DNA of 62,276 nt. Origin: Bacteroidaceae bacterium (GTDB lineage: Bacteria > Bacteroidota > Bacteroidia > Bacteroidales > Bacteroidaceae). Location: NCBI GenBank assembly GCA_017464345.1, contig JAFUAH010000012.1, positions 1 through 62,276 of the forward strand. The letters run 5' to 3'. Positions 1 to 62,276 of this stretch are shown in pieces; within the stretch, counting starts at the first letter, position 1; each line of letters opens with the position of its first letter. The position numbers and the translations under genes are program-made. The notes below the pieces were generated by a model that did not search any database, was not told where the DNA came from, and saw only the letters and a program-made list of their open reading frames with translations.

Positions 1-2
1 AC

Positions 3-68
3 GACGAAGCCGTCAGCCATGAGGAACTGGAGGAACTTGAAAAAACAAGATTGAGTGAACAAGTGTAA
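3..68 (+). CDS. C-terminal end of an unidentified protein (partial)
   Basis: The frame starting at base 3 is open from the window edge for 21 codons and ends at TAA 66-68. The visible tail is very acidic and helix-like (SHEELEELEKTRLSEQV). The hairpin-rich non-coding DNA that follows suggests the gene closes an operon, perhaps of a mobile element. Nothing in the tail identifies the family. With so few codons, an open frame could also be chance. Confidence 0.4.
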   Translation, partial: DEAVSHEELEELEKTRLSEQV

Positions 69-190
69 GGTGAGGAACAAAACTATTGCAAAAAAGGATA
101 TGCAAAGAAAAGCAATAGTAATATAATGTACGCACAAAGGACTTTGGTATTAGGAAAAGGTGTGAAGAGGAACAAAAGAAAAGCAGGGAC

Positions 191-558
191 GGCAATCACC
201 AAAAGGCATTGGTACATCGGAATGACCGGACAAGCCGTGCTTGCCACCATTCCGACGCACTAATGACGGGGATTGCCATATTGCAGACAACTCTCTGTAT
301 TTGCCCCGTCGTACTTGCTACGATGCGAGAAATACAGAATGTTGTATGCCTGATTGCTTTTCCACTATCCGCCTTTATCCCCACGACAGACTGCCGTCAT
401 TGAGGCCGTCCGGGAGGAGTGACATAGGGAGAAGTTAGCGTGCTGTCTTCTCGTCACTCCATTGCCATACCATTCTCTTCGGCTTGTCCCAAGAGTATGG
501 TACGGCAATAAAAGGACAGCCCAATAACGAAGCAGTCTGCCGTGGGGATGGTGAGCGG
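191..558. other. Nested inverted-repeat array (structured DNA or RNA)
   Basis: No convincing gene lies here, but it is full of paired arms. Hairpin 1 spans 191-277: outer arms 191-197/271-277, inner arms 207-224/248-265 with 15 of 18 matching. Hairpin 2 spans 287-345, with 16-bp arms of which 14 match. A long basal stem then joins 377-394 to 532-549 (17 of 18) and continues as 395-411 with 514-529. It encloses two abutting hairpins, 416-460 and 461-509 (19-bp arms, 17 matching). Mismatches spread over the arms fit a maintained fold rather than a recent inversion. A structured RNA, single-strand origin or transfer origin of a mobile element are all possible. Confidence 0.7.
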
Positions 559-572
559 ACAATGCAGACGTC

Positions 573-852
573 GTAACAAATGGAAATTGTTACCAAAATG
601 GACTTGGTAACTAAATGACATATAATAACCAGAGAAGAGGTAACATAATCCTATAAAAACGTTAACTTTTTGCCAGTTTCTTTGGTGGTAACAGAATAAA
701 TGATTATCTTTGCACTCAATAAGAAGCGTTCTTTGGAAATGTGTATAACGAGACAGAATATGTAATTCAGCTCGTTTCTAAATCGTTACCCAATTATCAT
801 TCAAAATTAGGTAACAAAATGATTTCTAAAGAGTTATAATTTCCTCCGTAAC
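573..852. repeat. Cluster of GGTAAC/GTTACC sites
   Basis: Six exact copies of GGTAAC or its complement lie at 589-594, 606-611, 639-644, 687-692, 785-790 and 810-815, with near copies at 573 and 847. Pairs face each other at 589/606 and 785/810 and form small hairpins. Chance would give well under one copy in this length. They surround the promoter of the lipoprotein gene at 872, so they may be regulator or integrase arm sites. The protein that binds them is not evident. Confidence 0.5.
681..712 (+). promoter_or_regulatory. Bacteroidetes-type promoter for the lipoprotein gene
   Basis: The -7 element TATCTTTG lies at 705-712, with a TTTG -33 element at 681-684 and a 20-bp spacer. Transcription would start near 718, giving a leader of about 150 nt before ATG 872. 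A good ribosome binding site (AAGGAGAA) precedes that ATG. One GGTAAC site (687-692) falls between the two promoter elements. Confidence 0.65.
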
Positions 853-871
853 AAGAAAAGGAGAATATGCT

Positions 872-1723
872 ATGAAAAAACTATTCATTTTGGTGCTGGC
901 CATAGTGGCCGTGAGCGCCTGTGATTCGAACAAGACTGCCAACGACGAGGCTACTCGCGAGCGTGACTCACTGATGCAGATTATCGACCAGAAGGACGAG
1001 GAACTGGACGAAATCATGTCCTGCGTGAACGAGGTGCAGGAGGGATTCCGCCGCATCAACGAGGCCGAGGGCCGCGTGACCATCGCCAACGGCAATCCCG
1101 AGACGGCATCCACACGTGGTGTCATCCAGGAGAACATGCAGTACATCCAGCAAGCCATGCAGCAGAACCGCGACCTCATCGCCCAACTGCAGCAGCGACT
1201 GAAGACCACCACCTTCAATGCCAAGGCGTTGGAGCGCACCATCCAGAACCTGCAGGCCCAGCTGGAGAGCCAGAACCAGCGCATCCAGGAACTGGAAGCC
1301 GCACTGGCTGAGAAGGACATCGTGATAGCCGAACAGGGTGAGCAGATAGACAACCTGAACGAGAACGTGGATGCCCTGACGCAGGAGAACCGCCAGAAGA
1401 GCGAGACCGTGGCTGCCCAGGACAAGGACCTGAATACGGCATGGTTCGTCTTTGGCACCAAGGCTGAGCTGAAGGAGCAGAAGATACTGCAGAGTGGCGA
1501 TGTGCTGAAGTCCGGCGACTTCAACAAGGACTACTTCACGGAGATAGACATCCGCGTGGTGAAGGAAATCAAGCTCTACAGCAAGAGCGCCACTCTGCTG
1601 ACCTCACATCCTGCCGGCACCTATCGCCTGGCCAAGGACGGCAAGGGCGAGTACGTGCTCACCATCACCGATGCACAGAAGTTCTGGAGCGTATCGAAGT
1701 ATTTGGTTATCAGAGTTAAGTAG
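872..1723 (+). CDS. Coiled-coil lipoprotein of the cell envelope
   Basis: A 283-aa protein with a lipoprotein signal: a hydrophobic stretch after MKKLF and a lipobox ending VSAC at about residue 17. Residues about 20-190 are rich in Q, E, L and A with heptad spacing (ALERTIQNLQAQLESQNQ), a long coiled coil. The C-terminal 90 residues form a compact-looking domain (KAELKEQKIL, EIKLYSKSATLLTSHPAGTY). It should be anchored in a membrane by its lipid with the coil in the periplasm or at the surface. Similar lipoproteins are common in Bacteroidales, but I know of no assigned role. The start is set by the signal peptide and the AAGGAGAA site upstream. Confidence 0.8.
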   Translation: MKKLFILVLAIVAVSACDSNKTANDEATRERDSLMQIIDQKDEELDEIMSCVNEVQEGFRRINEAEGRVTIANGNPETASTRGVIQENMQYIQQAMQQNRDLIAQLQQRLKTTTFNAKALERTIQNLQAQLESQNQRIQELEAALAEKDIVIAEQGEQIDNLNENVDALTQENRQKSETVAAQDKDLNTAWFVFGTKAELKEQKILQSGDVLKSGDFNKDYFTEIDIRVVKEIKLYSKSATLLTSHPAGTYRLAKDGKGEYVLTITDAQKFWSVSKYLVIRVK

Positions 1724-1816
1724 GGGCGTACTCTCGTGTGCGTCCGCAGAAGGATAACGATTTTGGGAAGAAAAGATTCGTACAACATATCCCGTTCGGC
1801 CACCTCGGCCACGCGT

Positions 1817-3112
1817 ATGCAGGAGGGGTTGGGGACGGCCTCGGGCAAACATTTCTACCACGAGGCCGAAGGCCCGGAGACAGCAGTCCTGGTGGGGATC
1901 ATCACACCCCAGCAGGACGAGCGTAAGACAAGTGAGTATCTGGACGAACTGGAGTTCCTGGCCACGACGGCCGGAGCCGTCACCGTCCGGCGCTTCACCC
2001 AGCGTATGAACGGCCCCAGCAGCACCACCTATCTGGGTACGGGTAAACTGCAGGAAATACGCCATTTCATCGAAGCTGAGGAGGATGCCGAACGCGAGAT
2101 TTCGATGGTCATCTTCGACGATGAACTCTCGGCCAAGCAGTTGCGCAACATCGAGGCAGAGTTGCAGGTGAAGATACTGGATCGCACGAGCCTCATCCTC
2201 GACATCTTTGCCATGCGTGCCCAGACGGCCAATGCCAAGACGCAGGTGGAACTGGCACAGTACCGCTACATGCTGCCCCGCCTGCAACGCCTCTGGACCC
2301 ACCTGGAACGCCAGGGCGGCGGTTCGGGCGGTGGTGGCGGAAAGGGCAGCGTCGGTCTGCGCGGACCAGGCGAGACCCAGCTGGAGATGGACCGCCGCAT
2401 CATCCTCAACCGCATGTCGCTCCTGAAGCAGCGCCTGGCTGAAATAGACCGTCAGAAGACCACCCAGCGGCAGGGCCGGGGGCGCATGATACGCGTGGCA
2501 CTGGTGGGCTACACCAACGTCGGGAAGAGCACCCTGCTGAACCTGCTGGCCAAGAGTGAAGTCTTTGCCGAGAACAAGCTTTTCGCCACGCTGGACACCA
2601 CCGTGCGGAAGGTCATCATCGACAATCTGCCCTTCCTGCTCAGCGACACCGTCGGCTTCATCCGCAAGTTGCCCACTGACCTGGTGGACTCCTTCAAGAG
2701 CACGCTGGACGAGGTGCGCGAGGCCGACTTGTTGGTGCACGTCGTCGATATTTCCCATCCGGACTTCGAGGACCAGATAAAGGTCGTCGATAAGACACTG
2801 GCCGACCTGGGTTGCGCAGAGAAACCCCAGATGATAGTCTTCAACAAGGTGGATGCCTATCAGTGGGTGGAGAAGGATGCCGACGACCTGACGGAGGCCA
2901 CGCGGGAGAACCTCTCCCTGGCCGACCTGATGCGGACGTGGATGGCCCGGCTCCAGGGCGACTGCATCTTCATCTCTGCCCGTGAGCGCACCAACATCGA
3001 CGAACTGAAGCAAGTATTGTACAATAAGGTCAGGGAACTGCACGTGCAGAAGTATCCCTACAACGACTTCCTCTTCACGCACTACGAGGAGGACATCACC
3101 CCCCGTATGTAG
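1817..3112 (+). CDS. hflX: GTPase HflX (ribosome-splitting GTPase)
   Basis: HflX is a ribosome-associated GTPase that splits stalled ribosomes under stress. The protein has the N-terminal HflX domain (ETAVLVGIITP, then TYLGTGKLQE and the IFDDELSAKQLRNIE segment), the glycine-rich linker GSGGGGGKGSVGLRGPGETQLEMDRR split here by its coiled region, and a C-terminal G domain with GYTNVGKST (P-loop), DTVGFIRKLP (G3) and NKVD (G4). The frame is open back to GTG 1736. ATG 1817 is preferred because known HflX proteins start a short way before the ETAVLVG segment; neither start has a clear ribosome binding site. It lies 12-90 bp behind the lipoprotein gene and may share its transcript. Confidence 0.93.
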   Translation: MQEGLGTASGKHFYHEAEGPETAVLVGIITPQQDERKTSEYLDELEFLATTAGAVTVRRFTQRMNGPSSTTYLGTGKLQEIRHFIEAEEDAEREISMVIFDDELSAKQLRNIEAELQVKILDRTSLILDIFAMRAQTANAKTQVELAQYRYMLPRLQRLWTHLERQGGGSGGGGGKGSVGLRGPGETQLEMDRRIILNRMSLLKQRLAEIDRQKTTQRQGRGRMIRVALVGYTNVGKSTLLNLLAKSEVFAENKLFATLDTTVRKVIIDNLPFLLSDTVGFIRKLPTDLVDSFKSTLDEVREADLLVHVVDISHPDFEDQIKVVDKTLADLGCAEKPQMIVFNKVDAYQWVEKDADDLTEATRENLSLADLMRTWMARLQGDCIFISARERTNIDELKQVLYNKVRELHVQKYPYNDFLFTHYEEDITPRM

Positions 3113-3261
3113 AGCCGCCCCCTCCGTCTCGGGCAGGACGGACTCCCATCCTGGGCAGGACGGAGCTTAGTCCCGTACGGGACGAGGGCCCGGCCCGCAC
3201 GGGTCTCTCTTGACGGACAGCTGACCCACAAGCCGGACTCCTACGGGATGCTTGTCCGGCC
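3113..3261. other. GC-rich spacer between convergent hflX and tadA
   Basis: This 149-bp spacer holds a perfect 14-bp palindrome, GTCCCGTACGGGAC, at 3170-3183, and two direct copies of GGGCAGGACGGA at about 3131 and 3153. No T-run follows the palindrome, so it is not a classical terminator. The CCCGT/ACGGG words recur beside the palindromic repeats near 30190 and 40340, which suggests degraded interspersed repeats. Confidence 0.45.
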
Positions 3262-3699
3262 TTATCGGCGACGGCGGAAGAAGTCCTGCATCAGCCGTCG
3301 GCATTCGTCCTCCAGAATGCCGGCGGCTACTTTTGTCTTTGGGTGAAGGGCCTCGGGGGCGTAGTGCTGGTAGCCGCGCTTCTCGTCGGCACAGCCGAAG
3401 ACCACGCGCCCCACCTGCGACCAGCCCAGTGCGCCGGCGCACATCACGCACGGTTCCACCGTCACGTACAGTGTGCACTCCTGCAGGTACTTGCCGCCCA
3501 GCGCCTCCGCGGCTGCGGTCAGTGCCTGCATTTCAGCATGAGCCGTCACGTCCCGGAGCGTCTCCGTCAGGTTGTGGCCCCGGCCGATGATGTCGCCCCG
3601 GCACACCACCACCGCCCCGATGGGTATCTCGCCGGCCTCCGCTGCCCGCATGGCCTCCGCCAGTGCCTGTCGCATGTAGAAATTGTCGTCCTTTTCCAT
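3262..3699 (-). CDS. tadA: tRNA(adenine-34) deaminase TadA
   Basis: TadA converts adenosine 34 to inosine in the tRNA-Arg anticodon. The 145-aa length fits the family. The zinc site is complete: HAE at residues 54-56 (His ligand and proton-shuttling Glu) and PCVMC at 83-87. The family segments IPIGAVVV and GRGHNL precede it, and VVFGCADEKRG follows. ATG 3699 begins shortly after a minus-strand TACCTTTG promoter element at 3726-3719. The gene converges on hflX and is transcribed alone. Confidence 0.95.
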   Translation of the reverse strand: MEKDDNFYMRQALAEAMRAAEAGEIPIGAVVVCRGDIIGRGHNLTETLRDVTAHAEMQALTAAAEALGGKYLQECTLYVTVEPCVMCAGALGWSQVGRVVFGCADEKRGYQHYAPEALHPKTKVAAGILEDECRRLMQDFFRRRR

Positions 3700-3718
3700 A
3701 GTCCATTACATTTCCCCT

Positions 3719-3726
3719 CAAAGGTA
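3719..3726 (-). promoter_or_regulatory. Promoter -7 element for tadA
   Basis: On the minus strand TACCTTTG matches the Bacteroidetes TAnnTTTG consensus. It places the transcript start near 3714, about 15 nt before the tadA ATG at 3699. Confidence 0.55.
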
Positions 3727-3771
3727 CGAAAAAAGAGGGGAATGCGAAAGAAAATGTCGCATTTCTCAATA

Positions 3772-3853
3772 TTTTTACATATCTTTGCAGAGAAAATAAC
3801 TATAGCGATGAAGGAAGAGCATTTTTGTCTGGACGACTCGCCCTGGTTCCGAA
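3772..3853 (+). repeat. 82-bp perfect direct repeat, copy 1 (birA promoter and 5' end)
   Basis: Bases 3772-3853 are identical to 4919-5000. The unit holds a TATCTTTG promoter element (3779-3786 here), the leader, and the first 15 codons of birA. Identity ends exactly where copy 1 runs into rhuM-side DNA and copy 2 continues into birA. This is the signature of an insertion that regenerated the 5' end of its target. Confidence 0.95.
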
Positions 3854-3903
3854 GATTCACCAAATTGCCAGTTAATTCACAGACACCAATAAATGTGGTA
3901 TAA
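3808..3903 (+). pseudogene. Truncated 5' fragment of birA
   Basis: ATG 3808 starts a 31-codon frame. The first 15 residues (MKEEHFCLDDSPWFR) equal the start of the intact biotin ligase at 4955. After that the sequence is unrelated (RFTKLPVNSQ...) and stops at TAA 3901-3903, 11 bp before rhuM. The fragment may still be translated and couple translation into rhuM, but it cannot have ligase activity. Confidence 0.85.
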
Positions 3904-3914
3904 ATGAACAAAAG

Positions 3915-4907
3915 ATGGAGAGCAACATTATACTATATACGACTGACAGTGGAAGTGTAAGCATCCAAGTACAGTATGAGGACGGGACTTTCTGGCTGAC
4001 GCAAAAACGGATGGCAGAATTGTTCGGGGTGGAAGTGCCAACCATTAATTATCATCTAAGGGAGATATATAATAGTGGAGAACTGACAGAAGAGTCAACT
4101 ATTAGAAAAATTCGAATAGTTCAACAGGAGGGGAAAAGGAGCGTGGAGCGTGAGCTTGATTTCTATCATCTGAAGGCAATTCTTGCGGTTGGCTACCGGG
4201 TAAACAGCCGCGAGGCTACCACTTTCCGCCGTTGGGCGACAAACACGTTGGACGAGTTTGTAACGAAAGGCTATGTCCTCGACAAAGAGCGCTTGAAGCA
4301 AGGCACACAATTCGGGGAAGACTACTTCAGGGACCTGCTGGAGCAGATACGTGAGATAAGGGCCAGCGAACGGCGGTTCTATCAGAAGATAACCGACATC
4401 TATGCCCTTTCTACCGACTACGACAAGGATGCACCCATAACGCGCGAGTTCTTTGCTACGGTGCAAAATAAGCTACACTGGGCCATATCCGGGAAGACCG
4501 CCGCAGAGATTGTCTACTATACGGCAGACGCTACCCAGCCACACATGGGGCTGACGACCTGGCGACACGCCCCGGATGGAAAGATTCTGAAGTCGGACGT
4601 GACTGTGGCAAAGAATTATCTGTCAGAAAAGCATATAAAGGCACTTGACCGTATTGTTTCTGCCTATCTGGACTTGGCAGAAGACCGTGCAGAACAGGAA
4701 CTACCAACAACGATGGCGCAGTGGGCGCGTATCCTTGACAATTTCCTGACGGTGGCCGAGCGTCCGTTGCTGATGGATGCTGGCACTATTTCTGCCTTAG
4801 AGGCAAAGATTAAGGCAGAAGGTGAATATGAAGTCTTCCGAAAGATTCAAGACCAGCAGTATATATCGGATTTTGACAAGGAGGTGAAACTCTTGAAGGG
4901 TGAATAG
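3915..4907 (+). CDS. rhuM: RhuM family protein
   Basis: A 330-aa protein of the RhuM family. The N-terminal winged-helix-like part contains FWLTQKRMAELFGVEVPTIN and HLREIYNSGEL; the middle contains the family block YHLKAILAVGYRVNS and FRRWATNTL. The family was named for a Salmonella pathogenicity-island gene and is widespread on mobile and defence-rich DNA; its biochemical role is unsettled. It has no promoter of its own: it lies directly behind a duplicated birA promoter and a 31-codon birA fragment, so it is probably expressed from captured host signals. ATG 3915 is preceded by no strong ribosome binding site. The whole 1147-bp unit appears to be a recent insertion. Confidence 0.85.
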   Translation: MESNIILYTTDSGSVSIQVQYEDGTFWLTQKRMAELFGVEVPTINYHLREIYNSGELTEESTIRKIRIVQQEGKRSVERELDFYHLKAILAVGYRVNSREATTFRRWATNTLDEFVTKGYVLDKERLKQGTQFGEDYFRDLLEQIREIRASERRFYQKITDIYALSTDYDKDAPITREFFATVQNKLHWAISGKTAAEIVYYTADATQPHMGLTTWRHAPDGKILKSDVTVAKNYLSEKHIKALDRIVSAYLDLAEDRAEQELPTTMAQWARILDNFLTVAERPLLMDAGTISALEAKIKAEGEYEVFRKIQDQQYISDFDKEVKLLKGE

Positions 4908-4918
4908 AAAATCATTTT

Positions 4919-5000
4919 TTTTTACATATCTTTGCAGAGAAAATAACTATAGCGATGAAGGAAGAGCATTTTTGTCTGGACGACTCGCCCTGGTTCCGAA
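4919..5000 (+). repeat. 82-bp perfect direct repeat, copy 2 (functional birA 5' end)
   Basis: Identical to 3772-3853. In this copy the promoter element (TATCTTTG, 4926-4933), leader and start codon (ATG 4955) lead into the full birA gene, so host expression is preserved after the insertion. The offset between copies is 1147 bp. Confidence 0.95.
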
Positions 5001-5797
5001 TGATGGAAATGGACGAGGTGACGAGTACGAATGATTTTCTGCGTTACTACCATCCCGTGGGGCCAGAGCGGCGACTGACATTGGTGACAGCCGAATACCA
5101 GACGGCTGGGCGTGGGGCTGGCACCAATCGCTGGGAGTCGGCACGTGGGCAGAACCTGCTCTTCAGCCTGCTGACCCATCCCCGCCACATCCAGGCCGAA
5201 CGGATGTTCGTGCTCTCCGAAGCCCTTGCCCTGGCCATTCGCGAGGCACTTGAAAGTGAAGAGTTAAGAGTGAAGAGTGAAAAAATTGCTACAGCCCTTG
5301 CGCAAGAGGATAGGGATTTTCCACTCTTCACTCTTCAATCGTCATTTTCTATCAAGTGGCCCAATGACATCTACTATGGCGACGGCAAGGTGTGCGGGAT
5401 GCTCATAGAGAATGACCTGCAGGGACGCCGAGTGGAGAATTGTGTGATGGGTGTGGGGGTGAACGTGAACCAGACGGAGTTCGAGACACCCCCCAATCCC
5501 GCCTCCCTGGCCCAGATTCTCGGGCACCCACTGGAGCGGCGCTTCGTGCTGGAGCGCATCGTGGAGAGGTTCGCACGCTACTATAACTGGACGGAGCAGG
5601 GCCGATTCGAGGAACTACATACGATGTATCTCGGCCACCTCTACCGCCGTGGGGAGGAATACACCTATGCCGATGAAATGGGCCATTTCCGCGGTACCAT
5701 CGTAGATGTGGAGCCTACAGGCCACCTGATAGTTCGCGATGCCATGGGGCGAGACCGCCGCTACGCCTTCAAGGAGGTGGAATACGTCATGAACTAA
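4955..5797 (+). CDS. birA: Biotin--[acetyl-CoA-carboxylase] ligase
   Basis: BirA activates biotin with ATP and attaches it to biotin-dependent carboxylases. The 280-aa protein lacks the N-terminal DNA-binding domain of bifunctional BirA, as is usual in this phylum. Visible motifs are STNDFL (22-28), the biotinyl-adenylate loop GRGAGTNRW (52-60), KWPND (134-138) with the catalytic Lys region, and a C-terminal SH3-like domain (YTYADEMGHFRGTIVDVEPTGHLIV, cut here). Residues about 100-130 are an unusual in-frame insertion encoded by an inverted repeat (5268-5284/5317-5333), placed before KWPND. The first 15 codons are duplicated upstream of rhuM. Confidence 0.93.
   Translation: MKEEHFCLDDSPWFRMMEMDEVTSTNDFLRYYHPVGPERRLTLVTAEYQTAGRGAGTNRWESARGQNLLFSLLTHPRHIQAERMFVLSEALALAIREALESEELRVKSEKIATALAQEDRDFPLFTLQSSFSIKWPNDIYYGDGKVCGMLIENDLQGRRVENCVMGVGVNVNQTEFETPPNPASLAQILGHPLERRFVLERIVERFARYYNWTEQGRFEELHTMYLGHLYRRGEEYTYADEMGHFRGTIVDVEPTGHLIVRDAMGRDRRYAFKEVEYVMN
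5268..5333. repeat. Inverted repeat inserted in the birA coding frame
   Basis: The arms GAGTGAAGAGTGAAAAA (5268-5284) and its near complement (5317-5333) pair at 16 of 17 positions, with an inner CTTGCGCAAG palindrome at 5297-5306. The element adds about 30 codons without breaking the frame, between the GRG loop and KWPND of biotin ligase. It resembles the GAA/TTC-rich intergenic repeats elsewhere in this window (for example 6634, 31445, 37480). Confidence 0.7.
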
Positions 5798-5883
5798 AAA
5801 TTAGGAATTGTCAGATTCATGTCGAAAAAGGAACATAAATAGTCATAAATCAAACATAAATAATGTAGTTGCAAACTAAAAAT

Positions 5884-6597
5884 ATGGAAACAAAGTTTAA
5901 GCGCATTTTGCTGAAGCTCTCGGGCGAGAGCTTGCAGGGAGAACAGGGTTATGGCATCGATGTGAACCGCCTGAACGACTATGCCCGGCAGATTAAGGAA
6001 GTGGTGGAGATGGGCACACAGGTGGGCATCGTCATCGGCGGCGGCAACATCTTCCGCGGCCTTTCGGGAGCCAGCAAGGGCTTCGACCGTGTGAAGGGCG
6101 ACCAGATGGGCATGTTGGCCACAGTCATCAACTCCATGGCACTCTCCAGTGCTCTGGAGGCCATCGGCCAGCGGGCCACCGTGCTCACGGCCATACGCAT
6201 GGAGCCCATCGGCGAGTTTTACACCAAGTGGAGGGCCATCGAGGCCATGGAGCAGGGTCGCGTGGTCATCATGAGCGGCGGCACGGGCAATCCCTACTTC
6301 ACCACCGACACGGGCTCATCGCTGCGCGGTATAGAGATAGAGGCCGATGTCATGCTCAAGGGCACACGCGTCGATGGCATCTACACCGCCGACCCTGAGA
6401 AGGACCCCACGGCCACGAAGTTCTCGGACATCACCTACGACGAGATATACAACCGCGGCCTCCGGGTGATGGACCTCACCGCCACCACCATGTGCAAGGA
6501 GAACCACCTGCCCATCTACGTCTTCAACATGGACCAAGTGGGCAATCTGAAACGCGTCATGCTGGGCGAGGAGATAGGTACACTGGTGCACAACTGA
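5884..6597 (+). CDS. pyrH: UMP kinase
   Basis: PyrH phosphorylates UMP to UDP in pyrimidine nucleotide synthesis. The 237-aa protein has the amino-acid-kinase fold motifs: KLSGESL near the N-terminus, IVIGGGNIFRG (phosphate loop), VINSMALSSALE, and GGTGNPYFTTDTGSSLR. Start ATG 5884 (METKFKRILLKLSGE) is chosen over an upstream TTG because it begins close to the conserved first strand. It is followed by a GC-poor spacer with TTTCAA repeats. Confidence 0.97.
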   Translation: METKFKRILLKLSGESLQGEQGYGIDVNRLNDYARQIKEVVEMGTQVGIVIGGGNIFRGLSGASKGFDRVKGDQMGMLATVINSMALSSALEAIGQRATVLTAIRMEPIGEFYTKWRAIEAMEQGRVVIMSGGTGNPYFTTDTGSSLRGIEIEADVMLKGTRVDGIYTADPEKDPTATKFSDITYDEIYNRGLRVMDLTATTMCKENHLPIYVFNMDQVGNLKRVMLGEEIGTLVHN

Positions 6598-6633
6598 GGG
6601 TGAAGGGCAAAAGGTGAATGCTCACTTTTTTAA

Positions 6634-6672
6634 CTTTCAACTTTCAATTTTCAATTTAATATCGTACCTTTG
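6634..6672 (+). promoter_or_regulatory. TTTCAA-repeat promoter of the CoA-transferase gene
   Basis: Repeated TTTCAACTTTCAATTTTCAA-like words at about 6636-6657 lead directly into TACCTTTG (6665-6672), a TAnnTTTG -7 element. The same design, TTTCAA repeats abutting a -7 element, is seen before pnp (31444-31490) and beside 37480. Confidence 0.5.
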
Positions 6673-6710
6673 TGGCTGAATACCGATAAATTAAAACTTA
6701 CTAACTAAAA

Positions 6711-8222
6711 ATGAGTTTCACAAGAATTACCGCTGCCGAGGCTGCAGCGTTGGTAAAGAACGGCCAGACGATTGGCCTCAGTGGTTTCACACCTGCCGGC
6801 ACGGCCAAGATGGTGACTGCCGAGATTGCAAAGATTGCCGAAGCCGAACACGCCGCAGGCCGTCCCTACAAAATCAGCATCTTCACGGGTGCCTCGACGG
6901 GACAGAGTTGCGACGGCGACCTGTCGAACCAGCAGGCCATCGACTTCCGCGCACCCTACACCACGAATCCCGACTTCCGCCGCCACGTGAACCTGAACGA
7001 GGTGAACTACAGCGACCTGAACCTCTCGAACATGGCCACGCAGATTCGTCAGGGCTATCTGGGCCCTGTGAACTGGGCCATCATCGAGGCCTGCGCCGTG
7101 GAGAAGGTGGGCGATAAGGCTCACATCTACCTGACTGCTGCAGGCGGCATTGCCCCCACCGTGTGCCGACTGGCCACCGAGGGTATCATCATCGAACTCA
7201 ATGCCTTCCACGAGCGCTCGGGCATGGGACTGCACGATGTCTATGAAATCGAGGACCACCCCTTCCGCCGTCCCATCATGATTTGCCATCCCGGCGACCG
7301 CATCGGTAAGCCCTACATCGAGGTCGATGCCTCGCGCATCGTGGGTGTCGTGGAGGGTGATGTGCCCGACGAGGCCCGTTCCTTCAAGGACCCCGACCCC
7401 ATCACCACCCAGATTGGCCAGAACGTGGCCGACTTCTTGGTGCAGAACATGCGCGAGGGGAAGATACCTCCCACGTTCCTGAACCTGCAAAGCGGTGTCG
7501 GCTCCGGTGCCAACGCCGTGCTGGGCGCACTGGGCCACTCCACTGAGGTGCCCAACTTCAACATCTACACCGAAGTCCTCCAGGACGCTCCCGTGCAGTT
7601 GATGCGCGAGGGCCGCGTGCTCTCGGCCTCGGCCTGCTCGCTGACGGTGACCAACGAGTGCATGAAGGGCATCTACCGCGACATGGACTTCTTCAAGGAC
7701 AAGCTGGTGCTGCGCCCCTCGGAAATCTCCAACAACCCCGAGGTCATCGCTCGCATCGGCGTATGCTCGCTGAACACCGCCATCGAGGTGGACCTCTACG
7801 GACACGTGAACTCCACCAAGATTTGCGGCACGAAGATGATGAACGGCATCGGCGGCTCGGCTGACTTCACGAACAATGCCTACCTCAGCATCTTCACCTG
7901 CGGCTCCACCACCAAGGGCGGCGCCATCAGCAGCATCGTGCCCTTCGCCAGCCACATCGACCACACGAACCACTTTGTGGATGCCGTCATCACCGAGTAC
8001 GGCGTGGCCGACCTGCGCCACAAGAGCGACATGCAGAAGTCGGAGGAACTCATCAAGGTGGCCCATCCCGACTACCAGCCCATGCTGCGCGACTACCTGA
8101 AGTACGCTGCCAAGAACGGTGGTCACACCCACCACTGCCTCTCGGCCGCCTTCGCCATGCACGACACCTTCCTCCGCAAGGGCGACATGCGCCTGACCGA
8201 CTGGGCTGAATACGTCAAGTAG
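6711..8222 (+). CDS. Acetyl-CoA hydrolase/transferase family protein (succinyl-CoA:acetate CoA-transferase type)
   Basis: A 503-aa class I CoA-transferase. This family moves CoA between succinyl-CoA, acetate and related acids, and in Bacteroidales it probably serves acetate, succinate or propionate metabolism. Recognisable blocks are TIGLSGFTPAGTAK at the N-terminus, GVGSGANAVLGALG in the middle, GTKMMNGIGGSADF, and the C-terminal FVDAVITEYGVADLRHKS. Length and motif order match full-length enzymes. ATG 6711 follows an AT-rich leader after the TACCTTTG promoter. Which acids it uses cannot be read from sequence. Confidence 0.9.
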   Translation: MSFTRITAAEAAALVKNGQTIGLSGFTPAGTAKMVTAEIAKIAEAEHAAGRPYKISIFTGASTGQSCDGDLSNQQAIDFRAPYTTNPDFRRHVNLNEVNYSDLNLSNMATQIRQGYLGPVNWAIIEACAVEKVGDKAHIYLTAAGGIAPTVCRLATEGIIIELNAFHERSGMGLHDVYEIEDHPFRRPIMICHPGDRIGKPYIEVDASRIVGVVEGDVPDEARSFKDPDPITTQIGQNVADFLVQNMREGKIPPTFLNLQSGVGSGANAVLGALGHSTEVPNFNIYTEVLQDAPVQLMREGRVLSASACSLTVTNECMKGIYRDMDFFKDKLVLRPSEISNNPEVIARIGVCSLNTAIEVDLYGHVNSTKICGTKMMNGIGGSADFTNNAYLSIFTCGSTTKGGAISSIVPFASHIDHTNHFVDAVITEYGVADLRHKSDMQKSEELIKVAHPDYQPMLRDYLKYAAKNGGHTHHCLSAAFAMHDTFLRKGDMRLTDWAEYVK

Positions 8223-8258
8223 CGAGCGCAGAGCGAAGTTTATTTCAGTTATGCCGAG

Positions 8259-8308
8259 TCACGCCGACGCATGGACGAAGTCAATACGTCAAGTGAACGT
8301 CGGCGTGA
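8259..8308. other. 11-bp perfect inverted repeat after the CoA-transferase
   Basis: TCACGCCGACG (8259-8269) pairs perfectly with CGTCGGCGTGA (8298-8308) around a 28-nt loop. The loop carries AATACGTCAAGT, a copy of the gene's own last codons (8209-8220), so part of the 3' end seems duplicated. No T-run follows; the true terminator is just downstream. Confidence 0.6.
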
Positions 8309-8326
8309 ATGACGAGCTAAGTTAAG

Positions 8327-8362
8327 AAAAACGGGATTTGCCTTTGCAGTCCCGTTTTTTTT
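8327..8362 (+). terminator. Rho-independent terminator of the CoA-transferase gene
   Basis: AACGGGA (8330-8336) pairs with TCCCGTT (8350-8356), followed by a run of eight T. The promoter of corA begins inside this terminator: TTTG at 8343-8346 is a possible -33 element. Confidence 0.8.
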
Positions 8363-8373
8363 ATCTATTTTTG
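8343..8373 (+). promoter_or_regulatory. Promoter for corA and its leader
   Basis: TATTTTTG (8366-8373) is a TAnnTTTG -7 element, with TTTG at 8343-8346 as -33 and a 19-bp spacer. Transcription from here would give a leader of roughly 145 nt before the corA ATG, long enough for regulation. Confidence 0.6.
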
Positions 8374-8409
8374 CAGCCAGAAACCAATCAAACCAAATTA
8401 ATAACCACT

Positions 8410-8451
8410 ATGGACGACTATCCGGCGGAGAATGATAAACGCTTAGGGTAG
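8410..8451 (+). CDS. Possible 13-aa leader peptide upstream of corA
   Basis: ATG 8410 to TAG 8449-8451 encodes MDDYPAENDKRLG. It lies about 35 nt into the predicted corA leader, and its first residues are acidic with a proline. In enterobacteria, acidic/proline-rich leader peptides sense low magnesium by destabilising ribosomes (known for mgtA/mgtL). The same logic before a CorA-type transporter would be sensible, but this is inference; no strong ribosome binding site precedes it. Confidence 0.4.
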   Translation: MDDYPAENDKRLG

Positions 8452-8477
8452 GGTGGCACACAAGGATGGCCGCTCTC

Positions 8478-8517
8478 CCTTGAACATCATTTCTCTCTTA
8501 AAAAACATTCAAGGAGG
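8478..8517 (+). promoter_or_regulatory. Hairpin that can mask the corA ribosome binding site
   Basis: CCTTGAA (8478-8484) pairs with TTCAAGG (8508-8514), which overlaps the AAGGAGG site (8511-8517) eight bases before ATG 8525. Folding would hide part of the ribosome binding site, so initiation could depend on leader conformation. Confidence 0.5.
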
Positions 8518-8524
8518 AAGGCCA

Positions 8525-9451
8525 ATGCTGACATTCTGGAACACAAACCGTGGTCTGCGGACCATCGAGCAATGGGAACCCAACTGCTGGGTTCAGGTGA
8601 CATGTCCCTCGCAGGACGATGTCGATTTCCTGCAAAACACACTGCACGTACCCGACTACTACATCTCGGACATTGCGGATACCGACGAGCGTGCCCGTTA
8701 CGACATCGACGAGGGATGGATACTCATCATCCTGCGTATCCCCTACGTCAAGGAGGTGAAGTCGCGCACGCCCTACACCACCATCCCCCTGGGTATCATC
8801 CTGAAGGGCGACGTGTGCATTACGCTGTGCAACTTCGAGACAAACATGATGCTGGACTTCGTCACTTACCAGCAGAAGCGCGGACTGGGATTCACCGATG
8901 CCGTCGATATGGTCTTCCGCCTGTTCCTCTCCTCGGCCGTGTGGTATCTGAAGCGGCTGAAGCAAATCTCGGCCCGTATCGACAAGGCCAAGCAAAACCT
9001 GGACCGCAACGTCGATAATGCCGACCTCATCGCTCTCAGCCGTTTGCAGGACAGCCTGACGTACTTCATCACCTCCATCCGTGGCAATGAAAACCTGCTC
9101 TCGAAATTGAAGTTCAAACTTCCCGTCGACGAACTGGACGCCGACATGATTGAGGACGTAAACATCGAGATGAGCCAGGCCCGCGAGACCACCAGCATCT
9201 ACTCCAACATCCTGGAATCGACGATGGAGACATACGCCAACATCATCAACAACAACATGAACAAAGTGATGAAGATGCTCACCAGCATCACCATCATCCT
9301 GATGTTCCCCACCCTCATCACCAGCATGTTCGGCATGAACCTCATCAACGGCATGGAGTCGTGGTCCTTCGGCTTCCCCGTAGCCCTTGCCCTGTGTGGC
9401 ATCACTACGATTTTCTTCTGGTGGTACTTCAAACGCAAATCCTGGTTCTGA
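8525..9451 (+). CDS. corA: CorA family magnesium/cobalt transporter
   Basis: A 308-aa CorA-type divalent cation channel of the inner membrane. The long N-terminal cytoplasmic domain (residues 1-240) is followed by two C-terminal transmembrane helices, about 248-270 and 283-303. The signature GMN lies in SMFGMNLINGME between them. ATG 8525 is chosen over further-upstream in-frame starts because it has an excellent AAGGAGG site and gives a normal-length N-terminus (MLTFWNTNRG). The C-terminal tail is basic (FKRKSWF), as expected on the cytoplasmic side. Confidence 0.93.
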   Translation: MLTFWNTNRGLRTIEQWEPNCWVQVTCPSQDDVDFLQNTLHVPDYYISDIADTDERARYDIDEGWILIILRIPYVKEVKSRTPYTTIPLGIILKGDVCITLCNFETNMMLDFVTYQQKRGLGFTDAVDMVFRLFLSSAVWYLKRLKQISARIDKAKQNLDRNVDNADLIALSRLQDSLTYFITSIRGNENLLSKLKFKLPVDELDADMIEDVNIEMSQARETTSIYSNILESTMETYANIINNNMNKVMKMLTSITIILMFPTLITSMFGMNLINGMESWSFGFPVALALCGITTIFFWWYFKRKSWF

Positions 9452-9518
9452 AAACTTGCGGAGTAATTCGGCTAAAACTTGCGGAACGAAATTGCTAAAA
9501 CTTGCGGAATGTTTTGAA
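9451..9518. repeat. 23-bp tandem repeat, three copies
   Basis: Three head-to-tail units start AAAACTTGCGGA at 9451, 9474 and 9497. The first 12 bases of each are identical; the rest of each unit varies. The array begins at the last base of the corA stop codon and ends about 30 bp before the next gene. There are no spacers, so it is not a CRISPR. Confidence 0.75.
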
Positions 9519-9546
9519 GAACCAGTTATTTATCATGTGAGTGCGA

Positions 9547-11226
9547 ATGACAAACGAAAAGTCGCTCCTTCCCCTGCTGTTCCTCCTCCTGCTCACGGCC
9601 TGCACGGGCAGGAGCGACCGTATGCTCCGCCAGCTGGAGCACCTGGAGGAGATGAACCGCACGGACCAACCCCTCCGTGTCGATTCCGTCCTGCCCCTGG
9701 TTCGCTATTACGACCACTGGCTCCACAGAACGCCCCTCCTCCGCCTCCGGGCCTACTACATGCTCGGCTCCGCCTACCGCGACCAGGGCGAGGCACCTGC
9801 CGCCCTACACTACTACAACATCGCCACGGAAAAGGCCGATACCCTCCATCCCGACAGTGCCACTGCGGCCACCCTCTTCCGCGTCTATGGCCAGATGGCT
9901 CTGATATACGAACAGCAAGACCTTCCACGAGAATGTCTGAATGCATGGTTGAACTATAGCCGTTATGCAGGATGCGCAAAGGATACCATTAACTACGTTC
10001 TTGGCATACTCAGGACGACTGTCCCCTATTACATACTGAATGATACAGCAAATGTTTTGCGAACAACGGAAAAGGCATATCGTCTGTATAAAAATATGGG
10101 GTTTCTGGAAAAAGCAGCCAGGGTGTATCCCACGGCCATAGTAATATGCCTTGCCAACAAAAATTATTCACAGGCACGCCAATACATGAATACATTTGAG
10201 GGGGAATCCGGATTGTTTGACGAACATGGAAACATAGAGGCCGGACGGGAGCAATACTATGACAGCAAGGGGAAATATTATATGGGCATGGGATGTATTG
10301 ATTCTGCCGAATACTATTTCCGCAAACTATGCTCATATGGCTATCTCCTTGAGGGTTGCGAGGGTATGATTGCCGTTTATGAAAAAAAGGGGAATGCGGA
10401 CTCCATTGTAAAATATACCCAACTCTACAAAGAGGCACAGGTTAGATGGGCTGTTTCCCGTCAGTCCGATGCCATCATCCAGTCTTCAGCCATGTACAAT
10501 TATGAAAGGAACATGCGTATAGCAGAACAGAGAGAGCGCGAGGCCGATACACTTCGCCTTTCCATCCTGCTGCTTATTTTCGCTATACTGCTTACTGCTA
10601 CATTGGTATTTGTAGGTTATCAGCAAATCAGACGGCAGAAAGAAAGGCGGGAAATGGAATATAAAAGGTTAGTAGAGGAACACCAACACATACAGATTAT
10701 GTATAATCTGCAAAGCGAGATGCTTAGACGGCAGGAAGAGGAATATAAAACCTTACGGAATAAGTCCGCAGGAGAAATGGCAAACTATGGTCAGATACTG
10801 GCAGATAAAGAATCCGAAATACAACGGCAGAGAGAAATTCTAAATGGTTTCCGCCAAGACATACTGGAAAGAGAAGAACTTCTGAAAAGAGAAGGAATTG
10901 TTATCGACTTCCGGAGAATGGCAGAGAACGGGTATAACGGAAAAAGGGCTACTAAAAAGGAGTGGGAGAAGTTGGTGAGGGCATATCGTCAATACATTCC
11001 CCACATGTATGCCCGGATGCAAGTGGCACACCTGACGGAAAGGGAACTTCGTATTTGCATCCTGACATATTTAGAATTTTCAGGCAGCGACATTGTCATA
11101 TTGATGGACATATCGAAGCAGATAGTCAGCAACACTCGCCTAAGTGGTAAAAGGAAACTCTTCGGAAAGGAAGAAAGTTTGCCACTCGTAAAATGCTTAA
11201 AAAAGTACGCCTATCTCCAGAGATAG
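9547..11226 (+). CDS. TPR-containing membrane regulator with C-terminal helix-turn-helix
   Basis: The N-terminus is a lipoprotein-like signal (LLFLLLLTAC). Residues about 40-330 carry TPR-like helical repeats (YYMLGSAYRDQGEAPAALHY, IYEQQDLPRECLNAW). A transmembrane helix follows at about 338-358 (SILLLIFAILLTATLVFVGY), then a coiled coil, and the end (LTERELRICILTYLEFSGSD, IVSNTRLSGKRKLFG) matches the LuxR-like DNA-binding tail of Bacteroidales TPR regulators. Such proteins are thought to sense periplasmic signals and control nearby surface genes; here the secreted-protein locus follows directly. Base composition changes sharply near 9920, from GC-rich to AT-rich, which suggests a mosaic gene. 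ATG 9547 gives the best signal peptide; a GTG lies 6 bp earlier. Confidence 0.8.
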   Translation: MTNEKSLLPLLFLLLLTACTGRSDRMLRQLEHLEEMNRTDQPLRVDSVLPLVRYYDHWLHRTPLLRLRAYYMLGSAYRDQGEAPAALHYYNIATEKADTLHPDSATAATLFRVYGQMALIYEQQDLPRECLNAWLNYSRYAGCAKDTINYVLGILRTTVPYYILNDTANVLRTTEKAYRLYKNMGFLEKAARVYPTAIVICLANKNYSQARQYMNTFEGESGLFDEHGNIEAGREQYYDSKGKYYMGMGCIDSAEYYFRKLCSYGYLLEGCEGMIAVYEKKGNADSIVKYTQLYKEAQVRWAVSRQSDAIIQSSAMYNYERNMRIAEQREREADTLRLSILLLIFAILLTATLVFVGYQQIRRQKERREMEYKRLVEEHQHIQIMYNLQSEMLRRQEEEYKTLRNKSAGEMANYGQILADKESEIQRQREILNGFRQDILEREELLKREGIVIDFRRMAENGYNGKRATKKEWEKLVRAYRQYIPHMYARMQVAHLTERELRICILTYLEFSGSDIVILMDISKQIVSNTRLSGKRKLFGKEESLPLVKCLKKYAYLQR

Positions 11227-11336
11227 CGTTTTCTACTGCATTTCATCGCGTTATAATGTTCGCGGACTCCAATTTTTATGTACTTCGTATGTACTAAATT
11301 TTTCTCTATAAGTTGTGGGGAACATCGATTCTTTCA

Positions 11337-11344
11337 TAAATTTG
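11337..11344 (+). promoter_or_regulatory. Promoter -7 element for the secreted-protein locus
   Basis: TAAATTTG matches TAnnTTTG and sits about 30 bp before ATG 11375. The following genes to 16853 are closely spaced and could share this promoter. Confidence 0.55.
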
Positions 11345-11374
11345 TATCAATTTTAATCTTAAACTTACAAATCT

Positions 11375-11770
11375 ATGAAAAATCATCTTCTTTTACTATT
11401 TGTGCTATTCTTCAGCACAACAATGCTCGCTCAAACCCCTAATGGAAATGGGAACAATGGCAATCAAGGAAACAATCCCCAGCCAGTTCCCTTAGTCATC
11501 AAACAGACAAACCCTGGCAGTCAGTTCGATAAACCGCTAAAGTCCCCCGTCCAGATTCCCGAAGTCTGGCAGGACGGCCATTCCCTGTATTTCGATGCTT
11601 CCATCGAGGGCTGTACGGTACAACTCCTTGATGAAAATGAAAACGTCATTTTCTCCGATTCCATCGATGAAAATCAGACTTCGCTAACCCTCCCAGAGTA
11701 CCTTACAGGTACGTATGAACTGCAAATCGTACGGGGCAGCATCACGTTTTATTGTGAGATTGAACTATAG
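11375..11770 (+). CDS. Small secreted protein, DUF3244-like
   Basis: A 131-aa protein with a clear signal peptide (MKNHLLLLFVLFFSTTMLAQ). The mature part has an N/G-rich start and then a beta-rich domain (HSLYFDASIEGCTVQLLDEN, LTLPEYLTGTYELQIV), the layout of small DUF3244 proteins of Bacteroidales. It is the first gene after the TPR regulator and probably among its targets. The function of the family is unknown to me. Confidence 0.7.
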   Translation: MKNHLLLLFVLFFSTTMLAQTPNGNGNNGNQGNNPQPVPLVIKQTNPGSQFDKPLKSPVQIPEVWQDGHSLYFDASIEGCTVQLLDENENVIFSDSIDENQTSLTLPEYLTGTYELQIVRGSITFYCEIEL

Positions 11771-11802
11771 ACATCAAGTAAAATCTGTTAATACAACTTA
11801 TC

Positions 11803-12975
11803 ATGAAAAAGACATTATTTGTGTTTTTAACTATTTTATTTACCCCAACGGTTTGGGGACAGTTGAGAGTACGTAATGACGGACATGTAGAAGCAGGTTC
11901 TGTGAAAGCCGATTGTTTCCTTATTAATGCTTGGGATAGCGTTAATTGGGTAAACCGATATGGAGTCTACAGTGATTTGGGTCCCTATACTTATTATAAT
12001 GGTTCTACTGTACCATGTGCCACTTCCATATTCGGTCGTACCAATGCCAGTGACAATAGTCCGTACGAATACACGAATATGGCCATAGGAGTAAGGGGTG
12101 AGGCCCGCGGAGCAGCCATTGTGAACTATGGAGTGTATGGAAGTGTCTCTGGCGATGGTATATATGGAGCAGGCGTGTACGGCACTATATATAGTACCCC
12201 TCAAATATTTGCCGACAACTATGCCGGATTTTTTCACGGGCCGGTGGCCATCACCTCAGGGCTCTACGTAAAAGGGGGAACATACACCTCATTTTGGCAC
12301 GGTGACTATTACAATTCCGAAAACGGGCTACAACTTTCCAGTATATCATCAGAGGAAGAATCCGCCAGCATGACAGAACAACTTTCTACTCTGAAGTTGG
12401 GAATATTTGCCGAAGCCGAAGAAGATAGGGAAGAAACGGATGAGAGCCCTGTAATGAGCATGAAAAGCAACGGTGCGGTGGGAGTAAATGCAATAGGCAG
12501 GAATTCCGTAGGAAGTGAAAGTCCACGACTGCACTACGGGCTGTCCGCCGACCAGTTGGAGGAAGTGTTCCCCAGTCTCGTAAAAGATGACGGGAACGGA
12601 ACAAAATACATAAACTACGTGGAGATGGTACCCTTGCTGGTGCAGGCCATCAATGAACTCTCGACCAAGGTGGCCACGCTAGAGGCTCAGTTGGGCATTC
12701 AGGACCCGACAAAGCCTGTGTTGATGTCCCCCAGCAAGTCCAATGGTACGGATGAAACGGATGGAGTTGCACTCTTCGTCCCTGATGATGCCCAGATTGC
12801 CGTACTCGCTGTCTATGACATGGGTGGTCGTCTGGTGCGTAACGTGACTGTTGGAAACGGAAAAACTCTCAGTACCGAGGCTTATACCCGAGGCCTTCCT
12901 TGCGGTTCATATGTCTGCACCCTTGTCGTGGACGGACGAGCACAAATCTCGCGGAAAGTGACGGTGAAAGAGTGA
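11803..12975 (+). CDS. Secreted protein with S74-like chaperone segment and T9SS-like tail
   Basis: A 390-aa protein with a signal peptide (LFVFLTILFTPTVWGQ). Residues about 60-150 are glycine-rich, beta-helix-like sequence typical of phage-fibre-like proteins. Residues about 235-300 (HYGLSADQLEEVFPSLVKDD, YINYVEMVPLLVQAINEL) match the Peptidase_S74 intramolecular chaperone, which drives trimerisation and then cleaves itself off in tail spikes. The last 70 residues (LAVYDMGGRLVRNVTVGNGK) resemble a type IX secretion C-terminal domain. Having a sorting tail after an S74-like segment is odd for a self-cleaving protein, so cleavage may not occur. It lies 32 bp behind the DUF3244-like gene. Confidence 0.75.
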   Translation: MKKTLFVFLTILFTPTVWGQLRVRNDGHVEAGSVKADCFLINAWDSVNWVNRYGVYSDLGPYTYYNGSTVPCATSIFGRTNASDNSPYEYTNMAIGVRGEARGAAIVNYGVYGSVSGDGIYGAGVYGTIYSTPQIFADNYAGFFHGPVAITSGLYVKGGTYTSFWHGDYYNSENGLQLSSISSEEESASMTEQLSTLKLGIFAEAEEDREETDESPVMSMKSNGAVGVNAIGRNSVGSESPRLHYGLSADQLEEVFPSLVKDDGNGTKYINYVEMVPLLVQAINELSTKVATLEAQLGIQDPTKPVLMSPSKSNGTDETDGVALFVPDDAQIAVLAVYDMGGRLVRNVTVGNGKTLSTEAYTRGLPCGSYVCTLVVDGRAQISRKVTVKE

Positions 12976-12991
12976 AAGAAAGGAGGTGAAT

Positions 12992-14890
12992 ATGAAGAGA
13001 TTTCCAATCTTATTAACACTCTGCATCCCTTTTCAACTGCATGGACAAATAGGTCCTTCCCCAGAAAATAGTGGAAACGATGCATACTATGAGGGTACGA
13101 TTAGCCCCCGATATACTAATCACACTCTGGCCAATAATCCAAAGCCTATTAGGGTAAAAAGTCCCAAGGAAGACATGGGCTGGGATTTATGGAATACGTA
13201 TGAATTTGTTCCTGACAAGTACCTCATAGTAACCGTAAGTGAATATCAGAATGACATTCAGAACTTCGTGCAATGGAAAAAGATAACGGGCAGAGATGTA
13301 CATGTAAGCATGAAACAAAGAGGTACATGGACTACGGCTGAGGTGGTAGATACAATTTCTTCCTATTTCGATACATATGGAGTAAAGTATCTTTTGATTG
13401 TTGGTGGCGAAAGTGACGTTCCCTCAATAGACAAATCTGATTATTATTACGGATTGCCGACAGGATCTCCCCCCGTACCACAGATTTTAAGGGGAAGGAT
13501 ACCCGTCAGTACAAGTGCTGATGTTAGAAATGTATTAAAGAAAATAATCATCTATGAGAAAACTCCCATAATGGATGATAGTTTCTATCAAAAGGGACTA
13601 CATTGCGCAGAATTTATTGACAAGGTGCATACATTGAATGTTGCCCCGCCCAGACCTGCTTTAGAAATTGGAAGTGATGGCTGCGAGGACAAATGCTTCA
13701 CATTGATATCTGAAGAAATACGCCATCATCTAACTGAGAATTGGGCAAAAGACATAAACTACATATATCATGCAGAGGAAGATGTGTTTCCCACACAATG
13801 GGATGCCCACACATACTCGAATGGAGATTCAATATCAGAAGAACTCATGCGTGATAATTATGCTTGGAATGGCAGTACCGATGATATCGTAAATGCAATC
13901 AACAATGGTGCTTTTTATGTTTTGTATAATGGTCGTGGAGCGGTAAATGGATGGCTTGCACCCTCTTTGGACACCTTTAATGTTGCTCAACTGCAAAATA
14001 CGAGTAAACTTCCTGTGATATTTAGTATTGCTGATAATACAGGACTATTTCAGTCTGATTCTACAACTTGTCTTGCAGAGCAATTCCTGAAAAATCAGAA
14101 TGGTGGGAGCGTTGCTGTCTTAGCATCGACAGATTTCGTTTCGGCAGGGAATAGCAGTGCGATGACATTAGCCATGTTTGATGCCATTTGGCCAAGATTG
14201 CAACTTCAATATGGAAATTTCCGTCTTGATGCTATACAAACAGGGGGTTATTGGTGGGATATTTGGGGCGACTCTATATGGATAGATACTTATAGGAAAC
14301 CTGTTTATTCATCAGCCCCACCACATAGTTCGATAAAAGAACTCGGTGCTATTTTGGATTATGGACTACAGAGGCTTACAAACATAATGTCTCTTGAAAG
14401 TGGTATCCCCAGTGAGTGGAAATCATTTCACTGTTTTGGAGATCCTTCAATGGTGTTTATTACAGAAAAACCCCATACTTTTGTAGAACCTACGATATTC
14501 ATACAGAACGACACTGCTTTTGTTATGGTATCAGATGGTGATTGTCAAATAACATTTTATGATAGAAATTCGGGAAATATCAAGACATACATTGGAGACT
14601 GTGCTGGATACCCAAATCCTTCTGACAATCTTCATATAAGTTTAAAAAGGGATAATTACATTCCTTATATATGGAATTCCGATGCAGACGTATTCATCCA
14701 AAATGAAACTATTCAGGGAGAAAACAGAGTTTATAGAGGAGGCAAAATCTGTATAGGAAAAAATGTAACGAACACAAAACCACAAGGGGATGTAAATATA
14801 GTTAATTCGAACATTACAATACAGGGCTCGGAACTAGAACTGCATCCGGGAACATTCATAAGCTCAAATTTCCAATTCCAGAACCACTAA
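12992..14890 (+). CDS. C25 (gingipain)-like protein lacking catalytic residues
   Basis: A 632-aa secreted protein; ATG 12992 has an AGGAGG site and begins a signal peptide (MKRFPILLTLCIPFQLHGQ). The fold is that of C25 cysteine peptidases: DKYLIVTVSEYQNDIQNFVQ, YLLIVGGESDVPS, VLYNGRGAVNGW and SIADNTGLFQSD. In active members the last two read GHG and SCxTGxFD-like. Here the catalytic His is Arg and the catalytic Cys is Asp, so it is predicted not to cleave peptides. The C-terminal 150 residues are beta-rich without an obvious sorting tail. It ends 4 bp before the M6 peptidase gene and is probably co-expressed with it. Confidence 0.8.
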   Translation: MKRFPILLTLCIPFQLHGQIGPSPENSGNDAYYEGTISPRYTNHTLANNPKPIRVKSPKEDMGWDLWNTYEFVPDKYLIVTVSEYQNDIQNFVQWKKITGRDVHVSMKQRGTWTTAEVVDTISSYFDTYGVKYLLIVGGESDVPSIDKSDYYYGLPTGSPPVPQILRGRIPVSTSADVRNVLKKIIIYEKTPIMDDSFYQKGLHCAEFIDKVHTLNVAPPRPALEIGSDGCEDKCFTLISEEIRHHLTENWAKDINYIYHAEEDVFPTQWDAHTYSNGDSISEELMRDNYAWNGSTDDIVNAINNGAFYVLYNGRGAVNGWLAPSLDTFNVAQLQNTSKLPVIFSIADNTGLFQSDSTTCLAEQFLKNQNGGSVAVLASTDFVSAGNSSAMTLAMFDAIWPRLQLQYGNFRLDAIQTGGYWWDIWGDSIWIDTYRKPVYSSAPPHSSIKELGAILDYGLQRLTNIMSLESGIPSEWKSFHCFGDPSMVFITEKPHTFVEPTIFIQNDTAFVMVSDGDCQITFYDRNSGNIKTYIGDCAGYPNPSDNLHISLKRDNYIPYIWNSDADVFIQNETIQGENRVYRGGKICIGKNVTNTKPQGDVNIVNSNITIQGSELELHPGTFISSNFQFQNH

Positions 14891-14894
14891 TTCA

Positions 14895-16853
14895 ATGTAT
14901 AGATACCGTATTTACATACTGATAACTACAATGCTATGTCTGTCGGTCATGTCCCAGACAGCCAAGGCCCAGGACGACACGGAGGATTGGCTACAGAACG
15001 GTCGGCCGGAGTGCGTGGGTGAACCTGCTATAGACGGTGCGCGGCATATCGTCCGGCGGATAGGCTCCCAAGCCACGGCACCGATAAAGGCCCGTGGCAT
15101 CCAGCATGTGCCTGTGGTGCTGGTGGCCTTCCAGGACAAGGACTTCACCGTGGGCGATAGTCTGGTGATGGATACCGCTGGAAATGTGGTCGATGTGATG
15201 AAGGGGACGGACGAGGATATAAGGAACTATTATCGCCTGTTCTGTAACGGCAGGCAGGATGGAGTGCGCTATACGGGACACGGCAGTTACGGTAGTGTGC
15301 ACGACTATTTCGTGGAGCAGAGCGATTCCGTGTTCCTACCCCAGTTCACGGTCATCGGCCCCGTGACGCTGGACAACGGCTATGCCTACTATGGTGCCAA
15401 CCGATACAACTCACAAGGCGTATTGACCTCGCACCACAAGAATATCAGCGAGTTCTATCGCGATGCCTTGGGCAAGGCTTATGGGCTGTACCCCGACTGG
15501 AAGGATTTCGATAACAATGGCGACGGCAACATTGACATCGTTTTCTTCATCTTTGCCGGTCTGGGGGAGAGCAACGGCGGTGACACGGACTGCCTCTGGC
15601 CCCATGAGACCACAAGACCTACGACCATCAATGGAACCGTCTTTTCCACCACTGCAATCACGTGCGAGTCCAGGCCAGCCACGTATCGGACGGATACCGT
15701 GACAGTGGATGGCAAGGCCACGCTGAAGCGGGTGGTGGATACGATACAGGGTGACGGCATAGGGGTCTTCATCCACGAACTGAGCCACGCCCTGGGGCTG
15801 CCGGACTTCTATGACACCGAGTATGTGGCTTTCGGCATGGATCTGTGGAGCGTTATGGACTACGGAGAGTACGGCGGAAACGGCTACGTGCCGGGCAACT
15901 ATACGGCCTACGAACGTGATTTCATGGGATGGCAGCCGCTGGAGGAACTGACCGGTCCCTGTGTGCTCACCATTCCCTGCTTTGCCGACGGGGGAAAGGG
16001 GTACAGGATAGTGAACGAGGCTAATCCCGATGAATACTACATCATTGAGAACCGTCAGCCCAGGGGGTGGGACAGGTCTGTCTGTGCCCAGGGGCGCCAT
16101 GGGCTGCAAGTGACGCATGTAGATTACCTTTCCAGTCGGTGGAATGCAAACACCGTGAACACCGACACCCTACACCAGCGCATGACCATCATTGCCGCAA
16201 ATAATCGCTACATCGGGACCAACTCTGCCGCAACCGAGGCACGGAGGAACGGAACGAAGGACACGGAGGAGTGGGTGAAGACGCTGAACGGCAATCTCTG
16301 GCCCGGAGACCAATGCAACTATAGCCTGACTGACGAAAGCACGCCGGCCGCGGAAGTCTATACCGGCGGACTGATGCACAAGCCGCTGCGTAACATCACA
16401 GAAAACCTGGACGGCACCGTCACGGTATGCTTCTGCACGAACGGCATACTGGAGCCCCCGGAAGTGAGGGATGCAGAAAACATCGGGACGACCTCCTTCG
16501 ATGCGGTCTGGGGAACGGTGGAACACGCTACGCGCTATGTCTGTGAACTGTACGAAGACAGCGTGCTCCTACTGTGCGATACGCTTACGGAGAATGTAAG
16601 GCACTACGGGGATTTGCAGGTCAGTAAGAAAATGAAATATCGTGTGATGGCAATGGCAGACATGCCCGATGATTATCTGAGCAGCGGATGGAGCGACTTC
16701 TCTTCCCTCAATTTTCTTATAGACCTCATTCCCTTTCAGCCCTGTCATAATGAGAAGAAGAGCGGACAGAAAGTATATGACTTGTGTGGAAGAGAAATCA
16801 GTCGTCCGAAGCACGGACTCTATGTACGCAACGGAAAGATTATAAAAATGTAA
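14895..16853 (+). CDS. Secreted M6-family metalloprotease
   Basis: A 652-aa M6 (immune inhibitor A-like) zinc peptidase. The signal peptide (ILITTMLCLSVMSQTAKAQ) is followed by the catalytic domain with HELSH at residues 294-298 in FIHELSHALGLPDFYD and the downstream Met-turn-like VMDYGEYG, so the zinc site looks intact. A fibronectin-III-like segment follows (PPEVRDAENIGTTSFDAVWG), and the end YDLCGREISRPKHGLYVRNG is the short C-terminal tail shared with the proteins ending at 22107 and 23111, probably for surface sorting. It is the last intact member of the peptidase run before the AT-rich inserted block. Confidence 0.88.
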   Translation: MYRYRIYILITTMLCLSVMSQTAKAQDDTEDWLQNGRPECVGEPAIDGARHIVRRIGSQATAPIKARGIQHVPVVLVAFQDKDFTVGDSLVMDTAGNVVDVMKGTDEDIRNYYRLFCNGRQDGVRYTGHGSYGSVHDYFVEQSDSVFLPQFTVIGPVTLDNGYAYYGANRYNSQGVLTSHHKNISEFYRDALGKAYGLYPDWKDFDNNGDGNIDIVFFIFAGLGESNGGDTDCLWPHETTRPTTINGTVFSTTAITCESRPATYRTDTVTVDGKATLKRVVDTIQGDGIGVFIHELSHALGLPDFYDTEYVAFGMDLWSVMDYGEYGGNGYVPGNYTAYERDFMGWQPLEELTGPCVLTIPCFADGGKGYRIVNEANPDEYYIIENRQPRGWDRSVCAQGRHGLQVTHVDYLSSRWNANTVNTDTLHQRMTIIAANNRYIGTNSAATEARRNGTKDTEEWVKTLNGNLWPGDQCNYSLTDESTPAAEVYTGGLMHKPLRNITENLDGTVTVCFCTNGILEPPEVRDAENIGTTSFDAVWGTVEHATRYVCELYEDSVLLLCDTLTENVRHYGDLQVSKKMKYRVMAMADMPDDYLSSGWSDFSSLNFLIDLIPFQPCHNEKKSGQKVYDLCGREISRPKHGLYVRNGKIIKM

Positions 16854-16874
16854 TTAATATAAAACTGAAAATAT

Positions 16875-17954
16875 ATGCAAACTTCAATGATTGGTATCTG
16901 TATTATGACTATTTTTCTTCTGTTGATTGCTCTTGCTATTTTCATTCTCCAAATCAACAACTTAAAGAATGAAAAGCGTTATGGCCTACGCATTTGCTAT
17001 ATACTTCTTTTTTCTTCTACAATTCTTCTGCCGTTTGTTCTAATATTCGATAAAAGCCGTATATTAAGCGGATTATTGATAAATATTTATGCCTGCGCGA
17101 TTTTTGCGATTATTTACTCGCAAAACATAGAACAACGAACTCTAAATACAATTAAAACATTGCATGGACTACAAATAAATCAAATTAGGTGTATTAGTGA
17201 CCAAATCAAGTTACAAGCAAGGCAAAGTCTTTTTATGCCGATAAAATTTTATGAGCCAAACAAGGCAGACAATCCTAACATCGATTTTTTCGTAGAACTT
17301 ACGAATAATATCATAAATACAAAGGAATATTATTATGAAGGAGACAATGCTGTTAATGCCAGCATGTGCTTACAGGCTGCATCAGAGAAACTTAACTCTA
17401 CTATTACGGTACATATGTTGTTGCGAGTTTATGAAATAAAGAAATTTAAAAACATAACTTCAGAAGATAGGAAAAATGTAAAAGACTTATTTGCAACATT
17501 AGTTGTGTTAGATAAATTGAACACCACGGGAAAGTTTAAATTTGTACTATATAAACGTTTCTCCAAAAGTTCTCATTATGCAAATCTCACGGATGAGCAT
17601 TTACTTTTCTCTCCTTTTGGCACTGATGAAATGGGTGGAGGGTATCCACTTACGTATCTCTATTCTCATGAGGATAAGCACAAATCTTTTTATAGTCAGT
17701 TCCGAAAATCAATTAAAGAACGAATGGAAGATAAAAATACTCAGCAATGTAAAAATGGAGAATTTTTCAAATTCTTTGATATCGAAAAATATGCATCAAG
17801 CAGTTACTTTGGAGATAGTTTAATCAATGGAAATAGAAAAGAGTCCTTAGATTCCAGTAAAATTCAAGAGTATTTTCAACCTATCATTGAAGAGCGGGAA
17901 AGACGGTATCAAGAACATTTTGGTCGTATTCAAAAGCAAACATCCAATGAATAA
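16875..17954 (+). CDS. Membrane protein of unknown function, paired with the Nudix-RNR fusion
   Basis: A 359-aa protein with three likely transmembrane helices in the first 90 residues (IMTIFLLLIALAIFIL, LLFSSTILLPFVLIF, LLINIYACAIFAIIY) and a cytoplasmic domain of about 260 residues. I do not recognise the soluble domain; it contains LTDEHLLFSPFGTDEMGGG, which looks like a conserved core. The gene is AT-rich, unlike the peptidase genes on either side. It begins 21 bp after the M6 gene and overlaps the next gene by 8 bp (ATGAATAA), so the two are translationally coupled. A membrane effector or sensor partnered with a nucleotide-acting enzyme is one reading; this is inference. Confidence 0.75.
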   Translation: MQTSMIGICIMTIFLLLIALAIFILQINNLKNEKRYGLRICYILLFSSTILLPFVLIFDKSRILSGLLINIYACAIFAIIYSQNIEQRTLNTIKTLHGLQINQIRCISDQIKLQARQSLFMPIKFYEPNKADNPNIDFFVELTNNIINTKEYYYEGDNAVNASMCLQAASEKLNSTITVHMLLRVYEIKKFKNITSEDRKNVKDLFATLVVLDKLNTTGKFKFVLYKRFSKSSHYANLTDEHLLFSPFGTDEMGGGYPLTYLYSHEDKHKSFYSQFRKSIKERMEDKNTQQCKNGEFFKFFDIEKYASSSYFGDSLINGNRKESLDSSKIQEYFQPIIEERERRYQEHFGRIQKQTSNE

Positions 17955-20034
17955 ACACTATAAATATCATCTTGCCATCCATATCCTGCTGATTAAAGGT
18001 AATAAAATATTACTATTAAAACGCTACAATACAGGATATGAAGATGGAAAATATAGTCTGATAGCAGGTCATGTAGAGAAAGGGGAGAGCCTTACAGAAA
18101 CTGCAATCAGAGAAGCTTGGGAAGAAGTTGGAATTACCATTACTGCGATAGATGTGAAAATATGTGGTAGCATGCATCGACGATCTGAAGATGAGAGGAT
18201 AGACTATTTTGCTGTCGTCAAACATTGGAAAGGCCAGGAACATATTTGCGAACCATCAAAGTGCAATGAGTTAATTTGGTGTGACATAAAGGAATTGCCC
18301 AATAATACTATTCCCTATATAAAGACAGCAATTAAGAACTATTGTCATCATAGCGATACAATATGGTATGAAGAATTTGGTTGGAATACTTATTTATACG
18401 AAGAGGAAAGAAGGAAAGATCATATATTAAAGTCACGAGGAATTATAGATGGGAATAACAATTGGGAAAACGTTTTAAAGTATATCATTCAAAGTGTAAT
18501 TAATATTGACACTAAAATAGAAAAACATAATGACATTTTATGGCAAAAGAGAATTAATGATGCTATTATGCACCATAAAATTATTCTTGGAACTCCTATT
18601 TTGAGAAACTTGAATGAAAGCAATGATTGTGGTTTGTCTGCATGTTCTGTTATTGAGCCACCAATTAATAAGCAAGGGCAAATTTTATATAAAGAACTTT
18701 CTATCATATTAGATATGCAACTACAATTAGGGATTGGCATTGGGATAGACCTTTCTCATGTGAAAGAACCTGATAAGGCAGTTCCTAAAATAGATGACAT
18801 CCTCTATAAAATAGACACTCGACTGCAACATGAAAAACGCCGACCTGTTGCTGTCATATTAACCTTGAATGATAAGCATCCCAGAATCAAAGAGTTTATA
18901 AGAAGCCGAGAAAAAAAGGATTTTAATAAAACCAGATTAAATATCTCAATATTCGTCGATGAATCACAAAAAGGAATTCCACTCATTGAAGATATAGCAA
19001 ATGCAATAACCATAAGTGGGGAACCAGGCATATTATTTACTAACCAGCTAAATAAAGAAAATGCGACTCCGCAATGGCAATACCAATGTACCGCACCTTG
19101 TGCTGAAATAGCCATGTCATCCAATGATGCATGCCATTTTAGTTACTTGAATCTTCCTATGTTTGTGAAGAAAGTTGAAGGTAAATGTATTTTTGATTTC
19201 GAAGAATTCACTAAACAAGTACATCTTATCGTTAGGTTTCTAGACAATATCGTAGAATATTCTTTAGGGCATAGTACGGCATCCCATTTTGAATTGGTTG
19301 GTAAAAAAAGACGTATCGGTATTGGGATATCAGGGTTCGCAACAGCCTTAGTTTTGATGCAAATTCCATATAATTCTAAAAAGGGACTTCGTTTTGCAAA
19401 AAAAATAACAGAAATTCTCATCATACATTCAAAACAAGAATCTATTACTTTGGCTAAAAGAAGAGGTGCATTTCCCGTATTTAAAGATAGCAATTACAAT
19501 AATAAAGTATGGCTTAAAAAGAAATTTTCCATACTAAAAAAGGATTGTACTACACTAATAAATGACATTATAGCGTATGGAATCCGAAATGCTTCAACTA
19601 TAGCATTCCCACCAACAGGAACAAGTAGCCAATTGGTAGGGGTTTCTCCCAGTTTTGAACCATATATATCTTTTACCGTAGATTTCAACAATCATCGTTA
19701 TATTCCTCAAATTCTATACAATGCGATTCTTGAAAATTATGGAAAAGAGGAAGGTGGAGTCTTGATTGCTGAAATATTGCGTGAAGAAGTGAACATTGCC
19801 AAATATCCCGAATTTGTTAATGCCTATCAAATAGATATTAATACACAATTAGCATATACTAAGATTTTCCAAGATGCATCTGATGGAAGTGCATCCAAAA
19901 CTCTAAACGTACCTTATTCCACCCAAAGGGATGAAATTCAAAAATATCTTATAAAAGCACATGATATGGGCCTTAAAGGGATTTCCATATACAGAAGTTC
20001 AACTTATTCAACCTCATATAGGAACGAATGTTAA
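17947..20034 (+). CDS. Nudix hydrolase fused to a class II ribonucleotide reductase-like domain
   Basis: A 695-aa fusion. Residues about 1-140 are a Nudix domain with a full Nudix box (GHVEKGESLTETAIREAWEE, then VG). Residues about 180-690 resemble adenosylcobalamin-dependent RNR (NrdJ): first redox Cys in SNDCGLSACSVIEPP, GIGIGIDLSH, PCAEIAM with the thiyl Cys and Glu, a second redox-type Cys in DACHFSYLNL, and the nucleotide loop AFPPTGTSSQLVGVSPSFEP; the end GLKGISIYRSS equals the NrdJ closing motif. The Asn that normally precedes PC in the active site is Ala, and only one Cys remains at the extreme C-terminus. Start ATG 17947 overlaps the upstream stop; an in-frame ATG at 17887 is possible. 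Cutting or remodelling a nucleotide is likely, but the substrate is unknown. Confidence 0.8.
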   Translation: MNKHYKYHLAIHILLIKGNKILLLKRYNTGYEDGKYSLIAGHVEKGESLTETAIREAWEEVGITITAIDVKICGSMHRRSEDERIDYFAVVKHWKGQEHICEPSKCNELIWCDIKELPNNTIPYIKTAIKNYCHHSDTIWYEEFGWNTYLYEEERRKDHILKSRGIIDGNNNWENVLKYIIQSVINIDTKIEKHNDILWQKRINDAIMHHKIILGTPILRNLNESNDCGLSACSVIEPPINKQGQILYKELSIILDMQLQLGIGIGIDLSHVKEPDKAVPKIDDILYKIDTRLQHEKRRPVAVILTLNDKHPRIKEFIRSREKKDFNKTRLNISIFVDESQKGIPLIEDIANAITISGEPGILFTNQLNKENATPQWQYQCTAPCAEIAMSSNDACHFSYLNLPMFVKKVEGKCIFDFEEFTKQVHLIVRFLDNIVEYSLGHSTASHFELVGKKRRIGIGISGFATALVLMQIPYNSKKGLRFAKKITEILIIHSKQESITLAKRRGAFPVFKDSNYNNKVWLKKKFSILKKDCTTLINDIIAYGIRNASTIAFPPTGTSSQLVGVSPSFEPYISFTVDFNNHRYIPQILYNAILENYGKEEGGVLIAEILREEVNIAKYPEFVNAYQIDINTQLAYTKIFQDASDGSASKTLNVPYSTQRDEIQKYLIKAHDMGLKGISIYRSSTYSTSYRNEC

Positions 20035-20176
20035 GTATGTAAATATATACAATCTTCTGAGATAACGTTGAGATGCGAAATTTTGGATGTAATAGGAATC
20101 TATAGGATTATCGCTTTTTTATGTTCTCTTTGATTCATACGTGACTGCATCTTGATTGTAAGATTAAATATTATAG
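20035..20176. other. AT-rich junction after the Nudix-RNR gene
   Basis: This 142-bp stretch has no gene. It separates the accessory pair from a papain-like gene whose 5' half is missing, and so marks one edge of the inserted block. I see no inverted repeats, target duplication or integrase remnant that would name the mechanism. Confidence 0.5.
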
Positions 20177-21259
20177 ATAGAAATTGAAAAATACAACGAT
20201 ACACTCAATTTGGATCTATCGGAAGCAGATATTGCATATAACAATGGCCGACAACCTTATAAAAATGGAACACACATGATGAACGGGCTCCAAACGGTAA
20301 AAAAATATGGTGTGATAGATGAAGATGCATACCCATTTATTCCAGATTCAACGCAAGGCTGGCCATTGTACCGTCCGGAAGGAAGTGAGTGTATTCAAAT
20401 TGCAAATTATGCAGTATATAATCCCCAATTTTATGGGGCAGATGGACTAAAACAAATTTTAATTAATCATGGGCCATGTGTTACAGGGTATCCTGGCCAT
20501 GCCATGGCACTGGTAGGCTATGATAAAGTAACAACCGAGGACATATATATTGTTTATGATTCGCCGAATGGAAGAATTGATGACGCAGATTATCAACAAC
20601 TTATAGGAAAAGAATATTGGATATTCAAAGATAGTTATTATGAACATCCCGACCCTTACTTTGAGACAATCTACGGCAAGCATTCTGGTTATCAGTATAT
20701 TATTTTCAATAAGGATTCTTATAGGAATTTAGCTGTCTATGTCCTAGGGAAACTTAGTTCGCAGAACCATTCTGATTCAGATATTATAATCGAAGACCTT
20801 GACGGCGACGGTTACTACAACTGGGGCATTGGTCCCAAACCAACCCATGCTCCAGAGTGGATACCCGAAGAATCGGACGGAGATGATTCAGACCCACTTA
20901 TTGGCCCGATGGACGAGTACGGGAATATGGAGACATTGGACACTGAACCATCCCTTACTATATGGTTTGACTTTGTTTTTGATGATAATTACCATCTCAC
21001 ACAAAATGGAATTATAGGAAATAATGCAACCATAACCATTACAGGAAATGTCATAATGAGCCGTATGGCAAGCATAACCATCCAACCCGGTTCAACATTG
21101 ATTATAGACGGTGGCTGCCTACGGAATGCCAACATACATGCAGAGCCTGGAAGCAGTATCATCATAAAAAATGGGGGACGGATAATAACACATGCACGGG
21201 ATGATTTCAATATACCAATAGGTGTTAATCTGAGAATAAGCGAAGGGTATATAAAATAA
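20177..21259 (+). pseudogene. Papain-like (C1) peptidase missing its N-terminal half
   Basis: The open frame begins at 20177 just after a stop and is at once homologous: KYNDTLNLDLSEADI corresponds to the LSEQ region of papain-type peptidases. Later come the active-site His block (GHAMALVGYD) and the Asn region (YWIFKDSYYEHP). The signal peptide and the GSCWAF-type segment with the catalytic Cys, which should lie upstream, are absent. The first usable starts are TTG 20210 and ATG 20276. A calcium-binding-like segment (EDLDGDGYYNWGIGPKP) and a parallel-beta tail follow. The truncation coincides with the edge of the AT-rich block, so the gene was probably broken by its arrival. Confidence 0.75.
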
Positions 21260-21274
21260 AAAGACGTGGTAGTG

Positions 21275-21306
21275 TTTGCTCTTTCAGCGTTAATTCCGTA
21301 TTTTTG
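21275..21306 (+). promoter_or_regulatory. Promoter for the small secreted protein gene
   Basis: TTTG at 21275-21278 and TATTTTTG at 21299-21306 form a -33/-7 pair with a 20-bp spacer. The transcript would start near 21312, which excludes the in-frame ATG at 21304 and supports a start at 21343. Confidence 0.6.
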
Positions 21307-21342
21307 CACAAATTTTACATCACATTCCAATATATCATGCTT

Positions 21343-22107
21343 ATGAAAAAACTCTTTCTTTTGCTGCTGCTCACGGGCTTTGCACTCACAACTAAAGCGA
21401 AAAGCGACTATCATCCATTCATTGAGGAAGGAAAGGTCTGGCACTGTACAATCGAGGGGGAAGCACTCTGGATTCTCCATGACAGTACTGCCATCCACTA
21501 TACAGACTATGCGCTGCAGGGCGACACTGTCATAGCAGGAAAGTCCTGCAAGGTATTGTCGGGCTATTTCATCTATGAGGAGAACAAGAAAGTCTATGCT
21601 TATGGCAGGGGGGACGACAAGTTTCACCTGATTTATGACTTCGGCTGTAGCGTGGGGGATGTCATCGAGGTGGGGATGACAGAATATCTCGACACGAAGG
21701 AGAGCTGTGAGGCAGTCTATACATGCACCATTACAAAGGTGGACACCATCTTCACTCAAACTGGAGACCGACTGCGACGCATCCATTTCCAGACCTCTTA
21801 CGACGGTGGGGAATATCTGTGGATTGAAGGGGTGGGGGCACCATTCGAGCCGGTTTGCAATTTCGGCTACTATAGCATGGCAGGAAGTTGGTCGTATGTC
21901 AGTTCCTGTTCTGTTGGTGGCAGTACGTTTTTCGTCTATGATGATATTTTTAATACAGATGGCGTTCGCACTGTGGATGCCACCGATGGAGAGGCTGGCA
22001 AGCGCAATACGCCTCACTCCTACTACGACCTCTCGGGCCGCCCCCTACATGCGCGGCCTGCTCGGGGTATCTACGTCCGCAACGGGCGCAAGGTGCTAGT
22101 GAAATAA
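21343..22107 (+). CDS. Secreted protein with T9SS-like C-terminal tail
   Basis: A 254-aa protein with a signal peptide (MKKLFLLLLLTGFALTTKA). The body is beta-rich with repeated aromatic residues (WHCTIEGEALWILHD, YGRGDDKFHLIYDFG, LWIEGVGAPFEPVC). The end YDLSGRPLHARPARGIYVRN matches the tails of the proteins ending at 16853 and 23111, a probable outer-membrane sorting signal. I do not recognise the body domain. ATG 21343 fits the promoter; ATG 21337 is the alternative. Confidence 0.75.
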   Translation: MKKLFLLLLLTGFALTTKAKSDYHPFIEEGKVWHCTIEGEALWILHDSTAIHYTDYALQGDTVIAGKSCKVLSGYFIYEENKKVYAYGRGDDKFHLIYDFGCSVGDVIEVGMTEYLDTKESCEAVYTCTITKVDTIFTQTGDRLRRIHFQTSYDGGEYLWIEGVGAPFEPVCNFGYYSMAGSWSYVSSCSVGGSTFFVYDDIFNTDGVRTVDATDGEAGKRNTPHSYYDLSGRPLHARPARGIYVRNGRKVLVK

Positions 22108-22132
22108 TACACAAGCCCATAATCTCCTATGG
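22081..22132 (+). repeat. 52-bp direct repeat, copy 1
   Basis: Bases 22081-22132 equal 23085-23136 with one mismatch. The unit covers the last codons of the sorting tail (NGRKVLVK), the stop and about 25 bp beyond. Such identity past the stop codon indicates a recent duplication or gene conversion between the two neighbouring genes. Confidence 0.85.
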
Positions 22133-22159
22133 CTTCTCTTCTTGCTTATCAATAATCCA

Positions 22160-22231
22160 ATGTATAGACACCGTATTTACATACTGATAGTTAGCAAGGA
22201 GCGAATTTGGAAGTTTTACCATCAGAAATAA
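22160..22231 (+). pseudogene. Relic of an M6 peptidase gene start
   Basis: ATG 22160 starts a 23-codon frame whose first ten residues (MYRHRIYILI) match the M6 peptidase start at 14895 (MYRYRIYILI). The DNA of 14889-14924 and 22154-22189 is nearly identical. After that the frame diverges and stops at 22231. It is a remnant of a duplicated peptidase gene. Confidence 0.7.
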
Positions 22232-22250
22232 ACTATTAAAGGACGATTTT

Positions 22251-23111
22251 ATGAAAAGGATGATTCTATTCCTATTAGCGGTTGCCGTACAAATAAGTGT
22301 CTTTGCCCAGCAGTATTTCCCTGAAGGGACGAAGTGGACGGAGATCAGACTGGACACTCTGAAGTATGACACCTGGTACTCAAAGGTGGGAGACGAATGG
22401 ATTCCGAACTTCGAGACGGTGGAGTACTATGTGAAGGGAGAATTTGTGGATAAAGACTACGGGACGTTCAAGTGTGTTTATGCCAATAGTTCTGAAGTGT
22501 CTGATTCCCTCGCCTTGCTACTCTACGAAAAAGGGCGTGAGTGGGAAGAACATAAGTGGATAGAAGCAACCGTGCCCCTCTTCTACGAGGGCCATTTTTT
22601 GGTATGGCCCGGCAGGGCATATCAGTTCGATTGGTATGCCGGATTAGTTCTTTATTGCTTTTCCATTGCCAATGCGAATACTACAGGCATTTACGATACA
22701 CACAAATTCGGAACTATCAAGGAAATAAATGAAGGATATTTCGGAGGAGTGAAACCGTTAAAGTATGTTGATTTGAATGGAGTTCGCATCATTCAGGGGA
22801 TTGGTGTGACAGAATGGAACGATGGCGAATGCCTGTTTGGTCCCATTGAGCCATATATGACTTATATGATGTGGAAAGAAGAAAGTATGCTTCATTACAA
22901 AGAACGTAACCTGCGCTCCATGCTCGTGCATTTCGAGCGCGACGGCGAGGTACTGTACAATGTATGGCCGGAAAAGGGAACTAGTGGCATTGGCCCTGTC
23001 TATAACTCTGAGGGAATAGCCAATAAAAACTATGACTTCAGTGGGCGGCATATCGCCAAGCCTACTCGTGGTATCTATATTCGTAACGGGCGCAAGGTGC
23101 TAGTGAAATAA
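22251..23111 (+). CDS. Secreted protein with T9SS-like C-terminal tail
   Basis: A 286-aa protein with a signal peptide (MILFLLAVAVQISVFAQ). Its start FPEGTKWTEIRLDTLKYDTW is common in small Bacteroidales surface proteins, and the end YDFSGRHIAKPTRGIYIRNG is the shared sorting-like tail. The body is otherwise unrelated at sight to the gene before it. ATG 22251 is used. The 3' end shares a 52-bp near-identical repeat with the upstream gene. Confidence 0.75.
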   Translation: MKRMILFLLAVAVQISVFAQQYFPEGTKWTEIRLDTLKYDTWYSKVGDEWIPNFETVEYYVKGEFVDKDYGTFKCVYANSSEVSDSLALLLYEKGREWEEHKWIEATVPLFYEGHFLVWPGRAYQFDWYAGLVLYCFSIANANTTGIYDTHKFGTIKEINEGYFGGVKPLKYVDLNGVRIIQGIGVTEWNDGECLFGPIEPYMTYMMWKEESMLHYKERNLRSMLVHFERDGEVLYNVWPEKGTSGIGPVYNSEGIANKNYDFSGRHIAKPTRGIYIRNGRKVLVK

Positions 23112-23136
23112 TACACAAGCCCATAATCCCCTATGG
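23085..23136 (+). repeat. 52-bp direct repeat, copy 2
   Basis: Matches 22081-22132 with one difference and ends at the same point after the stop codon. The offset is 1004 bp. Confidence 0.85.
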
Positions 23137-23173
23137 TTCCCTTTTTCCGTGCCCCCCTTGGCGTGGGGGGAGG

Positions 23174-24139
23174 TCAGCGCATGAGTTGCGATACGTCGAA
23201 GTGGCCGTCTATGGTGCGGATGTCTATACGCCCTGCCAGAATTTCGAAGAAAAAGTCGCGGATGTGTTCGATGGTCAGTGTCACGGCTTTGCCTGAGGCA
23301 TCCTGCCCCAAATCATAATTCTTGAGCAACTGAGGTCCCAAGGAGGCTGCGGTGAGTAAGAAATGGTTTTGGAACTTGTCGGTGTCGATGAGGTCTGCAG
23401 CCAGTACCTTGCCTACTACGGAGTAGCAGCGTAAGGTTTTTTGCACGTCGGCATCGGCCAGTGACGATTTCAGTTCGTCGGCTGTGGTATCCATTTCTAT
23501 GCGTCCCGAATTTTCCGACTGCGGCACGCCACGGTACAGGGCACCCAAGTCGGCCAACGACAGATTGAAGAGTCGGGCGCCAGGGGCTACGGACAATTTT
23601 TCGATGGAAAAGGCCGAGGGCAGGAGCAGACTGCAGACTCCAGACAAATGAACAAAAGGAGCATTGAAAGTGCCTATGATGCAGTTTGTGAGATCGGCTT
23701 GCTGAGTAGCGAACACACCGCCGATGACCACACAGTTCTCCAGCGTCACCTCGTCGGCATAGATGCTGCCGGCTACGAAGGCATTGTAGAGGGTCACCTG
23801 TTTAGCATTGACATCAGAGGCGAAGATGATGCGGCAGTCCGTGGCACGCGAAGTGACGGAGTTGGCCGAACCGACGGCTTTACGGAAAGTGATATTGCCC
23901 TGGGCCGAAGTGTTCACATAGAGTTCCAGTTGGGTGAAGACTGCTCCCTGGATTTCCAGATTGCCCTTACTCACCTCTAGTTTGTGAGCGTAGACTGCCC
24001 CCTCTATGATGGTATCGCCCTCAATGGCGATGTCGCGGTTCAGTTCTTCGGTCTTTTCGGGAAGAATACCCCCCTTGACTCTGTTGTTTTCCAGTTTCAC
24101 GCTTTTTCCATTGAAACGCAATTCTTTCAGTTCTTCCAT
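23174..24139 (-). CDS. Bactofilin/polymer-forming-like beta-helix protein
   Basis: A 321-aa cytoplasmic protein and the last gene of the six-gene operon starting at 29951. Residues about 35-180 are a run of short strands with regular spacing (IAIEGDTIIEGAVYAHKLEV, GNLEIQGAVF, TLYNAFVAGSIYADEVTLEN), the look of polymer-forming cytoskeletal (bactofilin) proteins. The C-terminal part is alpha-helical, ending with a segment predicted to help assembly (IEHIRDFFFEILAGRIDIRT). It lacks a signal peptide. A scaffold role for the membrane proteins of the operon is inferred. Confidence 0.65.
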   Translation of the reverse strand: MEELKELRFNGKSVKLENNRVKGGILPEKTEELNRDIAIEGDTIIEGAVYAHKLEVSKGNLEIQGAVFTQLELYVNTSAQGNITFRKAVGSANSVTSRATDCRIIFASDVNAKQVTLYNAFVAGSIYADEVTLENCVVIGGVFATQQADLTNCIIGTFNAPFVHLSGVCSLLLPSAFSIEKLSVAPGARLFNLSLADLGALYRGVPQSENSGRIEMDTTADELKSSLADADVQKTLRCYSVVGKVLAADLIDTDKFQNHFLLTAASLGPQLLKNYDLGQDASGKAVTLTIEHIRDFFFEILAGRIDIRTIDGHFDVSQLMR

Positions 24140-24175
24140 ATCTCGTGTTGTTTTTTATCGATTAAATGGTGATAA

Positions 24176-25201
24176 TTATAATGCCCGCAGAGGACGGTTA
24201 CTAGCAAAGAGGCGGAGCATGGTCTGGCGTACACGCTCGTCGTGGGGGCTGGCTGTGACGAAGTGGCCGCTCACCTGAGCATTGAAATAGTTGGCCACTT
24301 GGTCAATCTCCATGTCGCTCATGGGCTGCCATGTACGGTGTTCGATATCTTGGCGCAACTGTTTGTCGTTCACGCACCCCCTCAACTGCTTGGGGAGGTA
24401 GACAAAAGCCGAACGCACGCCGTCGTCGCCCACGCGCTCGGTCATCATCACGGGCACGTAGTAGCAGGCTGCATCCCCCGGGAACATGTGGTGGGCGATG
24501 GTGGAACGCAGGTCGCGTTGGCGATGCAGATAGTTGGAAGCATGGCTGAGCATGTCGGATGCCTGCCTTTTGAGTGTGGTGGAGGAGAGCCGTGCCTGTA
24601 GTTTTGCCTCCTCGGTGCCTGTAACGACTATGGTGCTGACCATGTCGGTGCCGGCACCCTTCTGGGCATACTGGTCGGCCGACTCACGGAAAGCAAAGAC
24701 TGGACGGTCTATTTCGTAGATGCGTGTCTGCAATTCATGGTTCAGCGTATCGAATAATTTCAGATAGCGCTGAGTAATGCGCTGATAGTCCACCCCCATC
24801 TGTTTCTTCTTCTCCAGACAGCGCTTGGTCAGTTCCACCAGGTGCAGGGCCAAAGCGTCTACGTTATTGGTGAGTTCGTTGATTTGCTGACTGATTTCGG
24901 AACCAATAGTCTTGAAGAAACCACTGATGATGGTGCCGGCTACGCGCTTGGCATTTTCGTCCACCGACTTTACCTGCGCGGCCTCGGTGGCAGCCACGGC
25001 ACCGGTCAGCACGTTTACCTGCTGGTTGCAGTTGGCCACACTATTGTCGAAGGGGTCGGTATTGACGTGTACGTTCACGTTCACCATCTCTGTTTCCGAG
25101 CCCGTGACGGTGATGCTGCCCCCATGTTGCGACGCCGGATAACTGACCGTCCGAGAGTAGTGGATGGTCACAGGCTTGCTGACTGTTCTGGTGTAACTCA
25201 T
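24176..25201 (-). CDS. Helical protein, paralogue of the upstream operon gene
   Basis: A 341-aa, largely helical protein with no signal peptide. The central part (QINELTNNVDALALHLVELT, RITQRYLKLFDTLNHELQTR, IYEIDRPVFAFRES) parallels the gene at 25198-26127 (NMITARYTKLFGTLNQSLKQ, RIRELDRPTFDFAE), so the two arose by duplication. Its ATG overlaps the stop of that gene by 4 bp (ATGA), which implies coupled translation and perhaps a heteromer. The N-terminus is beta-like and T/V-rich. I know of no function. Confidence 0.7.
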   Translation of the reverse strand: MSYTRTVSKPVTIHYSRTVSYPASQHGGSITVTGSETEMVNVNVHVNTDPFDNSVANCNQQVNVLTGAVAATEAAQVKSVDENAKRVAGTIISGFFKTIGSEISQQINELTNNVDALALHLVELTKRCLEKKKQMGVDYQRITQRYLKLFDTLNHELQTRIYEIDRPVFAFRESADQYAQKGAGTDMVSTIVVTGTEEAKLQARLSSTTLKRQASDMLSHASNYLHRQRDLRSTIAHHMFPGDAACYYVPVMMTERVGDDGVRSAFVYLPKQLRGCVNDKQLRQDIEHRTWQPMSDMEIDQVANYFNAQVSGHFVTASPHDERVRQTMLRLFASNRPLRAL

Positions 25202-26127
25202 GATGCAGCGGAATTGAAGGTTTCAAAAATGTTTTTCCCGAAAAGGTCGCGTGCCGTGCGCTTCACACGGTCGGTGGCTTTGGAAAGAGAGAGCAGCCGG
25301 TTGAATTCATTTTGCACCTCGGCGCAGACTTCACTCTGTTTCTGCCAAGGCAACTCTCCCACGTGGGTATTTATCTGGTTGCGAGTGGCCGATACAGCCT
25401 GTGGCGTGATGCCATGTTGGTTTACCACCACACGTGTGGCCGTGGTTCCGGTCTGGTCGATACATTCCTCTGCCACGATGCTGGGCAACAAGTATTGTGC
25501 GCTGGGGGTGCTGACGGAATGGGGGAGCAGAATGCGGCTGGTCAGTTGTTTTTGCTGGGCCATATTGCCCAGGAAGGTGGACATGGTGTCGATGACTTCC
25601 TGAGCATGGTGCTTCACGTTGGAGGCGGCTATGCGCTGGCTCACGGTCAGGGACTCCAGCTGCGAGACGGGCACCGTGGCAGTGAGCTGCCGGGGGCGAT
25701 TGGAAATGAGTTCGAGGTCGCGTTCGGCAAAGTCGAAGGTCGGGCGATCCAGTTCCCGGATGCGCTGTTTCAGGCTCTGATTGAGCGTTCCGAAGAGTTT
25801 GGTATAGCGAGCCGTAATCATGTTGTAGTCATGCTCCATGCGAGTGCGGATGTTCAGCAACATACGCGTCTGCTGTTGGAGTTGCATCACCAGCGAGTCT
25901 ACCTCGCTGGTCAGCTTTGCCGTCTTCTGGGATATCTGAGAGCGGATGAGGGTATAGAAGCCGCGATTGACATTGTTGCAGACGTGTTCCGCCGCATCGT
26001 TTTCTGCCTTTATTACAGCAGCCTTCATGGCTACGACGGCTGTGGTAGTCCCTGTCACGTGGTGCGAAATGGAGTTCATTTCATTGGCCATCGGATGGGT
26101 ATCGATAACGCAATCTATATTTGCCAT
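25198..26127 (-). CDS. Helical protein, paralogue of the downstream operon gene
   Basis: A 309-aa cytoplasmic protein of the same new-looking family as 24176-25201. It begins MANIDCVIDTHPMANEMNSI and contains a long helical stretch (LVMQLQQQTRMLLNIRTRME) followed by the shared YTKLFGTLNQ and IRELDRPTF block. It lies 21 bp after the 651-aa membrane coiled-coil gene. Members may assemble on the membrane protein; this is inference from the operon only. Confidence 0.7.
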   Translation of the reverse strand: MANIDCVIDTHPMANEMNSISHHVTGTTTAVVAMKAAVIKAENDAAEHVCNNVNRGFYTLIRSQISQKTAKLTSEVDSLVMQLQQQTRMLLNIRTRMEHDYNMITARYTKLFGTLNQSLKQRIRELDRPTFDFAERDLELISNRPRQLTATVPVSQLESLTVSQRIAASNVKHHAQEVIDTMSTFLGNMAQQKQLTSRILLPHSVSTPSAQYLLPSIVAEECIDQTGTTATRVVVNQHGITPQAVSATRNQINTHVGELPWQKQSEVCAEVQNEFNRLLSLSKATDRVKRTARDLFGKNIFETFNSAAS

Positions 26128-26148
26128 AGTTGTGAAGGGATAAGGGGG

Positions 26149-28104
26149 TTATGACTCGGATGAAACGCTATTCTCTGCAGGTTCGGACGGTGTTGTCGGT
26201 TCATGTGCCTCTGGGGCTCCTTCTGTCTGGGCAGTGGGCAACATGGCATCCAGCTCGGCCAGGGCACGCTGTGCCAGGCCAGGCAAGTTGAGCGAGAAGT
26301 GTTCGTAGACGATGTCGTCCACCTTGGGTTGGGGCAGCAACTGCGATGAGGTGGCCAACAGTGGATTGGCCAGTGCCAACGGACGGGAGCGGTCGTCGAG
26401 GTTGTTGATGGTGGCTGGACTGGAGGCTACAGCTGCGTCGTTGAAATGGGAATCACGCAGCTTGGCATCGTAGTATTCGATGTGCTCGAACTTTGCAGCT
26501 TTCTGGTCGATGTCGTCCTTCAGTCGCTCGATGTATTCCTCGAAGTCGTCCTGCGTCTGGCGGAACTGTGCCGACTTGGTCTCGAAGGTGGCGATGGTCT
26601 CTGCCGTGTTGTCCACGACATCCACTTTAGTGGCATCCAGTGACTGCGACTGCTGCATGTTGGCCTCGGTTTGCTGCAGGGAGATGAGGGTATTATAGGC
26701 AGCCACATATTCGCGTAGGGTCTCCTGCATCTGGCTGATGAGTTGCGAACTTTCGGCACGGTTGGCACGGTAGAAGGCATCGGTGTCCTGATGCCACTTG
26801 TTCAGGTAGTCCAGTTTCTGGTCGCGGATGTGGTTATAGATTTTCAGACGCTCGATGCGGTTCTCAGCCATCAAGTTCTGCACCACAGGAGCCACTATCT
26901 CCTCGTAGATTTGGTGCACACCGAAGGGCATGGTGGTGGTGGAGCCGTCTTCGGCCGTCCACATGCCAGAGGCCATGTTGTAGCGAACGCGTGAACTGGG
27001 ACGCAGTTGGAAGGGTTCGTAGCCCTGGATATCCTCGCTATAGTCGAACCGTTCCATGCGTATGCGTTCTATTTCGTCGTGCTCTAGCAGGGGCGAATAG
27101 TGGTTGTAGGGAGCCTTGAGTATCTGGTAGAGGAGTTTGTTGGACTCCAGTATGACTTTGTCCACCGAGGCTACTTTTAGCGACGAAATGGCCTGCACGG
27201 AGCCTGCCATGGTGACCATCAGCTCGCGCAGCACGTCCTCGAACTGCTTGGTCTTGGTGGAGAGGGAGTCCTTCAGGGCGTTCAGCTCTTGGAACTTGCT
27301 GATGCCCTGCTCGTAGCGTTTTTTGTCGAAGACTTCCAGTACGGTCGCCTGCTGGGGCAGTTCCTTGGTGGCATACTCGGCCAGGAAGGCTTGGTAGTCG
27401 CTGCCGGTGCTGACCAACGGCAGGGTGACGGAGGAGGTGTCCAGGTCGTCCATGCAGTAGGCTATGGTGCGCAACGAATGATCCAGTTTGCCGAGGTAGT
27501 CGTGCTGGTTGATTTCCTGTATGGAGGGGGAGTAGTCGGCCGTGGTGACGGTTTCTGTGTCCTCTGAGGTCTCCACCAGTGGTGCTTCGGTTGAGAGTTG
27601 TTCCAGGTCGGCGATGGTCTCCACCAGGAGGTCGTTCTGGCGCGACATCTGCAGGGTGACCTCCGACTCGGGCACGCTGCCTGTGTAATCTACGATGAAA
27701 CTCTCGTCCTCGTACTTCACTTGGTTGGCCACTGGGGTGTAGACGACGCCCATCTTCGTAATCTTGTAGTCGCGGAAGATGTGTTGATGCTGCTGGTGCA
27801 GGTCAGTCAGGCGCTTGTCTACTTCGGTCACCTGTTTCATGAGTCCGCTTTTCTTTACCCAGTACATAAAGAAGAGAATAATGGTCAGGAACCACCACCA
27901 GAGTTTCGACACTTCCTCCAAGAGGCTTTTCTTTTGGGCCTCCAGGTCGGCAATCATCCCCTCCAGGCGTTCTTCCTCCTGGACTATCTTCTCTGCCGAC
28001 CGCATGTAGTAGTCAAAGAGCAGTTTGGCCTGATCTTGATAGACGTTTTCGGACTGAGCAAAAATTTTTCCCGTCATAGTTGTTACATTATGGTGGTTAA
28101 ACAA
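26149..28104 (-). CDS. Membrane-anchored coiled-coil protein
   Basis: A 651-aa protein. An N-terminal coiled coil (residues about 25-65, EEERLEGMIADLEAQKKSLL) runs into one transmembrane helix at about 69-84 (WWWFLTIILFFMYWV) flanked by KK. The remainder is mostly helical with several coils (QISQMQETLREYVAAYNTLI-like, FEEYIERLKDDIDQKAAKFE) and a low-complexity acidic C-terminus. No catalytic motif is visible. It sits between the small membrane protein and the two paralogues in the SPFH operon, so it may link them to the membrane. Confidence 0.7.
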   Translation of the reverse strand: MFNHHNVTTMTGKIFAQSENVYQDQAKLLFDYYMRSAEKIVQEEERLEGMIADLEAQKKSLLEEVSKLWWWFLTIILFFMYWVKKSGLMKQVTEVDKRLTDLHQQHQHIFRDYKITKMGVVYTPVANQVKYEDESFIVDYTGSVPESEVTLQMSRQNDLLVETIADLEQLSTEAPLVETSEDTETVTTADYSPSIQEINQHDYLGKLDHSLRTIAYCMDDLDTSSVTLPLVSTGSDYQAFLAEYATKELPQQATVLEVFDKKRYEQGISKFQELNALKDSLSTKTKQFEDVLRELMVTMAGSVQAISSLKVASVDKVILESNKLLYQILKAPYNHYSPLLEHDEIERIRMERFDYSEDIQGYEPFQLRPSSRVRYNMASGMWTAEDGSTTTMPFGVHQIYEEIVAPVVQNLMAENRIERLKIYNHIRDQKLDYLNKWHQDTDAFYRANRAESSQLISQMQETLREYVAAYNTLISLQQTEANMQQSQSLDATKVDVVDNTAETIATFETKSAQFRQTQDDFEEYIERLKDDIDQKAAKFEHIEYYDAKLRDSHFNDAAVASSPATINNLDDRSRPLALANPLLATSSQLLPQPKVDDIVYEHFSLNLPGLAQRALAELDAMLPTAQTEGAPEAHEPTTPSEPAENSVSSES

Positions 28105-28139
28105 GAATGGTAAACAGACTGGCTAAGAGAGGGGGACTC

Positions 28140-28583
28140 TCAGAAATGGCGCTTGCGCTCCTCGAAAGCCTGGCGTTGGGCGGCATCGCGCTGTTGGATG
28201 TCGGCCACTTTGTCTTGTACGGAGAGTACACCCAGATAGCCGAAGGCCAGTACGCCTAGCAGGGCCACCTGAATGAGTAGTTGCAGTGTGAAGCCCCACT
28301 CGCAGTATATCCCCACCCCGATGGTGCACAGGGCAAGCAGAGCATAAAGGCAATTCACGGTCCAGCGCAGGCCGAGCGAACCTACCTGGCGATGGGCAGG
28401 GTCAGAGAGGCTTATCCAAGGTATAAGGAGGTCTACGACAAAGAGTAGGTAGACCACAGAAGAGACGATGATGTCGAGCACCAATACACGGGTGGGCAAG
28501 ACGAGGCCGCCGAACAGTAGGAACGCCCCGATAATCACACTTTCGCCTATCAGCAAGGCCAAGACGGATAGTAGGTTTTTCAT
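28140..28583 (-). CDS. Small four-helix membrane protein
   Basis: A 147-aa integral membrane protein with four hydrophobic helices: about 4-26, 32-54, 75-95 and 100-122 (LLSVLALLIGESVIIGAFLL, VLVLDIIVSSVVYLLFVVDL, CLYALLALCTIGVGIY, LLIQVALLGVLAFGYLGVL). A charged cytoplasmic tail follows (DIQQRDAAQRQAFEERKR). I do not recognise the family. It is the second gene of the operon, directly after the SPFH protein, whose family often works with small membrane partners. Confidence 0.7.
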   Translation of the reverse strand: MKNLLSVLALLIGESVIIGAFLLFGGLVLPTRVLVLDIIVSSVVYLLFVVDLLIPWISLSDPAHRQVGSLGLRWTVNCLYALLALCTIGVGIYCEWGFTLQLLIQVALLGVLAFGYLGVLSVQDKVADIQQRDAAQRQAFEERKRHF

Positions 28584-28661
28584 GGTGAGGGGGATTATAG
28601 ATTTTTATTATGGAATGATGCACCAGGAACAGCCTGCCGCAGGGGGGAGAAGGGAAAACTG

Positions 28662-29951
28662 TCAGTCGCGCTTCTTGCCACAGCGGGGGCAGAACTTCAC
28701 ACCAGTCGGCATGGGAGCTCCGCAACGGCTGCAGACAAAGTTTGCCGTGATTACGGGCGCCCCACAGTTTCCGCAGAAGGCCATGCCGGGAGCCACAGGC
28801 TGCCCACAACTGGGGCAACGGTCTTGGGCCTGCTGCAACGTCGTACCACAGCTGACGCAGCGGCGTGCATCTTCTGCATTGTCAGCCCCGCAGTTGGGGC
28901 ATGGCCGATAGGGGTCGCCGCAGTAGGGACAGAACTTGGAAGTGCTAGGATACTTACGGGCGCAGTTGGAACAGTAGACCATGCGTGCCTGTTGCTGAGG
29001 CTGTTGGCCGTCCTGCACGAAGGCCGGGCCCTGCTGTCCGGAGCCCTGCTGCCCGCCGAAGGTGGGCTGGTTATATTGTGGGTTCATCACGCCGCCGCCC
29101 ATGCCGCCCATACCCTGCATCATGCCCAGAGCCATGATGCCGCCCAGCATGCCGCCGCCCGTGCCGCGTCCCATGCCCTGCACGGCCTCCTGGGCTACGC
29201 CGAACATTTGCTCCTGTTGCCATGTGCGCCCGGTGATGGACTGTGCGCTCTGCTGTGAGATGGCCTCATGGACGCGCCGTCCCGCCTCTGTGGCGGTGTC
29301 GATGTCGATGCCTGTCACGTAGAACTTCGTCAGTTCCAGTCCCTGCTCTGCCCAGAAGGGGGCAGTGGCTTCGCGTAGATAGGTCGAGAGCTGGTCCAGA
29401 TAGGCCGATATGGACTTGAAGCCCACCCGATGCTGCAGAATGAACTGCACGATGCAGGACTTCGTCTTGGTCATGAACTCGCCGTGGGCCTGGTCCGTGA
29501 GGTCGCTGGCGGTGAAGGTGGAGCGCGTGCCCACCAATTTCACCAGGAAACGCTCGGCATCCACTACGCGCAGCCCGTAGCGCCCGCTGGCCACCAGGGG
29601 CAGCTGGGTGTGGTAGTCCACGTCTTGGATGGACATGCTGTCCGTGTGCCAGTCCAGATTGGCCGGCTGCACCATGTTCACGAACCACACTTCAGCCATG
29701 AAGGGGTTCCGCCCCCCAAAGGGGATGCCGAAGAGGCTGCGCAGCAGGGGGATGTTTTCGGTATCCAGTGTGTGCTTGCCTGGCCCGAAGCGCTGCAGCA
29801 GTTGTCCCTTGGAGAAGAGTATGGCCTCCTGCGACTCGTGGACGAGCAGTTGTGTCCAGGTGCTCAAATTGGTCTCTGGGAAACGATAGGCAAAAACAAA
29901 TTCTTCCTGGGGGTCGCGCGGAGCCCAACTTACTAAGTCGATAATAGCCAT
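28662..29951 (-). CDS. SPFH domain protein with C-terminal zinc ribbons (YdjI-like)
   Basis: A 429-aa protein. Residues about 15-235 are an SPFH/virion-core-like domain (LLVHESQEAILFSKGQLLQR, TENIPLLRSLFGIPFGGRNP, WAEQGLELTKFYVTGIDID), related to the B. subtilis YdjI group. A Gly/Met-rich linker (about 265-300) and a Q-rich stretch follow. The C-terminus has four CxxC...CxxC zinc ribbons (CSNC/CPYC, CPNC/CVSC, CPSC/CGNC, CSRC/CPRC). In Bacillus, YdjI is linked to membrane-stress factors. It is the first gene of the six-gene operon and has its own promoter. Confidence 0.85.
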   Translation of the reverse strand: MAIIDLVSWAPRDPQEEFVFAYRFPETNLSTWTQLLVHESQEAILFSKGQLLQRFGPGKHTLDTENIPLLRSLFGIPFGGRNPFMAEVWFVNMVQPANLDWHTDSMSIQDVDYHTQLPLVASGRYGLRVVDAERFLVKLVGTRSTFTASDLTDQAHGEFMTKTKSCIVQFILQHRVGFKSISAYLDQLSTYLREATAPFWAEQGLELTKFYVTGIDIDTATEAGRRVHEAISQQSAQSITGRTWQQEQMFGVAQEAVQGMGRGTGGGMLGGIMALGMMQGMGGMGGGVMNPQYNQPTFGGQQGSGQQGPAFVQDGQQPQQQARMVYCSNCARKYPSTSKFCPYCGDPYRPCPNCGADNAEDARRCVSCGTTLQQAQDRCPSCGQPVAPGMAFCGNCGAPVITANFVCSRCGAPMPTGVKFCPRCGKKRD

Positions 29952-29982
29952 AGTGCGAGTGTTTTAAGGTATCAGATGGTTG

Positions 29983-30015
29983 CAAACTTACTAAAATTGT
30001 CGGATATTACAAAAA
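29983..30015 (-). promoter_or_regulatory. Promoter of the SPFH operon
   Basis: On the minus strand TTTTTG (30015-30010) and TAAGTTTG (29990-29983) form a -33/-7 pair with a 19-bp spacer. The start would fall near 29978, leaving a leader of about 27 nt before ATG 29951. Confidence 0.65.
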
Positions 30016-30065
30016 GAATAGAAGATTTTTTATACATCCAGTCCTAAAAAAACCACCCTGTAGCG

Positions 30066-30108
30066 CCAAAAGGCCCATCCCGTTCGTCGGGGTGGGCCTT
30101 CTTTTTAT
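30066..30108. terminator. Strong hairpin terminator
   Basis: AAGGCCCATCCC (30070-30081) pairs with GGGGTGGGCCTT (30089-30100) over 12 positions with one G-T pair, followed by CTTTTT. Both neighbours run on the minus strand. A short T-run also follows on that strand (TTTT from 30070 downward), so it may serve the thioredoxin-fold gene region only weakly, or work in both directions. Confidence 0.6.
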
Positions 30109-30118
30109 TGGGAATTGA

Positions 30119-30188
30119 GTTTATTCGCTCGTGAGCGGTTAATTAAACGTAGGTGAGCGATTAATTAAACGCTCACGAGCGAATAAAC
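30119..30188. repeat. Interspersed palindrome with perfect 19-bp arms
   Basis: Bases 30119-30137 pair perfectly with 30170-30188 (core CGCTCGTGAGCG on the left). The loop holds two TTAATTAA words and a third half-arm (GGTGAGCG). A second family member lies at 40270-40336. Placement after genes and the repeated GAGCG/TTAATTAA words suggest a REP-like interspersed element. Confidence 0.75.
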
Positions 30189-30261
30189 TTGTCCTGTACG
30201 GGTCTATGGATGGGTATTACGGGGGATGAAGGGGGGAGAGAGGCTTGTAGGGCTTATGGGG

Positions 30262-31410
30262 CTATAGGAGTTGTTCGATTTCCTCCTCCAGCGAGTTCAC
30301 CATCTCCATGCGTCCCACCAGATTCAGGCCACGGTCTATGAGGAACCACGTGGGCAGCGCCTGCAGGTTGTAGAGGCGTACGATGTCGTTCTCCAGGCCC
30401 TCGCCGTCCCAGACGCATACCCAGGGCAGTTGCTCCGAAACGGTCTTCCAGTAGTGCTGCTGGGCGTCCAGCGACACTTGGTAAATCTCCAGTCCTCGCG
30501 CGTGATACCTATTGTACAGTTCGCGCAGAGCCAGCGTACGCTCCTGCGAGCCGGAAAGGGCATAGCTGGTGAAGTCCAGCAGCACCACCTGCCCGCGCAG
30601 GTCCGAAAGGCGCCGCTCGCGCCCAGAAACGTCGGGGAAGCCCATGTCGATGATGCCCGTCTCCTGCACCTTCTCGTTGTCCATGTCTATCTGTATCACG
30701 TGCCTTCGCGTGTTGCGGTGGCCCTGCAGGGCTATGTTGTGGAGATTCTCGGTGCGCACGGTGCCGGGGTATAGCATCTCCCACGAATTGGCCAGGGCCG
30801 AAAACCACGTCACGTCTGAGGGGTCGCTGACGGGGTCGAAGACCATCTGTCCCCCGATGGTCTGGAACATGGCGTAGTACGATGATGCACGTTCGTAGCG
30901 GTTCTGGATGTAGTGGAGCTTCACTTCCGTTTTGTAGTCGCGCACCAGTTGTTGCATCTGTACCTCGCGCTCCGCCAGGGTCAGGCTGCGGTCGTCGGCC
31001 ACCTGGTGCAATCGTCGGCCCAGCGTGTCCAGTTTCAGTGCCAGGCGGCGTATGGTGTCGCAGTTGCCGCTTCCCTCCACTTGGTAGCCCAGTGCCATGC
31101 GTGGCAGTGTGGCTCTGACACTGATGGTCTCTGTCGAGTCGATGCTGAGGTTCACTACCTGTCCTCCGATGCGCAGCCGGTAGAATTCGGGATTGCCTGG
31201 CCGGGGGCCGTGGAGGCGGAAATCGCCCGTTTCATCGAGCCGAGCCGAGTCTATGGCCACTACACCCTCCGTCAGTGTCAGGTGTTCCAGATAGAGCGTG
31301 GTGTCCCGTGCTTCGGTGATTCTGCCCTCCACGGTGAACTGTGGTTCTTTGTCTCTGCAGCCAGCCAGTGCGACCAATGCAATGAATAGGAAAGAGCTAT
31401 ATTTCTTCAT
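30262..31410 (-). CDS. Thioredoxin-fold lipoprotein with DUF4369-like N-terminus, no CXXC
   Basis: A 382-aa lipoprotein (lipobox VALAGC at residues about 13-18). Residues about 25-110 look like DUF4369 (FTVEGRITEARDTTLYLEHL). The C-terminal domain is a TlpA/AhpC-TSA thioredoxin fold (GQVVLLDFTSYALSGSQERT, LEIYQVSLDAQQHYW, YNLQALPTWFLIDRG). Where active members have WCxxC, this one has YALSGSQ, so the redox pair is missing and disulfide chemistry is not expected. ATG 31410 gives the signal peptide and lies about 18 nt after the predicted transcript start. It is divergent from pnp. Confidence 0.85.
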   Translation of the reverse strand: MKKYSSFLFIALVALAGCRDKEPQFTVEGRITEARDTTLYLEHLTLTEGVVAIDSARLDETGDFRLHGPRPGNPEFYRLRIGGQVVNLSIDSTETISVRATLPRMALGYQVEGSGNCDTIRRLALKLDTLGRRLHQVADDRSLTLAEREVQMQQLVRDYKTEVKLHYIQNRYERASSYYAMFQTIGGQMVFDPVSDPSDVTWFSALANSWEMLYPGTVRTENLHNIALQGHRNTRRHVIQIDMDNEKVQETGIIDMGFPDVSGRERRLSDLRGQVVLLDFTSYALSGSQERTLALRELYNRYHARGLEIYQVSLDAQQHYWKTVSEQLPWVCVWDGEGLENDIVRLYNLQALPTWFLIDRGLNLVGRMEMVNSLEEEIEQLL

Positions 31411-31432
31411 CGTTTGATTTGTTTTATGGGTA

Positions 31433-31490
31433 CAAAGGTAGTAATTTTCAACTTTCAATTTTCAACTTTCAACTTATTTTTGTATCTTTG
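31433..31490. promoter_or_regulatory. Divergent promoters of the thioredoxin-fold gene and pnp
   Basis: On the minus strand TACCTTTG (31440-31433) serves the lipoprotein gene. On the plus strand TATCTTTG (31483-31490) serves pnp, giving it a leader of about 55 nt. Between them lie TTTCAACTTTCAATTTTCAA-type repeats (about 31445-31474), a recurring feature of promoters in this window. Confidence 0.65.
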
Positions 31491-31548
31491 CGCGGTTTTT
31501 CGCGTGAAAGGCCATAGATTTATACACTTTTTATACACAAAAACTTAG

Positions 31549-33810
31549 ATGAACGTAATTACAAAGACAGTCGAGTTGCCTGATGGCAGGACCATCAGCA
31601 TCGAGACCGGGAAACTGGCGAAACAAGCCGATGGGGCCGTCATGCTGCGCATGAACAACACCGTGCTCCTGGCCACTGTTTGCGCCGCCAAAGATGCCGT
31701 TCCCGGAACAGATTTCATGCCCTTGCAGGTAGAGTACAGAGAAAAGTATTCCGCAGCCGGACGCTTTCCGGGCGGATTCACGAAGCGCGAGGGTAAGGCT
31801 AACGACGACGAGATTCTGACCTGTCGTCTGGTGGACCGCGCCCTGCGTCCCCTCTTCCCCAGCAATTATCATGCTGAGGTCTATGTAAATGTCATTCTCT
31901 TCTCCGCCGATGGCGTGGACATGCCCGATGCACTGGCTGGTTTTGCCGCCTCTGCTGCTCTGGCTGCCAGCGACATACCTTTCGAGGGTCCCATCTCGGA
32001 AGTTCGCGTGGCTCGCGTGAATGGCGAGTACGTCATCAACCCCACCTTCGCCCAGCTGAAGGAGGCCGACATGGACCTCATGGTCGGTGCCACCGAGGAA
32101 AACATCATGATGGTGGAGGGCGAGATGAAGGAAGTCAGCGAGCAAGACTTGCTCGGCGCCCTGAAGGCTGCCCACGAGGCCATCAAGCCCATGTGCCGCC
32201 TGCAGAAGGAACTCTCGAAGGAACTGGGTACCGACGTGAAGCGCGAGTACTGCCACGAGGTGAACGACGAGGAACTGCGTGAGCAGGTGAAAAAGGAGTG
32301 CTACCAGCCCGCCTACGACGTGACGAAGCAGGCCCTGGAGAAGCACCAGCGCGCCGAAGCCTTCGAGCAGATTCGCGAGGACTTCAAGGTTCGCTATGCT
32401 GAGGCTCATGCCGACATGACTCCCGAGGAACTGGAGGAGAAGAACACCCTCATCGACCGCTACTACCACGATGTGGAGCGCGATGCCATGCGCCGCTGTG
32501 TGCTGGACGAGGGCATCCGTCTCGACGGTCGCCGGACCACTGACATCCGTCCCATCTGGTGCGAGGCAGGCCCCCTGCCCATGCCTCATGGAAGCGCCCT
32601 GTTCACCCGTGGCGAGACGCAGTCGCTCTCCACGACCACGCTGGGTACGAAACTGGACGAGAAACTCGTCGACGACGTGCTGGACAAGAGTTACATGCGC
32701 TTCCTCCTGCACTATAACTTCCCCCCGTTCTCCACGGGCGAGGCCAAGGCTCAGCGCGGCGTAGGCCGTCGCGAGATTGGTCACGGCCATCTGGCATGGC
32801 GCGGTCTGAAGGGCCAGATTCCCGAGGACTATCCTTACACCATCCGCGTCGTGAGCGACATCTTGGAGTCCAACGGTTCCAGCTCTATGGCCACCGTATG
32901 CGCCGGCTGTCTCTCGCTGATGGATGCCGGTGTGCCCCTGAAGGCTCCCGTGAGCGGCATCGCCATGGGCCTCATCAAGAACCCCGGTGAAGACAAGTAC
33001 GCCGTACTCTCTGACATCCTCGGCGACGAGGACCATCTGGGCGACATGGACTTCAAGACCACGGGTACGCCCAAGGGCTTGACCGCCACGCAGATGGACA
33101 TCAAGTGCGACGGTCTCAGCTACGAGATTCTGGAGAAGGCGCTGATGCAGGCCAAGGCCGGTCGCGAGCATATCCTTGCCGAGATGCTGAAGGTGCTGCC
33201 CGCACCGCGTCCCGAACTGAAGCCCCACGTACCCCGCATCGAGCAGATTATCATCCCGAAGGAGTACATCGGTGCCGTCATTGGCCCGGGCGGAAAGATT
33301 ATCCAGGGTATGCAGGAGGAGACGGGCACCGTCATCACCATCGACGAGGAAGACGGCGTCGGCAAGGTGCAGGTGAGTGCCCAGAACAAGGAGAGCATCG
33401 AGGCTGCACTGGCCAAGATACGCGCCATCGTGGCCATCCCCGAGGTAGGCGAGGTGTATGACGGCACTGTGCGCAGCATCATGCCCTATGGTGCCTTCGT
33501 AGAGTTCATGCCTGGCAAGGACGGCCTGCTGCACATCTCCGAGATAGACTGGAAGCGTCTGGAGACCGTCGAAGAGTCTGGCCTGAAGGAAGGTGACAAA
33601 CTGCAGGTGAAACTCATCGACATCGACGAGAAGACTGGCAAGTTCAAGCTCTCTCGCCGCGTCCTGCTCGAAAAGCCCGAAGGCTACGTTGAGCGTGAGC
33701 GCCGTCCCCGTCCCGAACGTGGCGAACGTCGTGAGCGCCGTGATGGTGACCGCCGCAACAACGAAAATCGCGAACGTCGTCCCCGTCCTGCAGAGCACAG
33801 TGAGGAGTAA
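31549..33810 (+). CDS. pnp: Polyribonucleotide nucleotidyltransferase (PNPase)
   Basis: PNPase degrades RNA 3' to 5' by phosphorolysis and can add tails. The 753-aa protein has two RNase PH domains (about 1-215 and 310-550, with [20 protein letters not shown] and GGSSFRA-type equivalents such as [16 protein letters not shown]), an alpha-helical linker, a KH domain near 568 ([18 protein letters not shown]) and an S1 domain near 637 ([20 protein letters not shown]). The C-terminal tail is strongly charged and RE/RP-rich ([16 protein letters not shown]), probably an RNA- or protein-binding extension. ATG 31549 gives the standard N-terminus. Confidence 0.97.
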
Positions 33811-33832
33811 ATCTCCCGAATGCGATAAACAA

Positions 33833-33872
33833 AAAAGTGCCGCATCCCGTTTCTGGGGTGCGGCACTTTTCT
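33833..33872 (+). terminator. Terminator of pnp
   Basis: AAAAGTGCCGCATCCC (33833-33848) pairs with GGGGTGCGGCACTTTT (33855-33870), 16 positions with one G-T pair and a 6-nt loop, then TCTATTT. Strong in the plus direction; the flanking A-run makes it partly bidirectional. Confidence 0.85.
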
Positions 33873-33910
33873 ATTTAGCTGTAGTTGCCTGCGGTTTTAG
33901 AGCCTTGTAT

Positions 33911-33962
33911 TCGAAAAAGCTTGAATTTATTTGGCATTTCGCTCACTTAGTCGTATCTTTGC
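33911..33962 (+). promoter_or_regulatory. Promoter cassette before the MNT/HEPN pair (copy 1)
   Basis: This 52-bp block ends in TATCTTTGC and matches 37558-37609 at most positions, including TTTGGC at the -33 position, TTTCGCTC and TCGTA before the -7 core. The conserved part is longer than a normal promoter, which suggests a shared regulator or a copied promoter unit. Confidence 0.6.
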
Positions 33963-33983
33963 CCACAGAAGAAGGTTACCAGT

Positions 33984-34298
33984 ATGAACAATCAGGTACT
34001 TGACAGCATCAAAAGAATGCTAAAGAAGAGTCTCCCGAGTGGGGGACAGGCACTCCTCTACGGGTCGCAGGCTCGTGGTGATGCGCGTCGTGACTCTGAT
34101 TGGGACATACTGATTATCCTCGACAAGGAGAAACTATTGCCTATTGACTACGACTGCGTTTCCTATCCCCTGACGAAACTGGGATGGGAGATAGGAGCGG
34201 AAATCAATCCCGTGATGTACACGCGTAGGGAATGGGAGGCAAGCAGTTTCACCCCGTTCTACTACAATGTTCAACAAGATTCCATTCCTTTGGCATGA
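33984..34298 (+). CDS. MNT-type nucleotidyltransferase (antitoxin of HEPN/MNT pair)
   Basis: A 104-aa minimal nucleotidyltransferase. The signature LLYGSQARGDARRDSDWDIL has GS followed by the DxD metal-binding pair. In HEPN/MNT modules such proteins (MntA) transfer AMP to the HEPN toxin and silence it. The stop overlaps the start of the HEPN gene (ATGA, 34295-34298), so the pair is co-translated. The promoter cassette 33911-33962 precedes it. Confidence 0.85.
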   Translation: MNNQVLDSIKRMLKKSLPSGGQALLYGSQARGDARRDSDWDILIILDKEKLLPIDYDCVSYPLTKLGWEIGAEINPVMYTRREWEASSFTPFYYNVQQDSIPLA

Positions 34299-34693
34299 GT
34301 TTGAGAGAAGAAGACAGACGGACGATGGTGGGACTTGAACTGGATAAGTCGACTCACTTCATGGCACAAGCGGACATGATGTGTGACTTGAAGCAGTGGG
34401 ACATGGCAGCAAATCGCTACTATTATGCATGCTTTCATGCCGTACAAGCCTTGTTCGTGCATAATGGTCTGGCTGCCCGCCGTCATGCAGGAATGTTGAG
34501 TCAGTTTGGACTTCATTTCGTGAAGACGGGGCTTGTCGAAGACCGTTTGGGAAGTTTCCTTACCAGAATGGAACAGTTGAGGCAAAAGGGCGATTACAAT
34601 TGTGTGTTCTCCATTACGGAGGAGGAATTATGTACGATTGTAGAACCTGCCCACGAACTCATAGAGAAAATCATTGCGTTAATCAAAGGTTAG
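34295..34693 (+). CDS. HEPN domain protein (putative RNase toxin)
   Basis: A 132-aa all-helical HEPN protein. The motif NRYYYACFHAVQALF contains R-x6-H, within the RX4-6H range of active HEPN ribonucleases. ATG 34295 overlaps the MNT stop by 4 bp. In known pairs the HEPN protein is an RNA-cutting toxin kept inactive by AMPylation, and several act in phage defence. This follows family knowledge; target RNA is not visible. Confidence 0.85.
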   Translation: MSLREEDRRTMVGLELDKSTHFMAQADMMCDLKQWDMAANRYYYACFHAVQALFVHNGLAARRHAGMLSQFGLHFVKTGLVEDRLGSFLTRMEQLRQKGDYNCVFSITEEELCTIVEPAHELIEKIIALIKG

Positions 34694-34776
34694 GCAAGGC
34701 GATTCCTGTCAAAGCCTGTTTCGTTGTGCTTACTATGCTAAGTACTGTAGATGATTCTTTCTGCCTGGCATATTAG

Positions 34777-34814
34777 ACAAGACGCGAATCGGAAAGAACC
34801 GATTCGCGTCTTGT
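34777..34814. terminator. Bidirectional terminator between convergent genes
   Basis: ACAAGACGCGAATCGG (34777-34792) pairs perfectly with 34799-34814 around a 6-nt loop. It sits between the HEPN gene and the convergent membrane protein gene and can serve both. Confidence 0.8.
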
Positions 34815-34834
34815 TCGTTATTAGGGAGTGAGGC

Positions 34835-35299
34835 TTACATGGCTACGGCAGCAATGATGGCAAACAGGAATATCAATGCATAAAGCACCAGCAGGATGAT
34901 GGCCAGGATGCCGTAGAACTTCAGCCACGAACGCATGTTGTGGAAGCCACGGAGCAACTCTGCCTCGTTGTCAGTTTCACAGGCGGTGCGAACGCCGCTG
35001 ACAAAGCCGAATCCCTTCACGATGGGATAAATCACGATGGCAGCAATTAGCAGATAGACAAACCCTAAAATACCACCGATGGCAGTGCCTTGAACACCAT
35101 ACAGTTTGGAACCGATGGTGCTGCCAAAAGCAAACACGGCAATGGCCATAATAACTAAGAAGGCCGCTGCTATGCTCTGCAGAATCAGCAGGAACTTTGC
35201 CCACTTCGTGGAACTTACCAGATACTCCTTCATTGCGGAGTTTACAACCATTCCCTTTACTTCGGGAACTGCTACGGTCTCGTTCAAAACTTCTTCCAT
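34835..35299 (-). CDS. Membrane protein, DUF5362-like
   Basis: A 154-aa inner-membrane protein. After a 30-residue soluble start come three or four hydrophobic helices (FLLILQSIAAAFLVIMAIAV, IGGILGFVYLLIAAIVIYPI, YGILAIILLVLYALIFLFAI). The loop VRTACETDNEAELLRGFHNM between helices is the kind of conserved block found in DUF5362 proteins of Bacteroidales. No function is known to me. Its own terminator is the shared hairpin at 34777. Confidence 0.7.
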   Translation of the reverse strand: MEEVLNETVAVPEVKGMVVNSAMKEYLVSSTKWAKFLLILQSIAAAFLVIMAIAVFAFGSTIGSKLYGVQGTAIGGILGFVYLLIAAIVIYPIVKGFGFVSGVRTACETDNEAELLRGFHNMRSWLKFYGILAIILLVLYALIFLFAIIAAVAM

Positions 35300-35341
35300 A
35301 ATAAATAAAGATTAAAAGGTTAATAAAAAATACCGGTTCGT

Positions 35342-36994
35342 TTACAATATCGTGCAACCCTGGCAGGGCTTGAGCTGCTTGAAGAAGTCGTTGCCCTTGT
35401 CATCCACGAGGATGAAGGCGGGGAAGTCTTCGACCTGAATCTTCCAGATGGCCTCCATGCCCAGCTCGGGGTATTCGACACACTCTATCGACTTGATGCT
35501 CGACTGCGATAGCACGGCAGCCACGCCGCCGATGGTGCCCAGGTAGAAGCCGCCGTGCTTCTTACAAGCATCGGTCACCTGCTGCGTGCGGTTGCCCTTG
35601 GCTATCATCACGAGGCTGGCACCCTGAGCCTGGAACTCATCGACGTACGGGTCCATGCGGTTGGCGGTGGTGGGGCCCATCGAGCCGCAGGGCAGGCCTT
35701 CGGGCGTCTTGGCAGGCCCGGCATAGAGGACGGGATAGTCCTTGAAGTACTGAGGCAGCCCCTCGCCGGCATCCAGACGGGCTTTCAGCTTGGCGTGTGC
35801 AATGTCGCGGGCCACGATGATGGTGCCCTTCAGGTTCACGCGAGTGGAAACGGGGTACTTGGTCAAATCGGCACGAACGGCATCGATGCCCTTGTCCAGG
35901 TCAATGACGATGGTGTTCTGCCCTTCGCCAGCCTTGGCATATTCGGCAGGAATCAGTTCGGCGGGATTGGCATCCATTTTCTCTATCCAGATGCCGTCCT
36001 TGTTAATCTTGGCCTTGATATTGCGGTCGGCCGAGCAGCTGACGCCCATGCCGATGGGGCACGATGCACCGTGGCGCGGCAGGCGGATGACACGGATGTC
36101 GTGGGCCAGGTACTTGCCGCCGAACTGTGCGCCCAGGCCAATCTTGTAAGCCTCCTTCAGGAGTTTCTGCTCCAGGTCCACGTCGCGGAAGGCGCGGCCC
36201 GTCTCGTCGCCCGTGGTGGGCAGGTTGTCGTAGTACTTGATGCTGGCCAGCTTCACGGTCAGCAGGTTCTTCTCGGCCGAGGTGCCGCCAATGACGAAGG
36301 CGATGTGGTAGGGCGGACAGGCTGCTGTGCCCAGGTGTTTCATCTCCTCGACGAGGAAGGGCAGCAGTGTGCCCTCGTTCTGGATGGTGGCCTTCGTCAT
36401 GGGGTAGAAGTAAGTCTTGTTGGCCGAGCCACCACCCTTGGCCACCATGACGAAGCGGTACTCCATGCCCTCCACGGCCTCAATGTCAATCTGAGCCGGC
36501 AGATTGCACTTCGTGTTCACCTCGTCGTACATGTTCAGCGGAGCATTCTGCGAGTAGCGCAGGTTGTCCTGGGTGTAGGTGTTGAAGACGCCGCGGCTGA
36601 GAGCCTCCTCGTCTTCAAATCCCGTCCACACCTGCTGGCCCTTCTCGCCGTGGATGATGGCCGTGCCGGTGTCCTGGCAGAAGGGCAGCACGCCCTTGGC
36701 AGCCGTGTCGGCATTGCGCAGGAACTGCAGGGCCACGTACTTGTCGTTCTCCGAAGCCTCGGGGTCGCGCAGGATTTTGGCCACCTGCAAGTTGTGTTCG
36801 CGGCGCAGCATGAACTCCACGTCGTGGAAGGCCTGCTGTGCCAACAGGGTCAGTGCCTCGGGCGACACCTTCAGGATGGGGTGTCCCTCGAAGTCGCCGA
36901 CGCTCACTCCCTCCCGTGTCAGGAGGCGATACTCGGTCTCGTCCTTGCCCACCTGAAACATGGGGGCATACTTGAATTCGGGTGTTTTAGCCAT
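35342..36994 (-). CDS. fum: Fumarate hydratase, class I (iron-sulfur)
   Basis: The enzyme interconverts fumarate and malate, here probably in the reductive branch leading to succinate. The 550-residue protein has both class I regions: [15 protein letters not shown] and [18 protein letters not shown] in the N-terminal part, and [20 protein letters not shown] in the C-terminal part. Cysteines in FCQDTG, SCSADRN and CPPYH fit 4Fe-4S ligands. ATG 36994 ([13 protein letters not shown]) is taken; an upstream in-frame start at 37045 would add a non-conserved tail. It follows a small secreted-protein gene by 47 bp on the same strand. Confidence 0.95.
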
Positions 36995-37041
36995 AGTATT
37001 TATTTGAAATATGAAGTATGAGATGCAAGATGTGCTGTTCC

Positions 37042-37455
37042 TCACTTGTGCATGATGCTGTCACGCATCTGCAGCAGGCTGTCGGCATCAATGCCCTCGC
37101 GCAACAGTGCGGCGCGTATCAGTTCCTCGTCGGTCTTTATCAGGTCGTACTCCTTCAGTTTCTTCAGAATCTTCTTGCGCCGGCGTTCCTCTTTCCGCTG
37201 TGAGAAGGCGAAGGGGTGCATAATCATGTCCGTGGCTCGCCGTCCGATAATGTCGCTGATGGACTTCTGCCGTGGCACATCCTTGGCCTCTGAACTGACG
37301 AATACGGGCAGTCGGCTGTCCTTGGTGATGATGACCTCGCGCAGGGTGTCTCCCTTCACGTGAGGCAGCGTGTCGGTGTATTCCTCCGCCTTGTTCTGTG
37401 CCTGCAGCGTGAGTGCTGCTGCCGACAGGAGGACTATGATGGGCATTCTCTGCAT
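37042..37455 (-). CDS. Small secreted protein of unknown function
   Basis: A 137-aa protein with a signal peptide ([15 protein letters not shown]). The mature part has [15 protein letters not shown], then [20 protein letters not shown] and a basic helical stretch ([20 protein letters not shown]). It is followed by fumarase and may share its transcript. The promoter at 37471-37464 is so close that ATG 37455 would have almost no leader; ATG 37446 (MPIIVLL) is a good alternative start. Confidence 0.7.
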
Positions 37456-37463
37456 AACGACTA

Positions 37464-37471
37464 CAAAGATA
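37464..37471 (-). promoter_or_regulatory. Promoter -7 element for the small secreted protein and fumarase
   Basis: TATCTTTG on the minus strand, with TTTCAA-type repeats immediately upstream (about 37480-37512). The predicted start near 37459 leaves a leader of only a few bases. Confidence 0.55.
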
Positions 37472-37557
37472 CGACGGAAAGTTGAAAATTGAAAGTCGGA
37501 AGTTGAAAATTATCGTTTTTTAACGTACCTTTGGCCATAGGCCGAAGGCACTCACAC

Positions 37558-37609
37558 TCGGAAAAGCCTAAATAAATTTGGCTTTTCGCTCGCTTAATCG
37601 TACCTTTGC
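37558..37609 (+). promoter_or_regulatory. Promoter cassette before the ATP-grasp-like gene (copy 2)
   Basis: The block ends in TACCTTTGC (-7 element 37601-37608) and matches 33911-33962 through TTTGGC, TTTCGCTC and TCGTA. The predicted transcript start is about 7 nt before ATG 37620, so the mRNA is nearly leaderless. Confidence 0.6.
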
Positions 37610-37619
37610 ATTCAATAAT

Positions 37620-38561
37620 ATGAAACTGCCGACACTCTTCAACCCCTCCAACGACATGGCACTTGCCGCCAATGTGTGCCAGTATTTTCCGCCGCGCCAC
37701 ATACGGCAGATGGAGACCGACTTGGCCTCTCTGGCTCGTCTCTGGGACGAGGGGCCCTGGGGGTGGAGTCTGGCCGCCAAGCAGTACTACCGGAGTCTGG
37801 GCATCCCTCAGACGGAACTGCCCACGGACGAGTGGCTGAACAGGGTGCGGCAGTTGTCGTCGCGGGAGTTTGCCGTCGCCTACTATCAACAGCTGACGGA
37901 TTCCCTTAAGGAAGAAAATACGCTGTTGCCCTGCCAGGCTCGCTTCCTCTCGTCACCAAGTGCCTTAAATCTCCTAAAGTCTTTATCTCCCCTTCCCCTA
38001 ATCTTCAAGTCCCCCTGGAGTAGCAGCGGTCGTGGAAACATCGTGGTCGATGCTTTCCCGGTCAGCTATAGCACCGAACAACGCATTCTGGCCACCCTGC
38101 GCCGACAGGGCGGCATCGTAGTGGAGCCTTTCTACCGCGACAAGTCCCTGGACTTCGCCATGGAGTTTCACTGTGGCCATCAGGGCGTCCGTTTCCTGGG
38201 ATACAGTGTGTTCCAGACCGATGAAATGGGCCATTATGGTGGCAACTACGTGGAGAGCCAGCAGTCGCTCCTACGGCGCATCGACCTGCCCGATGCCCTG
38301 CTCCGCAGTCTCATCGACCATCACCTTCGCGCCCTCTCCGTCCTCGACTACCGCGGCCCCGTGGGCATCGACATGATGCGGCTCGCCGACGGTCGCGTGC
38401 ATCCCTGCGTCGAACTGAACTTTCGTCGCACCATGGGATGGCTGGCCCTGGTTCTCTTCGACAAAGGCATGACCTCTGACCAACTCTTGGCTGGCGACCC
38501 GCAACACGGCTTTTCGGCCTCCATCACCGACGGGCGGCTTGACATCATCTGCCGACCATAG
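37620..38561 (+). CDS. ATP-grasp-like protein of unknown function
   Basis: A 313-aa cytoplasmic protein. The second half resembles an ATP-grasp ligase: a lysine strand and glycine loop in FKSPWSSSGRGNIVV, a hinge-like GGIVVEPFYRDKSLDFAMEF, and the metal-binding end GIDMMRLADGRVHPCVELNF with the Glu/Asn pair. The first half (LFNPSNDMALAANVCQYFPP) is a distinct domain I do not recognise. Such proteins ligate a carboxylate to an amine using ATP; substrates are unknown. It stands alone between promoter cassette and the convergent cstA. Confidence 0.65.
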   Translation: MKLPTLFNPSNDMALAANVCQYFPPRHIRQMETDLASLARLWDEGPWGWSLAAKQYYRSLGIPQTELPTDEWLNRVRQLSSREFAVAYYQQLTDSLKEENTLLPCQARFLSSPSALNLLKSLSPLPLIFKSPWSSSGRGNIVVDAFPVSYSTEQRILATLRRQGGIVVEPFYRDKSLDFAMEFHCGHQGVRFLGYSVFQTDEMGHYGGNYVESQQSLLRRIDLPDALLRSLIDHHLRALSVLDYRGPVGIDMMRLADGRVHPCVELNFRRTMGWLALVLFDKGMTSDQLLAGDPQHGFSASITDGRLDIICRP

Positions 38562-38616
38562 GGATGGGGAAATTCATAGGTGTGTATGGAGAACTTCGGC
38601 GGTGTATTCCTTTTTG

Positions 38617-40101
38617 TTACACATTACGATGGGGGGAGCGGCGGAGACGCCAGACAAAACCGAGGGTGGCCAGCAGGGTTGCAGCCGAGGCCAGCACGAG
38701 CGATAGCCCATAGTCCAGTCCCAGGAGGGTGGGCGAGACGAAGAAAAAGTCCGTGACAACCATCGTCATGAACATGGCGGGCAGGAGCGTCATCCAGTAG
38801 CACTTGTGCTCGCTGGCCAGGTAGACGGAACACATCCACAGTGTGATGGCAGCCATCACCTGTGTGCCCCAGGCCACATATTGCCACACGGTGCCGAAGC
38901 CCGACGGGTTGCCTATCTGCCAGGCCAGCAGTCCTATGCCCACTGCAAAGACAGGCAGCGACAGGAGCAGGCGGCTGCGTACCGAGGTCTGCTTCAGACC
39001 GAAGGACTCGGACAGAATGAGTCGTGCGGCGCGGAACGACGAGCCACCCGTGGTGATGGGGGCGGCCACGATGCCCAGCAGGGCTAGCACGCTGCCTGCG
39101 GTGCCCAGCCACGAGGAGCAGACGATATTGACCACCGTGGGAGCATCGAAGAACTGGATGAGCGACAGTGCCGTCTGTCCTTCAAATTTTGCAATAACGT
39201 CTGCCGGACACACCTCGCGCCACCCTCCGTAGAAGAAGAAATAGCTCGAGATCGTGGCCCACACCAGTGCCACGATGCCCTCCGTAATCATGGCTCCGTA
39301 GAAGATGGGGCGACCCTGATGTTCCGACTTCATGCAGCGGGCCATCATGGGCGACTGTGTGGCATGGAAACCGCTGACGGCGCCACAGGCGATGGTCACG
39401 AACAGGGCAGGGAAGAGCGGTTGTCGCAGTCCCAGGCGTTCTGCGCCCCAGTTTCCCAGTCCGTCCCACACTTCGGGCAGGGCGGGTTGCTTGATGCAGA
39501 GCACAACGCCCAGTGCCACGACCATAAACAGCATCGACAGGGCAAAGAGCGGATAGATGCGACCGATGACCTTGTCGATGGGCATCATGGTCGTGGCCAC
39601 GTAGTAAGCAAAGATGACGAACACCCACATCATGCGGTCGCCCCAGATGCCGCTGAGGATGATGGCCGGACAGTAGACAAAGAATGCACCCACGAGCATC
39701 ATCATCAGCATGGTGAAGACAATCAGTGCCTTGCGGGCACTGCCGCCCAGGTAGCGACCCGTCAGTTCAGCCAGCCCCTGCCCGTCGTGGCGCAGCGAGA
39801 GCATGCCGCTCATGTAGTCGTGCACCGCACCGCCGAAGATGCAGCCCAGCACTATCCACACATAGGCTGCCGGGCCGAACCACATGCCCATGATGGCACC
39901 GAATATGGGCCCTGTGCCGGCAATGTTGAGGAACTGAATCATGAAGATGCGCCAGCCGGGCAACACGATGTAATCGATGCCGTCGGCACGGCGCAGGGCC
40001 GGTGTCTCACGGTCGTCGGGGCCAAACACGCGCTCCACCACACGACCGTACACCATGTATCCCACAACGAGGAACACCAGACAGATGAAAAATGAAATCA
40101 T
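38617..40101 (-). CDS. cstA: CstA-family carbon starvation transporter
   Basis: A 494-aa inner-membrane protein with about 13 hydrophobic helices. Family blocks are FLNIAGTGPIFGAIMGMWFG, GAVHDYMSGMLSLRHDGQGL and GAVSGFHATQSPMMARCMKS. CstA proteins carry peptides or pyruvate into starving cells. It is shorter than the E. coli protein (701 aa) because the C-terminal extension is absent, as is usual in this phylum. It is transcribed alone from a promoter with an adjacent 16-bp palindrome. Confidence 0.9.
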   Translation of the reverse strand: MISFFICLVFLVVGYMVYGRVVERVFGPDDRETPALRRADGIDYIVLPGWRIFMIQFLNIAGTGPIFGAIMGMWFGPAAYVWIVLGCIFGGAVHDYMSGMLSLRHDGQGLAELTGRYLGGSARKALIVFTMLMMMLVGAFFVYCPAIILSGIWGDRMMWVFVIFAYYVATTMMPIDKVIGRIYPLFALSMLFMVVALGVVLCIKQPALPEVWDGLGNWGAERLGLRQPLFPALFVTIACGAVSGFHATQSPMMARCMKSEHQGRPIFYGAMITEGIVALVWATISSYFFFYGGWREVCPADVIAKFEGQTALSLIQFFDAPTVVNIVCSSWLGTAGSVLALLGIVAAPITTGGSSFRAARLILSESFGLKQTSVRSRLLLSLPVFAVGIGLLAWQIGNPSGFGTVWQYVAWGTQVMAAITLWMCSVYLASEHKCYWMTLLPAMFMTMVVTDFFFVSPTLLGLDYGLSLVLASAATLLATLGFVWRLRRSPHRNV

Positions 40102-40128
40102 ATCCTTTTTACCTTAAAAATCAGACTG

Positions 40129-40150
40129 CAAAGTTACGAATTAATTCGTA
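40129..40150 (-). promoter_or_regulatory. cstA promoter with 16-bp palindromic operator
   Basis: The -7 element TAACTTTG (40136-40129, minus strand) overlaps the perfect palindrome TACGAATTAATTCGTA (40135-40150). A dimeric regulator bound there would cover the promoter core. Confidence 0.55.
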
Positions 40151-40269
40151 TCTATGCGCTATATATAGATAGGAAAAAATCGCAAAACTTCTGGTTTCTC
40201 GGCAGGCATCAAGGATGGACTGCTGTAAATAAGCTTCCGCCCCTCGTCCGCCATCCGTGGACACGGGAC

Positions 40270-40336
40270 TTATTCGCAGGCGAACGGTTAATTAACCGCT
40301 CGCCTGCGAATAATTAAACGCTCGTGAGCGAATAAC
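40270..40336. repeat. Interspersed palindrome, second copy of the GAGCG/TTAATTAA family
   Basis: Bases 40270-40291 pair with 40292-40313 at 21 of 22 positions around the centre GGTTAATTAACC. An extra half-arm, CGCTCGTGAGCGAATAA, follows at 40319-40335. Words are shared with 30119-30188, and flanking ACGGGAC/GTCCCGT words pair outside. It lies in a 389-bp spacer with no gene between cstA and the AraC regulator. Confidence 0.75.
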
Positions 40337-40476
40337 CTCGTCCCGTCCGGGATGCCACCTCGGAGCATGGGGGAGAGGGGGCTTTCCGGCAGGAGGGTGA
40401 AGGGGGAGAAGGAGGAATTTGAAGGTCAGGACATACTTTTTCCTGAAAAGATGAGGCGATATTGAAAGGAAAGAAC

Positions 40477-40484
40477 TACCTTTG
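40477..40484 (+). promoter_or_regulatory. Promoter -7 element for the AraC-type regulator
   Basis: TACCTTTG ends 6 bp before ATG 40491, so the mRNA would start almost at the coding sequence. Confidence 0.55.
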
Positions 40485-40490
40485 TACAAA

Positions 40491-42236
40491 ATGATAAGGA
40501 TGAAGACATTGCTGACACTTGCGGTGCTGTCCTTGGCGATGCCCGTCATAGTGCGGGGGCAGGATACAGTTCCCGGTCTGGCGCATGGCAGTTGCCCCAG
40601 GGTGCACGTCGAGGCTGAGCGCCTGCCAGACCTCAATATCCCCCGTGGCGAGCACACAGCCTACTGCACGGGGGACGAGATAGTGGTGCTGGGCGGTCAT
40701 ACCTCGGGTTTTGTACCCACGCCGACGGCGGAATACTATGCCGGAGGCCAGTGGCACCAAATCCCCATGACCTATGCCCACGACCATGCCCTCAGTCTGC
40801 AGCTTTCATCCGGGAAGATACTGATAGGCGGGGGCCAGGAGGAAGCGCTGGGTGTCGGGCAGACCTTTTCCGTGGAAACCTATGATCCCGCGGCGCACAC
40901 CTGTCAGGGCTTCGGTTGCCTGGAACTGAAGCGCACGCTGGCCAACGGCGTAGAGCTGGACAGCGGTCGGGTGGTGGTTTCTGGCAATTGGTACTACCGG
41001 GACGGCATTGAGCTCTTCGACGGCAAGAAATACTTCACCTACATCAAGGATGTGTCCGCAGAACGCGCGACACCCTACATCTTCCGCACCGCCAGGGACA
41101 ATGCCCTCATCGTCGGTAGCATGGATACACGGGGCAACTTCCCTGACAGCATCGTCGTAGATCAGCTGCACGGCGAACCCTTCTGCCCCCCTCTCCTGCA
41201 TAAGTGGAAGCCCCTACGGGAAACAGGCTCATACGACAGCCATAATAGTTTCATTGGCGACGTGTCGAAGGACATCTATGCCTACCTGATGCCCGTGACG
41301 GACACAAACCGGAACGGTTATTCTTCGGCACAGGCGGACCGTCTGGCCCTTGCCTTGGTGCAAGGGGTGGACTTTTCACTCTTGCCCACCACGGTACCCA
41401 TCCCGATGGAGACCGAAATCGGAGGATACATCTATTATAAGAGCGCCCTGTATGCCGACCGCAAGTCCCAGCGGGCCTACCTGATGGGCGTGGACAGGGA
41501 GAAGCGGTTCTATGTTCTCTGTGTGGCGTATGCCCAGCGACCGGCCCCGCTGACCCTCTACTACACCGACCCGCTGCCGGAGTGCGGTTTCGGCCCGGCG
41601 GTGCTGACGGCTGACGGCAACATCGTCATCACAGGCGGATATCACAAGGAGAACTTCTATTCCGACAACTTTTTTCCCGTCAGTTCCGTCTGGCTCATAC
41701 ACCTCGGAGGGGGCGATGCCATAAGCCAGACGACAGGTTTCGTCCTGTGGCATTGGCTCGTTGGGGGCATTTGGGGCCTCCTGATGCTTGCCGTGGGTGC
41801 AATGTGGCTGTACAGACATCGCCGAATGGCATCGCCCACTCAGCTTCCAGATGAAGCGGAAAATGCAAAAAGTGCCGATTCCATCGATATATATGCCCCC
41901 ACACAGACCCTGATACAGCGCATACGTGGGGTAGTGGAGACGGAGCGTCTGTTCCTGAATGCCGAACTGAAAGTATCGGACGTGGCCGCTCGCCTGGGCA
42001 CTAACACACGCTACGTTGCGGACTGTCTCAAGAGCGAGGGTGAAGGCTCTTTCCCGCAGTATATCAGTCGTTTGCGTGTGGAGTATGCACAGCAGCTCAT
42101 CCGGCGCAACCCCGATAAGAAGATGGCCACGGTCTGTATCGAGTCTGGTTTCGTCAACGAGGTATCCTTCTTCCGCACTTTCAAGGCCTTTACGGGCATG
42201 ACGCCCAAGGAGTGGGCACAGCAAATCCTCTCATAG
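40491..42236 (+). CDS. Membrane-spanning regulator: periplasmic propeller-like sensor with AraC DNA-binding tail
   Basis: A 581-aa protein. A signal peptide (LLTLAVLSLAMPVIVRG) leads a periplasmic domain of about 390 residues with kelch-like repeats (EIVVLGGHTSGF, KILIGGGQEEALG, GRVVVSGNWYYRDG, NIVITGGYHKENF). One transmembrane helix follows (about 420-440, HWLVGGIWGLLMLAVGAMWL), then a cytoplasmic AraC-type helix-turn-helix (FPQYISRLRVEYAQQLIRRN, ATVCIESGFVNEVSFFRTFK, GMTPKEWAQ). It couples an outside signal directly to DNA binding without a kinase. The two lipoprotein genes downstream are likely targets. ATG 40500 is an alternative start. Confidence 0.82.
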   Translation: MIRMKTLLTLAVLSLAMPVIVRGQDTVPGLAHGSCPRVHVEAERLPDLNIPRGEHTAYCTGDEIVVLGGHTSGFVPTPTAEYYAGGQWHQIPMTYAHDHALSLQLSSGKILIGGGQEEALGVGQTFSVETYDPAAHTCQGFGCLELKRTLANGVELDSGRVVVSGNWYYRDGIELFDGKKYFTYIKDVSAERATPYIFRTARDNALIVGSMDTRGNFPDSIVVDQLHGEPFCPPLLHKWKPLRETGSYDSHNSFIGDVSKDIYAYLMPVTDTNRNGYSSAQADRLALALVQGVDFSLLPTTVPIPMETEIGGYIYYKSALYADRKSQRAYLMGVDREKRFYVLCVAYAQRPAPLTLYYTDPLPECGFGPAVLTADGNIVITGGYHKENFYSDNFFPVSSVWLIHLGGGDAISQTTGFVLWHWLVGGIWGLLMLAVGAMWLYRHRRMASPTQLPDEAENAKSADSIDIYAPTQTLIQRIRGVVETERLFLNAELKVSDVAARLGTNTRYVADCLKSEGEGSFPQYISRLRVEYAQQLIRRNPDKKMATVCIESGFVNEVSFFRTFKAFTGMTPKEWAQQILS

Positions 42237-42302
42237 GGGGGGCTTCTTTCTTTTCTTACACTCCCAGTTTTTGCCCGTTTTATTGGTTGGAAAGCCCCTT
42301 TT

Positions 42303-42377
42303 GACTTACAAAAACCGAAAATGTTAGTCTTTTTTCGAATTTTGTAAGTCTCCCATCTCTGCATACAGGTAACTTTG
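42303..42377 (+). promoter_or_regulatory. Promoter and inverted-repeat operator of the lipoprotein operon
   Basis: GACTTACAAAA (42303-42313) is perfectly inverted at 42340-42350, whose TTTTG lies at the -33 position. The -7 element TAACTTTG follows at 42370-42377, with a leader of about 38 nt to ATG 42421. It is a natural candidate site for the AraC-type regulator just upstream. Confidence 0.6.
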
Positions 42378-42420
42378 CAATTAAAAAAAGTGCAAAGTAC
42401 GAACCTTACATCGTAAAGCT

Positions 42421-44502
42421 ATGAAGAAAATGTGGTTTTGGGGCCTGATAGCAGGCCTGACAGTAGGCTCTGTGGCCCTTACATCCTGTTCGAGTGACGA
42501 CACCCCCTCACCTGACACCCCCCAGGGACCCGATGTTCCCGTCATGTCGGAAATCACTTATGAACTGACTCCTGAGACCCAGGTGGTACCGGAGGGCACG
42601 TCGGATCTCTTCTTCGACGTAGACACCGCCGCAGGCACCTTCACCATGCCCGCCAGTGTGGCCGCCGATCAGGTGCCCGTGGCTGGGCAGTGCCTCATCG
42701 TGAATAATCCTACTGATGCCCTGCCCAACGGCCTACTGGCCAAGGTGAAGCGTGTGGACCAGACGTCGCAGGGCTACGTCGTCACTTACGAAGATGCCCA
42801 GTTAGGCGATGCCTTTGAGAGCATCGACATACCAGAGCAGGCCATTCCCCTGACCCACGTGGTGGAGCAGGTGATTGACGCCGACGGTAATCTCGTGGAC
42901 TACCAGTTGGTGAAGGCCACCCGCGAGTCGGGCGAGGTGGTGGATAAACTCTACCTGCCCGAGGTGGGATGGAAACTGCCCATGGGACTGGAACTCACCC
43001 CCAAGATGACCGTAGACATGACGCTGATGTACGTCATGCAGTTCAACGAGCATAAGCCCATCTTCGTGGCCAGCCGCATCGATGCCGACGTGGAACTGGC
43101 TGCCGACCTGTCCGTCGGTGTGGACGGTAACCTGATTGACATACAGCGCCCGGCGCTCAGCATCATCTGCGGCGCCATACCCGTCGGGCCCATCGTCATC
43201 ACCCCGGTGATTGACTTCTACCCCATCATCAACGTCAACGGCAAGGTGTCGCTCGAGGCCTCCGTCAGTTACAAACGCACCATGCATGCCCGCTTGGTTT
43301 ATCAGGACGGACATGGGTTGGATGCCAAAATCGACGTCGACCCCGAGGAGCCCGATGCATGGTCGTTCTCCTTCGGTCCTAAACTGGAGGGCAGTATCAG
43401 TTACGGTTTAGGTCTGGGCGCGTCGGTAGGTGTCTACGGCAAGACGCTGGCCATCGGTTGCACCTTCGACGTGAAGAAGAAGGAGGCCATCAGTGCCAAG
43501 TTCGACCTCGCCGCACTGGCCGACGGCGGATGGGAATTCGGTCAGATGGAGGCACCGCAGTACAGTTCCGCCATCGTGGCCCAACTCAAGGGACACCTGC
43601 AACTCGTGGGTCACGACCTGATGGAGGTGGAGGCACCCGAAGTGGCCTTCCCCGTCGACTCGCGCCCCGTGTTCCCCGAGTTCACCATCGACAGCGAAAA
43701 ATTCATGAAAAAGGACGGCAACAAGGTGACGCTGACTATGACCATGACCAACAAGGGCCTGCTCTACGGCAAGTACCGCGCCGAGTGGACACCCATCGAC
43801 AACAAGAACGCCAAGGCCATTATCCAGTACTTCGACTTCGACGACGGCAAGATTGCCATCCTGGAGAAGGACGGGGACACGGACATCACCTGCAAGGCCA
43901 CCCTGCGCGACGACACCAACTACGAACTCAACGTATATTATGAGTATGAACAGACGGACCTCAACGTCTTCCACAAAGACCCCGAGGCCATGAAGATATC
44001 CATGATTACGGCCTTCGGCACTGTCTACGGCTATCCGCAGGAGGGCGAAAACCACGACCCGCAGGAGTTCAACGTGGGCGGTGGATTCTCGAGAGACGCC
44101 ACCTTCACCACCAAGGCGCAGGGACAGAAACTCTACATTACGGCCGTGTACAACGACGGTAAGGGAACGGTCTCCAAACTGGAGTGCTATGTCGACAACG
44201 TCAGCGGCATCGCCACAGGCACCGCCAAACTGAGGGACATCAAACTGAGCAGCAAGATAGATCGTAACATGGGGAGTTACCTGATAAAGGGCGACTGGGA
44301 GATTGACGTGGAGAGCCTGCCCATGGAGAAGGGTTCCGACCACACGTGGTACAACAGTTGTGGCGATGGCATGAACATCACCCACTACCACAGCACCAGC
44401 ACCACCTCGGGCCTCAACGGCGAATACGCCTCCACCGTACACATGAACCTCTATCCCAGCGACCTCAACGACCTGCAGATAAACATCTATTTCGACAAAT
44501 AA
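42421..44502 (+). CDS. Large lipoprotein of unknown function
   Basis: A 693-aa lipoprotein: signal with lipobox ALTSC at residues about 20-24, then SSDDTPSPDTPQGP linker. The body is beta-rich with repeated hydrophobic strands (VDMTLMYVMQFNEHKPIFVA, GPIVITPVIDFYPIINVNGK, SISYGLGLGASVGVYGKTLA). The last third resembles Ig-like folds (KVTLTMTMTNKGLLYGKYRA). I do not recognise a family. It is probably exposed at the outer membrane. It lies 34 bp before a second lipoprotein and downstream of the AraC-type regulator. Confidence 0.75.
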   Translation: MKKMWFWGLIAGLTVGSVALTSCSSDDTPSPDTPQGPDVPVMSEITYELTPETQVVPEGTSDLFFDVDTAAGTFTMPASVAADQVPVAGQCLIVNNPTDALPNGLLAKVKRVDQTSQGYVVTYEDAQLGDAFESIDIPEQAIPLTHVVEQVIDADGNLVDYQLVKATRESGEVVDKLYLPEVGWKLPMGLELTPKMTVDMTLMYVMQFNEHKPIFVASRIDADVELAADLSVGVDGNLIDIQRPALSIICGAIPVGPIVITPVIDFYPIINVNGKVSLEASVSYKRTMHARLVYQDGHGLDAKIDVDPEEPDAWSFSFGPKLEGSISYGLGLGASVGVYGKTLAIGCTFDVKKKEAISAKFDLAALADGGWEFGQMEAPQYSSAIVAQLKGHLQLVGHDLMEVEAPEVAFPVDSRPVFPEFTIDSEKFMKKDGNKVTLTMTMTNKGLLYGKYRAEWTPIDNKNAKAIIQYFDFDDGKIAILEKDGDTDITCKATLRDDTNYELNVYYEYEQTDLNVFHKDPEAMKISMITAFGTVYGYPQEGENHDPQEFNVGGGFSRDATFTTKAQGQKLYITAVYNDGKGTVSKLECYVDNVSGIATGTAKLRDIKLSSKIDRNMGSYLIKGDWEIDVESLPMEKGSDHTWYNSCGDGMNITHYHSTSTTSGLNGEYASTVHMNLYPSDLNDLQINIYFDK

Positions 44503-44536
44503 CAACACTTTATTAACCCTTTAATCACTAAGCATT

Positions 44537-46843
44537 ATGAAAAAAATGAATCTTTGGCTGCTCAGCAGCCTGTTCGTGGGAGCCATGGCCCTGACGGCCT
44601 GCTCCAGCAGCGATGATCCCATTCCCAGCACTCCTGCTGTGACACCGGGACAGCCCATCGATCCCACCACCATGCGCATGGCTGCTCTTTCGGGCTTCGT
44701 GCATGACGTGGACGGCAACGCCATCAGCGGCGTGACCGTAACCAGTGGCACCGAATCAGTCACCACCGACGGACAGGGTGGCTTCGTACTGACAAAGGTT
44801 GGCACAAACCAGGGTCGTACCGTGGTGAAGTTCACAAAGTACGGCTACGTGGAAATCGTGCGTGCTGCCGAACAGCTCAACGGCGACGTGTGGGACGTAG
44901 TAATGGTCAATGTCAGCAGTTGGGGCTCTGACAACTATGTTGCTACAAACTTTGATGCCTACGAGGGCAAGACCACCACGGTGGACGACATGACCGTGGA
45001 TCTCCAAGGACAGGGCATCGTATTGGCCTCCACGGGCGCTGGCTTCGACGGCTGGGTGAACGAGGAAGTCGTGTACCTGAACCCCGACAAACCCAACTTT
45101 GCAGCCATGATGCCTGGTGGCGACTTGGCCGCTGTGCGCACTGACAATAGCCAGGTGCAGCTCATTTCCTACGGTATGACCAAGGTGGACCTGACCGACA
45201 ACAGCGGTAACAAACTGCAACTGGCCGCCGGCAAGCCCGCCACCATGACCTTCCCCGTGCCTGAGAAGTTTAAGGACAACACGCCCGACGAGATTCCCCT
45301 CTGGAGCTTCAACGAAGAGACTGGCCTTTGGGAAGAGGAGGGTATCGCCACCTACGATGCCTCGAACAATGTCTACGTAGGCCAGGTGCCCCACTTCTCC
45401 TGGGTGAACCTCGACTATCCCGAAGTACGCACGTCACTGACTGTCGTTGTCAAGGACGAGGCTGGAAACCTGTTGCCCCACATCAAGGTGGACGTAGACG
45501 GACAGAAGAGCGTCTACACCAACACCAGTGGCCAGGCCAAGTGCTATGTGCCCAAGAACACGGCCTTCTACATTACAGTCCATGCTGAGGACTACGCCAA
45601 CTATGGTGGTGAGCAGATTGTCGTGCAGGTAAGTGAAAACGAACTGGGGGACCAGGGTGGCACAAAGGAAATCGTCCTGCCCACCGTGGGCCACATCAGC
45701 GGTACCGTCACCAACCAGGGCGAGGGCAACAACGTCGCCACTATCTGGATTGAGTACGGAGAGAATAAGGAAACCAGTCGCGTACACAGTGACCTGGAAG
45801 GTAAGTTCTTCATCATTGCCCCGGCCGACTACAAGGGCGAGGCTAAACTGAAGGTGCGCTCGGCCGACGGTAAGGTGAAGACCGTGGACATCACACTCGA
45901 CGGTACAGACCAGGCCTTTAACATCAGTTTCGTCAGCGACACCAATGCCGGCGGCACAGCAGTCATCACGTGGGGTAAAGAGACCTTCACCCTCCCGTTC
46001 GATGCAGTAGAGACGGACTATGAAGGTGGTGTAGTCATCGTGGGTAACAGCTTCTACTTCACCACCGGATGGGGCGGAGAGAAGGAAATGAGCGACGATG
46101 GCTTTGCCTATGCCGACCTGCAGCTGGCAACCTACCAGGAGGGGCAGACGAAGTTCACCGGAGCCACCTTCAATGTACGCAAGGAAGGCGGCAGCGACGG
46201 CATGATAGGCGCATGGATTGGTGATGCCGAAGTCACCATCACCCCACAGGATGGTGGCAACTACCGCATCCAGGCCGCCGGTTATGGCCAGTTCGAGGGC
46301 CGCTGGGAGGAACAGGAAGGTCAGGAGCGTCAGCAAGCTCACGCCACACTGGATGTCACCGCACCCGTTTATGCCAAGGGTGAGAAACTCCAGAACGTGA
46401 CTGCTGCACAGGGACTCTTCCCCAGCTTTACTCCCTACATTCCTGGAAGAACCGTCGATTGCGCCATCAGAATTACCGAGTGCCAAGCGCTGGGTAAGGG
46501 TGGTCACCTGATGTACAGAGATTCAGAACTGGGTGTAACAGAATACCAGGCACTCGTCGAGGAAGCCAAGAAGACCTTAGGAGAGCCCATCAATGAATAT
46601 CTCTACGACGACGACTACAACCACTATGGCTCCAGCACATTCCAGAAGGGTGACAAGTACCTCAAGATTAATTGGAATGGCTACAATAACAATTGGGCTG
46701 ACATATCAGAGGCAAGCATTGCTATATGGGATCTGCGAGAGTATACAGGTGGCACTATCACTGTCACTGTTTACGAAGGTTATACGCTGGAACCCAGTGC
46801 CCGTGTGAAGGCTGATAAGTTCTGGCAAGCCCGCAAAAAGTAA
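44537..46843 (+). CDS. Large lipoprotein with carboxypeptidase-regulatory-like domains
   Basis: A 768-aa lipoprotein with lipobox MALTAC at residues about 17-22. Residues about 50-125 (LSGFVHDVDGNAISGVTVTS, TTDGQGGFVLTKVGTNQGRT) are a carboxypeptidase-regulatory-like beta domain; two more follow at about 300-370 (LTVVVKDEAGNLLPHIKVDV) and 380-450 (GHISGTVTNQGEGNNVATIW). The C-terminal 300 residues are unassigned. It follows the other lipoprotein by 34 bp, so both are probably one operon that ends at the hairpin 46877-46911. A surface-adhesion or scaffold role is possible. Confidence 0.78.
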   Translation: MKKMNLWLLSSLFVGAMALTACSSSDDPIPSTPAVTPGQPIDPTTMRMAALSGFVHDVDGNAISGVTVTSGTESVTTDGQGGFVLTKVGTNQGRTVVKFTKYGYVEIVRAAEQLNGDVWDVVMVNVSSWGSDNYVATNFDAYEGKTTTVDDMTVDLQGQGIVLASTGAGFDGWVNEEVVYLNPDKPNFAAMMPGGDLAAVRTDNSQVQLISYGMTKVDLTDNSGNKLQLAAGKPATMTFPVPEKFKDNTPDEIPLWSFNEETGLWEEEGIATYDASNNVYVGQVPHFSWVNLDYPEVRTSLTVVVKDEAGNLLPHIKVDVDGQKSVYTNTSGQAKCYVPKNTAFYITVHAEDYANYGGEQIVVQVSENELGDQGGTKEIVLPTVGHISGTVTNQGEGNNVATIWIEYGENKETSRVHSDLEGKFFIIAPADYKGEAKLKVRSADGKVKTVDITLDGTDQAFNISFVSDTNAGGTAVITWGKETFTLPFDAVETDYEGGVVIVGNSFYFTTGWGGEKEMSDDGFAYADLQLATYQEGQTKFTGATFNVRKEGGSDGMIGAWIGDAEVTITPQDGGNYRIQAAGYGQFEGRWEEQEGQERQQAHATLDVTAPVYAKGEKLQNVTAAQGLFPSFTPYIPGRTVDCAIRITECQALGKGGHLMYRDSELGVTEYQALVEEAKKTLGEPINEYLYDDDYNHYGSSTFQKGDKYLKINWNGYNNNWADISEASIAIWDLREYTGGTITVTVYEGYTLEPSARVKADKFWQARKK

Positions 46844-46876
46844 ATATGCCCCAGCTTGCATTTTAATGTGTGGATG

Positions 46877-46911
46877 GCCCGGTCACCGACGAAGGCGACC
46901 GGGCTTTTTTT
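46877..46911 (+). terminator. Terminator of the lipoprotein operon
   Basis: GCCCGGTC (46877-46884) pairs with GACCGGGC (46897-46904) around a 12-nt loop and is followed by seven T. Confidence 0.85.
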
Positions 46912-46996
46912 GCCTTTTCAGTGGCGGGTGAACAAAGTTTTTTGTAACTTTGCCATCGGTATATGACGCCGACCGAAAGTAAAAAAGAAACATCCG

Positions 46997-47977
46997 ATGA
47001 AAACCACCATTAAAGGCTGTGGCACTGTGCCACCGGCCATATTGCGGCGCTACGGGCAATTTTTGAGGTTAGAGAAGTCCTTTTCGGACAACACACTCGA
47101 TGCCTATCTGCGCGACCTGCAGAAGTTGCTCACCTACTATGCCGGCGAGGGCATCGACTTCCGGCAGGTGACGCTCGAGCAGCTCGACCACTTTGCCACC
47201 CGCCTCATGGATCGCGGCATCTCGCACAAATCCATAGCCCGCATTCTGGCCGGCGTGCGCTCCTTCTATCGGTTCCTGCTCATGGAGAAGGAAATCGACG
47301 TGGATCCCACGGAACTGATGGCCTCGCCACAGCGTGGGACTTATCTGCCCACGGTGCTCAGCATCGAGGAGATAGACCGCATAGAACGGGCTGTCGCCAC
47401 CACCACCGAAGAGGGCGTGCGCGATCTGGCCATCATAGAAACACTCTACAGCTGCGGACTGCGCGTCTCGGAATTGTGTAGCCTTACTTTTTCCGACCTT
47501 TTCCTGGAGGAGGGTTATATCCATGTCCGAGGTAAGGGACAGAAAGATCGCCTAGTGCCCATTTCGCAGTCTGCCATCGACGTGCTGCGTCGCTGGTTCA
47601 CGACACGCCAGGGCATAAACGCTCGCCCTGGCGAGGAGGACTACGTCTTCCTCTCTCCACTGCGTGGTCGCCACCTGAGCCGCATCACCGTCTTTCATAA
47701 CATCAAGCAGTATGCTCGGCTCGCTGGTATTGAGAAGGAAATTTCCCCCCACACCCTGCGCCACTCCTTTGCCACTCATCTGGTGGAACGTGGTGCCAAC
47801 CTACGTGGCGTACAGGCTCTTCTGGGGCACGAAAGCATCAATACCACCGAAATTTACCTCCATCTGGATCGCCAGCACCTGCGTGAGGAAATCCTCGCCT
47901 GTCATCCCCGTAACAAACACATGGCTGGGGTGGATGTCACACCAGAGCTGCCAGCTCAAACCGTGACTGGAGACTAA
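46997..47977 (+). CDS. xerD: Tyrosine recombinase XerD
   Basis: A 326-aa tyrosine recombinase of the Xer type, which resolves chromosome dimers at dif. The N-terminal core-binding domain (FLRLEKSFSDNTLDAYLRDL) and catalytic domain carry the residues SCGLRVSELCSLTFSD (Arg), PHTLRHSFATHLVERGANLR (His-x-x-Arg), LLGHES and the Tyr in TTEIYLHLD. Length and N-terminus fit housekeeping XerD rather than a mobile integrase, although a true integrase follows shortly downstream. A TAACTTTG promoter element lies near 46945. Confidence 0.9.
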   Translation: MKTTIKGCGTVPPAILRRYGQFLRLEKSFSDNTLDAYLRDLQKLLTYYAGEGIDFRQVTLEQLDHFATRLMDRGISHKSIARILAGVRSFYRFLLMEKEIDVDPTELMASPQRGTYLPTVLSIEEIDRIERAVATTTEEGVRDLAIIETLYSCGLRVSELCSLTFSDLFLEEGYIHVRGKGQKDRLVPISQSAIDVLRRWFTTRQGINARPGEEDYVFLSPLRGRHLSRITVFHNIKQYARLAGIEKEISPHTLRHSFATHLVERGANLRGVQALLGHESINTTEIYLHLDRQHLREEILACHPRNKHMAGVDVTPELPAQTVTGD

Positions 47978-48143
47978 CGCACCAATAAGGATACAGACGT
48001 TTATTCTTTAGCTGTTTGTTTCCAGATTGCAGCAAAACGATACTACTACAAGTTGGGGGAGATGGGATGGGCCAATAATAGAAATTTCGGAAGGGCACCC
48101 AAAGATCACTTTCGTTTCTCTATGTTCACTTCATGTTCACCAG

Positions 48144-48181
48144 CAAAAGAAAAAGCACCTACAAAATCTTTGTAAGTGCTT
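48144..48181 (-). terminator. Terminator of the interrupted tRNA gene
   Basis: On the minus strand AAGCACTTACAAA (48181-48169) pairs with 48165-48153 with one G-T pair and a 3-nt loop, followed by TTTTTCTTTT. It lies just beyond the 3' end of the tRNA fragment and was presumably its terminator. Confidence 0.75.
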
Positions 48182-48192
48182 AATTTCTTATG

Positions 48193-48236
48193 TGGACCAG
48201 CTAGGGCTTGAATCTAGGACCTCCAGATTATGAGTC
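48193..48236 (-). tRNA. 3' fragment of a tRNA with CAU anticodon (attachment site)
   Basis: Read on the minus strand, 48236-48193 starts GACTCATAATCTGG (anticodon loop CTCATAA, anticodon 48232-48230), continues through an AGGTC variable loop and a TTCAAGC T-loop with paired CTAG stems, and ends with CTGGTCCA. The D arm and the 5' acceptor strand are missing: upstream bases no longer pair with the anticodon stem beyond two positions. This is the classic scar of a tyrosine-integrase element crossing over in the anticodon loop; the restored full tRNA should lie at the far end of the element, outside the window. Confidence 0.75.
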
Positions 48237-48409
48237 ATATTTACGAATTTTGCATGAAATGACATGTTATTGCAAAACACTGTAAATAAAAGGGTTATTT
48301 CTTTTGGTGTTTGCAGAAAATTGTGTAATTTTGCAGCAGTTTCCGTTCACGAATTTCACACGAATTTCACGGAGCGTGTCTCGAAACCCTTATAATTAGG
48401 AGGTTTATT
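48237..48409. promoter_or_regulatory. Integrase upstream region with direct repeats and promoter
   Basis: The region holds TAATTTTG (about 48327-48334) as a -7 element and two tandem ACGAATTTCAC words at about 48349-48371, possible integrase arm sites. A strong AGGAGG site precedes ATG 48410. Confidence 0.5.
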
Positions 48410-49909
48410 ATGGAAAAAGGAAAGTTGAATTTCACTAAAGAAGAAAAATTAGGCACAAGAAAGTATAGCAGCCGTGGCATCTCAAGTCTTGCCAAGTTCA
48501 CTTCTACTAATGGATCTGTATATGGAACACTGGCACTTGATACACGACGGGGTTCTGATGATGACATGCAGGAACTGCCCGTAGCTGTCAGAGTGGCCTA
48601 TAACGGAAAGTCTGTCTATCTGCGCATCGGAAAGAAATACACGATGGAAGAGTGGCTTGAACTCTGTGAGTGTGAGAAGCAGGGACGGAATAAGAAAAGT
48701 GCCGAGCGTAAAGAACTGAAAGCCCTGATGCAGAAAGTGGAGAGTCAAGTCAATCAACTTATTGCTGAGGGTAGTTTCTCGTTGCGCCGTATTCAAGAGA
48801 TCCACCAGGGGAAACCAGACAATGATAGTACCATTTATTCTATATGGGATTCTATTATCGCTTCCAAACAGGAAAGTGAAAAGGCTGGTACGGCCAGATG
48901 TAACAAGGATGTACGTAGGCGCTTTGAAAGGGATATGGGCTCCAAAGTGGAATTTGCCGACATCAACAAATCATTTATCGACAAATGGGTAAAGAAGATG
49001 AAGGAAAACGGGCTAAGTTTGACGACTATAGGCATCACCCTTCGCACGTTTAGAGCCATTGTAAATGCATGCATAGATCGTAAACTCATAAAAGGCAACA
49101 CGAAGGATATGTTTAAAGATACGGGGTATAACAAATCGTGCAGTAGAAAGTACGAGTTCTTGGATGTGCCCACTATGCGAGTACTGTATGGGTTTTGGGA
49201 AAGGGGCGAGGCAAAAGACGAGAAAGGAAAGGAGCTATTTTTTCCCAAAGAGAAGAATGCTATTTTCCGTGATTTGGGTTTATTCCTGTTTATGTATTTG
49301 GGGGATGGGCAGAATCTGGCCGATACGTTACGTCTGACCTATGATGAATGGTATTTTGCCACACACGGTAAGCAACTGAGGTTCCTACGTCATAAGACGC
49401 AAGACAGGAACGAGAGTGCAAGCGAAGTCATATTTCCAGTTACTGCCGAACTGAAAAAGATTATTGACAGATATGGCAACAAGCCGGAACCAGATGCAAG
49501 AGTGTTTCCTATCATGGACAAGATGATAACAGCGGATAAAGAAGTCTGGGTTATCCAACGCTATAACCGCTACATCCGTGAACACATGGCTAAAGTTTCA
49601 GAAATCATAGGATTGGAGCAAAGTCCGACCTCAACGTGGGCACGACACAGTTTTGCCACAAACCTGAATAATTCGGGCAAGGTACCTTATAAATATATAA
49701 GTGATAGTATGGGACATAGTGGCAGTGGGGATGTTACTTCAAACTACATTGGAGCATACCCTCTGGATAAGATGCTGGAGTACAACGCTTATCTGCTGGA
49801 TGAAAATGGAGGAAAGAAAGGTAATGATGACCTGTTGGAACGACTTAAAGGTTTGAGCGAAGAAGATCGAAAAAAGCTTTTAGAGGCTTTATCCAAGTCA
49901 ATGAAGTGA
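48410..49909 (+). CDS. int: Tyrosine integrase of the mobile element
   Basis: A 499-aa tyrosine recombinase of the Bacteroidales element type. The N-terminal part has the arm-binding-like segment (VRVAYNGKSVYLRIGKKYTM), the middle a SAM-like core-binding domain (VEFADINKSFIDKWVKKMKE), and the C-terminal catalytic domain shows ARHSFATNLNNSG (Arg-His), SDSMGHSGSGDVTSNYIG (His and Tyr nucleophile). It lies 170 bp from the tRNA attachment site, as expected for the enzyme that made the insertion. RBS AGGAGG precedes ATG 48410. Confidence 0.9.
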   Translation: MEKGKLNFTKEEKLGTRKYSSRGISSLAKFTSTNGSVYGTLALDTRRGSDDDMQELPVAVRVAYNGKSVYLRIGKKYTMEEWLELCECEKQGRNKKSAERKELKALMQKVESQVNQLIAEGSFSLRRIQEIHQGKPDNDSTIYSIWDSIIASKQESEKAGTARCNKDVRRRFERDMGSKVEFADINKSFIDKWVKKMKENGLSLTTIGITLRTFRAIVNACIDRKLIKGNTKDMFKDTGYNKSCSRKYEFLDVPTMRVLYGFWERGEAKDEKGKELFFPKEKNAIFRDLGLFLFMYLGDGQNLADTLRLTYDEWYFATHGKQLRFLRHKTQDRNESASEVIFPVTAELKKIIDRYGNKPEPDARVFPIMDKMITADKEVWVIQRYNRYIREHMAKVSEIIGLEQSPTSTWARHSFATNLNNSGKVPYKYISDSMGHSGSGDVTSNYIGAYPLDKMLEYNAYLLDENGGKKGNDDLLERLKGLSEEDRKKLLEALSKSMK

Positions 49910-49988
49910 TATTGCCAATGTAAAAATGTTGTGTTTGATGACTTGTTTTAATAGAAAAGCAGTAATTTTGCACTAAAATAAGATAGAC

Positions 49989-51134
49989 ATGAGCAAACTG
50001 ATACATATAAACAAGGAATATGCTGAGTGGATTAAGTCACTTAGCCTACGTTTCCGCCAGAGCCAAATAAAGGCTGCTGTGAGGGTGAACAGTGAACTGT
50101 TGCAGTTTTACTGGTCTTTGGGCAAAGACATAGTAGAGCGTGACATGGAGAATAAATACGGGTCAGGATTCTTCAAAAACCTCAGTCTTGATCTGAAGGA
50201 TGAGTTCCCTGATGTCAAGGGTTTCTCCCCTACTAACCTTGGTTATATCAAGAGATTCTACCTGCTGTATTCCAATGCTTTCGAGATTCACCCCCAACTT
50301 GGGGGCAATTGTCCTCCAGCTGCTGACTATACAAATTACCCCCAAGTTGAGGGTAATTCTAAATCTTCTGAAACGCAGAACGTTGAAGAAATCATTATGG
50401 CAAAAGCGAGTCGTGACATATTCTCTACTCCGTGGGGACATCACAAGTTGCTAATAGACAAATTTCTAAAAGCTCCAGAAAAGGCGATATTCTATGTTCA
50501 TAAGACCGTTGAAAACGGATGGAGCCGTGCTGTGCTTGATAATGTCATCGACACAAAGTTATATGAGCGTGAAGGGAAAGCCGTTACCAATTTCCAATCG
50601 GCTCTGCCAGCTCCATTGAGTGACCTTGCCCAGGAAATCACGCGAGACCCGTATCTGTTCGATTACACCCAGCTTCGTGGGAAATACGATGAGACAGAAT
50701 TGAAAGATGCGTTGATGACGAATGTCCAAAAGCTGCTTCTTGAACTCGGAAACGGCTTTGCATTTATGGGAAGAGAGTACCGTATGGTTGTAGGTGGCGA
50801 AGAACTCTTCTGCGATATGCTGTTTTACAACACGCATATCCACAGTTACGTGATTGCAGAGATTAAGACTCAAAAATTTGAACCATCATTCTTGGGCCAA
50901 CTTAGCGGATATGTTTCTTTTGCCAATCATATTTTGAAGCGTGAAGGTGACAACGACACAATAGGACTGCTTATCTGCAAGAGTAAGAACGAAGTCATGG
51001 CACGTTATGCACTTGAAGGCTATAACCAGCCCTTGGGTATATCAGAGTATGAGTTGTCAAAGGTCTTCCCTGAGAATTTCAAGAGTACCCTTCCCTCCAT
51101 CGAGGATATTGAAAACGAACTGAAAGAACGATAG
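49989..51134 (+). CDS. YhcG/DUF1016 family protein with PDDEXK nuclease domain
   Basis: A 381-aa protein. The N-terminal DUF1016 domain (IKAAVRVNSELLQFYWSLGK, FSPTNLGYIKRFYLLY) is DNA-binding-like; the C-terminal half is a restriction-endonuclease fold with GEELFCDMLFYN (Asp) and YVIAEIKTQKFEP (ExK). YhcG proteins occur across bacteria on defence islands and mobile elements; their substrate is not settled. An insert (HPQLGGNCPPAADYTNYPQ) with repeated PQ..GN words separates the domains. The stop is 2 bp before the next gene, so the two form a tight pair. Confidence 0.85.
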   Translation: MSKLIHINKEYAEWIKSLSLRFRQSQIKAAVRVNSELLQFYWSLGKDIVERDMENKYGSGFFKNLSLDLKDEFPDVKGFSPTNLGYIKRFYLLYSNAFEIHPQLGGNCPPAADYTNYPQVEGNSKSSETQNVEEIIMAKASRDIFSTPWGHHKLLIDKFLKAPEKAIFYVHKTVENGWSRAVLDNVIDTKLYEREGKAVTNFQSALPAPLSDLAQEITRDPYLFDYTQLRGKYDETELKDALMTNVQKLLLELGNGFAFMGREYRMVVGGEELFCDMLFYNTHIHSYVIAEIKTQKFEPSFLGQLSGYVSFANHILKREGDNDTIGLLICKSKNEVMARYALEGYNQPLGISEYELSKVFPENFKSTLPSIEDIENELKER

Positions 51135-51136
51135 TT

Positions 51137-52081
51137 ATGATGGGCTTTATACGTAAGTTGATGATTCTTCCGAGGCTATTGAAGATTCTCAAACTGATAG
51201 ATCCGAAGAAACTTGAAGGGGTTAACGACATTCTGGAGCGCGTCTATCCTGGCATCAAGGACGAGATAAGGAGACTTGTTGAACGTGGAGATGTCCGTGC
51301 CATGAACAAGACACTCGATTATATCAATAATCATGGTGGTGCCGAGAAGATTGCAGAATACTACAATAGTGCCAACCAGGAGGGACAAAAGGAAATGCTC
51401 TCTGCATTCAACGAGGCTTTCAGACCTGGCGCTCCATTCGAAGATGCCGTTCTGACGCTGGATAGTCTTGCAAAGGTGAAGGACATGGGAGTTTATATCC
51501 AACTCTTCGGCGACGTGAAAGATAGCGTCGTCATGGCCAGCATCAAACTTGGCTATCGAACTGTTGGCGACTGGCAGACATTCGTTCGCAGGCAGCATGA
51601 GGCCAGCAATGATGTGCTGCTTGGCGTACTTGATGAAATACAGGAGGGTGACACGAAAGTTGAGAACCCGATTGAGGTTGAGAACAAGGCTGTTCAGACA
51701 GGCAACCAACAAGACAAACCATCAGGATACGATTTCCCAATGGAACTCATGGGTCAACTTTATGAATACGACTCTATCGTTTTCAAGCATATCTCCTCAG
51801 AATATGAGTTTGCAAGTATTATGCTGAGGAAACCTCATCAGGAGAAATTAGTAGAGTGCTCCGGCAAGAAAGTTCTGGCCTATCACATCTTGTGGAGATT
51901 GCGTAGCCTGTTGCCCGAAAATATGCGAGAGGCATGGATAAACAATATCGCTGATGAATGTGGCTACGATGTCACCACTATCAGCAAGAAATACAAAGAC
52001 GAAACAAACATGAAAGACCAGAACTTGACGCTACTGAAGGAATTGAGTTCACTATTTGACAAGTACGACACGCAGAAATAA
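51137..52081 (+). CDS. Unknown protein paired with the YhcG nuclease
   Basis: A 314-aa helical, charged protein that I do not recognise. It begins MMGFIRKLMILPRLLKILKL, a hydrophobic amphipathic start that could touch a membrane, then a helical core (AMNKTLDYINNHGGAEKIAE) and a C-terminal part (RLRSLLPENMREAWINNIAD, DVTTISKKYKDE). It starts 2 bp after the nuclease gene and lies between integrase and excisionase, a common cargo position. It might be a partner, inhibitor or specificity factor of the nuclease. Confidence 0.65.
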   Translation: MMGFIRKLMILPRLLKILKLIDPKKLEGVNDILERVYPGIKDEIRRLVERGDVRAMNKTLDYINNHGGAEKIAEYYNSANQEGQKEMLSAFNEAFRPGAPFEDAVLTLDSLAKVKDMGVYIQLFGDVKDSVVMASIKLGYRTVGDWQTFVRRQHEASNDVLLGVLDEIQEGDTKVENPIEVENKAVQTGNQQDKPSGYDFPMELMGQLYEYDSIVFKHISSEYEFASIMLRKPHQEKLVECSGKKVLAYHILWRLRSLLPENMREAWINNIADECGYDVTTISKKYKDETNMKDQNLTLLKELSSLFDKYDTQK

Positions 52082-52361
52082 CGTGCCCCCACAATCAGCA
52101 AATTCGGCGCATATTCGATGTGAATATGTGCCGTTTTTCGTTTCATGCAATGCCATGAACAACCATTTCCACGCATTTCCACGCAAAAGGCATTCCATGA
52201 AACACCAAAACACTTCTTTATTGCCATTCCTTTTCATCTTATCTTGTTGTATTTTAGAAAGTTATATTCAGCAGGAATAAAAGTGCAAAAAGTTTGAGTG
52301 CCACTTGCGTCCACTTTTCCACGCATGACCTTTGCAGCGGATTTTAAAAAATATTGCAAAT
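52082..52361. other. Non-coding stretch before the excisionase-like gene
   Basis: This 280-bp region has two tandem CATTTCCACG words near 52168, echoed by CACTTTTCCACGCAT near 52312, and a TGACCTTTG promoter-like word at about 52326. The repeated TTCCACGC words may be binding sites for the replication or excision proteins that follow. No gene is evident. Confidence 0.45.
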
Positions 52362-52634
52362 ATGAGTGGAAACTTTATTATGATTTCGGAGGAAGACCTT
52401 GAGAAGGCTTTCACCAAGATGCTCGAGAAATATCTCAGCACACACCAGTTAGCAGAGAAGTCCTCTACTGAAGAGGACAAGTATTTATCAAGTGACGAGG
52501 CTTGTGACTACATGCACGTTACGCCCAGCACGCTATGGAGGATGCGGCAACGAGGCGAGATAGTGGTTCACAAGGTTGGTGGTCGCTGCCTTTACTCCAA
52601 GAACGACTTGGACACATTAATAAATAAAGGATAA
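52362..52634 (+). CDS. Helix-turn-helix excisionase-family protein
   Basis: A 90-aa protein. After a helical start comes a MerR-like/HTH_17 domain (YLSSDEACDYMHVTPSTLWR, MRQRGEIVVHKVGGRCLYSK, NDLDTLI). Such proteins on Bacteroidales elements act as excisionases or regulators of replication genes. ATG 52362 gives a natural start; a TTG at 52332 is in frame. It ends 3 bp before the ATPase gene. Confidence 0.8.
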   Translation: MSGNFIMISEEDLEKAFTKMLEKYLSTHQLAEKSSTEEDKYLSSDEACDYMHVTPSTLWRMRQRGEIVVHKVGGRCLYSKNDLDTLINKG

Positions 52635-52637
52635 GGT

Positions 52638-53579
52638 ATGGAAATGGACATTATCAACCAATCGTTCAAGGCTCTCCAAGAGAGTGAGCCTGTAGATGGA
52701 GGCGGATTCCACGTCGAGGCGATGAACAAGTGCATCAGCCATGCCCATCAGTTGCCACCATTGGTTTCGCTCTATCCTGATATTGTACTCGAAGGTGATC
52801 TTAGCATCATCTTCGGGCAGTCAGGCATCGGCAAAACCATCTTCGCTATGCAGGTTGCCCGCTATATCGCTGAGAATGGAAAACGGCTGCTGTATGTGGA
52901 CTGTGAAATGACACCCCGACAGTTGGGTAACCGCTACGAGACGGCCAACTTTCCTCCCACCTTCCTTCGTGCAGAGATGGACAGAGAGCATCCTGCCGAG
53001 GATGTTCTTAAAGGGATAGAGGAAGTGGCTGCGGCTAATCATGTGGAAGTGGTGTTCATCGACAACATCACGGCCTTAGGGCAGTCGCTTGACAGGAGTG
53101 CCGATGCTGGTGCCTTGATGGCCTCGCTGAATGCGCTGAAGAAAAAGTACAACTGGACATTGGTGGTGCTCAACCATGTGCCTAAGATGTTCTCAGGCAA
53201 TGTTCCTCTTTCCCTCTCAGCCATGCAAGGGTCTGCCAAGATAAACCAGCTGATAGATGATGTTATCGGATTGGCTCAATCCGCCATCGATTCAAGTCTC
53301 GTTTACGTGAAGCAATGTAAGTGGCGTAATGGTGAGTTGACGATGGGGGCTGACCATGTGGCGGTCTATGAACGCCGCAAGGATGAAGATGGCAATCTGG
53401 GGTTCATCAGTCGTGGTTTCGGCACAGAACAGGAGCACCTGAGCGTTGAGAACGGCAACGATAGGGAAGAAATGAAGGCCCGCATAAGAGAACTCTCTGC
53501 TAAAGGGATGACGCAGACGGCCATTGCCAATCAACTCGGCACCTCGCAAAGTAAGGTATCAAGGCTACTGAAAGAGTAG
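52638..53579 (+). CDS. RepA-like AAA ATPase (helicase of element replication)
   Basis: A 313-aa RecA/RepA-type ATPase. Walker A is GQSGIGKT (LSIIFGQSGIGKTIFAMQVA), followed by LLYVDCEMTPRQLGNRYE and a Walker B-like VEVVFIDNITALGQ. The C-terminus carries a helix-turn-helix (GMTQTAIANQLGTSQSKVSR). It resembles the RepA helicases of mobilisable Bacteroidales elements and plasmids, which replicate or unwind the excised circle. The Toprim-like gene follows, a usual partner. Confidence 0.82.
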   Translation: MEMDIINQSFKALQESEPVDGGGFHVEAMNKCISHAHQLPPLVSLYPDIVLEGDLSIIFGQSGIGKTIFAMQVARYIAENGKRLLYVDCEMTPRQLGNRYETANFPPTFLRAEMDREHPAEDVLKGIEEVAAANHVEVVFIDNITALGQSLDRSADAGALMASLNALKKKYNWTLVVLNHVPKMFSGNVPLSLSAMQGSAKINQLIDDVIGLAQSAIDSSLVYVKQCKWRNGELTMGADHVAVYERRKDEDGNLGFISRGFGTEQEHLSVENGNDREEMKARIRELSAKGMTQTAIANQLGTSQSKVSRLLKE

Positions 53580-53648
53580 TCGCTGATTATTCATTATTCA
53601 CATTATTCATTCTGCATAATTGCATAATTTGCATAAACTGAATAAGAC

Positions 53649-54329
53649 ATGGACGATAAAGAACTGAAACAGATACTTGCAACCAAGGCTCCTGCCTGTG
53701 AACGGTCATTCATAGAGATTCCGAGGGAAGATGTAGTTCCCCGTCTTTCCTCTTTGGCCGACTATCTGGACAAAGTTGTGAGATATGATACGAAGATGAT
53801 GAACCGCATTGATGACCTCGTTATGCGTTATCGGACAGGAGCGGCTTACAAGACGATGAACGAACACTTTGGCACTGTTCTGCCTCGCATCAATCAGAAA
53901 GGGATGATAGTTGGCGGAAATGTCATCTACTACAATACCGATGACGGAACCATGCTTCAGAAGGACGGACTCGTTGACCATCTCTATTCCTGGTATGCCT
54001 TCGACTATTATACAGACCCTAACGTGTTCTTTGGTGAGCATCTTTGTCGTGGCAGACAGACTGCCATCGTCCAAGAAGAAAAGACTGCAATGCTTGGAGC
54101 ACTGGCCTATCCTGAAATCGATTGGCTGGCAGTCGGTGTCGGCAATAACCTGACGGACGAGATGATGAAGAAGTTCATTGGCCGACAGGTCATCCTTTTC
54201 CCTGATGATTTCTGCTTCGACTTCTGGTCGGAACACTTCGGCAGTAAGTTCAAGGTGGATGACAGTTTTACCCGACGTGACATCAACCAGTATCTGGTAG
54301 ACTACATTCATAGCCAACAAGTACCGTAA
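53649..54329 (+). CDS. Toprim-like primase-type protein (DUF6371-like)
   Basis: A 226-aa protein. The segment FFGEHLCRGRQTAIVQEEKT has the Glu of a Toprim domain and QVILFPDD its Asp pair, with GVGNNL between them. The N-terminal part (MKMNR-like helix and GGNVIYYNTDDGTMLQKDG) resembles proteins found next to RepA helicases on Bacteroidales elements. A priming or DNA-processing role is inferred. Short direct repeats (GCATAATT, TTCATTATTCA) in the 69-bp gap upstream may be replication-related. Confidence 0.65.
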   Translation: MDDKELKQILATKAPACERSFIEIPREDVVPRLSSLADYLDKVVRYDTKMMNRIDDLVMRYRTGAAYKTMNEHFGTVLPRINQKGMIVGGNVIYYNTDDGTMLQKDGLVDHLYSWYAFDYYTDPNVFFGEHLCRGRQTAIVQEEKTAMLGALAYPEIDWLAVGVGNNLTDEMMKKFIGRQVILFPDDFCFDFWSEHFGSKFKVDDSFTRRDINQYLVDYIHSQQVP

Positions 54330-54352
54330 GCCGAAAAAACGGCGGGGGAATG

Positions 54353-54562
54353 AAGGGCTTGCCCTTGATATAGCCCACTATAACTACGAGCTGCGCATCG
54401 TAGTTGTGGGCTCTCCCGAGGGGCTTAAGGCTTTGCCCTAAGAACCCACCAAGGGCTGCTCGCCCTATGGAACCTCGCAAGGGGGTGGCCCTCCCCCTTG
54501 ACCGCCCCGCTTAGTGGCATCTGCCCCTAAGAACCCTGAGCAGGGAGTGACTCTCTCCCTGC
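54353..54562. other. oriT-like array of hairpins upstream of the relaxase gene
   Basis: In a 314-bp gap with no gene there are at least four hairpins: AAGGGCTTGCCCTT (54353-54366); a 15-bp interrupted stem 54372-54412 with arms AGCCCAC and AACTACGA; a G5/C5 hairpin (54481-54497); and GCAGGGAG/CTCCCTGC (54540-54562). AAGGGC/GCCCT and CCTAAGAACCC words recur between them. The array ends about 80 bp before the MobV gene, the expected position for a transfer origin. The nick site cannot be picked by eye. Confidence 0.6.
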
Positions 54563-54643
54563 ACCCACCAATCAGGGTTCACACCCGATACCCCTATTGG
54601 GAAGAATAACACAATAGTATAAACATAATAAAATAGTAATAAT

Positions 54644-55966
54644 ATGGCAACAATAGCAAAAGCATCTGAGCACATCAAACCGTGCAACATTGCTCAGTGC
54701 GAACGACACAACAGGCGAGATGCTGAATATATCAAGTCTCTCGACCCGACACGGTTATACATACGCCTCGACTTGACCCACAACAATGAATGTTATGTCG
54801 CACCAGGCATGGAGGGTGTTACCCTTCAGCAGCACTATGACCATCTCAAAGTACTGGTCAAGGAAAAGACAGGCAGGGCAATGCAGGAGAAGGACGTAGA
54901 ATATAAAGACAAGAAAGGCGTGACGCGAGTACGCAAAGGGAGCAGTCCTATCCGTGAAGGTGTGGTCAATATCAAGCCCGACACTACAATGGACGACTTG
55001 CTGCAATATGTCAATCGGGTACATGAGAGGTGGGGCATCACTGCCATACAGATACACATGCACAGAGACGAAGGGCATTATGAAAACCCTGAGGACGAAT
55101 CGACATGGCAGCCTAACCTTCATGCACACATCATCTGGGACTGGATAGACCATACAACAGGCAAGTCCTTCAAGTTGAATGCCGAAGATATGTCAGCAAT
55201 TCAAGATATGGTAGCAGAGACTTTGGAGATGGAACGTGGAAAGCGAAAGTCTGAGACAGGACGCGACCATCTGGAGCGCAACGATTACATCATCCAGGCA
55301 CAGAAGGAGAAAAGCGCAAAACTTGATGCCGAGATTGCGGAGAAGCGGGACAGACTCGATGCTGAGAACGGCAATGCCATCAAGTCAGGTGTGGCCAACC
55401 TCTTTGGAAGGGGGAAATATGCCGATATGGAGAGGGAGAACAAGTTGCTGAAAGAGAAACTGACGAAGCAAAAGGCGGATTTACAGCAGAAATATCAACA
55501 AGCCTTAGATGTTGCGCAAACCAGAAAAGCCCAACAACTCGCCGAGAAAGACAAGCAAATCGAAGAACTCCAGACCAAGTTAAAGCGCGAGGTGTTCAGC
55601 CATCAGCAGGATAATCAGGAAAAGGACAGAATTATCCGTCAAAAGGAGAGCATCATCAATGATTATCGTGAGCGTCTTGGTCATTATCTGAACACTCTCT
55701 CTGAACTGTTGCGTGGTGCCGTGAAGGCTGTTATCGATTATGTTCAGTTAGGCTATCGCTGTTTCAACAATCGTCAGGAAGGCGATGTGAGACGCTATAT
55801 GAATAGCCAGCCTGATAAGGAAGAAGCAGCAAACATGGTGCTTTGTGCCTCACAGCCCTTCTTGAAAGCCGATGAATCAGAACGGGTGAAAGGGCAACTC
55901 ACCAACATTTTGAAGAACATGAAGGAAGGACACCTGCAAAGTCGAAGTCACGGATTCCACATGTGA
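54644..55966 (+). CDS. mobV: MobV-family relaxase (Mob/Pre)
   Basis: A 440-aa relaxase that would nick the transfer origin and lead the strand during mobilisation. The N-terminal domain carries the MobV signatures HNNECYV, VVNIKPDTTMDDLLQYVNRV and the metal-binding histidine cluster (IQIHMHRDEGHYE and NLHAHIIWDWI). After residue 180 the protein is a long coiled coil (KEKSAKLDAEIAEKRDRLDA, LKEKLTKQKADLQQKYQQAL), usual for Bacteroidales MobV. ATG 54644 directly follows the hairpin region. Confidence 0.88.
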   Translation: MATIAKASEHIKPCNIAQCERHNRRDAEYIKSLDPTRLYIRLDLTHNNECYVAPGMEGVTLQQHYDHLKVLVKEKTGRAMQEKDVEYKDKKGVTRVRKGSSPIREGVVNIKPDTTMDDLLQYVNRVHERWGITAIQIHMHRDEGHYENPEDESTWQPNLHAHIIWDWIDHTTGKSFKLNAEDMSAIQDMVAETLEMERGKRKSETGRDHLERNDYIIQAQKEKSAKLDAEIAEKRDRLDAENGNAIKSGVANLFGRGKYADMERENKLLKEKLTKQKADLQQKYQQALDVAQTRKAQQLAEKDKQIEELQTKLKREVFSHQQDNQEKDRIIRQKESIINDYRERLGHYLNTLSELLRGAVKAVIDYVQLGYRCFNNRQEGDVRRYMNSQPDKEEAANMVLCASQPFLKADESERVKGQLTNILKNMKEGHLQSRSHGFHM

Positions 55967-55977
55967 TACTTCATCAA

Positions 55978-56015
55978 ATATAAGCCAGCCGACATTATCG
56001 ACTGGCTCGTATATT
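55978..56015. terminator. Hairpin between the relaxase gene and the convergent cargo cluster
   Basis: AAGCCAGCCG and CGACTGGCT-like arms (about 55981-56009) pair with one bulged base on each side, extended by ATAT/ATAT. It lies in the convergent spacer between the relaxase gene and the SprT-like gene. No clear T-run, so efficiency is uncertain. Confidence 0.45.
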
Positions 56016-56085
56016 ATAGAAGAAAGTCTATCCCTCCTGACAGGCCTATACGAAAGAGCTCCAAGCTTATTGATTACGTTTGTTT

Positions 56086-56583
56086 TTATGTGTTCAACTT
56101 CGTTCTTTCCCGCAGTAGAATGCCTTTGTATGCATCCTTAACACTCCTTTCTCCATAATGACTTTGAGGCGAGAACAACCGCTTCCTGACAAAATCTATC
56201 TTTTGCTCATGCCAATAGGATTCGCCAGGCTCGATGTACATTTTTTCGAAAGGAAATTTAGTCTCTCGCCATCCGTTATAATCGTTGTCAATCAGCGCTG
56301 TCTCTCTTAGCTTTCTTTCAACCAGCGAATAGAATTCCTTGTCATGTCTGCCGTCTGGCAAAGCTAAATGGCACAACTCGTGTATGATAGTAGTTTGTAT
56401 GCCAATATAGTCACATTCAAAGAGCATGTGATAGCCGTATGTGATATAGTATGTTCTCGGAACGGCCCTGGCGAGACAACGTTTCATAAAGAAGCATCCC
56501 ACGTGGACATTGATGCAATCCGACATCACCTCGTCGCGGAAGTAGGCATTCGCAATTCGTAGAGTTTCTTGCTCGAAATACAT
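56086..56583 (-). CDS. SprT-like zinc metalloprotein
   Basis: A 165-aa protein with HELCH at residues 68-72 (TTIIHELCHLALPDGRHDKE), a zinc-peptidase HExxH motif followed by a third His at about 80, the layout of SprT-like domains. SprT-type proteases cut proteins crosslinked to DNA in eukaryotes; in mobile elements the role is unknown. It is the last gene of the minus-strand cluster and starts immediately after the stop of a 41-codon ORF (TAAATG). Confidence 0.72.
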   Translation of the reverse strand: MYFEQETLRIANAYFRDEVMSDCINVHVGCFFMKRCLARAVPRTYYITYGYHMLFECDYIGIQTTIIHELCHLALPDGRHDKEFYSLVERKLRETALIDNDYNGWRETKFPFEKMYIEPGESYWHEQKIDFVRKRLFSPQSHYGERSVKDAYKGILLRERTKLNT

Positions 56584-56709
56584 TTATCCGTATACTAATA
56601 GGCGTATGAACGTTTCAATAGGAGTCTTTTTGAATTCCTTGTCCCGCAATTCAGCTAAAGCCTGCGCTGTCTGCCATACCTCGAATAATGAGTTATATTC
56701 CTTTTCCAT
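56584..56709 (-). CDS. 41-aa small protein in the cargo cluster
   Basis: ATG 56709 to TAA 56586-56584 encodes 41 residues beginning MEKEYNSLFEVWQTAQALAE and ending FIRLLVYG, a helical charged peptide. It fills the gap between two cluster genes (14 bp after the first, 0 bp before the SprT-like gene), and the tight spacing supports real translation. Function unknown. Confidence 0.6.
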   Translation of the reverse strand: MEKEYNSLFEVWQTAQALAELRDKEFKKTPIETFIRLLVYG

Positions 56710-56723
56710 GTTGTGTTTTGTAT

Positions 56724-57113
56724 TTATCGGTTGTTGTCGTAAAAGTCGCATTTCTTCCAGTCCAAGTCATCATAATAGTCCTCACTGTTGTAAGTATGAT
56801 AGTCGCATTCCACTTTCAATTCAATGTTGAAGTCACGCACCCATAGTAGATCGAAGATGGAAAACTCCATGTGCTCAAAGAGGTCGTGGAAAGGATAGAT
56901 GAGATGCATATCCTTGGTCATCTCTCTGTCAAGTCCTTCGTTGTAGTTGTCAGGCTCTCCTTCTGCAAAGACACCATATAGCATGTCGTTCTCAGTCTCG
57001 ATACGAGAGTCAAGGCTTGTGATTCGAAAACTTCCAGCGGCACTGGTGTCATAGATGGGCATAAACCTATCAAGAGAGCCATTCAATACGGCCCACATCT
57101 TCTTAGCACGCAT
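56724..57113 (-). CDS. Unknown acidic protein of the cargo cluster (possibly joined to the previous ORF)
   Basis: About 129 residues from ATG 57113 (MRAKKMWAVLNGSLDRFMPI). It is acidic with a D/Y-rich tail (YNSEDYYDDLDWKKCDFYDN). It overlaps the upstream ORF by 31 nt in the -1 frame. In that frame homologous-looking sequence continues smoothly from the upstream product, so the two could be one gene joined by a frameshift or broken by one. No domain recognised. Confidence 0.6.
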   Translation of the reverse strand: MRAKKMWAVLNGSLDRFMPIYDTSAAGSFRITSLDSRIETENDMLYGVFAEGEPDNYNEGLDREMTKDMHLIYPFHDLFEHMEFSIFDLLWVRDFNIELKVECDYHTYNSEDYYDDLDWKKCDFYDNNR

Positions 57114-57469
57114 GGTCTGTATTGATGAATCGCTGAATAGCCATAACCGAGGAAACACATTCCCTCCACTTCCCAAGAGCCAGGCAAATGAGTATCTTTG
57201 GTGGTCTGATAGAGGGCAATCGTCCGTTTCCGCATTTCTTTCAACTGAATTGTAAGGGCTTCGTTGAAATCATGGAGTAGCTGCTTGTATTTTTCATCCA
57301 TCACGAGCATATCATTCAATACATTCTTCCTGATGCCAAGCAATCTCCTGATGGCAAACACTTCCGTCTCGTCGTGCGTACATCTTCTCTCATTGTCGAA
57401 GTAGATACTCAGGATCTCCTGTTCTATTTCCCTGACAGCTTTGGTGTTGAAAATCTCTTGTACTGTCAT
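57083..57469 (-). CDS. Unknown helical protein of the cargo cluster
   Basis: A 128-aa mostly helical protein (VREIEQEILSIYFDNERRCT, AIRRLLGIRKNVLNDMLVMD, YKQLLHDFNEALTIQLKEMR). The final residues (YRPCVLRRCGPY) look random and lie where the next ORF begins in the -1 frame, so the natural product may extend into it. It begins 17 bp after the FtsZ C-domain-like gene. I do not recognise the family. Confidence 0.62.
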   Translation of the reverse strand: MTVQEIFNTKAVREIEQEILSIYFDNERRCTHDETEVFAIRRLLGIRKNVLNDMLVMDEKYKQLLHDFNEALTIQLKEMRKRTIALYQTTKDTHLPGSWEVEGMCFLGYGYSAIHQYRPCVLRRCGPY

Positions 57470-57486
57470 AGTCCTATGTTTTTATT

Positions 57487-57909
57487 TTACTTGCTGCATA
57501 TCATCAAAAGACTGAGACTTTTGTCCAGAGAGTCATCAATGCCCAAACCCCATATTACAGAAACTTCATTTGGGAAGCATCCGATGATGTCTTTAACGTT
57601 GCTCATCTCACTCATCTTAATTGGGTGCAGGCGTGAGGTCTTGAATAGAAGTATCACCTTATTATATTGTGAAAGGTCAACGGAAGGGTTGTCAGATAGT
57701 TGATGAAAGATTTGTTCCATCCTCCCAACTCCGTTATTATTGCTCAAAGATATTTTGCATCTTTGAATATTCGATTCTTTGTAAAGATATAGCAAATCTT
57801 TCTTGTAAAGGTGAACCATCATGGATGTTGTAGCAACTTCATCAATGACTCCTTCAAGTACCGATTTACGGACTTGTAATTGGATTATGTCAGTTTCAAT
57901 TCTTATCAT
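57487..57909 (-). CDS. FtsZ C-terminal-domain-like protein (second half of a split FtsZ)
   Basis: A 140-aa protein. From residue about 55 it tracks the FtsZ C-terminal domain: GVGRMEQIFHQLSDNPSVDL matches the GENRxxEAxxxALxxPLL helix, YNKVILLFKTS the following strand, MSEMSNVKDIIGCF the next helix, and SVIWGLGIDDSLDKSLSLLM the closing strands (canonical GxxxDxxLxxxxxVTVIATG). The first 50 residues are not FtsZ-like. The start overlaps the stop of the GTP-binding half by 14 bp, so both are made together. In FtsZ this domain supplies the residues that complete the GTPase site of the neighbouring subunit, but that catalytic T7 loop is absent from both halves. Confidence 0.65.
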   Translation of the reverse strand: MIRIETDIIQLQVRKSVLEGVIDEVATTSMMVHLYKKDLLYLYKESNIQRCKISLSNNNGVGRMEQIFHQLSDNPSVDLSQYNKVILLFKTSRLHPIKMSEMSNVKDIIGCFPNEVSVIWGLGIDDSLDKSLSLLMICSK

Positions 57910-58549
57910 GTCGTTTGGGGATTATAATGCGACTGAGTTTTGCTAAGATAGAAGGCTGCTTGGGTTTGCCTGCTGTTCCCATATAATCGACAATTGTCTG
58001 AATAACCTTACTGATAAGCTCATCAGCCTTCATAAAAGCCTCTGTCATAGACAGGTCTTTATATTTACGAATGATATGTTGGTTATTAGGTAGAAACAGA
58101 GCATCGACCTCCTTTGATAGTTCCTCAAGGCCGTTTAGGGCTTGATAATATTTCTTATCTCCCTCAAAAGCAAAGGGAAGCGTTACGACACCAATCGTTG
58201 TAATGCTTTTCTTTGTAGACTCACGTGCAATTACAGGCGATGCCCCTGTACCACAGCCGCCACCCAGACAAGAGACAATAAACAGCGTTGATGTTTCTTC
58301 ATCCAGCAAACTCTTCACCTCTGCCATTTGTCCTTCTGCTGCAGCCCGTGCCTTTTCAGGTATATTACCAGCCCCAAGCCCTTCGGTGCCGAGTTGAACT
58401 ATGGCAGGGGCCATTGATCTTTCAAGTACGGAGGAATCCATATCGCAGGCTACTAACGATAAATTGCTCTCACTGTTACGGCTAATATGGTTCAGAATGT
58501 TATTTCCGCCACAGCCAACCCCGATTATTTTAATTTTTCTTGCACTCAT
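57896..58549 (-). CDS. FtsZ-like GTP-binding domain protein (accessory tubulin homologue)
   Basis: A 217-aa protein equal to the N-terminal half of FtsZ. It shows the first nucleotide loop (KIIGVGCGGNNILNHI, residues 7-22), GLGAGNIPEKAR (57-68), the tubulin signature GGGCGTG (96-102), TIGVVTLPFAFEG (118-130) and LEELSKEVDALFLPNN. The central helix begins (DELISKVIQTIVDYMG), then a basic tail (ILAKLSRIIIPKRHDKN) replaces the T7 loop. It should bind GTP but not complete a normal FtsZ catalytic interface. The adjacent gene resembles the missing C-domain. A housekeeping ftsZ must exist elsewhere. Promoter and operator-like palindrome lie at 58575-58613. Confidence 0.85.
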   Translation of the reverse strand: MSARKIKIIGVGCGGNNILNHISRNSESNLSLVACDMDSSVLERSMAPAIVQLGTEGLGAGNIPEKARAAAEGQMAEVKSLLDEETSTLFIVSCLGGGCGTGASPVIARESTKKSITTIGVVTLPFAFEGDKKYYQALNGLEELSKEVDALFLPNNQHIIRKYKDLSMTEAFMKADELISKVIQTIVDYMGTAGKPKQPSILAKLSRIIIPKRHDKN

Positions 58550-58574
58550 GATGATATAATTTTGATTTTGAGTG

Positions 58575-58613
58575 CAAAGATATAATGAAGCTATGCCGTA
58601 TTGGGGCATAGCT
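58575..58613 (-). promoter_or_regulatory. Promoter and palindromic operator of the FtsZ-like gene
   Basis: On the minus strand TATCTTTG (58582-58575) is a -7 element. Directly upstream, AGCTATGCC (58589-58597) and GGCATAGCT (58605-58613) form a perfect 9-bp inverted repeat over the -33 region. A repressor bound there would block the promoter; the WYL protein of the same cluster is the obvious candidate. Confidence 0.65.
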
Positions 58614-58708
58614 TTGAGGAAAGTTTCAAAGGAAACAGGTTTTTTGCTTATTTTTTCTAAAGATTGACGAAACTAAGCCGCTCGTGATATATAGTTAAGC
58701 ATTGAGAG

Positions 58709-58933
58709 TTACTTTTGCTTTACATCAAGATATGTATTCCAAGCGCCCATAATAGGCTTGATGCTCAACCCATACTTTCGCTGGAATGCAGCTATAACAA
58801 TCTCTTGACCTTGAATGGTACCAGTAAGATTATTACTGCCTCTGTCGAAAGACACCTCTACCTCCATACCTTTCTCAACTTTACAGCCATTGTATTGACC
58901 AGACTGCTTAATAGAAACTTTAAATAATGCCAT
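58709..58933 (-). CDS. 74-aa small protein, DUF6140-like
   Basis: A 74-aa beta-rich protein (FKVSIKQSGQYNGCKVEKGM, then TGTIQGQEIVIAAFQRKYGL). Small proteins with this pattern, which I recall as DUF6140, recur on Bacteroidales mobile elements; no function is known to me. It lies 20 bp after a UDG-fold gene and 159 bp before the FtsZ-like gene. Confidence 0.62.
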   Translation of the reverse strand: MALFKVSIKQSGQYNGCKVEKGMEVEVSFDRGSNNLTGTIQGQEIVIAAFQRKYGLSIKPIMGAWNTYLDVKQK

Positions 58934-58953
58934 AATAGTTTAAATTTGATGTA

Positions 58954-59733
58954 TTATTTTGATTTACTTTTGTGAATTAAATCGTATATGTCGTCAGCCA
59001 TTCTTTTGATATTTTGCTCACTATGCCAGCCCAACTGTCTGTTGACGCAATAAAATGGAATGGCCATTTCTTTCAAGTCATTTGATAGCTCATGATATAC
59101 TGCAGCTCCTAATAAAACGACACAGCGTGGCTTTGTTAGTTTGACTAAATCGCGAATATGCTTATGACAGATGTCTCGTACACCAGAATGGTTCTCTTTG
59201 TCGTACTTTCTTATAATGGAGTTTAGCCCCTGAATATTTTGGGTAGACATCGGGAACAGATTAGTATCCATTACCCTTTTCTCAATAATTTCTGTAAGCT
59301 CCTGACGAGTTGTTGTGGTTGCAGGGAATTCATGGCGATAAATCCTGACCAGCAACTCGCACATATAGTAAGGATAGTGGTTTCTCTTTTCTTTGGTTAA
59401 ATCCCACCATTCTCCTTTTTTGCGAGCATTGTCAAATGCGAACCATTGCAATCGACTCCTCCACAAACAGGGGAAATCTTCTGGTATAAGCTTTTTAGAA
59501 GGGTCTAAGAGTCTTTTTGCCTTTCCATCCCAATTATTACGATTCCACAGTATAAATCGGCCTGGCCCAGGATTAATGCCAACAAAGAGTATCTCAGGCT
59601 CCCCTAATAATGGACTTTTAAGATCCAACCAGCCAAGATAATCAGGATATTGTTCCACATTCTCCTTTATGTTATCGAGTATAGAGACGATACCCTTTGA
59701 GATTCCAAGGTATTCTTGTTGCAATGGTGTCAT
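58954..59733 (-). CDS. Uracil-DNA glycosylase-superfamily protein B
   Basis: A 259-aa protein of the UDG fold. The first motif is clear: EILFVGINPGPGRFI (active-site loop with GxNPG). Later PRCVVLLGAAVYHEL is the conserved strand-helix and FYCVNRQLGWHSEQN the second-motif region, where an H-S pair replaces the usual HPS. The middle insert is rich in aromatic residues. UDG-fold enzymes cut modified bases from DNA; some recently described ones act on phage DNA. It lies 10 bp after a second UDG-like gene. Confidence 0.72.
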   Translation of the reverse strand: MTPLQQEYLGISKGIVSILDNIKENVEQYPDYLGWLDLKSPLLGEPEILFVGINPGPGRFILWNRNNWDGKAKRLLDPSKKLIPEDFPCLWRSRLQWFAFDNARKKGEWWDLTKEKRNHYPYYMCELLVRIYRHEFPATTTTRQELTEIIEKRVMDTNLFPMSTQNIQGLNSIIRKYDKENHSGVRDICHKHIRDLVKLTKPRCVVLLGAAVYHELSNDLKEMAIPFYCVNRQLGWHSEQNIKRMADDIYDLIHKSKSK

Positions 59734-59743
59734 ATTGTATGGT

Positions 59744-60541
59744 TTAGAATTGAGGATTTTCTCTTACAAATGCCCTGAAGGGGCTTAGCACCTTTTCAAG
59801 CACCTTCCAGTCTTCGGCTCCTGAGGGATGAAAGGCTTTTATCACGACCACATTTTCTGTCGGGTAATACCAGAGGCAGGTCTTCATATCATGAACCATT
59901 TTTCCGTTCTCCAATATGTAATCGCCGCCAAAGCATTGATATTGTTTGCCGCTTAAGTATTTCTTGGTGACGAAGTCGAAGATGGAATCACCTGTCGCAT
60001 TACAGCATACAATGATGTTGGGGCGAAGGATGTCCAACTCTTTCTTCAGAAATAGTTCGTCGCGTTCTAATGCATCACTGATGGCTTTTTCGCTGACAGT
60101 CTTGCTTCCAGCGAGTTTCTTGGATTCGACGAATGCGAAAGCCTTGTTGTTCCAACAGACTCTCACCTCAGAAAGCCGTTTGTTGACGTATTGGTCATTG
60201 ACGTTATTATCCGCACTGATTTCCATCAGCCCATACAGCATCTTTGCAAGATTCTTCAAAAACCGCTTCTTTAGATTTCTATTATCGCGAGCCTTCTCTG
60301 AACCTATCTTATCAAGAAGCATCTCACGGGTGTCATACCCATAGCCGTCAGGACAGTCCTTCAACATGAACAACATCCTTCTTGGCGACTGTTCCCAAAG
60401 AAAATCGACATCTATGTTCGCGTCGTTCTTATACATAATGCCGTCTCGGCAAAACTCGTCCCTTGCCGATTCGCCGTAACTACTTTCCCATTGTTCAAAG
60501 AGTTTGGTCAGTAATTCATTGTAGTTTACATAATGATTCAT
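59744..60541 (-). CDS. Uracil-DNA glycosylase-superfamily-like protein A
   Basis: A 265-aa protein with a more diverged UDG fold. First-motif region RRMLFMLKDCPDGYGYD, strand-helix LRPNIIVCCNATGDSIFDFV, and a second-motif region VVVIKAFHPSG with the HPS of UDG-superfamily enzymes. The middle is basic (RDNRNLKKRFLKNLAKMLYG). It is distinct from its neighbour, so the two probably have different substrates or form a heteromer. It starts 11 bp after the exonuclease gene. Confidence 0.66.
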   Translation of the reverse strand: MNHYVNYNELLTKLFEQWESSYGESARDEFCRDGIMYKNDANIDVDFLWEQSPRRMLFMLKDCPDGYGYDTREMLLDKIGSEKARDNRNLKKRFLKNLAKMLYGLMEISADNNVNDQYVNKRLSEVRVCWNNKAFAFVESKKLAGSKTVSEKAISDALERDELFLKKELDILRPNIIVCCNATGDSIFDFVTKKYLSGKQYQCFGGDYILENGKMVHDMKTCLWYYPTENVVVIKAFHPSGAEDWKVLEKVLSPFRAFVRENPQF

Positions 60542-60552
60542 ATTGCCATTAC

Positions 60553-61044
60553 TTATAGTATTTCCATTGCTATCGCGGCACAGGCCTCAGCATCAGCAAG
60601 AGCGTGGTGATGTTGCTCCAAGTGGTATCCACACTCTGCGGCGACAGTATGGAGCTGGTGGTTGGGCAGCCAAGGGTGAGCGCGGCGGGAGGCCTGACAG
60701 GTGCAGTAGAACTGATAATCAGGGTAGTCCATTTGGTAACAGCGGAATACGGCCTTTAGGCAACTCTCGTCGAAGCTCTTGTTATGGGCCACAAGGGGCA
60801 GACCTTCAATCAGCGGCTCTATCTGCGCCCAGACATCAGGGAAGACGGGTGCCTCCTCCGTATTCTCACGGGTAAAGCCGTGAACCTGCGTACACCAAAA
60901 ATTGTAGTAGTTCGGCTCGGGCTTAATGAGGGAGTAGAACTTATCCACAATCTCACCCCCACGAACCACGACCACGCCTACAGAGCAGACACTCGTCCGC
61001 TCGTTGTTTGCCGTCTCAAAGTCTATTGCAGCAAAGTCTCTCAT
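60553..61044 (-). CDS. DEDDh 3'-5' exonuclease (DnaQ-like)
   Basis: A 163-aa DnaQ-fold exonuclease with all four motifs: FAAIDFETANN (Asp, Glu), LVAHNKSFDESCL (Asp), HHALADAEACA (His and Asp). The FWCTQVHGFTREN segment between them matches the DnaQ/PolC proofreading family. Its ATG overlaps the WYL stop by 4 bp, so both are translated together. It would remove 3' ends from DNA or RNA; as part of the cluster it may process DNA opened by the glycosylases. Confidence 0.88.
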   Translation of the reverse strand: MRDFAAIDFETANNERTSVCSVGVVVVRGGEIVDKFYSLIKPEPNYYNFWCTQVHGFTRENTEEAPVFPDVWAQIEPLIEGLPLVAHNKSFDESCLKAVFRCYQMDYPDYQFYCTCQASRRAHPWLPNHQLHTVAAECGYHLEQHHHALADAEACAAIAMEIL

Positions 61045-61955
61045 TTCTCAACACTATATTTATTCCACATTCGCTTGATCTTGCCTGCAATCTCTTTTCG
61101 GAGCCAGATGGGTTCAAGCACCTCGATATCCTCGCCCATAGAGAGCAGTTCCTGTTGAAAGTCGAACTCTGGGCAGAGACGCAGTTCGAAGATGCTGTAT
61201 TCCGTCTGCCTTTCTGTTTCCTGCTGCGAATGGTGGAGGGGTAGGGAGCGCAGGTAGTTGGCTTGGCCAGCCGAAAGCTTCAGCACCACCCGCTGCACCA
61301 TCGACTCCGATTTGGCGATGATGCCGTAATAGTTGTCGAAGAACTCGGAGGGGATGAAGTCTTCGCGCATCTTGAACCGCTTGTCTGTCAGCACCTCTAT
61401 GTCGTAGATACGGTCGACGGCATAAATCGTCATCCGCTTATAGTAGGGATTCCACGCCAAGAGATACCACCGCTGTTTGAACAGCTTCACGGCGTATGGC
61501 TCTATCGTGAAGGTGTTGCTGTCCTCGCGCCAATAGCTCTGATAGGTGATGCGGATGGGGTGGCTCTTCTTCATCGCCTCGATGATGGTTGGAAGATACT
61601 CTTGGCCCGATGGAATCTCTTCGAGGATGATACGTTCCTTCATCTGCTGGTTGTCTATCAGCAAATTGCTTACAGAAATAGTGTTGAGCAGCCAGCTGCG
61701 GAGACTGCCTCGCCTGATCTCGTCGGCATTGGCTATATAATAGTGGTACCCGCCTTTACGTTCACACTCAATGACGAGGCCAAACATCTCCTCTGCGGCA
61801 ATACGCCACTTATGGAACGTACGGAGTGCCAGTTCAACGCCCTCACTCATGTCATTATCGAGCCACTTCTCGTTAATCTCCTCAAAGGTGATGCGCCCAG
61901 CCTTGTAGATGGTCTCCACAAGCCAAACATACTTATTCAACAGGTTCTTCGCCAT
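61041..61955 (-). CDS. WYL-domain transcriptional regulator
   Basis: A 304-aa regulator. An N-terminal winged-helix part (LLNKYVWLVETIYKAGRITF, LALRTFHKWRIAAEEMFGL) precedes a WYL ligand-binding domain (PIRITYQSYWREDSNTFTIE, PYAVKLFKQRWYLLAWNPYY) and a WCX-like C-terminal domain. WYL regulators of this shape (BrxR, CapW types) repress phage-defence operons and are released by nucleic-acid or nucleotide signals. It is the first gene of the cluster. ATG 61955 is used; it follows a TAAATTTG promoter element. Confidence 0.86.
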   Translation of the reverse strand: MAKNLLNKYVWLVETIYKAGRITFEEINEKWLDNDMSEGVELALRTFHKWRIAAEEMFGLVIECERKGGYHYYIANADEIRRGSLRSWLLNTISVSNLLIDNQQMKERIILEEIPSGQEYLPTIIEAMKKSHPIRITYQSYWREDSNTFTIEPYAVKLFKQRWYLLAWNPYYKRMTIYAVDRIYDIEVLTDKRFKMREDFIPSEFFDNYYGIIAKSESMVQRVVLKLSAGQANYLRSLPLHHSQQETERQTEYSIFELRLCPEFDFQQELLSMGEDIEVLEPIWLRKEIAGKIKRMWNKYSVEK

Positions 61956-61976
61956 ACATTCTATATATTTATGCTG

Positions 61977-61984
61977 CAAATTTA
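61977..61984 (-). promoter_or_regulatory. Promoter -7 element of the WYL-led cluster
   Basis: TAAATTTG on the minus strand, about 22 bp before ATG 61955. The upstream -33 region is AT-rich without a perfect TTTG. Confidence 0.5.
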
Positions 61985-62099
61985 CGGAAAAGATATGTAA
62001 AATAAAGGCGCAAGTTGGCGTGTCCATCATTATTTAGACATTTTTAGTAAACTGGAGGGGCAAAGTTACAAAATTGCAAGTTATAATAAGTATGAGGGT

Positions 62100-62163
62100 C
62101 TATAGGTCAAAATGGGTGGTGAAAAGTTGCGTTTTAATGCCTATTGGTCATTTTGGGTGGTGG
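62100..62163 (+). repeat. 23-bp direct repeat pair near the window end
   Basis: 62100-62122 (CTATAGGTCAAAATGGGTGG plus TGA) and 62141-62163 (CTATTGGTCATTTTGGGTGG plus TGG) match at 18 of 23 positions, 41 bp apart (about four helical turns). The flanking region to 62236 has no gene. A GGTAAC site and the hairpin 62211-62229 (TGGGGGC/GCCCCCA) follow. Possible iterons or regulator sites. Confidence 0.5.
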
Positions 62164-62236
62164 TAACAGTTTAAAACCATGAAAAACACCGCGGAGGTTT
62201 GCCCAGCGGCTGGGGGCGCGAAGCCCCCAAAAAGCT

Positions 62237-62275
62237 TCAATAGTAGTGTCTGGCGATATACTCATCCAGGAACTT
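62237..62275 (-). CDS. C-terminal end of an unidentified protein (partial)
   Basis: On the minus strand the frame is open from the window edge to TGA 62239-62237 and reads KFLDEYIARHYY. It is followed by a GC-rich hairpin, like gene ends on Bacteroidales transfer elements. Only 12 codons are visible, so identity is unknown. Confidence 0.4.
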   Translation of the reverse strand, partial: KFLDEYIARHYY

Positions 62276-62276
62276 G

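Follow-up and report, generated by a model that had tools for sequence, protein, structure and literature searches.

The window, by which we mean the whole stretch of 62,276 nucleotides analysed here, carries on its minus strand two overlapping genes that each encode one part of FtsZ. The upstream gene, N (57896-58549), encodes a stand-alone FtsZ GTPase domain of 217 aa that starts with the ATG at 58549, bears the tubulin signature GGGCGTG and ends in a basic tail. The downstream gene, C (57487-57909), encodes 140 aa from the ATG at 57909, in which the end of helix H7 and a remnant of the T7 loop, with D38 kept, are followed by the FtsZ C-terminal domain. The stop of N and the start of C overlap by 14 nt on the minus strand (57896-57909)—the last 14 nt of N being the first 14 of C, the same length of overlap as in the earlier note—and the sequence arrangement makes translational coupling of the two genes likely. 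Both belong to an islet of minus-strand genes that opens with a WYL-WCX transcription regulator (61041-62030; Pfam), 78 to 82% identical to its counterparts at two other loci, L072 and L089, and probably the regulator of the module. There follow a DnaQ-like 3'-5' exonuclease (60553-61044; Pfam and NCBIfam; 80% identical to that of L072), two proteins that weakly resemble the uracil-DNA glycosylase superfamily, both below cut-off (59744-60541, 265 aa, E 0.042, with a homologue in L089; and 58954-59733, 259 aa, E 0.025, with a homologue in L074), and a DUF6140 protein of 74 aa (58709-58933; E 1.4e-14). Beyond N and C lie the gene of a conserved partner that we call the helical protein, a label taken from reading its sequence (56724-57469), and an SprT/WLM-like zinc metallopeptidase with an HELCH motif (56086-56583; WLM E 2.8e-5, 24.7 bits against a cut-off of 26). 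In the window the frame of the helical gene is broken (open reading frames 57083-57469 and 56724-57176), but a near-copy of the element, L061, has it as a single frame of 248 aa; the break could reflect decay or a sequencing error.

The islet is adjoined by tyrosine recombinases (one at 48410-49909, plus strand, probably part of a mobile element), a YhcG nuclease and a gene on the plus strand (54644-55966) whose product, without a Pfam hit at 0.001, we take to be a relaxase-like mobilisation protein. The nuclease, of the YhcG-type PDDEXK kind, lies near the islet at 49989-51134. A search for att sites by direct repeats gave nothing convincing, and PADLOC matched only the exonuclease and the WYL protein, among ten islet proteins, better than E 0.01, both with generic models. 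The data support the view that N and C are an FtsZ GTPase part and a T7-plus-C-terminal part carried in a mobile element of Prevotella-type bacteria, and this split-FtsZ element belongs to the mobile DNA of gut and rumen bacteria.

The assignment of N to the FtsZ GTPase domain is straightforward. Pfam Tubulin matches it at E 5.3e-30, and the NCBIfam ftsZ model TIGR00065 at E 2.8e-48 over positions 18-206 of 353, with a score of 165 bits against a cut-off of 295.2; by profile alignment, residues 2-194 correspond to FtsZ 18-210 (E 4.8e-61, 48% identity to the FtsZ profile). A sequence search of the PDB with a profile of five N proteins returned 49 FtsZ sequences at 1e-30 or better, and among the matches listed N is about 40-50% identical to Bacteroidales FtsZ. 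Loops T1-T6 align with those of FtsZ and the nucleotide loops look intact, which bears out what the earlier note had read from the letters. Two features set N apart from FtsZ: all six N proteins have GGGCGTG where FtsZ has GGGTGTG, and the chain stops after helix H7, lacks the T7 loop motif NxDxxD, and shortly after H7 runs into a basic tail, whose net charge is +4 to +8 across all six. We considered whether the tail might be a membrane-targeting amphipathic helix and rejected the idea, as the hydrophobic moment lies clearly above that of shuffled sequences in only one of six tails (shuffle fraction 0.002), with two borderline (0.053 and 0.073) and three not (0.83, 0.34 and 0.34); the tails appear to have only their net basic character in common. 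A weak match of N to PhuZ was obtained with PHROGs (E 0.00097).

C is much more diverged from FtsZ than N is. A profile of three C proteins aligned with one of 20 full-length Bacteroidales FtsZ proteins in hhalign with probability 98 and E 2.6e-13, placing residues 20-138 of C on FtsZ 200-323, and the reversed C profile, 20 column-shuffled C profiles and eight other island families all reached a probability of 0.8 or less. Each of the three C proteins also matched a model of the FtsZ C-terminal part. With C alone, Pfam FtsZ_C stays below its cut-off (12.8 bits, E 0.15), an NCBIfam scan gave nothing relevant, and a PDB sequence search with the C profile gave no match up to E 10; of the two halves for which the earlier note proposed HMM searches, N was recovered directly and C through profile alignment. 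A single-sequence AlphaFold2 model, the sole structure obtained for C, has a mean pLDDT of 37.8, too low for a reading of the fold, so it is the profiles that indicate an FtsZ C-domain. Used as a single query, C also matches the C-terminal part of ordinary FtsZ genes, directly after the N match, as in one frame of 446 aa in which the N match (G219:C6 255893-256465) is followed by the C match (256451-256807). C has neither the FtsZ linker nor its C-terminal peptide and ends at the last core strand with MICSK. The counterpart of the T7 loop lies at residues 30-47, where the second T7 aspartate is conserved in all three proteins (D38 in the window), the position of the first is occupied by tyrosine in the window, aspartate in L072 and serine in L089, and the T7 asparagine is not conserved. 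In the alignment, the L089 row begins at a TTG inside the promoter; its likely start is an ATG nine codons further in, which would make roughly nine residues of the row leader sequence.

Ordinarily, FtsZ consists of a single chain whose GTPase site becomes complete only where two subunits meet. With N covering FtsZ 18-210 and C covering 200-323, the two products together span the FtsZ core with about 10 residues in common between their FtsZ ranges, and the cut falls at the end of helix H7. The earlier note had described a basic tail instead of the T7 loop, which is right for N and not for the pair, where the remnant of the loop lies in C. N holds the nucleotide-binding face of FtsZ and nothing past H7; in C, the end of H7 is followed by the T7 region and the C-terminal domain. 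In these proteins, unlike in FtsZ, the T7 loop and the C-domain are outside the GTPase chain. In FtsZ polymers, the T7 side of one subunit fits the GTP side of the next, as described in the portions available of PMC8456036 and PMC13423816.

Both genes have relatives elsewhere, usually one without the other. L061, a contig of a Prevotella metagenome-assembled genome, carries the same element and is 99.27% identical to the window over 10,191 bp; N and C are both open there, each with one amino-acid difference. Five more N proteins occur without C, in L073, L074, L075 and L076 from the order sample and in L093 from the family sample, and C occurs without N on plasmid pE2-28 of Prevotella sp. E2-28 (L072) and in genome G756 (L089). 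Counting the window and L061 once, N and C are thus together at one of eight loci, with N alone at five and C alone at two. Among all stop-to-stop frames of at least 30 aa, searched at E < 0.1 over about 20 kb per locus (4.9 kb for L093), there was no C near the five N-only genes, nor any N, in the same frame set and over about 20 kb each, near the two C-only genes. The pair proposed in the earlier note was accordingly recovered in the near-copy and in none of these seven loci, which argues that an obligate two-part filament is not the rule; nor is the note's two-part complex supported as one. In a tree with 34 FtsZ proteins—23 from the order-sample search (L013 and L030 dropped), 10 from the search that gave L061, and one FtsZ of a Segatella plasmid—the six N proteins, which come from three families of the order, group in a single clade (support 100/100) apart from FtsZ. 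The closest N pair (dN 0.068, dS 0.331; dN/dS about 0.2) is under purifying selection.

The genome samples were drawn evenly from larger groups and comprised 393 genomes of the order, 399 of the family and 208 of the phylum. The order sample was searched with a single N query, which matched 376 of the 393 genomes at 1e-12; among the best matches, which are the ones listed, N-type genes were present in at least the window's own genome and in G274, G185, G081 and G151, and weaker N-type genes may have been missed for this reason. In the family sample N-type genes were found at 1e-75 in the window's own genome and in G512, and in the phylum sample at 1e-70 in the window's own genome only. For C, 12 of the 399 family genomes matched at 1e-8, two with C-type genes (the window's own and G756) and ten in frames of 296-441 aa. 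Plasmid records included one relative of C (L072) and 117 matches to N, 11 of the 20 listed being annotated ftsZ; the N protein of L076 matched seven plasmid records, five of them annotated ftsZ. Further N-type genes may lie among the plasmid matches beyond those listed. A viral origin was considered and rejected: four scans of viral contigs gave no relative, and the 23 phage-collection records that match N do so below 60% identity (10 of the 23 listed). A weak C-like match in G136:C63:6992-7246 (E 0.002, 31%, in a frame of 110 aa) is either a short C-type gene or chance. All four order-sample genomes bearing an N-only gene have a second FtsZ-type match, so that a host FtsZ exists there as a target; in the window's own assembly, which is 61% complete, no FtsZ other than N was found.

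At these loci the half-FtsZ genes keep recurring company: judged from sequence similarity, the recurring partners are the helical protein, ZapA, metallopeptidases, MoxR-vWA, IetA-like AAA proteins, GmrSD-type proteins and the WYL regulator. L072 has, in order, WYL, the exonuclease, two GmrSD (DUF262) proteins, a 129-aa protein, ZapA, the helical protein, AAA, C, a bpMoxR (PF20030), vWA and a YgjP-like metallopeptidase. The order in L076 is two DUF262-type proteins, small genes, MoxR, vWA, a YgjP-like metallopeptidase, N and AAA, and that in L089 a glycosylase-like protein, DUF6140, C, a ZapA homologue and the helical protein, with WYL nearby. L074 has N, a 340-aa protein, an SprT-like peptidase, a 113-aa protein, the helical protein and a glycosylase-like protein, with AAA and a DUF2201 vWA-like gene on the opposite strand, and in L073 and L075 N stands with DUF262-type genes and with others related to that of the 340-aa protein. 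The 309-, 340- and 370-aa genes of L073-L075 form one family that accompanies N at three loci of one family; the one member scanned had no Pfam match above cut-off, and the family profile is unlinked to FtsZ. Since the helical protein accompanies N, C or both, the two halves seem to replace or complement each other within a single type of module. ZapA is a partner of FtsZ, and a gene of its family stands at both C-only loci (L072, 26.9 against a Pfam cut-off of 23.8; L089, 22.8, just below), the two being 76% identical. The GmrSD restriction-type label comes from Pfam for the two L072 proteins and, in L073, L075 and L076, from homology of one protein each; one of the L076 DUF262-type proteins has no PADLOC match. 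PADLOC finds the L072 AAA protein similar to IetA (its L076 counterpart is 62% identical to it) and the L072 DUF262 proteins similar to several models, and the 129-aa gene of L072 matches two PHROGs families. A census with the L072 vWA protein at E 1e-40 found one of 198 order genomes (G151).

The promoter region of N adds a further common element. At 58588-58614 lies a putative dyad operator with perfect 10-bp arms (AAGCTATGCC/GGCATAGCTT) and a 7-bp spacer, next to a minus-strand box at 58575-58582 (TATCTTTG) that fits TAnnTTTG, the -7 consensus of Bacteroidota promoters. The pattern TGCC-N7-GGCA, followed by TTTG at a fixed distance, recurs at a distance of about 50 bp, upstream of N (window and L076) and of C (L089), and likewise upstream of the ZapA-containing genes and of the AAA-C genes in L072 and of the 138-aa-MoxR-vWA genes in L076. 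The full TAnnTTTG box is found at the window site, the L089 C site and three L072 sites, and the L076 sites have TTnnTTTG. The palindrome with TTTGC is expected 0.01 times in the window and found once (one of 100 shuffles had one), and in L072 it is expected 0.00 times and found five times, where two of the five are the same palindromes read in reverse. A looser form of the site occurs once in 54 partly overlapping FtsZ loci (180,003 bases), and six times in the window's own genome against once for a backward control, with TAnnTTTG only at the window site. The arms vary, with three sites of 11-12 perfect bp and a 5-bp spacer in L076, 14 bp at 93% in L089, 21 bp at 81% at one L072 site and none of 8 bp or more at L072 8200-8310; at four of the eight loci (L073, L074, L075 and L093) no operator site was found. 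Elsewhere in the window's own genome, at G000:C16:18652-18687 (L101), a palindrome (TGCCCCGTTACGGCA) similar to the window operator is found where a glycosyltransferase-like gene begins.

The window has two marks of a WYL-regulated defence locus of the BrxR/CapW type, a WYL regulator and inverted repeats at a promoter, and by analogy the WYL-WCX protein would bind the dyad site. BrxR, which regulates defence islands and is itself a WYL protein, binds repeats of 11 bp set 5 bp apart, according to the accessible text of PMC9122601. The L076 sites, with arms of 11-12 bp and a 5-bp spacer, share the geometry given in that text; a search of 20 kb at L076 gave no WYL homologue.

Among published systems, the nearest kind, so far as the available portion of PMC7159879 reaches, is that of the MoxR-vWA and GTPase-tubulin conflict systems. 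There, Kaur et al. (2020) describe MoxR-vWA ternary systems with rare effector domains of the FtsZ/tubulin superfamily and GTPase systems with tubulin genes (PMC7159879). L072 and L076 resemble the former as described in that portion, with MoxR, vWA, a metallopeptidase and an FtsZ-type part in one locus. The window differs, with no MoxR or vWA gene among the 18 proteins scanned (46997-62030), and half-FtsZ genes are not described in the same portion of PMC7159879. Separately encoded FtsZ halves were likewise not described in anything returned by full-text literature searches aimed at them, which covered subscription papers only to a small extent, in line with the earlier statement that no such system was known.

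Outside bacteria, ARC3 offers a parallel, as it is not known to have the FtsZ C-domain; N is FtsZ-derived and lacks that domain, and by analogy might have an inhibitor role. ARC3 differs in being eukaryotic, fused to other sequence and without a defence context. It inhibits Z-ring assembly in chloroplasts, according to PMC13335998, and a title in the reference list of PMC5877594 calls it a chimera of prokaryotic FtsZ.

These observations—separate conserved genes with common partners and, at some loci, a dyad operator—are best explained if N and C are two members of a "half-FtsZ" set used by WYL-regulated, defence-type islands of Bacteroidales, and the element may act on the host's cell-division ring. 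We propose, tentatively and at somewhat less than even confidence, that the islet is a defence-type module under WYL control, in which the FtsZ half attaches to host FtsZ and stops the cell from dividing. Each half would retain one of the two FtsZ stacking faces, the GTP side in N and the T7 side in C, and with one face only it could dock on a host FtsZ subunit and not be extended. Once the module is derepressed or triggered, the half-FtsZ would cap or poison the host's FtsZ polymers and division would stop. A cell under infection or stress would thus be held back until it dies or the nucleases encoded nearby come into play. The helical protein, the ZapA-like protein, the metallopeptidase and the AAA or MoxR-vWA machines might load, restrain or remove the half-FtsZ, and the window element would supply both faces at once. 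Since each half is expected to cap FtsZ and ARC3 is a precedent for a Z-ring inhibitor, we favour a division-arrest effector of this kind, which would be kept in check by its partner proteins and the WYL regulator. Among the roles put forward in the earlier note, a decoy or poison of host FtsZ is favoured over a DNA-moving filament.

The strongest competing reading, prompted by the CapRelEbc system, would make the half-FtsZ a decoy or sensor that mimics the surface bound by phage FtsZ inhibitors (C as the T7 side, N as the GTP side); binding of an inhibitor or loss of a normal contact would then set off the metallopeptidase, AAA or MoxR-vWA machinery and the neighbouring nucleases. We think this reading unlikely, though worth taking seriously. 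Nothing but the complex of phage T7 Gp0.4 with host FtsZ activates CapRelEbc, and the side of FtsZ that bears the T7 loop (synergy loop) is the one onto which Gp0.4 was modelled and which it protects, as set out in the accessible part of PMC13423816. Going by that part, the immune trigger there involves the very side that C represents, and the system differs from ours in relying on the host's whole FtsZ and encoding no FtsZ part. C is also more divergent between loci (38% identity) than the helical protein (56-74%), ZapA, the exonuclease or the WYL protein, a pattern to be expected of a component with a changing target; the glycosylase-like neighbours, however, vary still more (26-30%), so C is not the fastest gene. 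The N-only islands, moreover, lack the T7 side and would need another trigger, and neither N nor C is fused to a signalling domain.

The same genes could be read, following the main idea of the earlier note, as a two-part tubulin-like machine, in which N and C reassociate and polymerise as a switchable filament or DNA-moving device. The overlapping pair of the window, which jointly covers the FtsZ core, the seemingly intact nucleotide loops and the second T7 aspartate kept in C all fit such a machine, but N and C are apart at seven of eight loci, the first T7 aspartate and the T7 asparagine are altered in the window's C, N has a basic tail where it should run on into T7, and no partition-type partner is among the islet genes scanned; we regard it as distinctly improbable. 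To the idea that N and C are adaptors handing host FtsZ, or ZapA-bound FtsZ, to the metallopeptidase and AAA proteins for degradation or remodelling of the Z-ring, we assign a somewhat smaller chance again: HExxH metallopeptidases are present at four of the eight loci (the window, L072, L074 and L076), with AAA and MoxR-vWA at L072 and L076, but L073, L075 and L089 have no peptidase homologue at E 1e-3. Very little speaks for an ordinary FtsZ copy that has decayed or split its frame, or for an assembly error, and we give either hardly any credence; the neighbouring helical gene is frame-broken in the window, and the frames of N and C differ by one base, but both are open in L061 as well. The well-supported clade of stand-alone N proteins, whose relatives are thus not only full-length FtsZ genes, the end point they share, their dN/dS and the C-only genes at two other loci also weigh against decay, and since each half occurs alone in other bacteria among defence-type genes, the split FtsZ is a kept design and not a broken gene. 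A programmed frameshift yielding one N-C chain is not favoured either, given C alone elsewhere and the short stretch that is open in both frames.

There may be a hitherto undescribed class of mobile, WYL-controlled immune modules in Bacteroidales, in which separately encoded FtsZ halves turn the GTP face, the T7 face or both towards host FtsZ or phage FtsZ inhibitors and couple phage sensing to a division-ring switch; we put the chances of this at about even. A natural family of proteins with a single FtsZ face would be a ready tool to test end capping and the independence of the FtsZ domains, and would show that bacteria or mobile elements have recruited fragments of the division apparatus for conflict systems. 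Together with the CapRelEbc report, as far as its available part goes (PMC13423816), it would make the division ring as a guarded target directly testable.

Full-length FtsZ genes yielded some minor observations of their own. Several genomes and loci (G031, G145, G240, L067 and L069) have two or three FtsZ-type genes per genome, some of them adjacent. The FtsZ of L063 (JAMPGR010000001.1), a metagenomic contig titled Clostridium, groups with Bacteroidales FtsZ, and the genome is probably mislabelled. On a 317-kb plasmid of Segatella hominis (NZ_CP137560.1; L095), a full-length FtsZ on a long tree branch (29007-30374) lies near ParA and RepB, and the plasmid also bears an AAA gene, a vWA-type homologue and a WYL gene.
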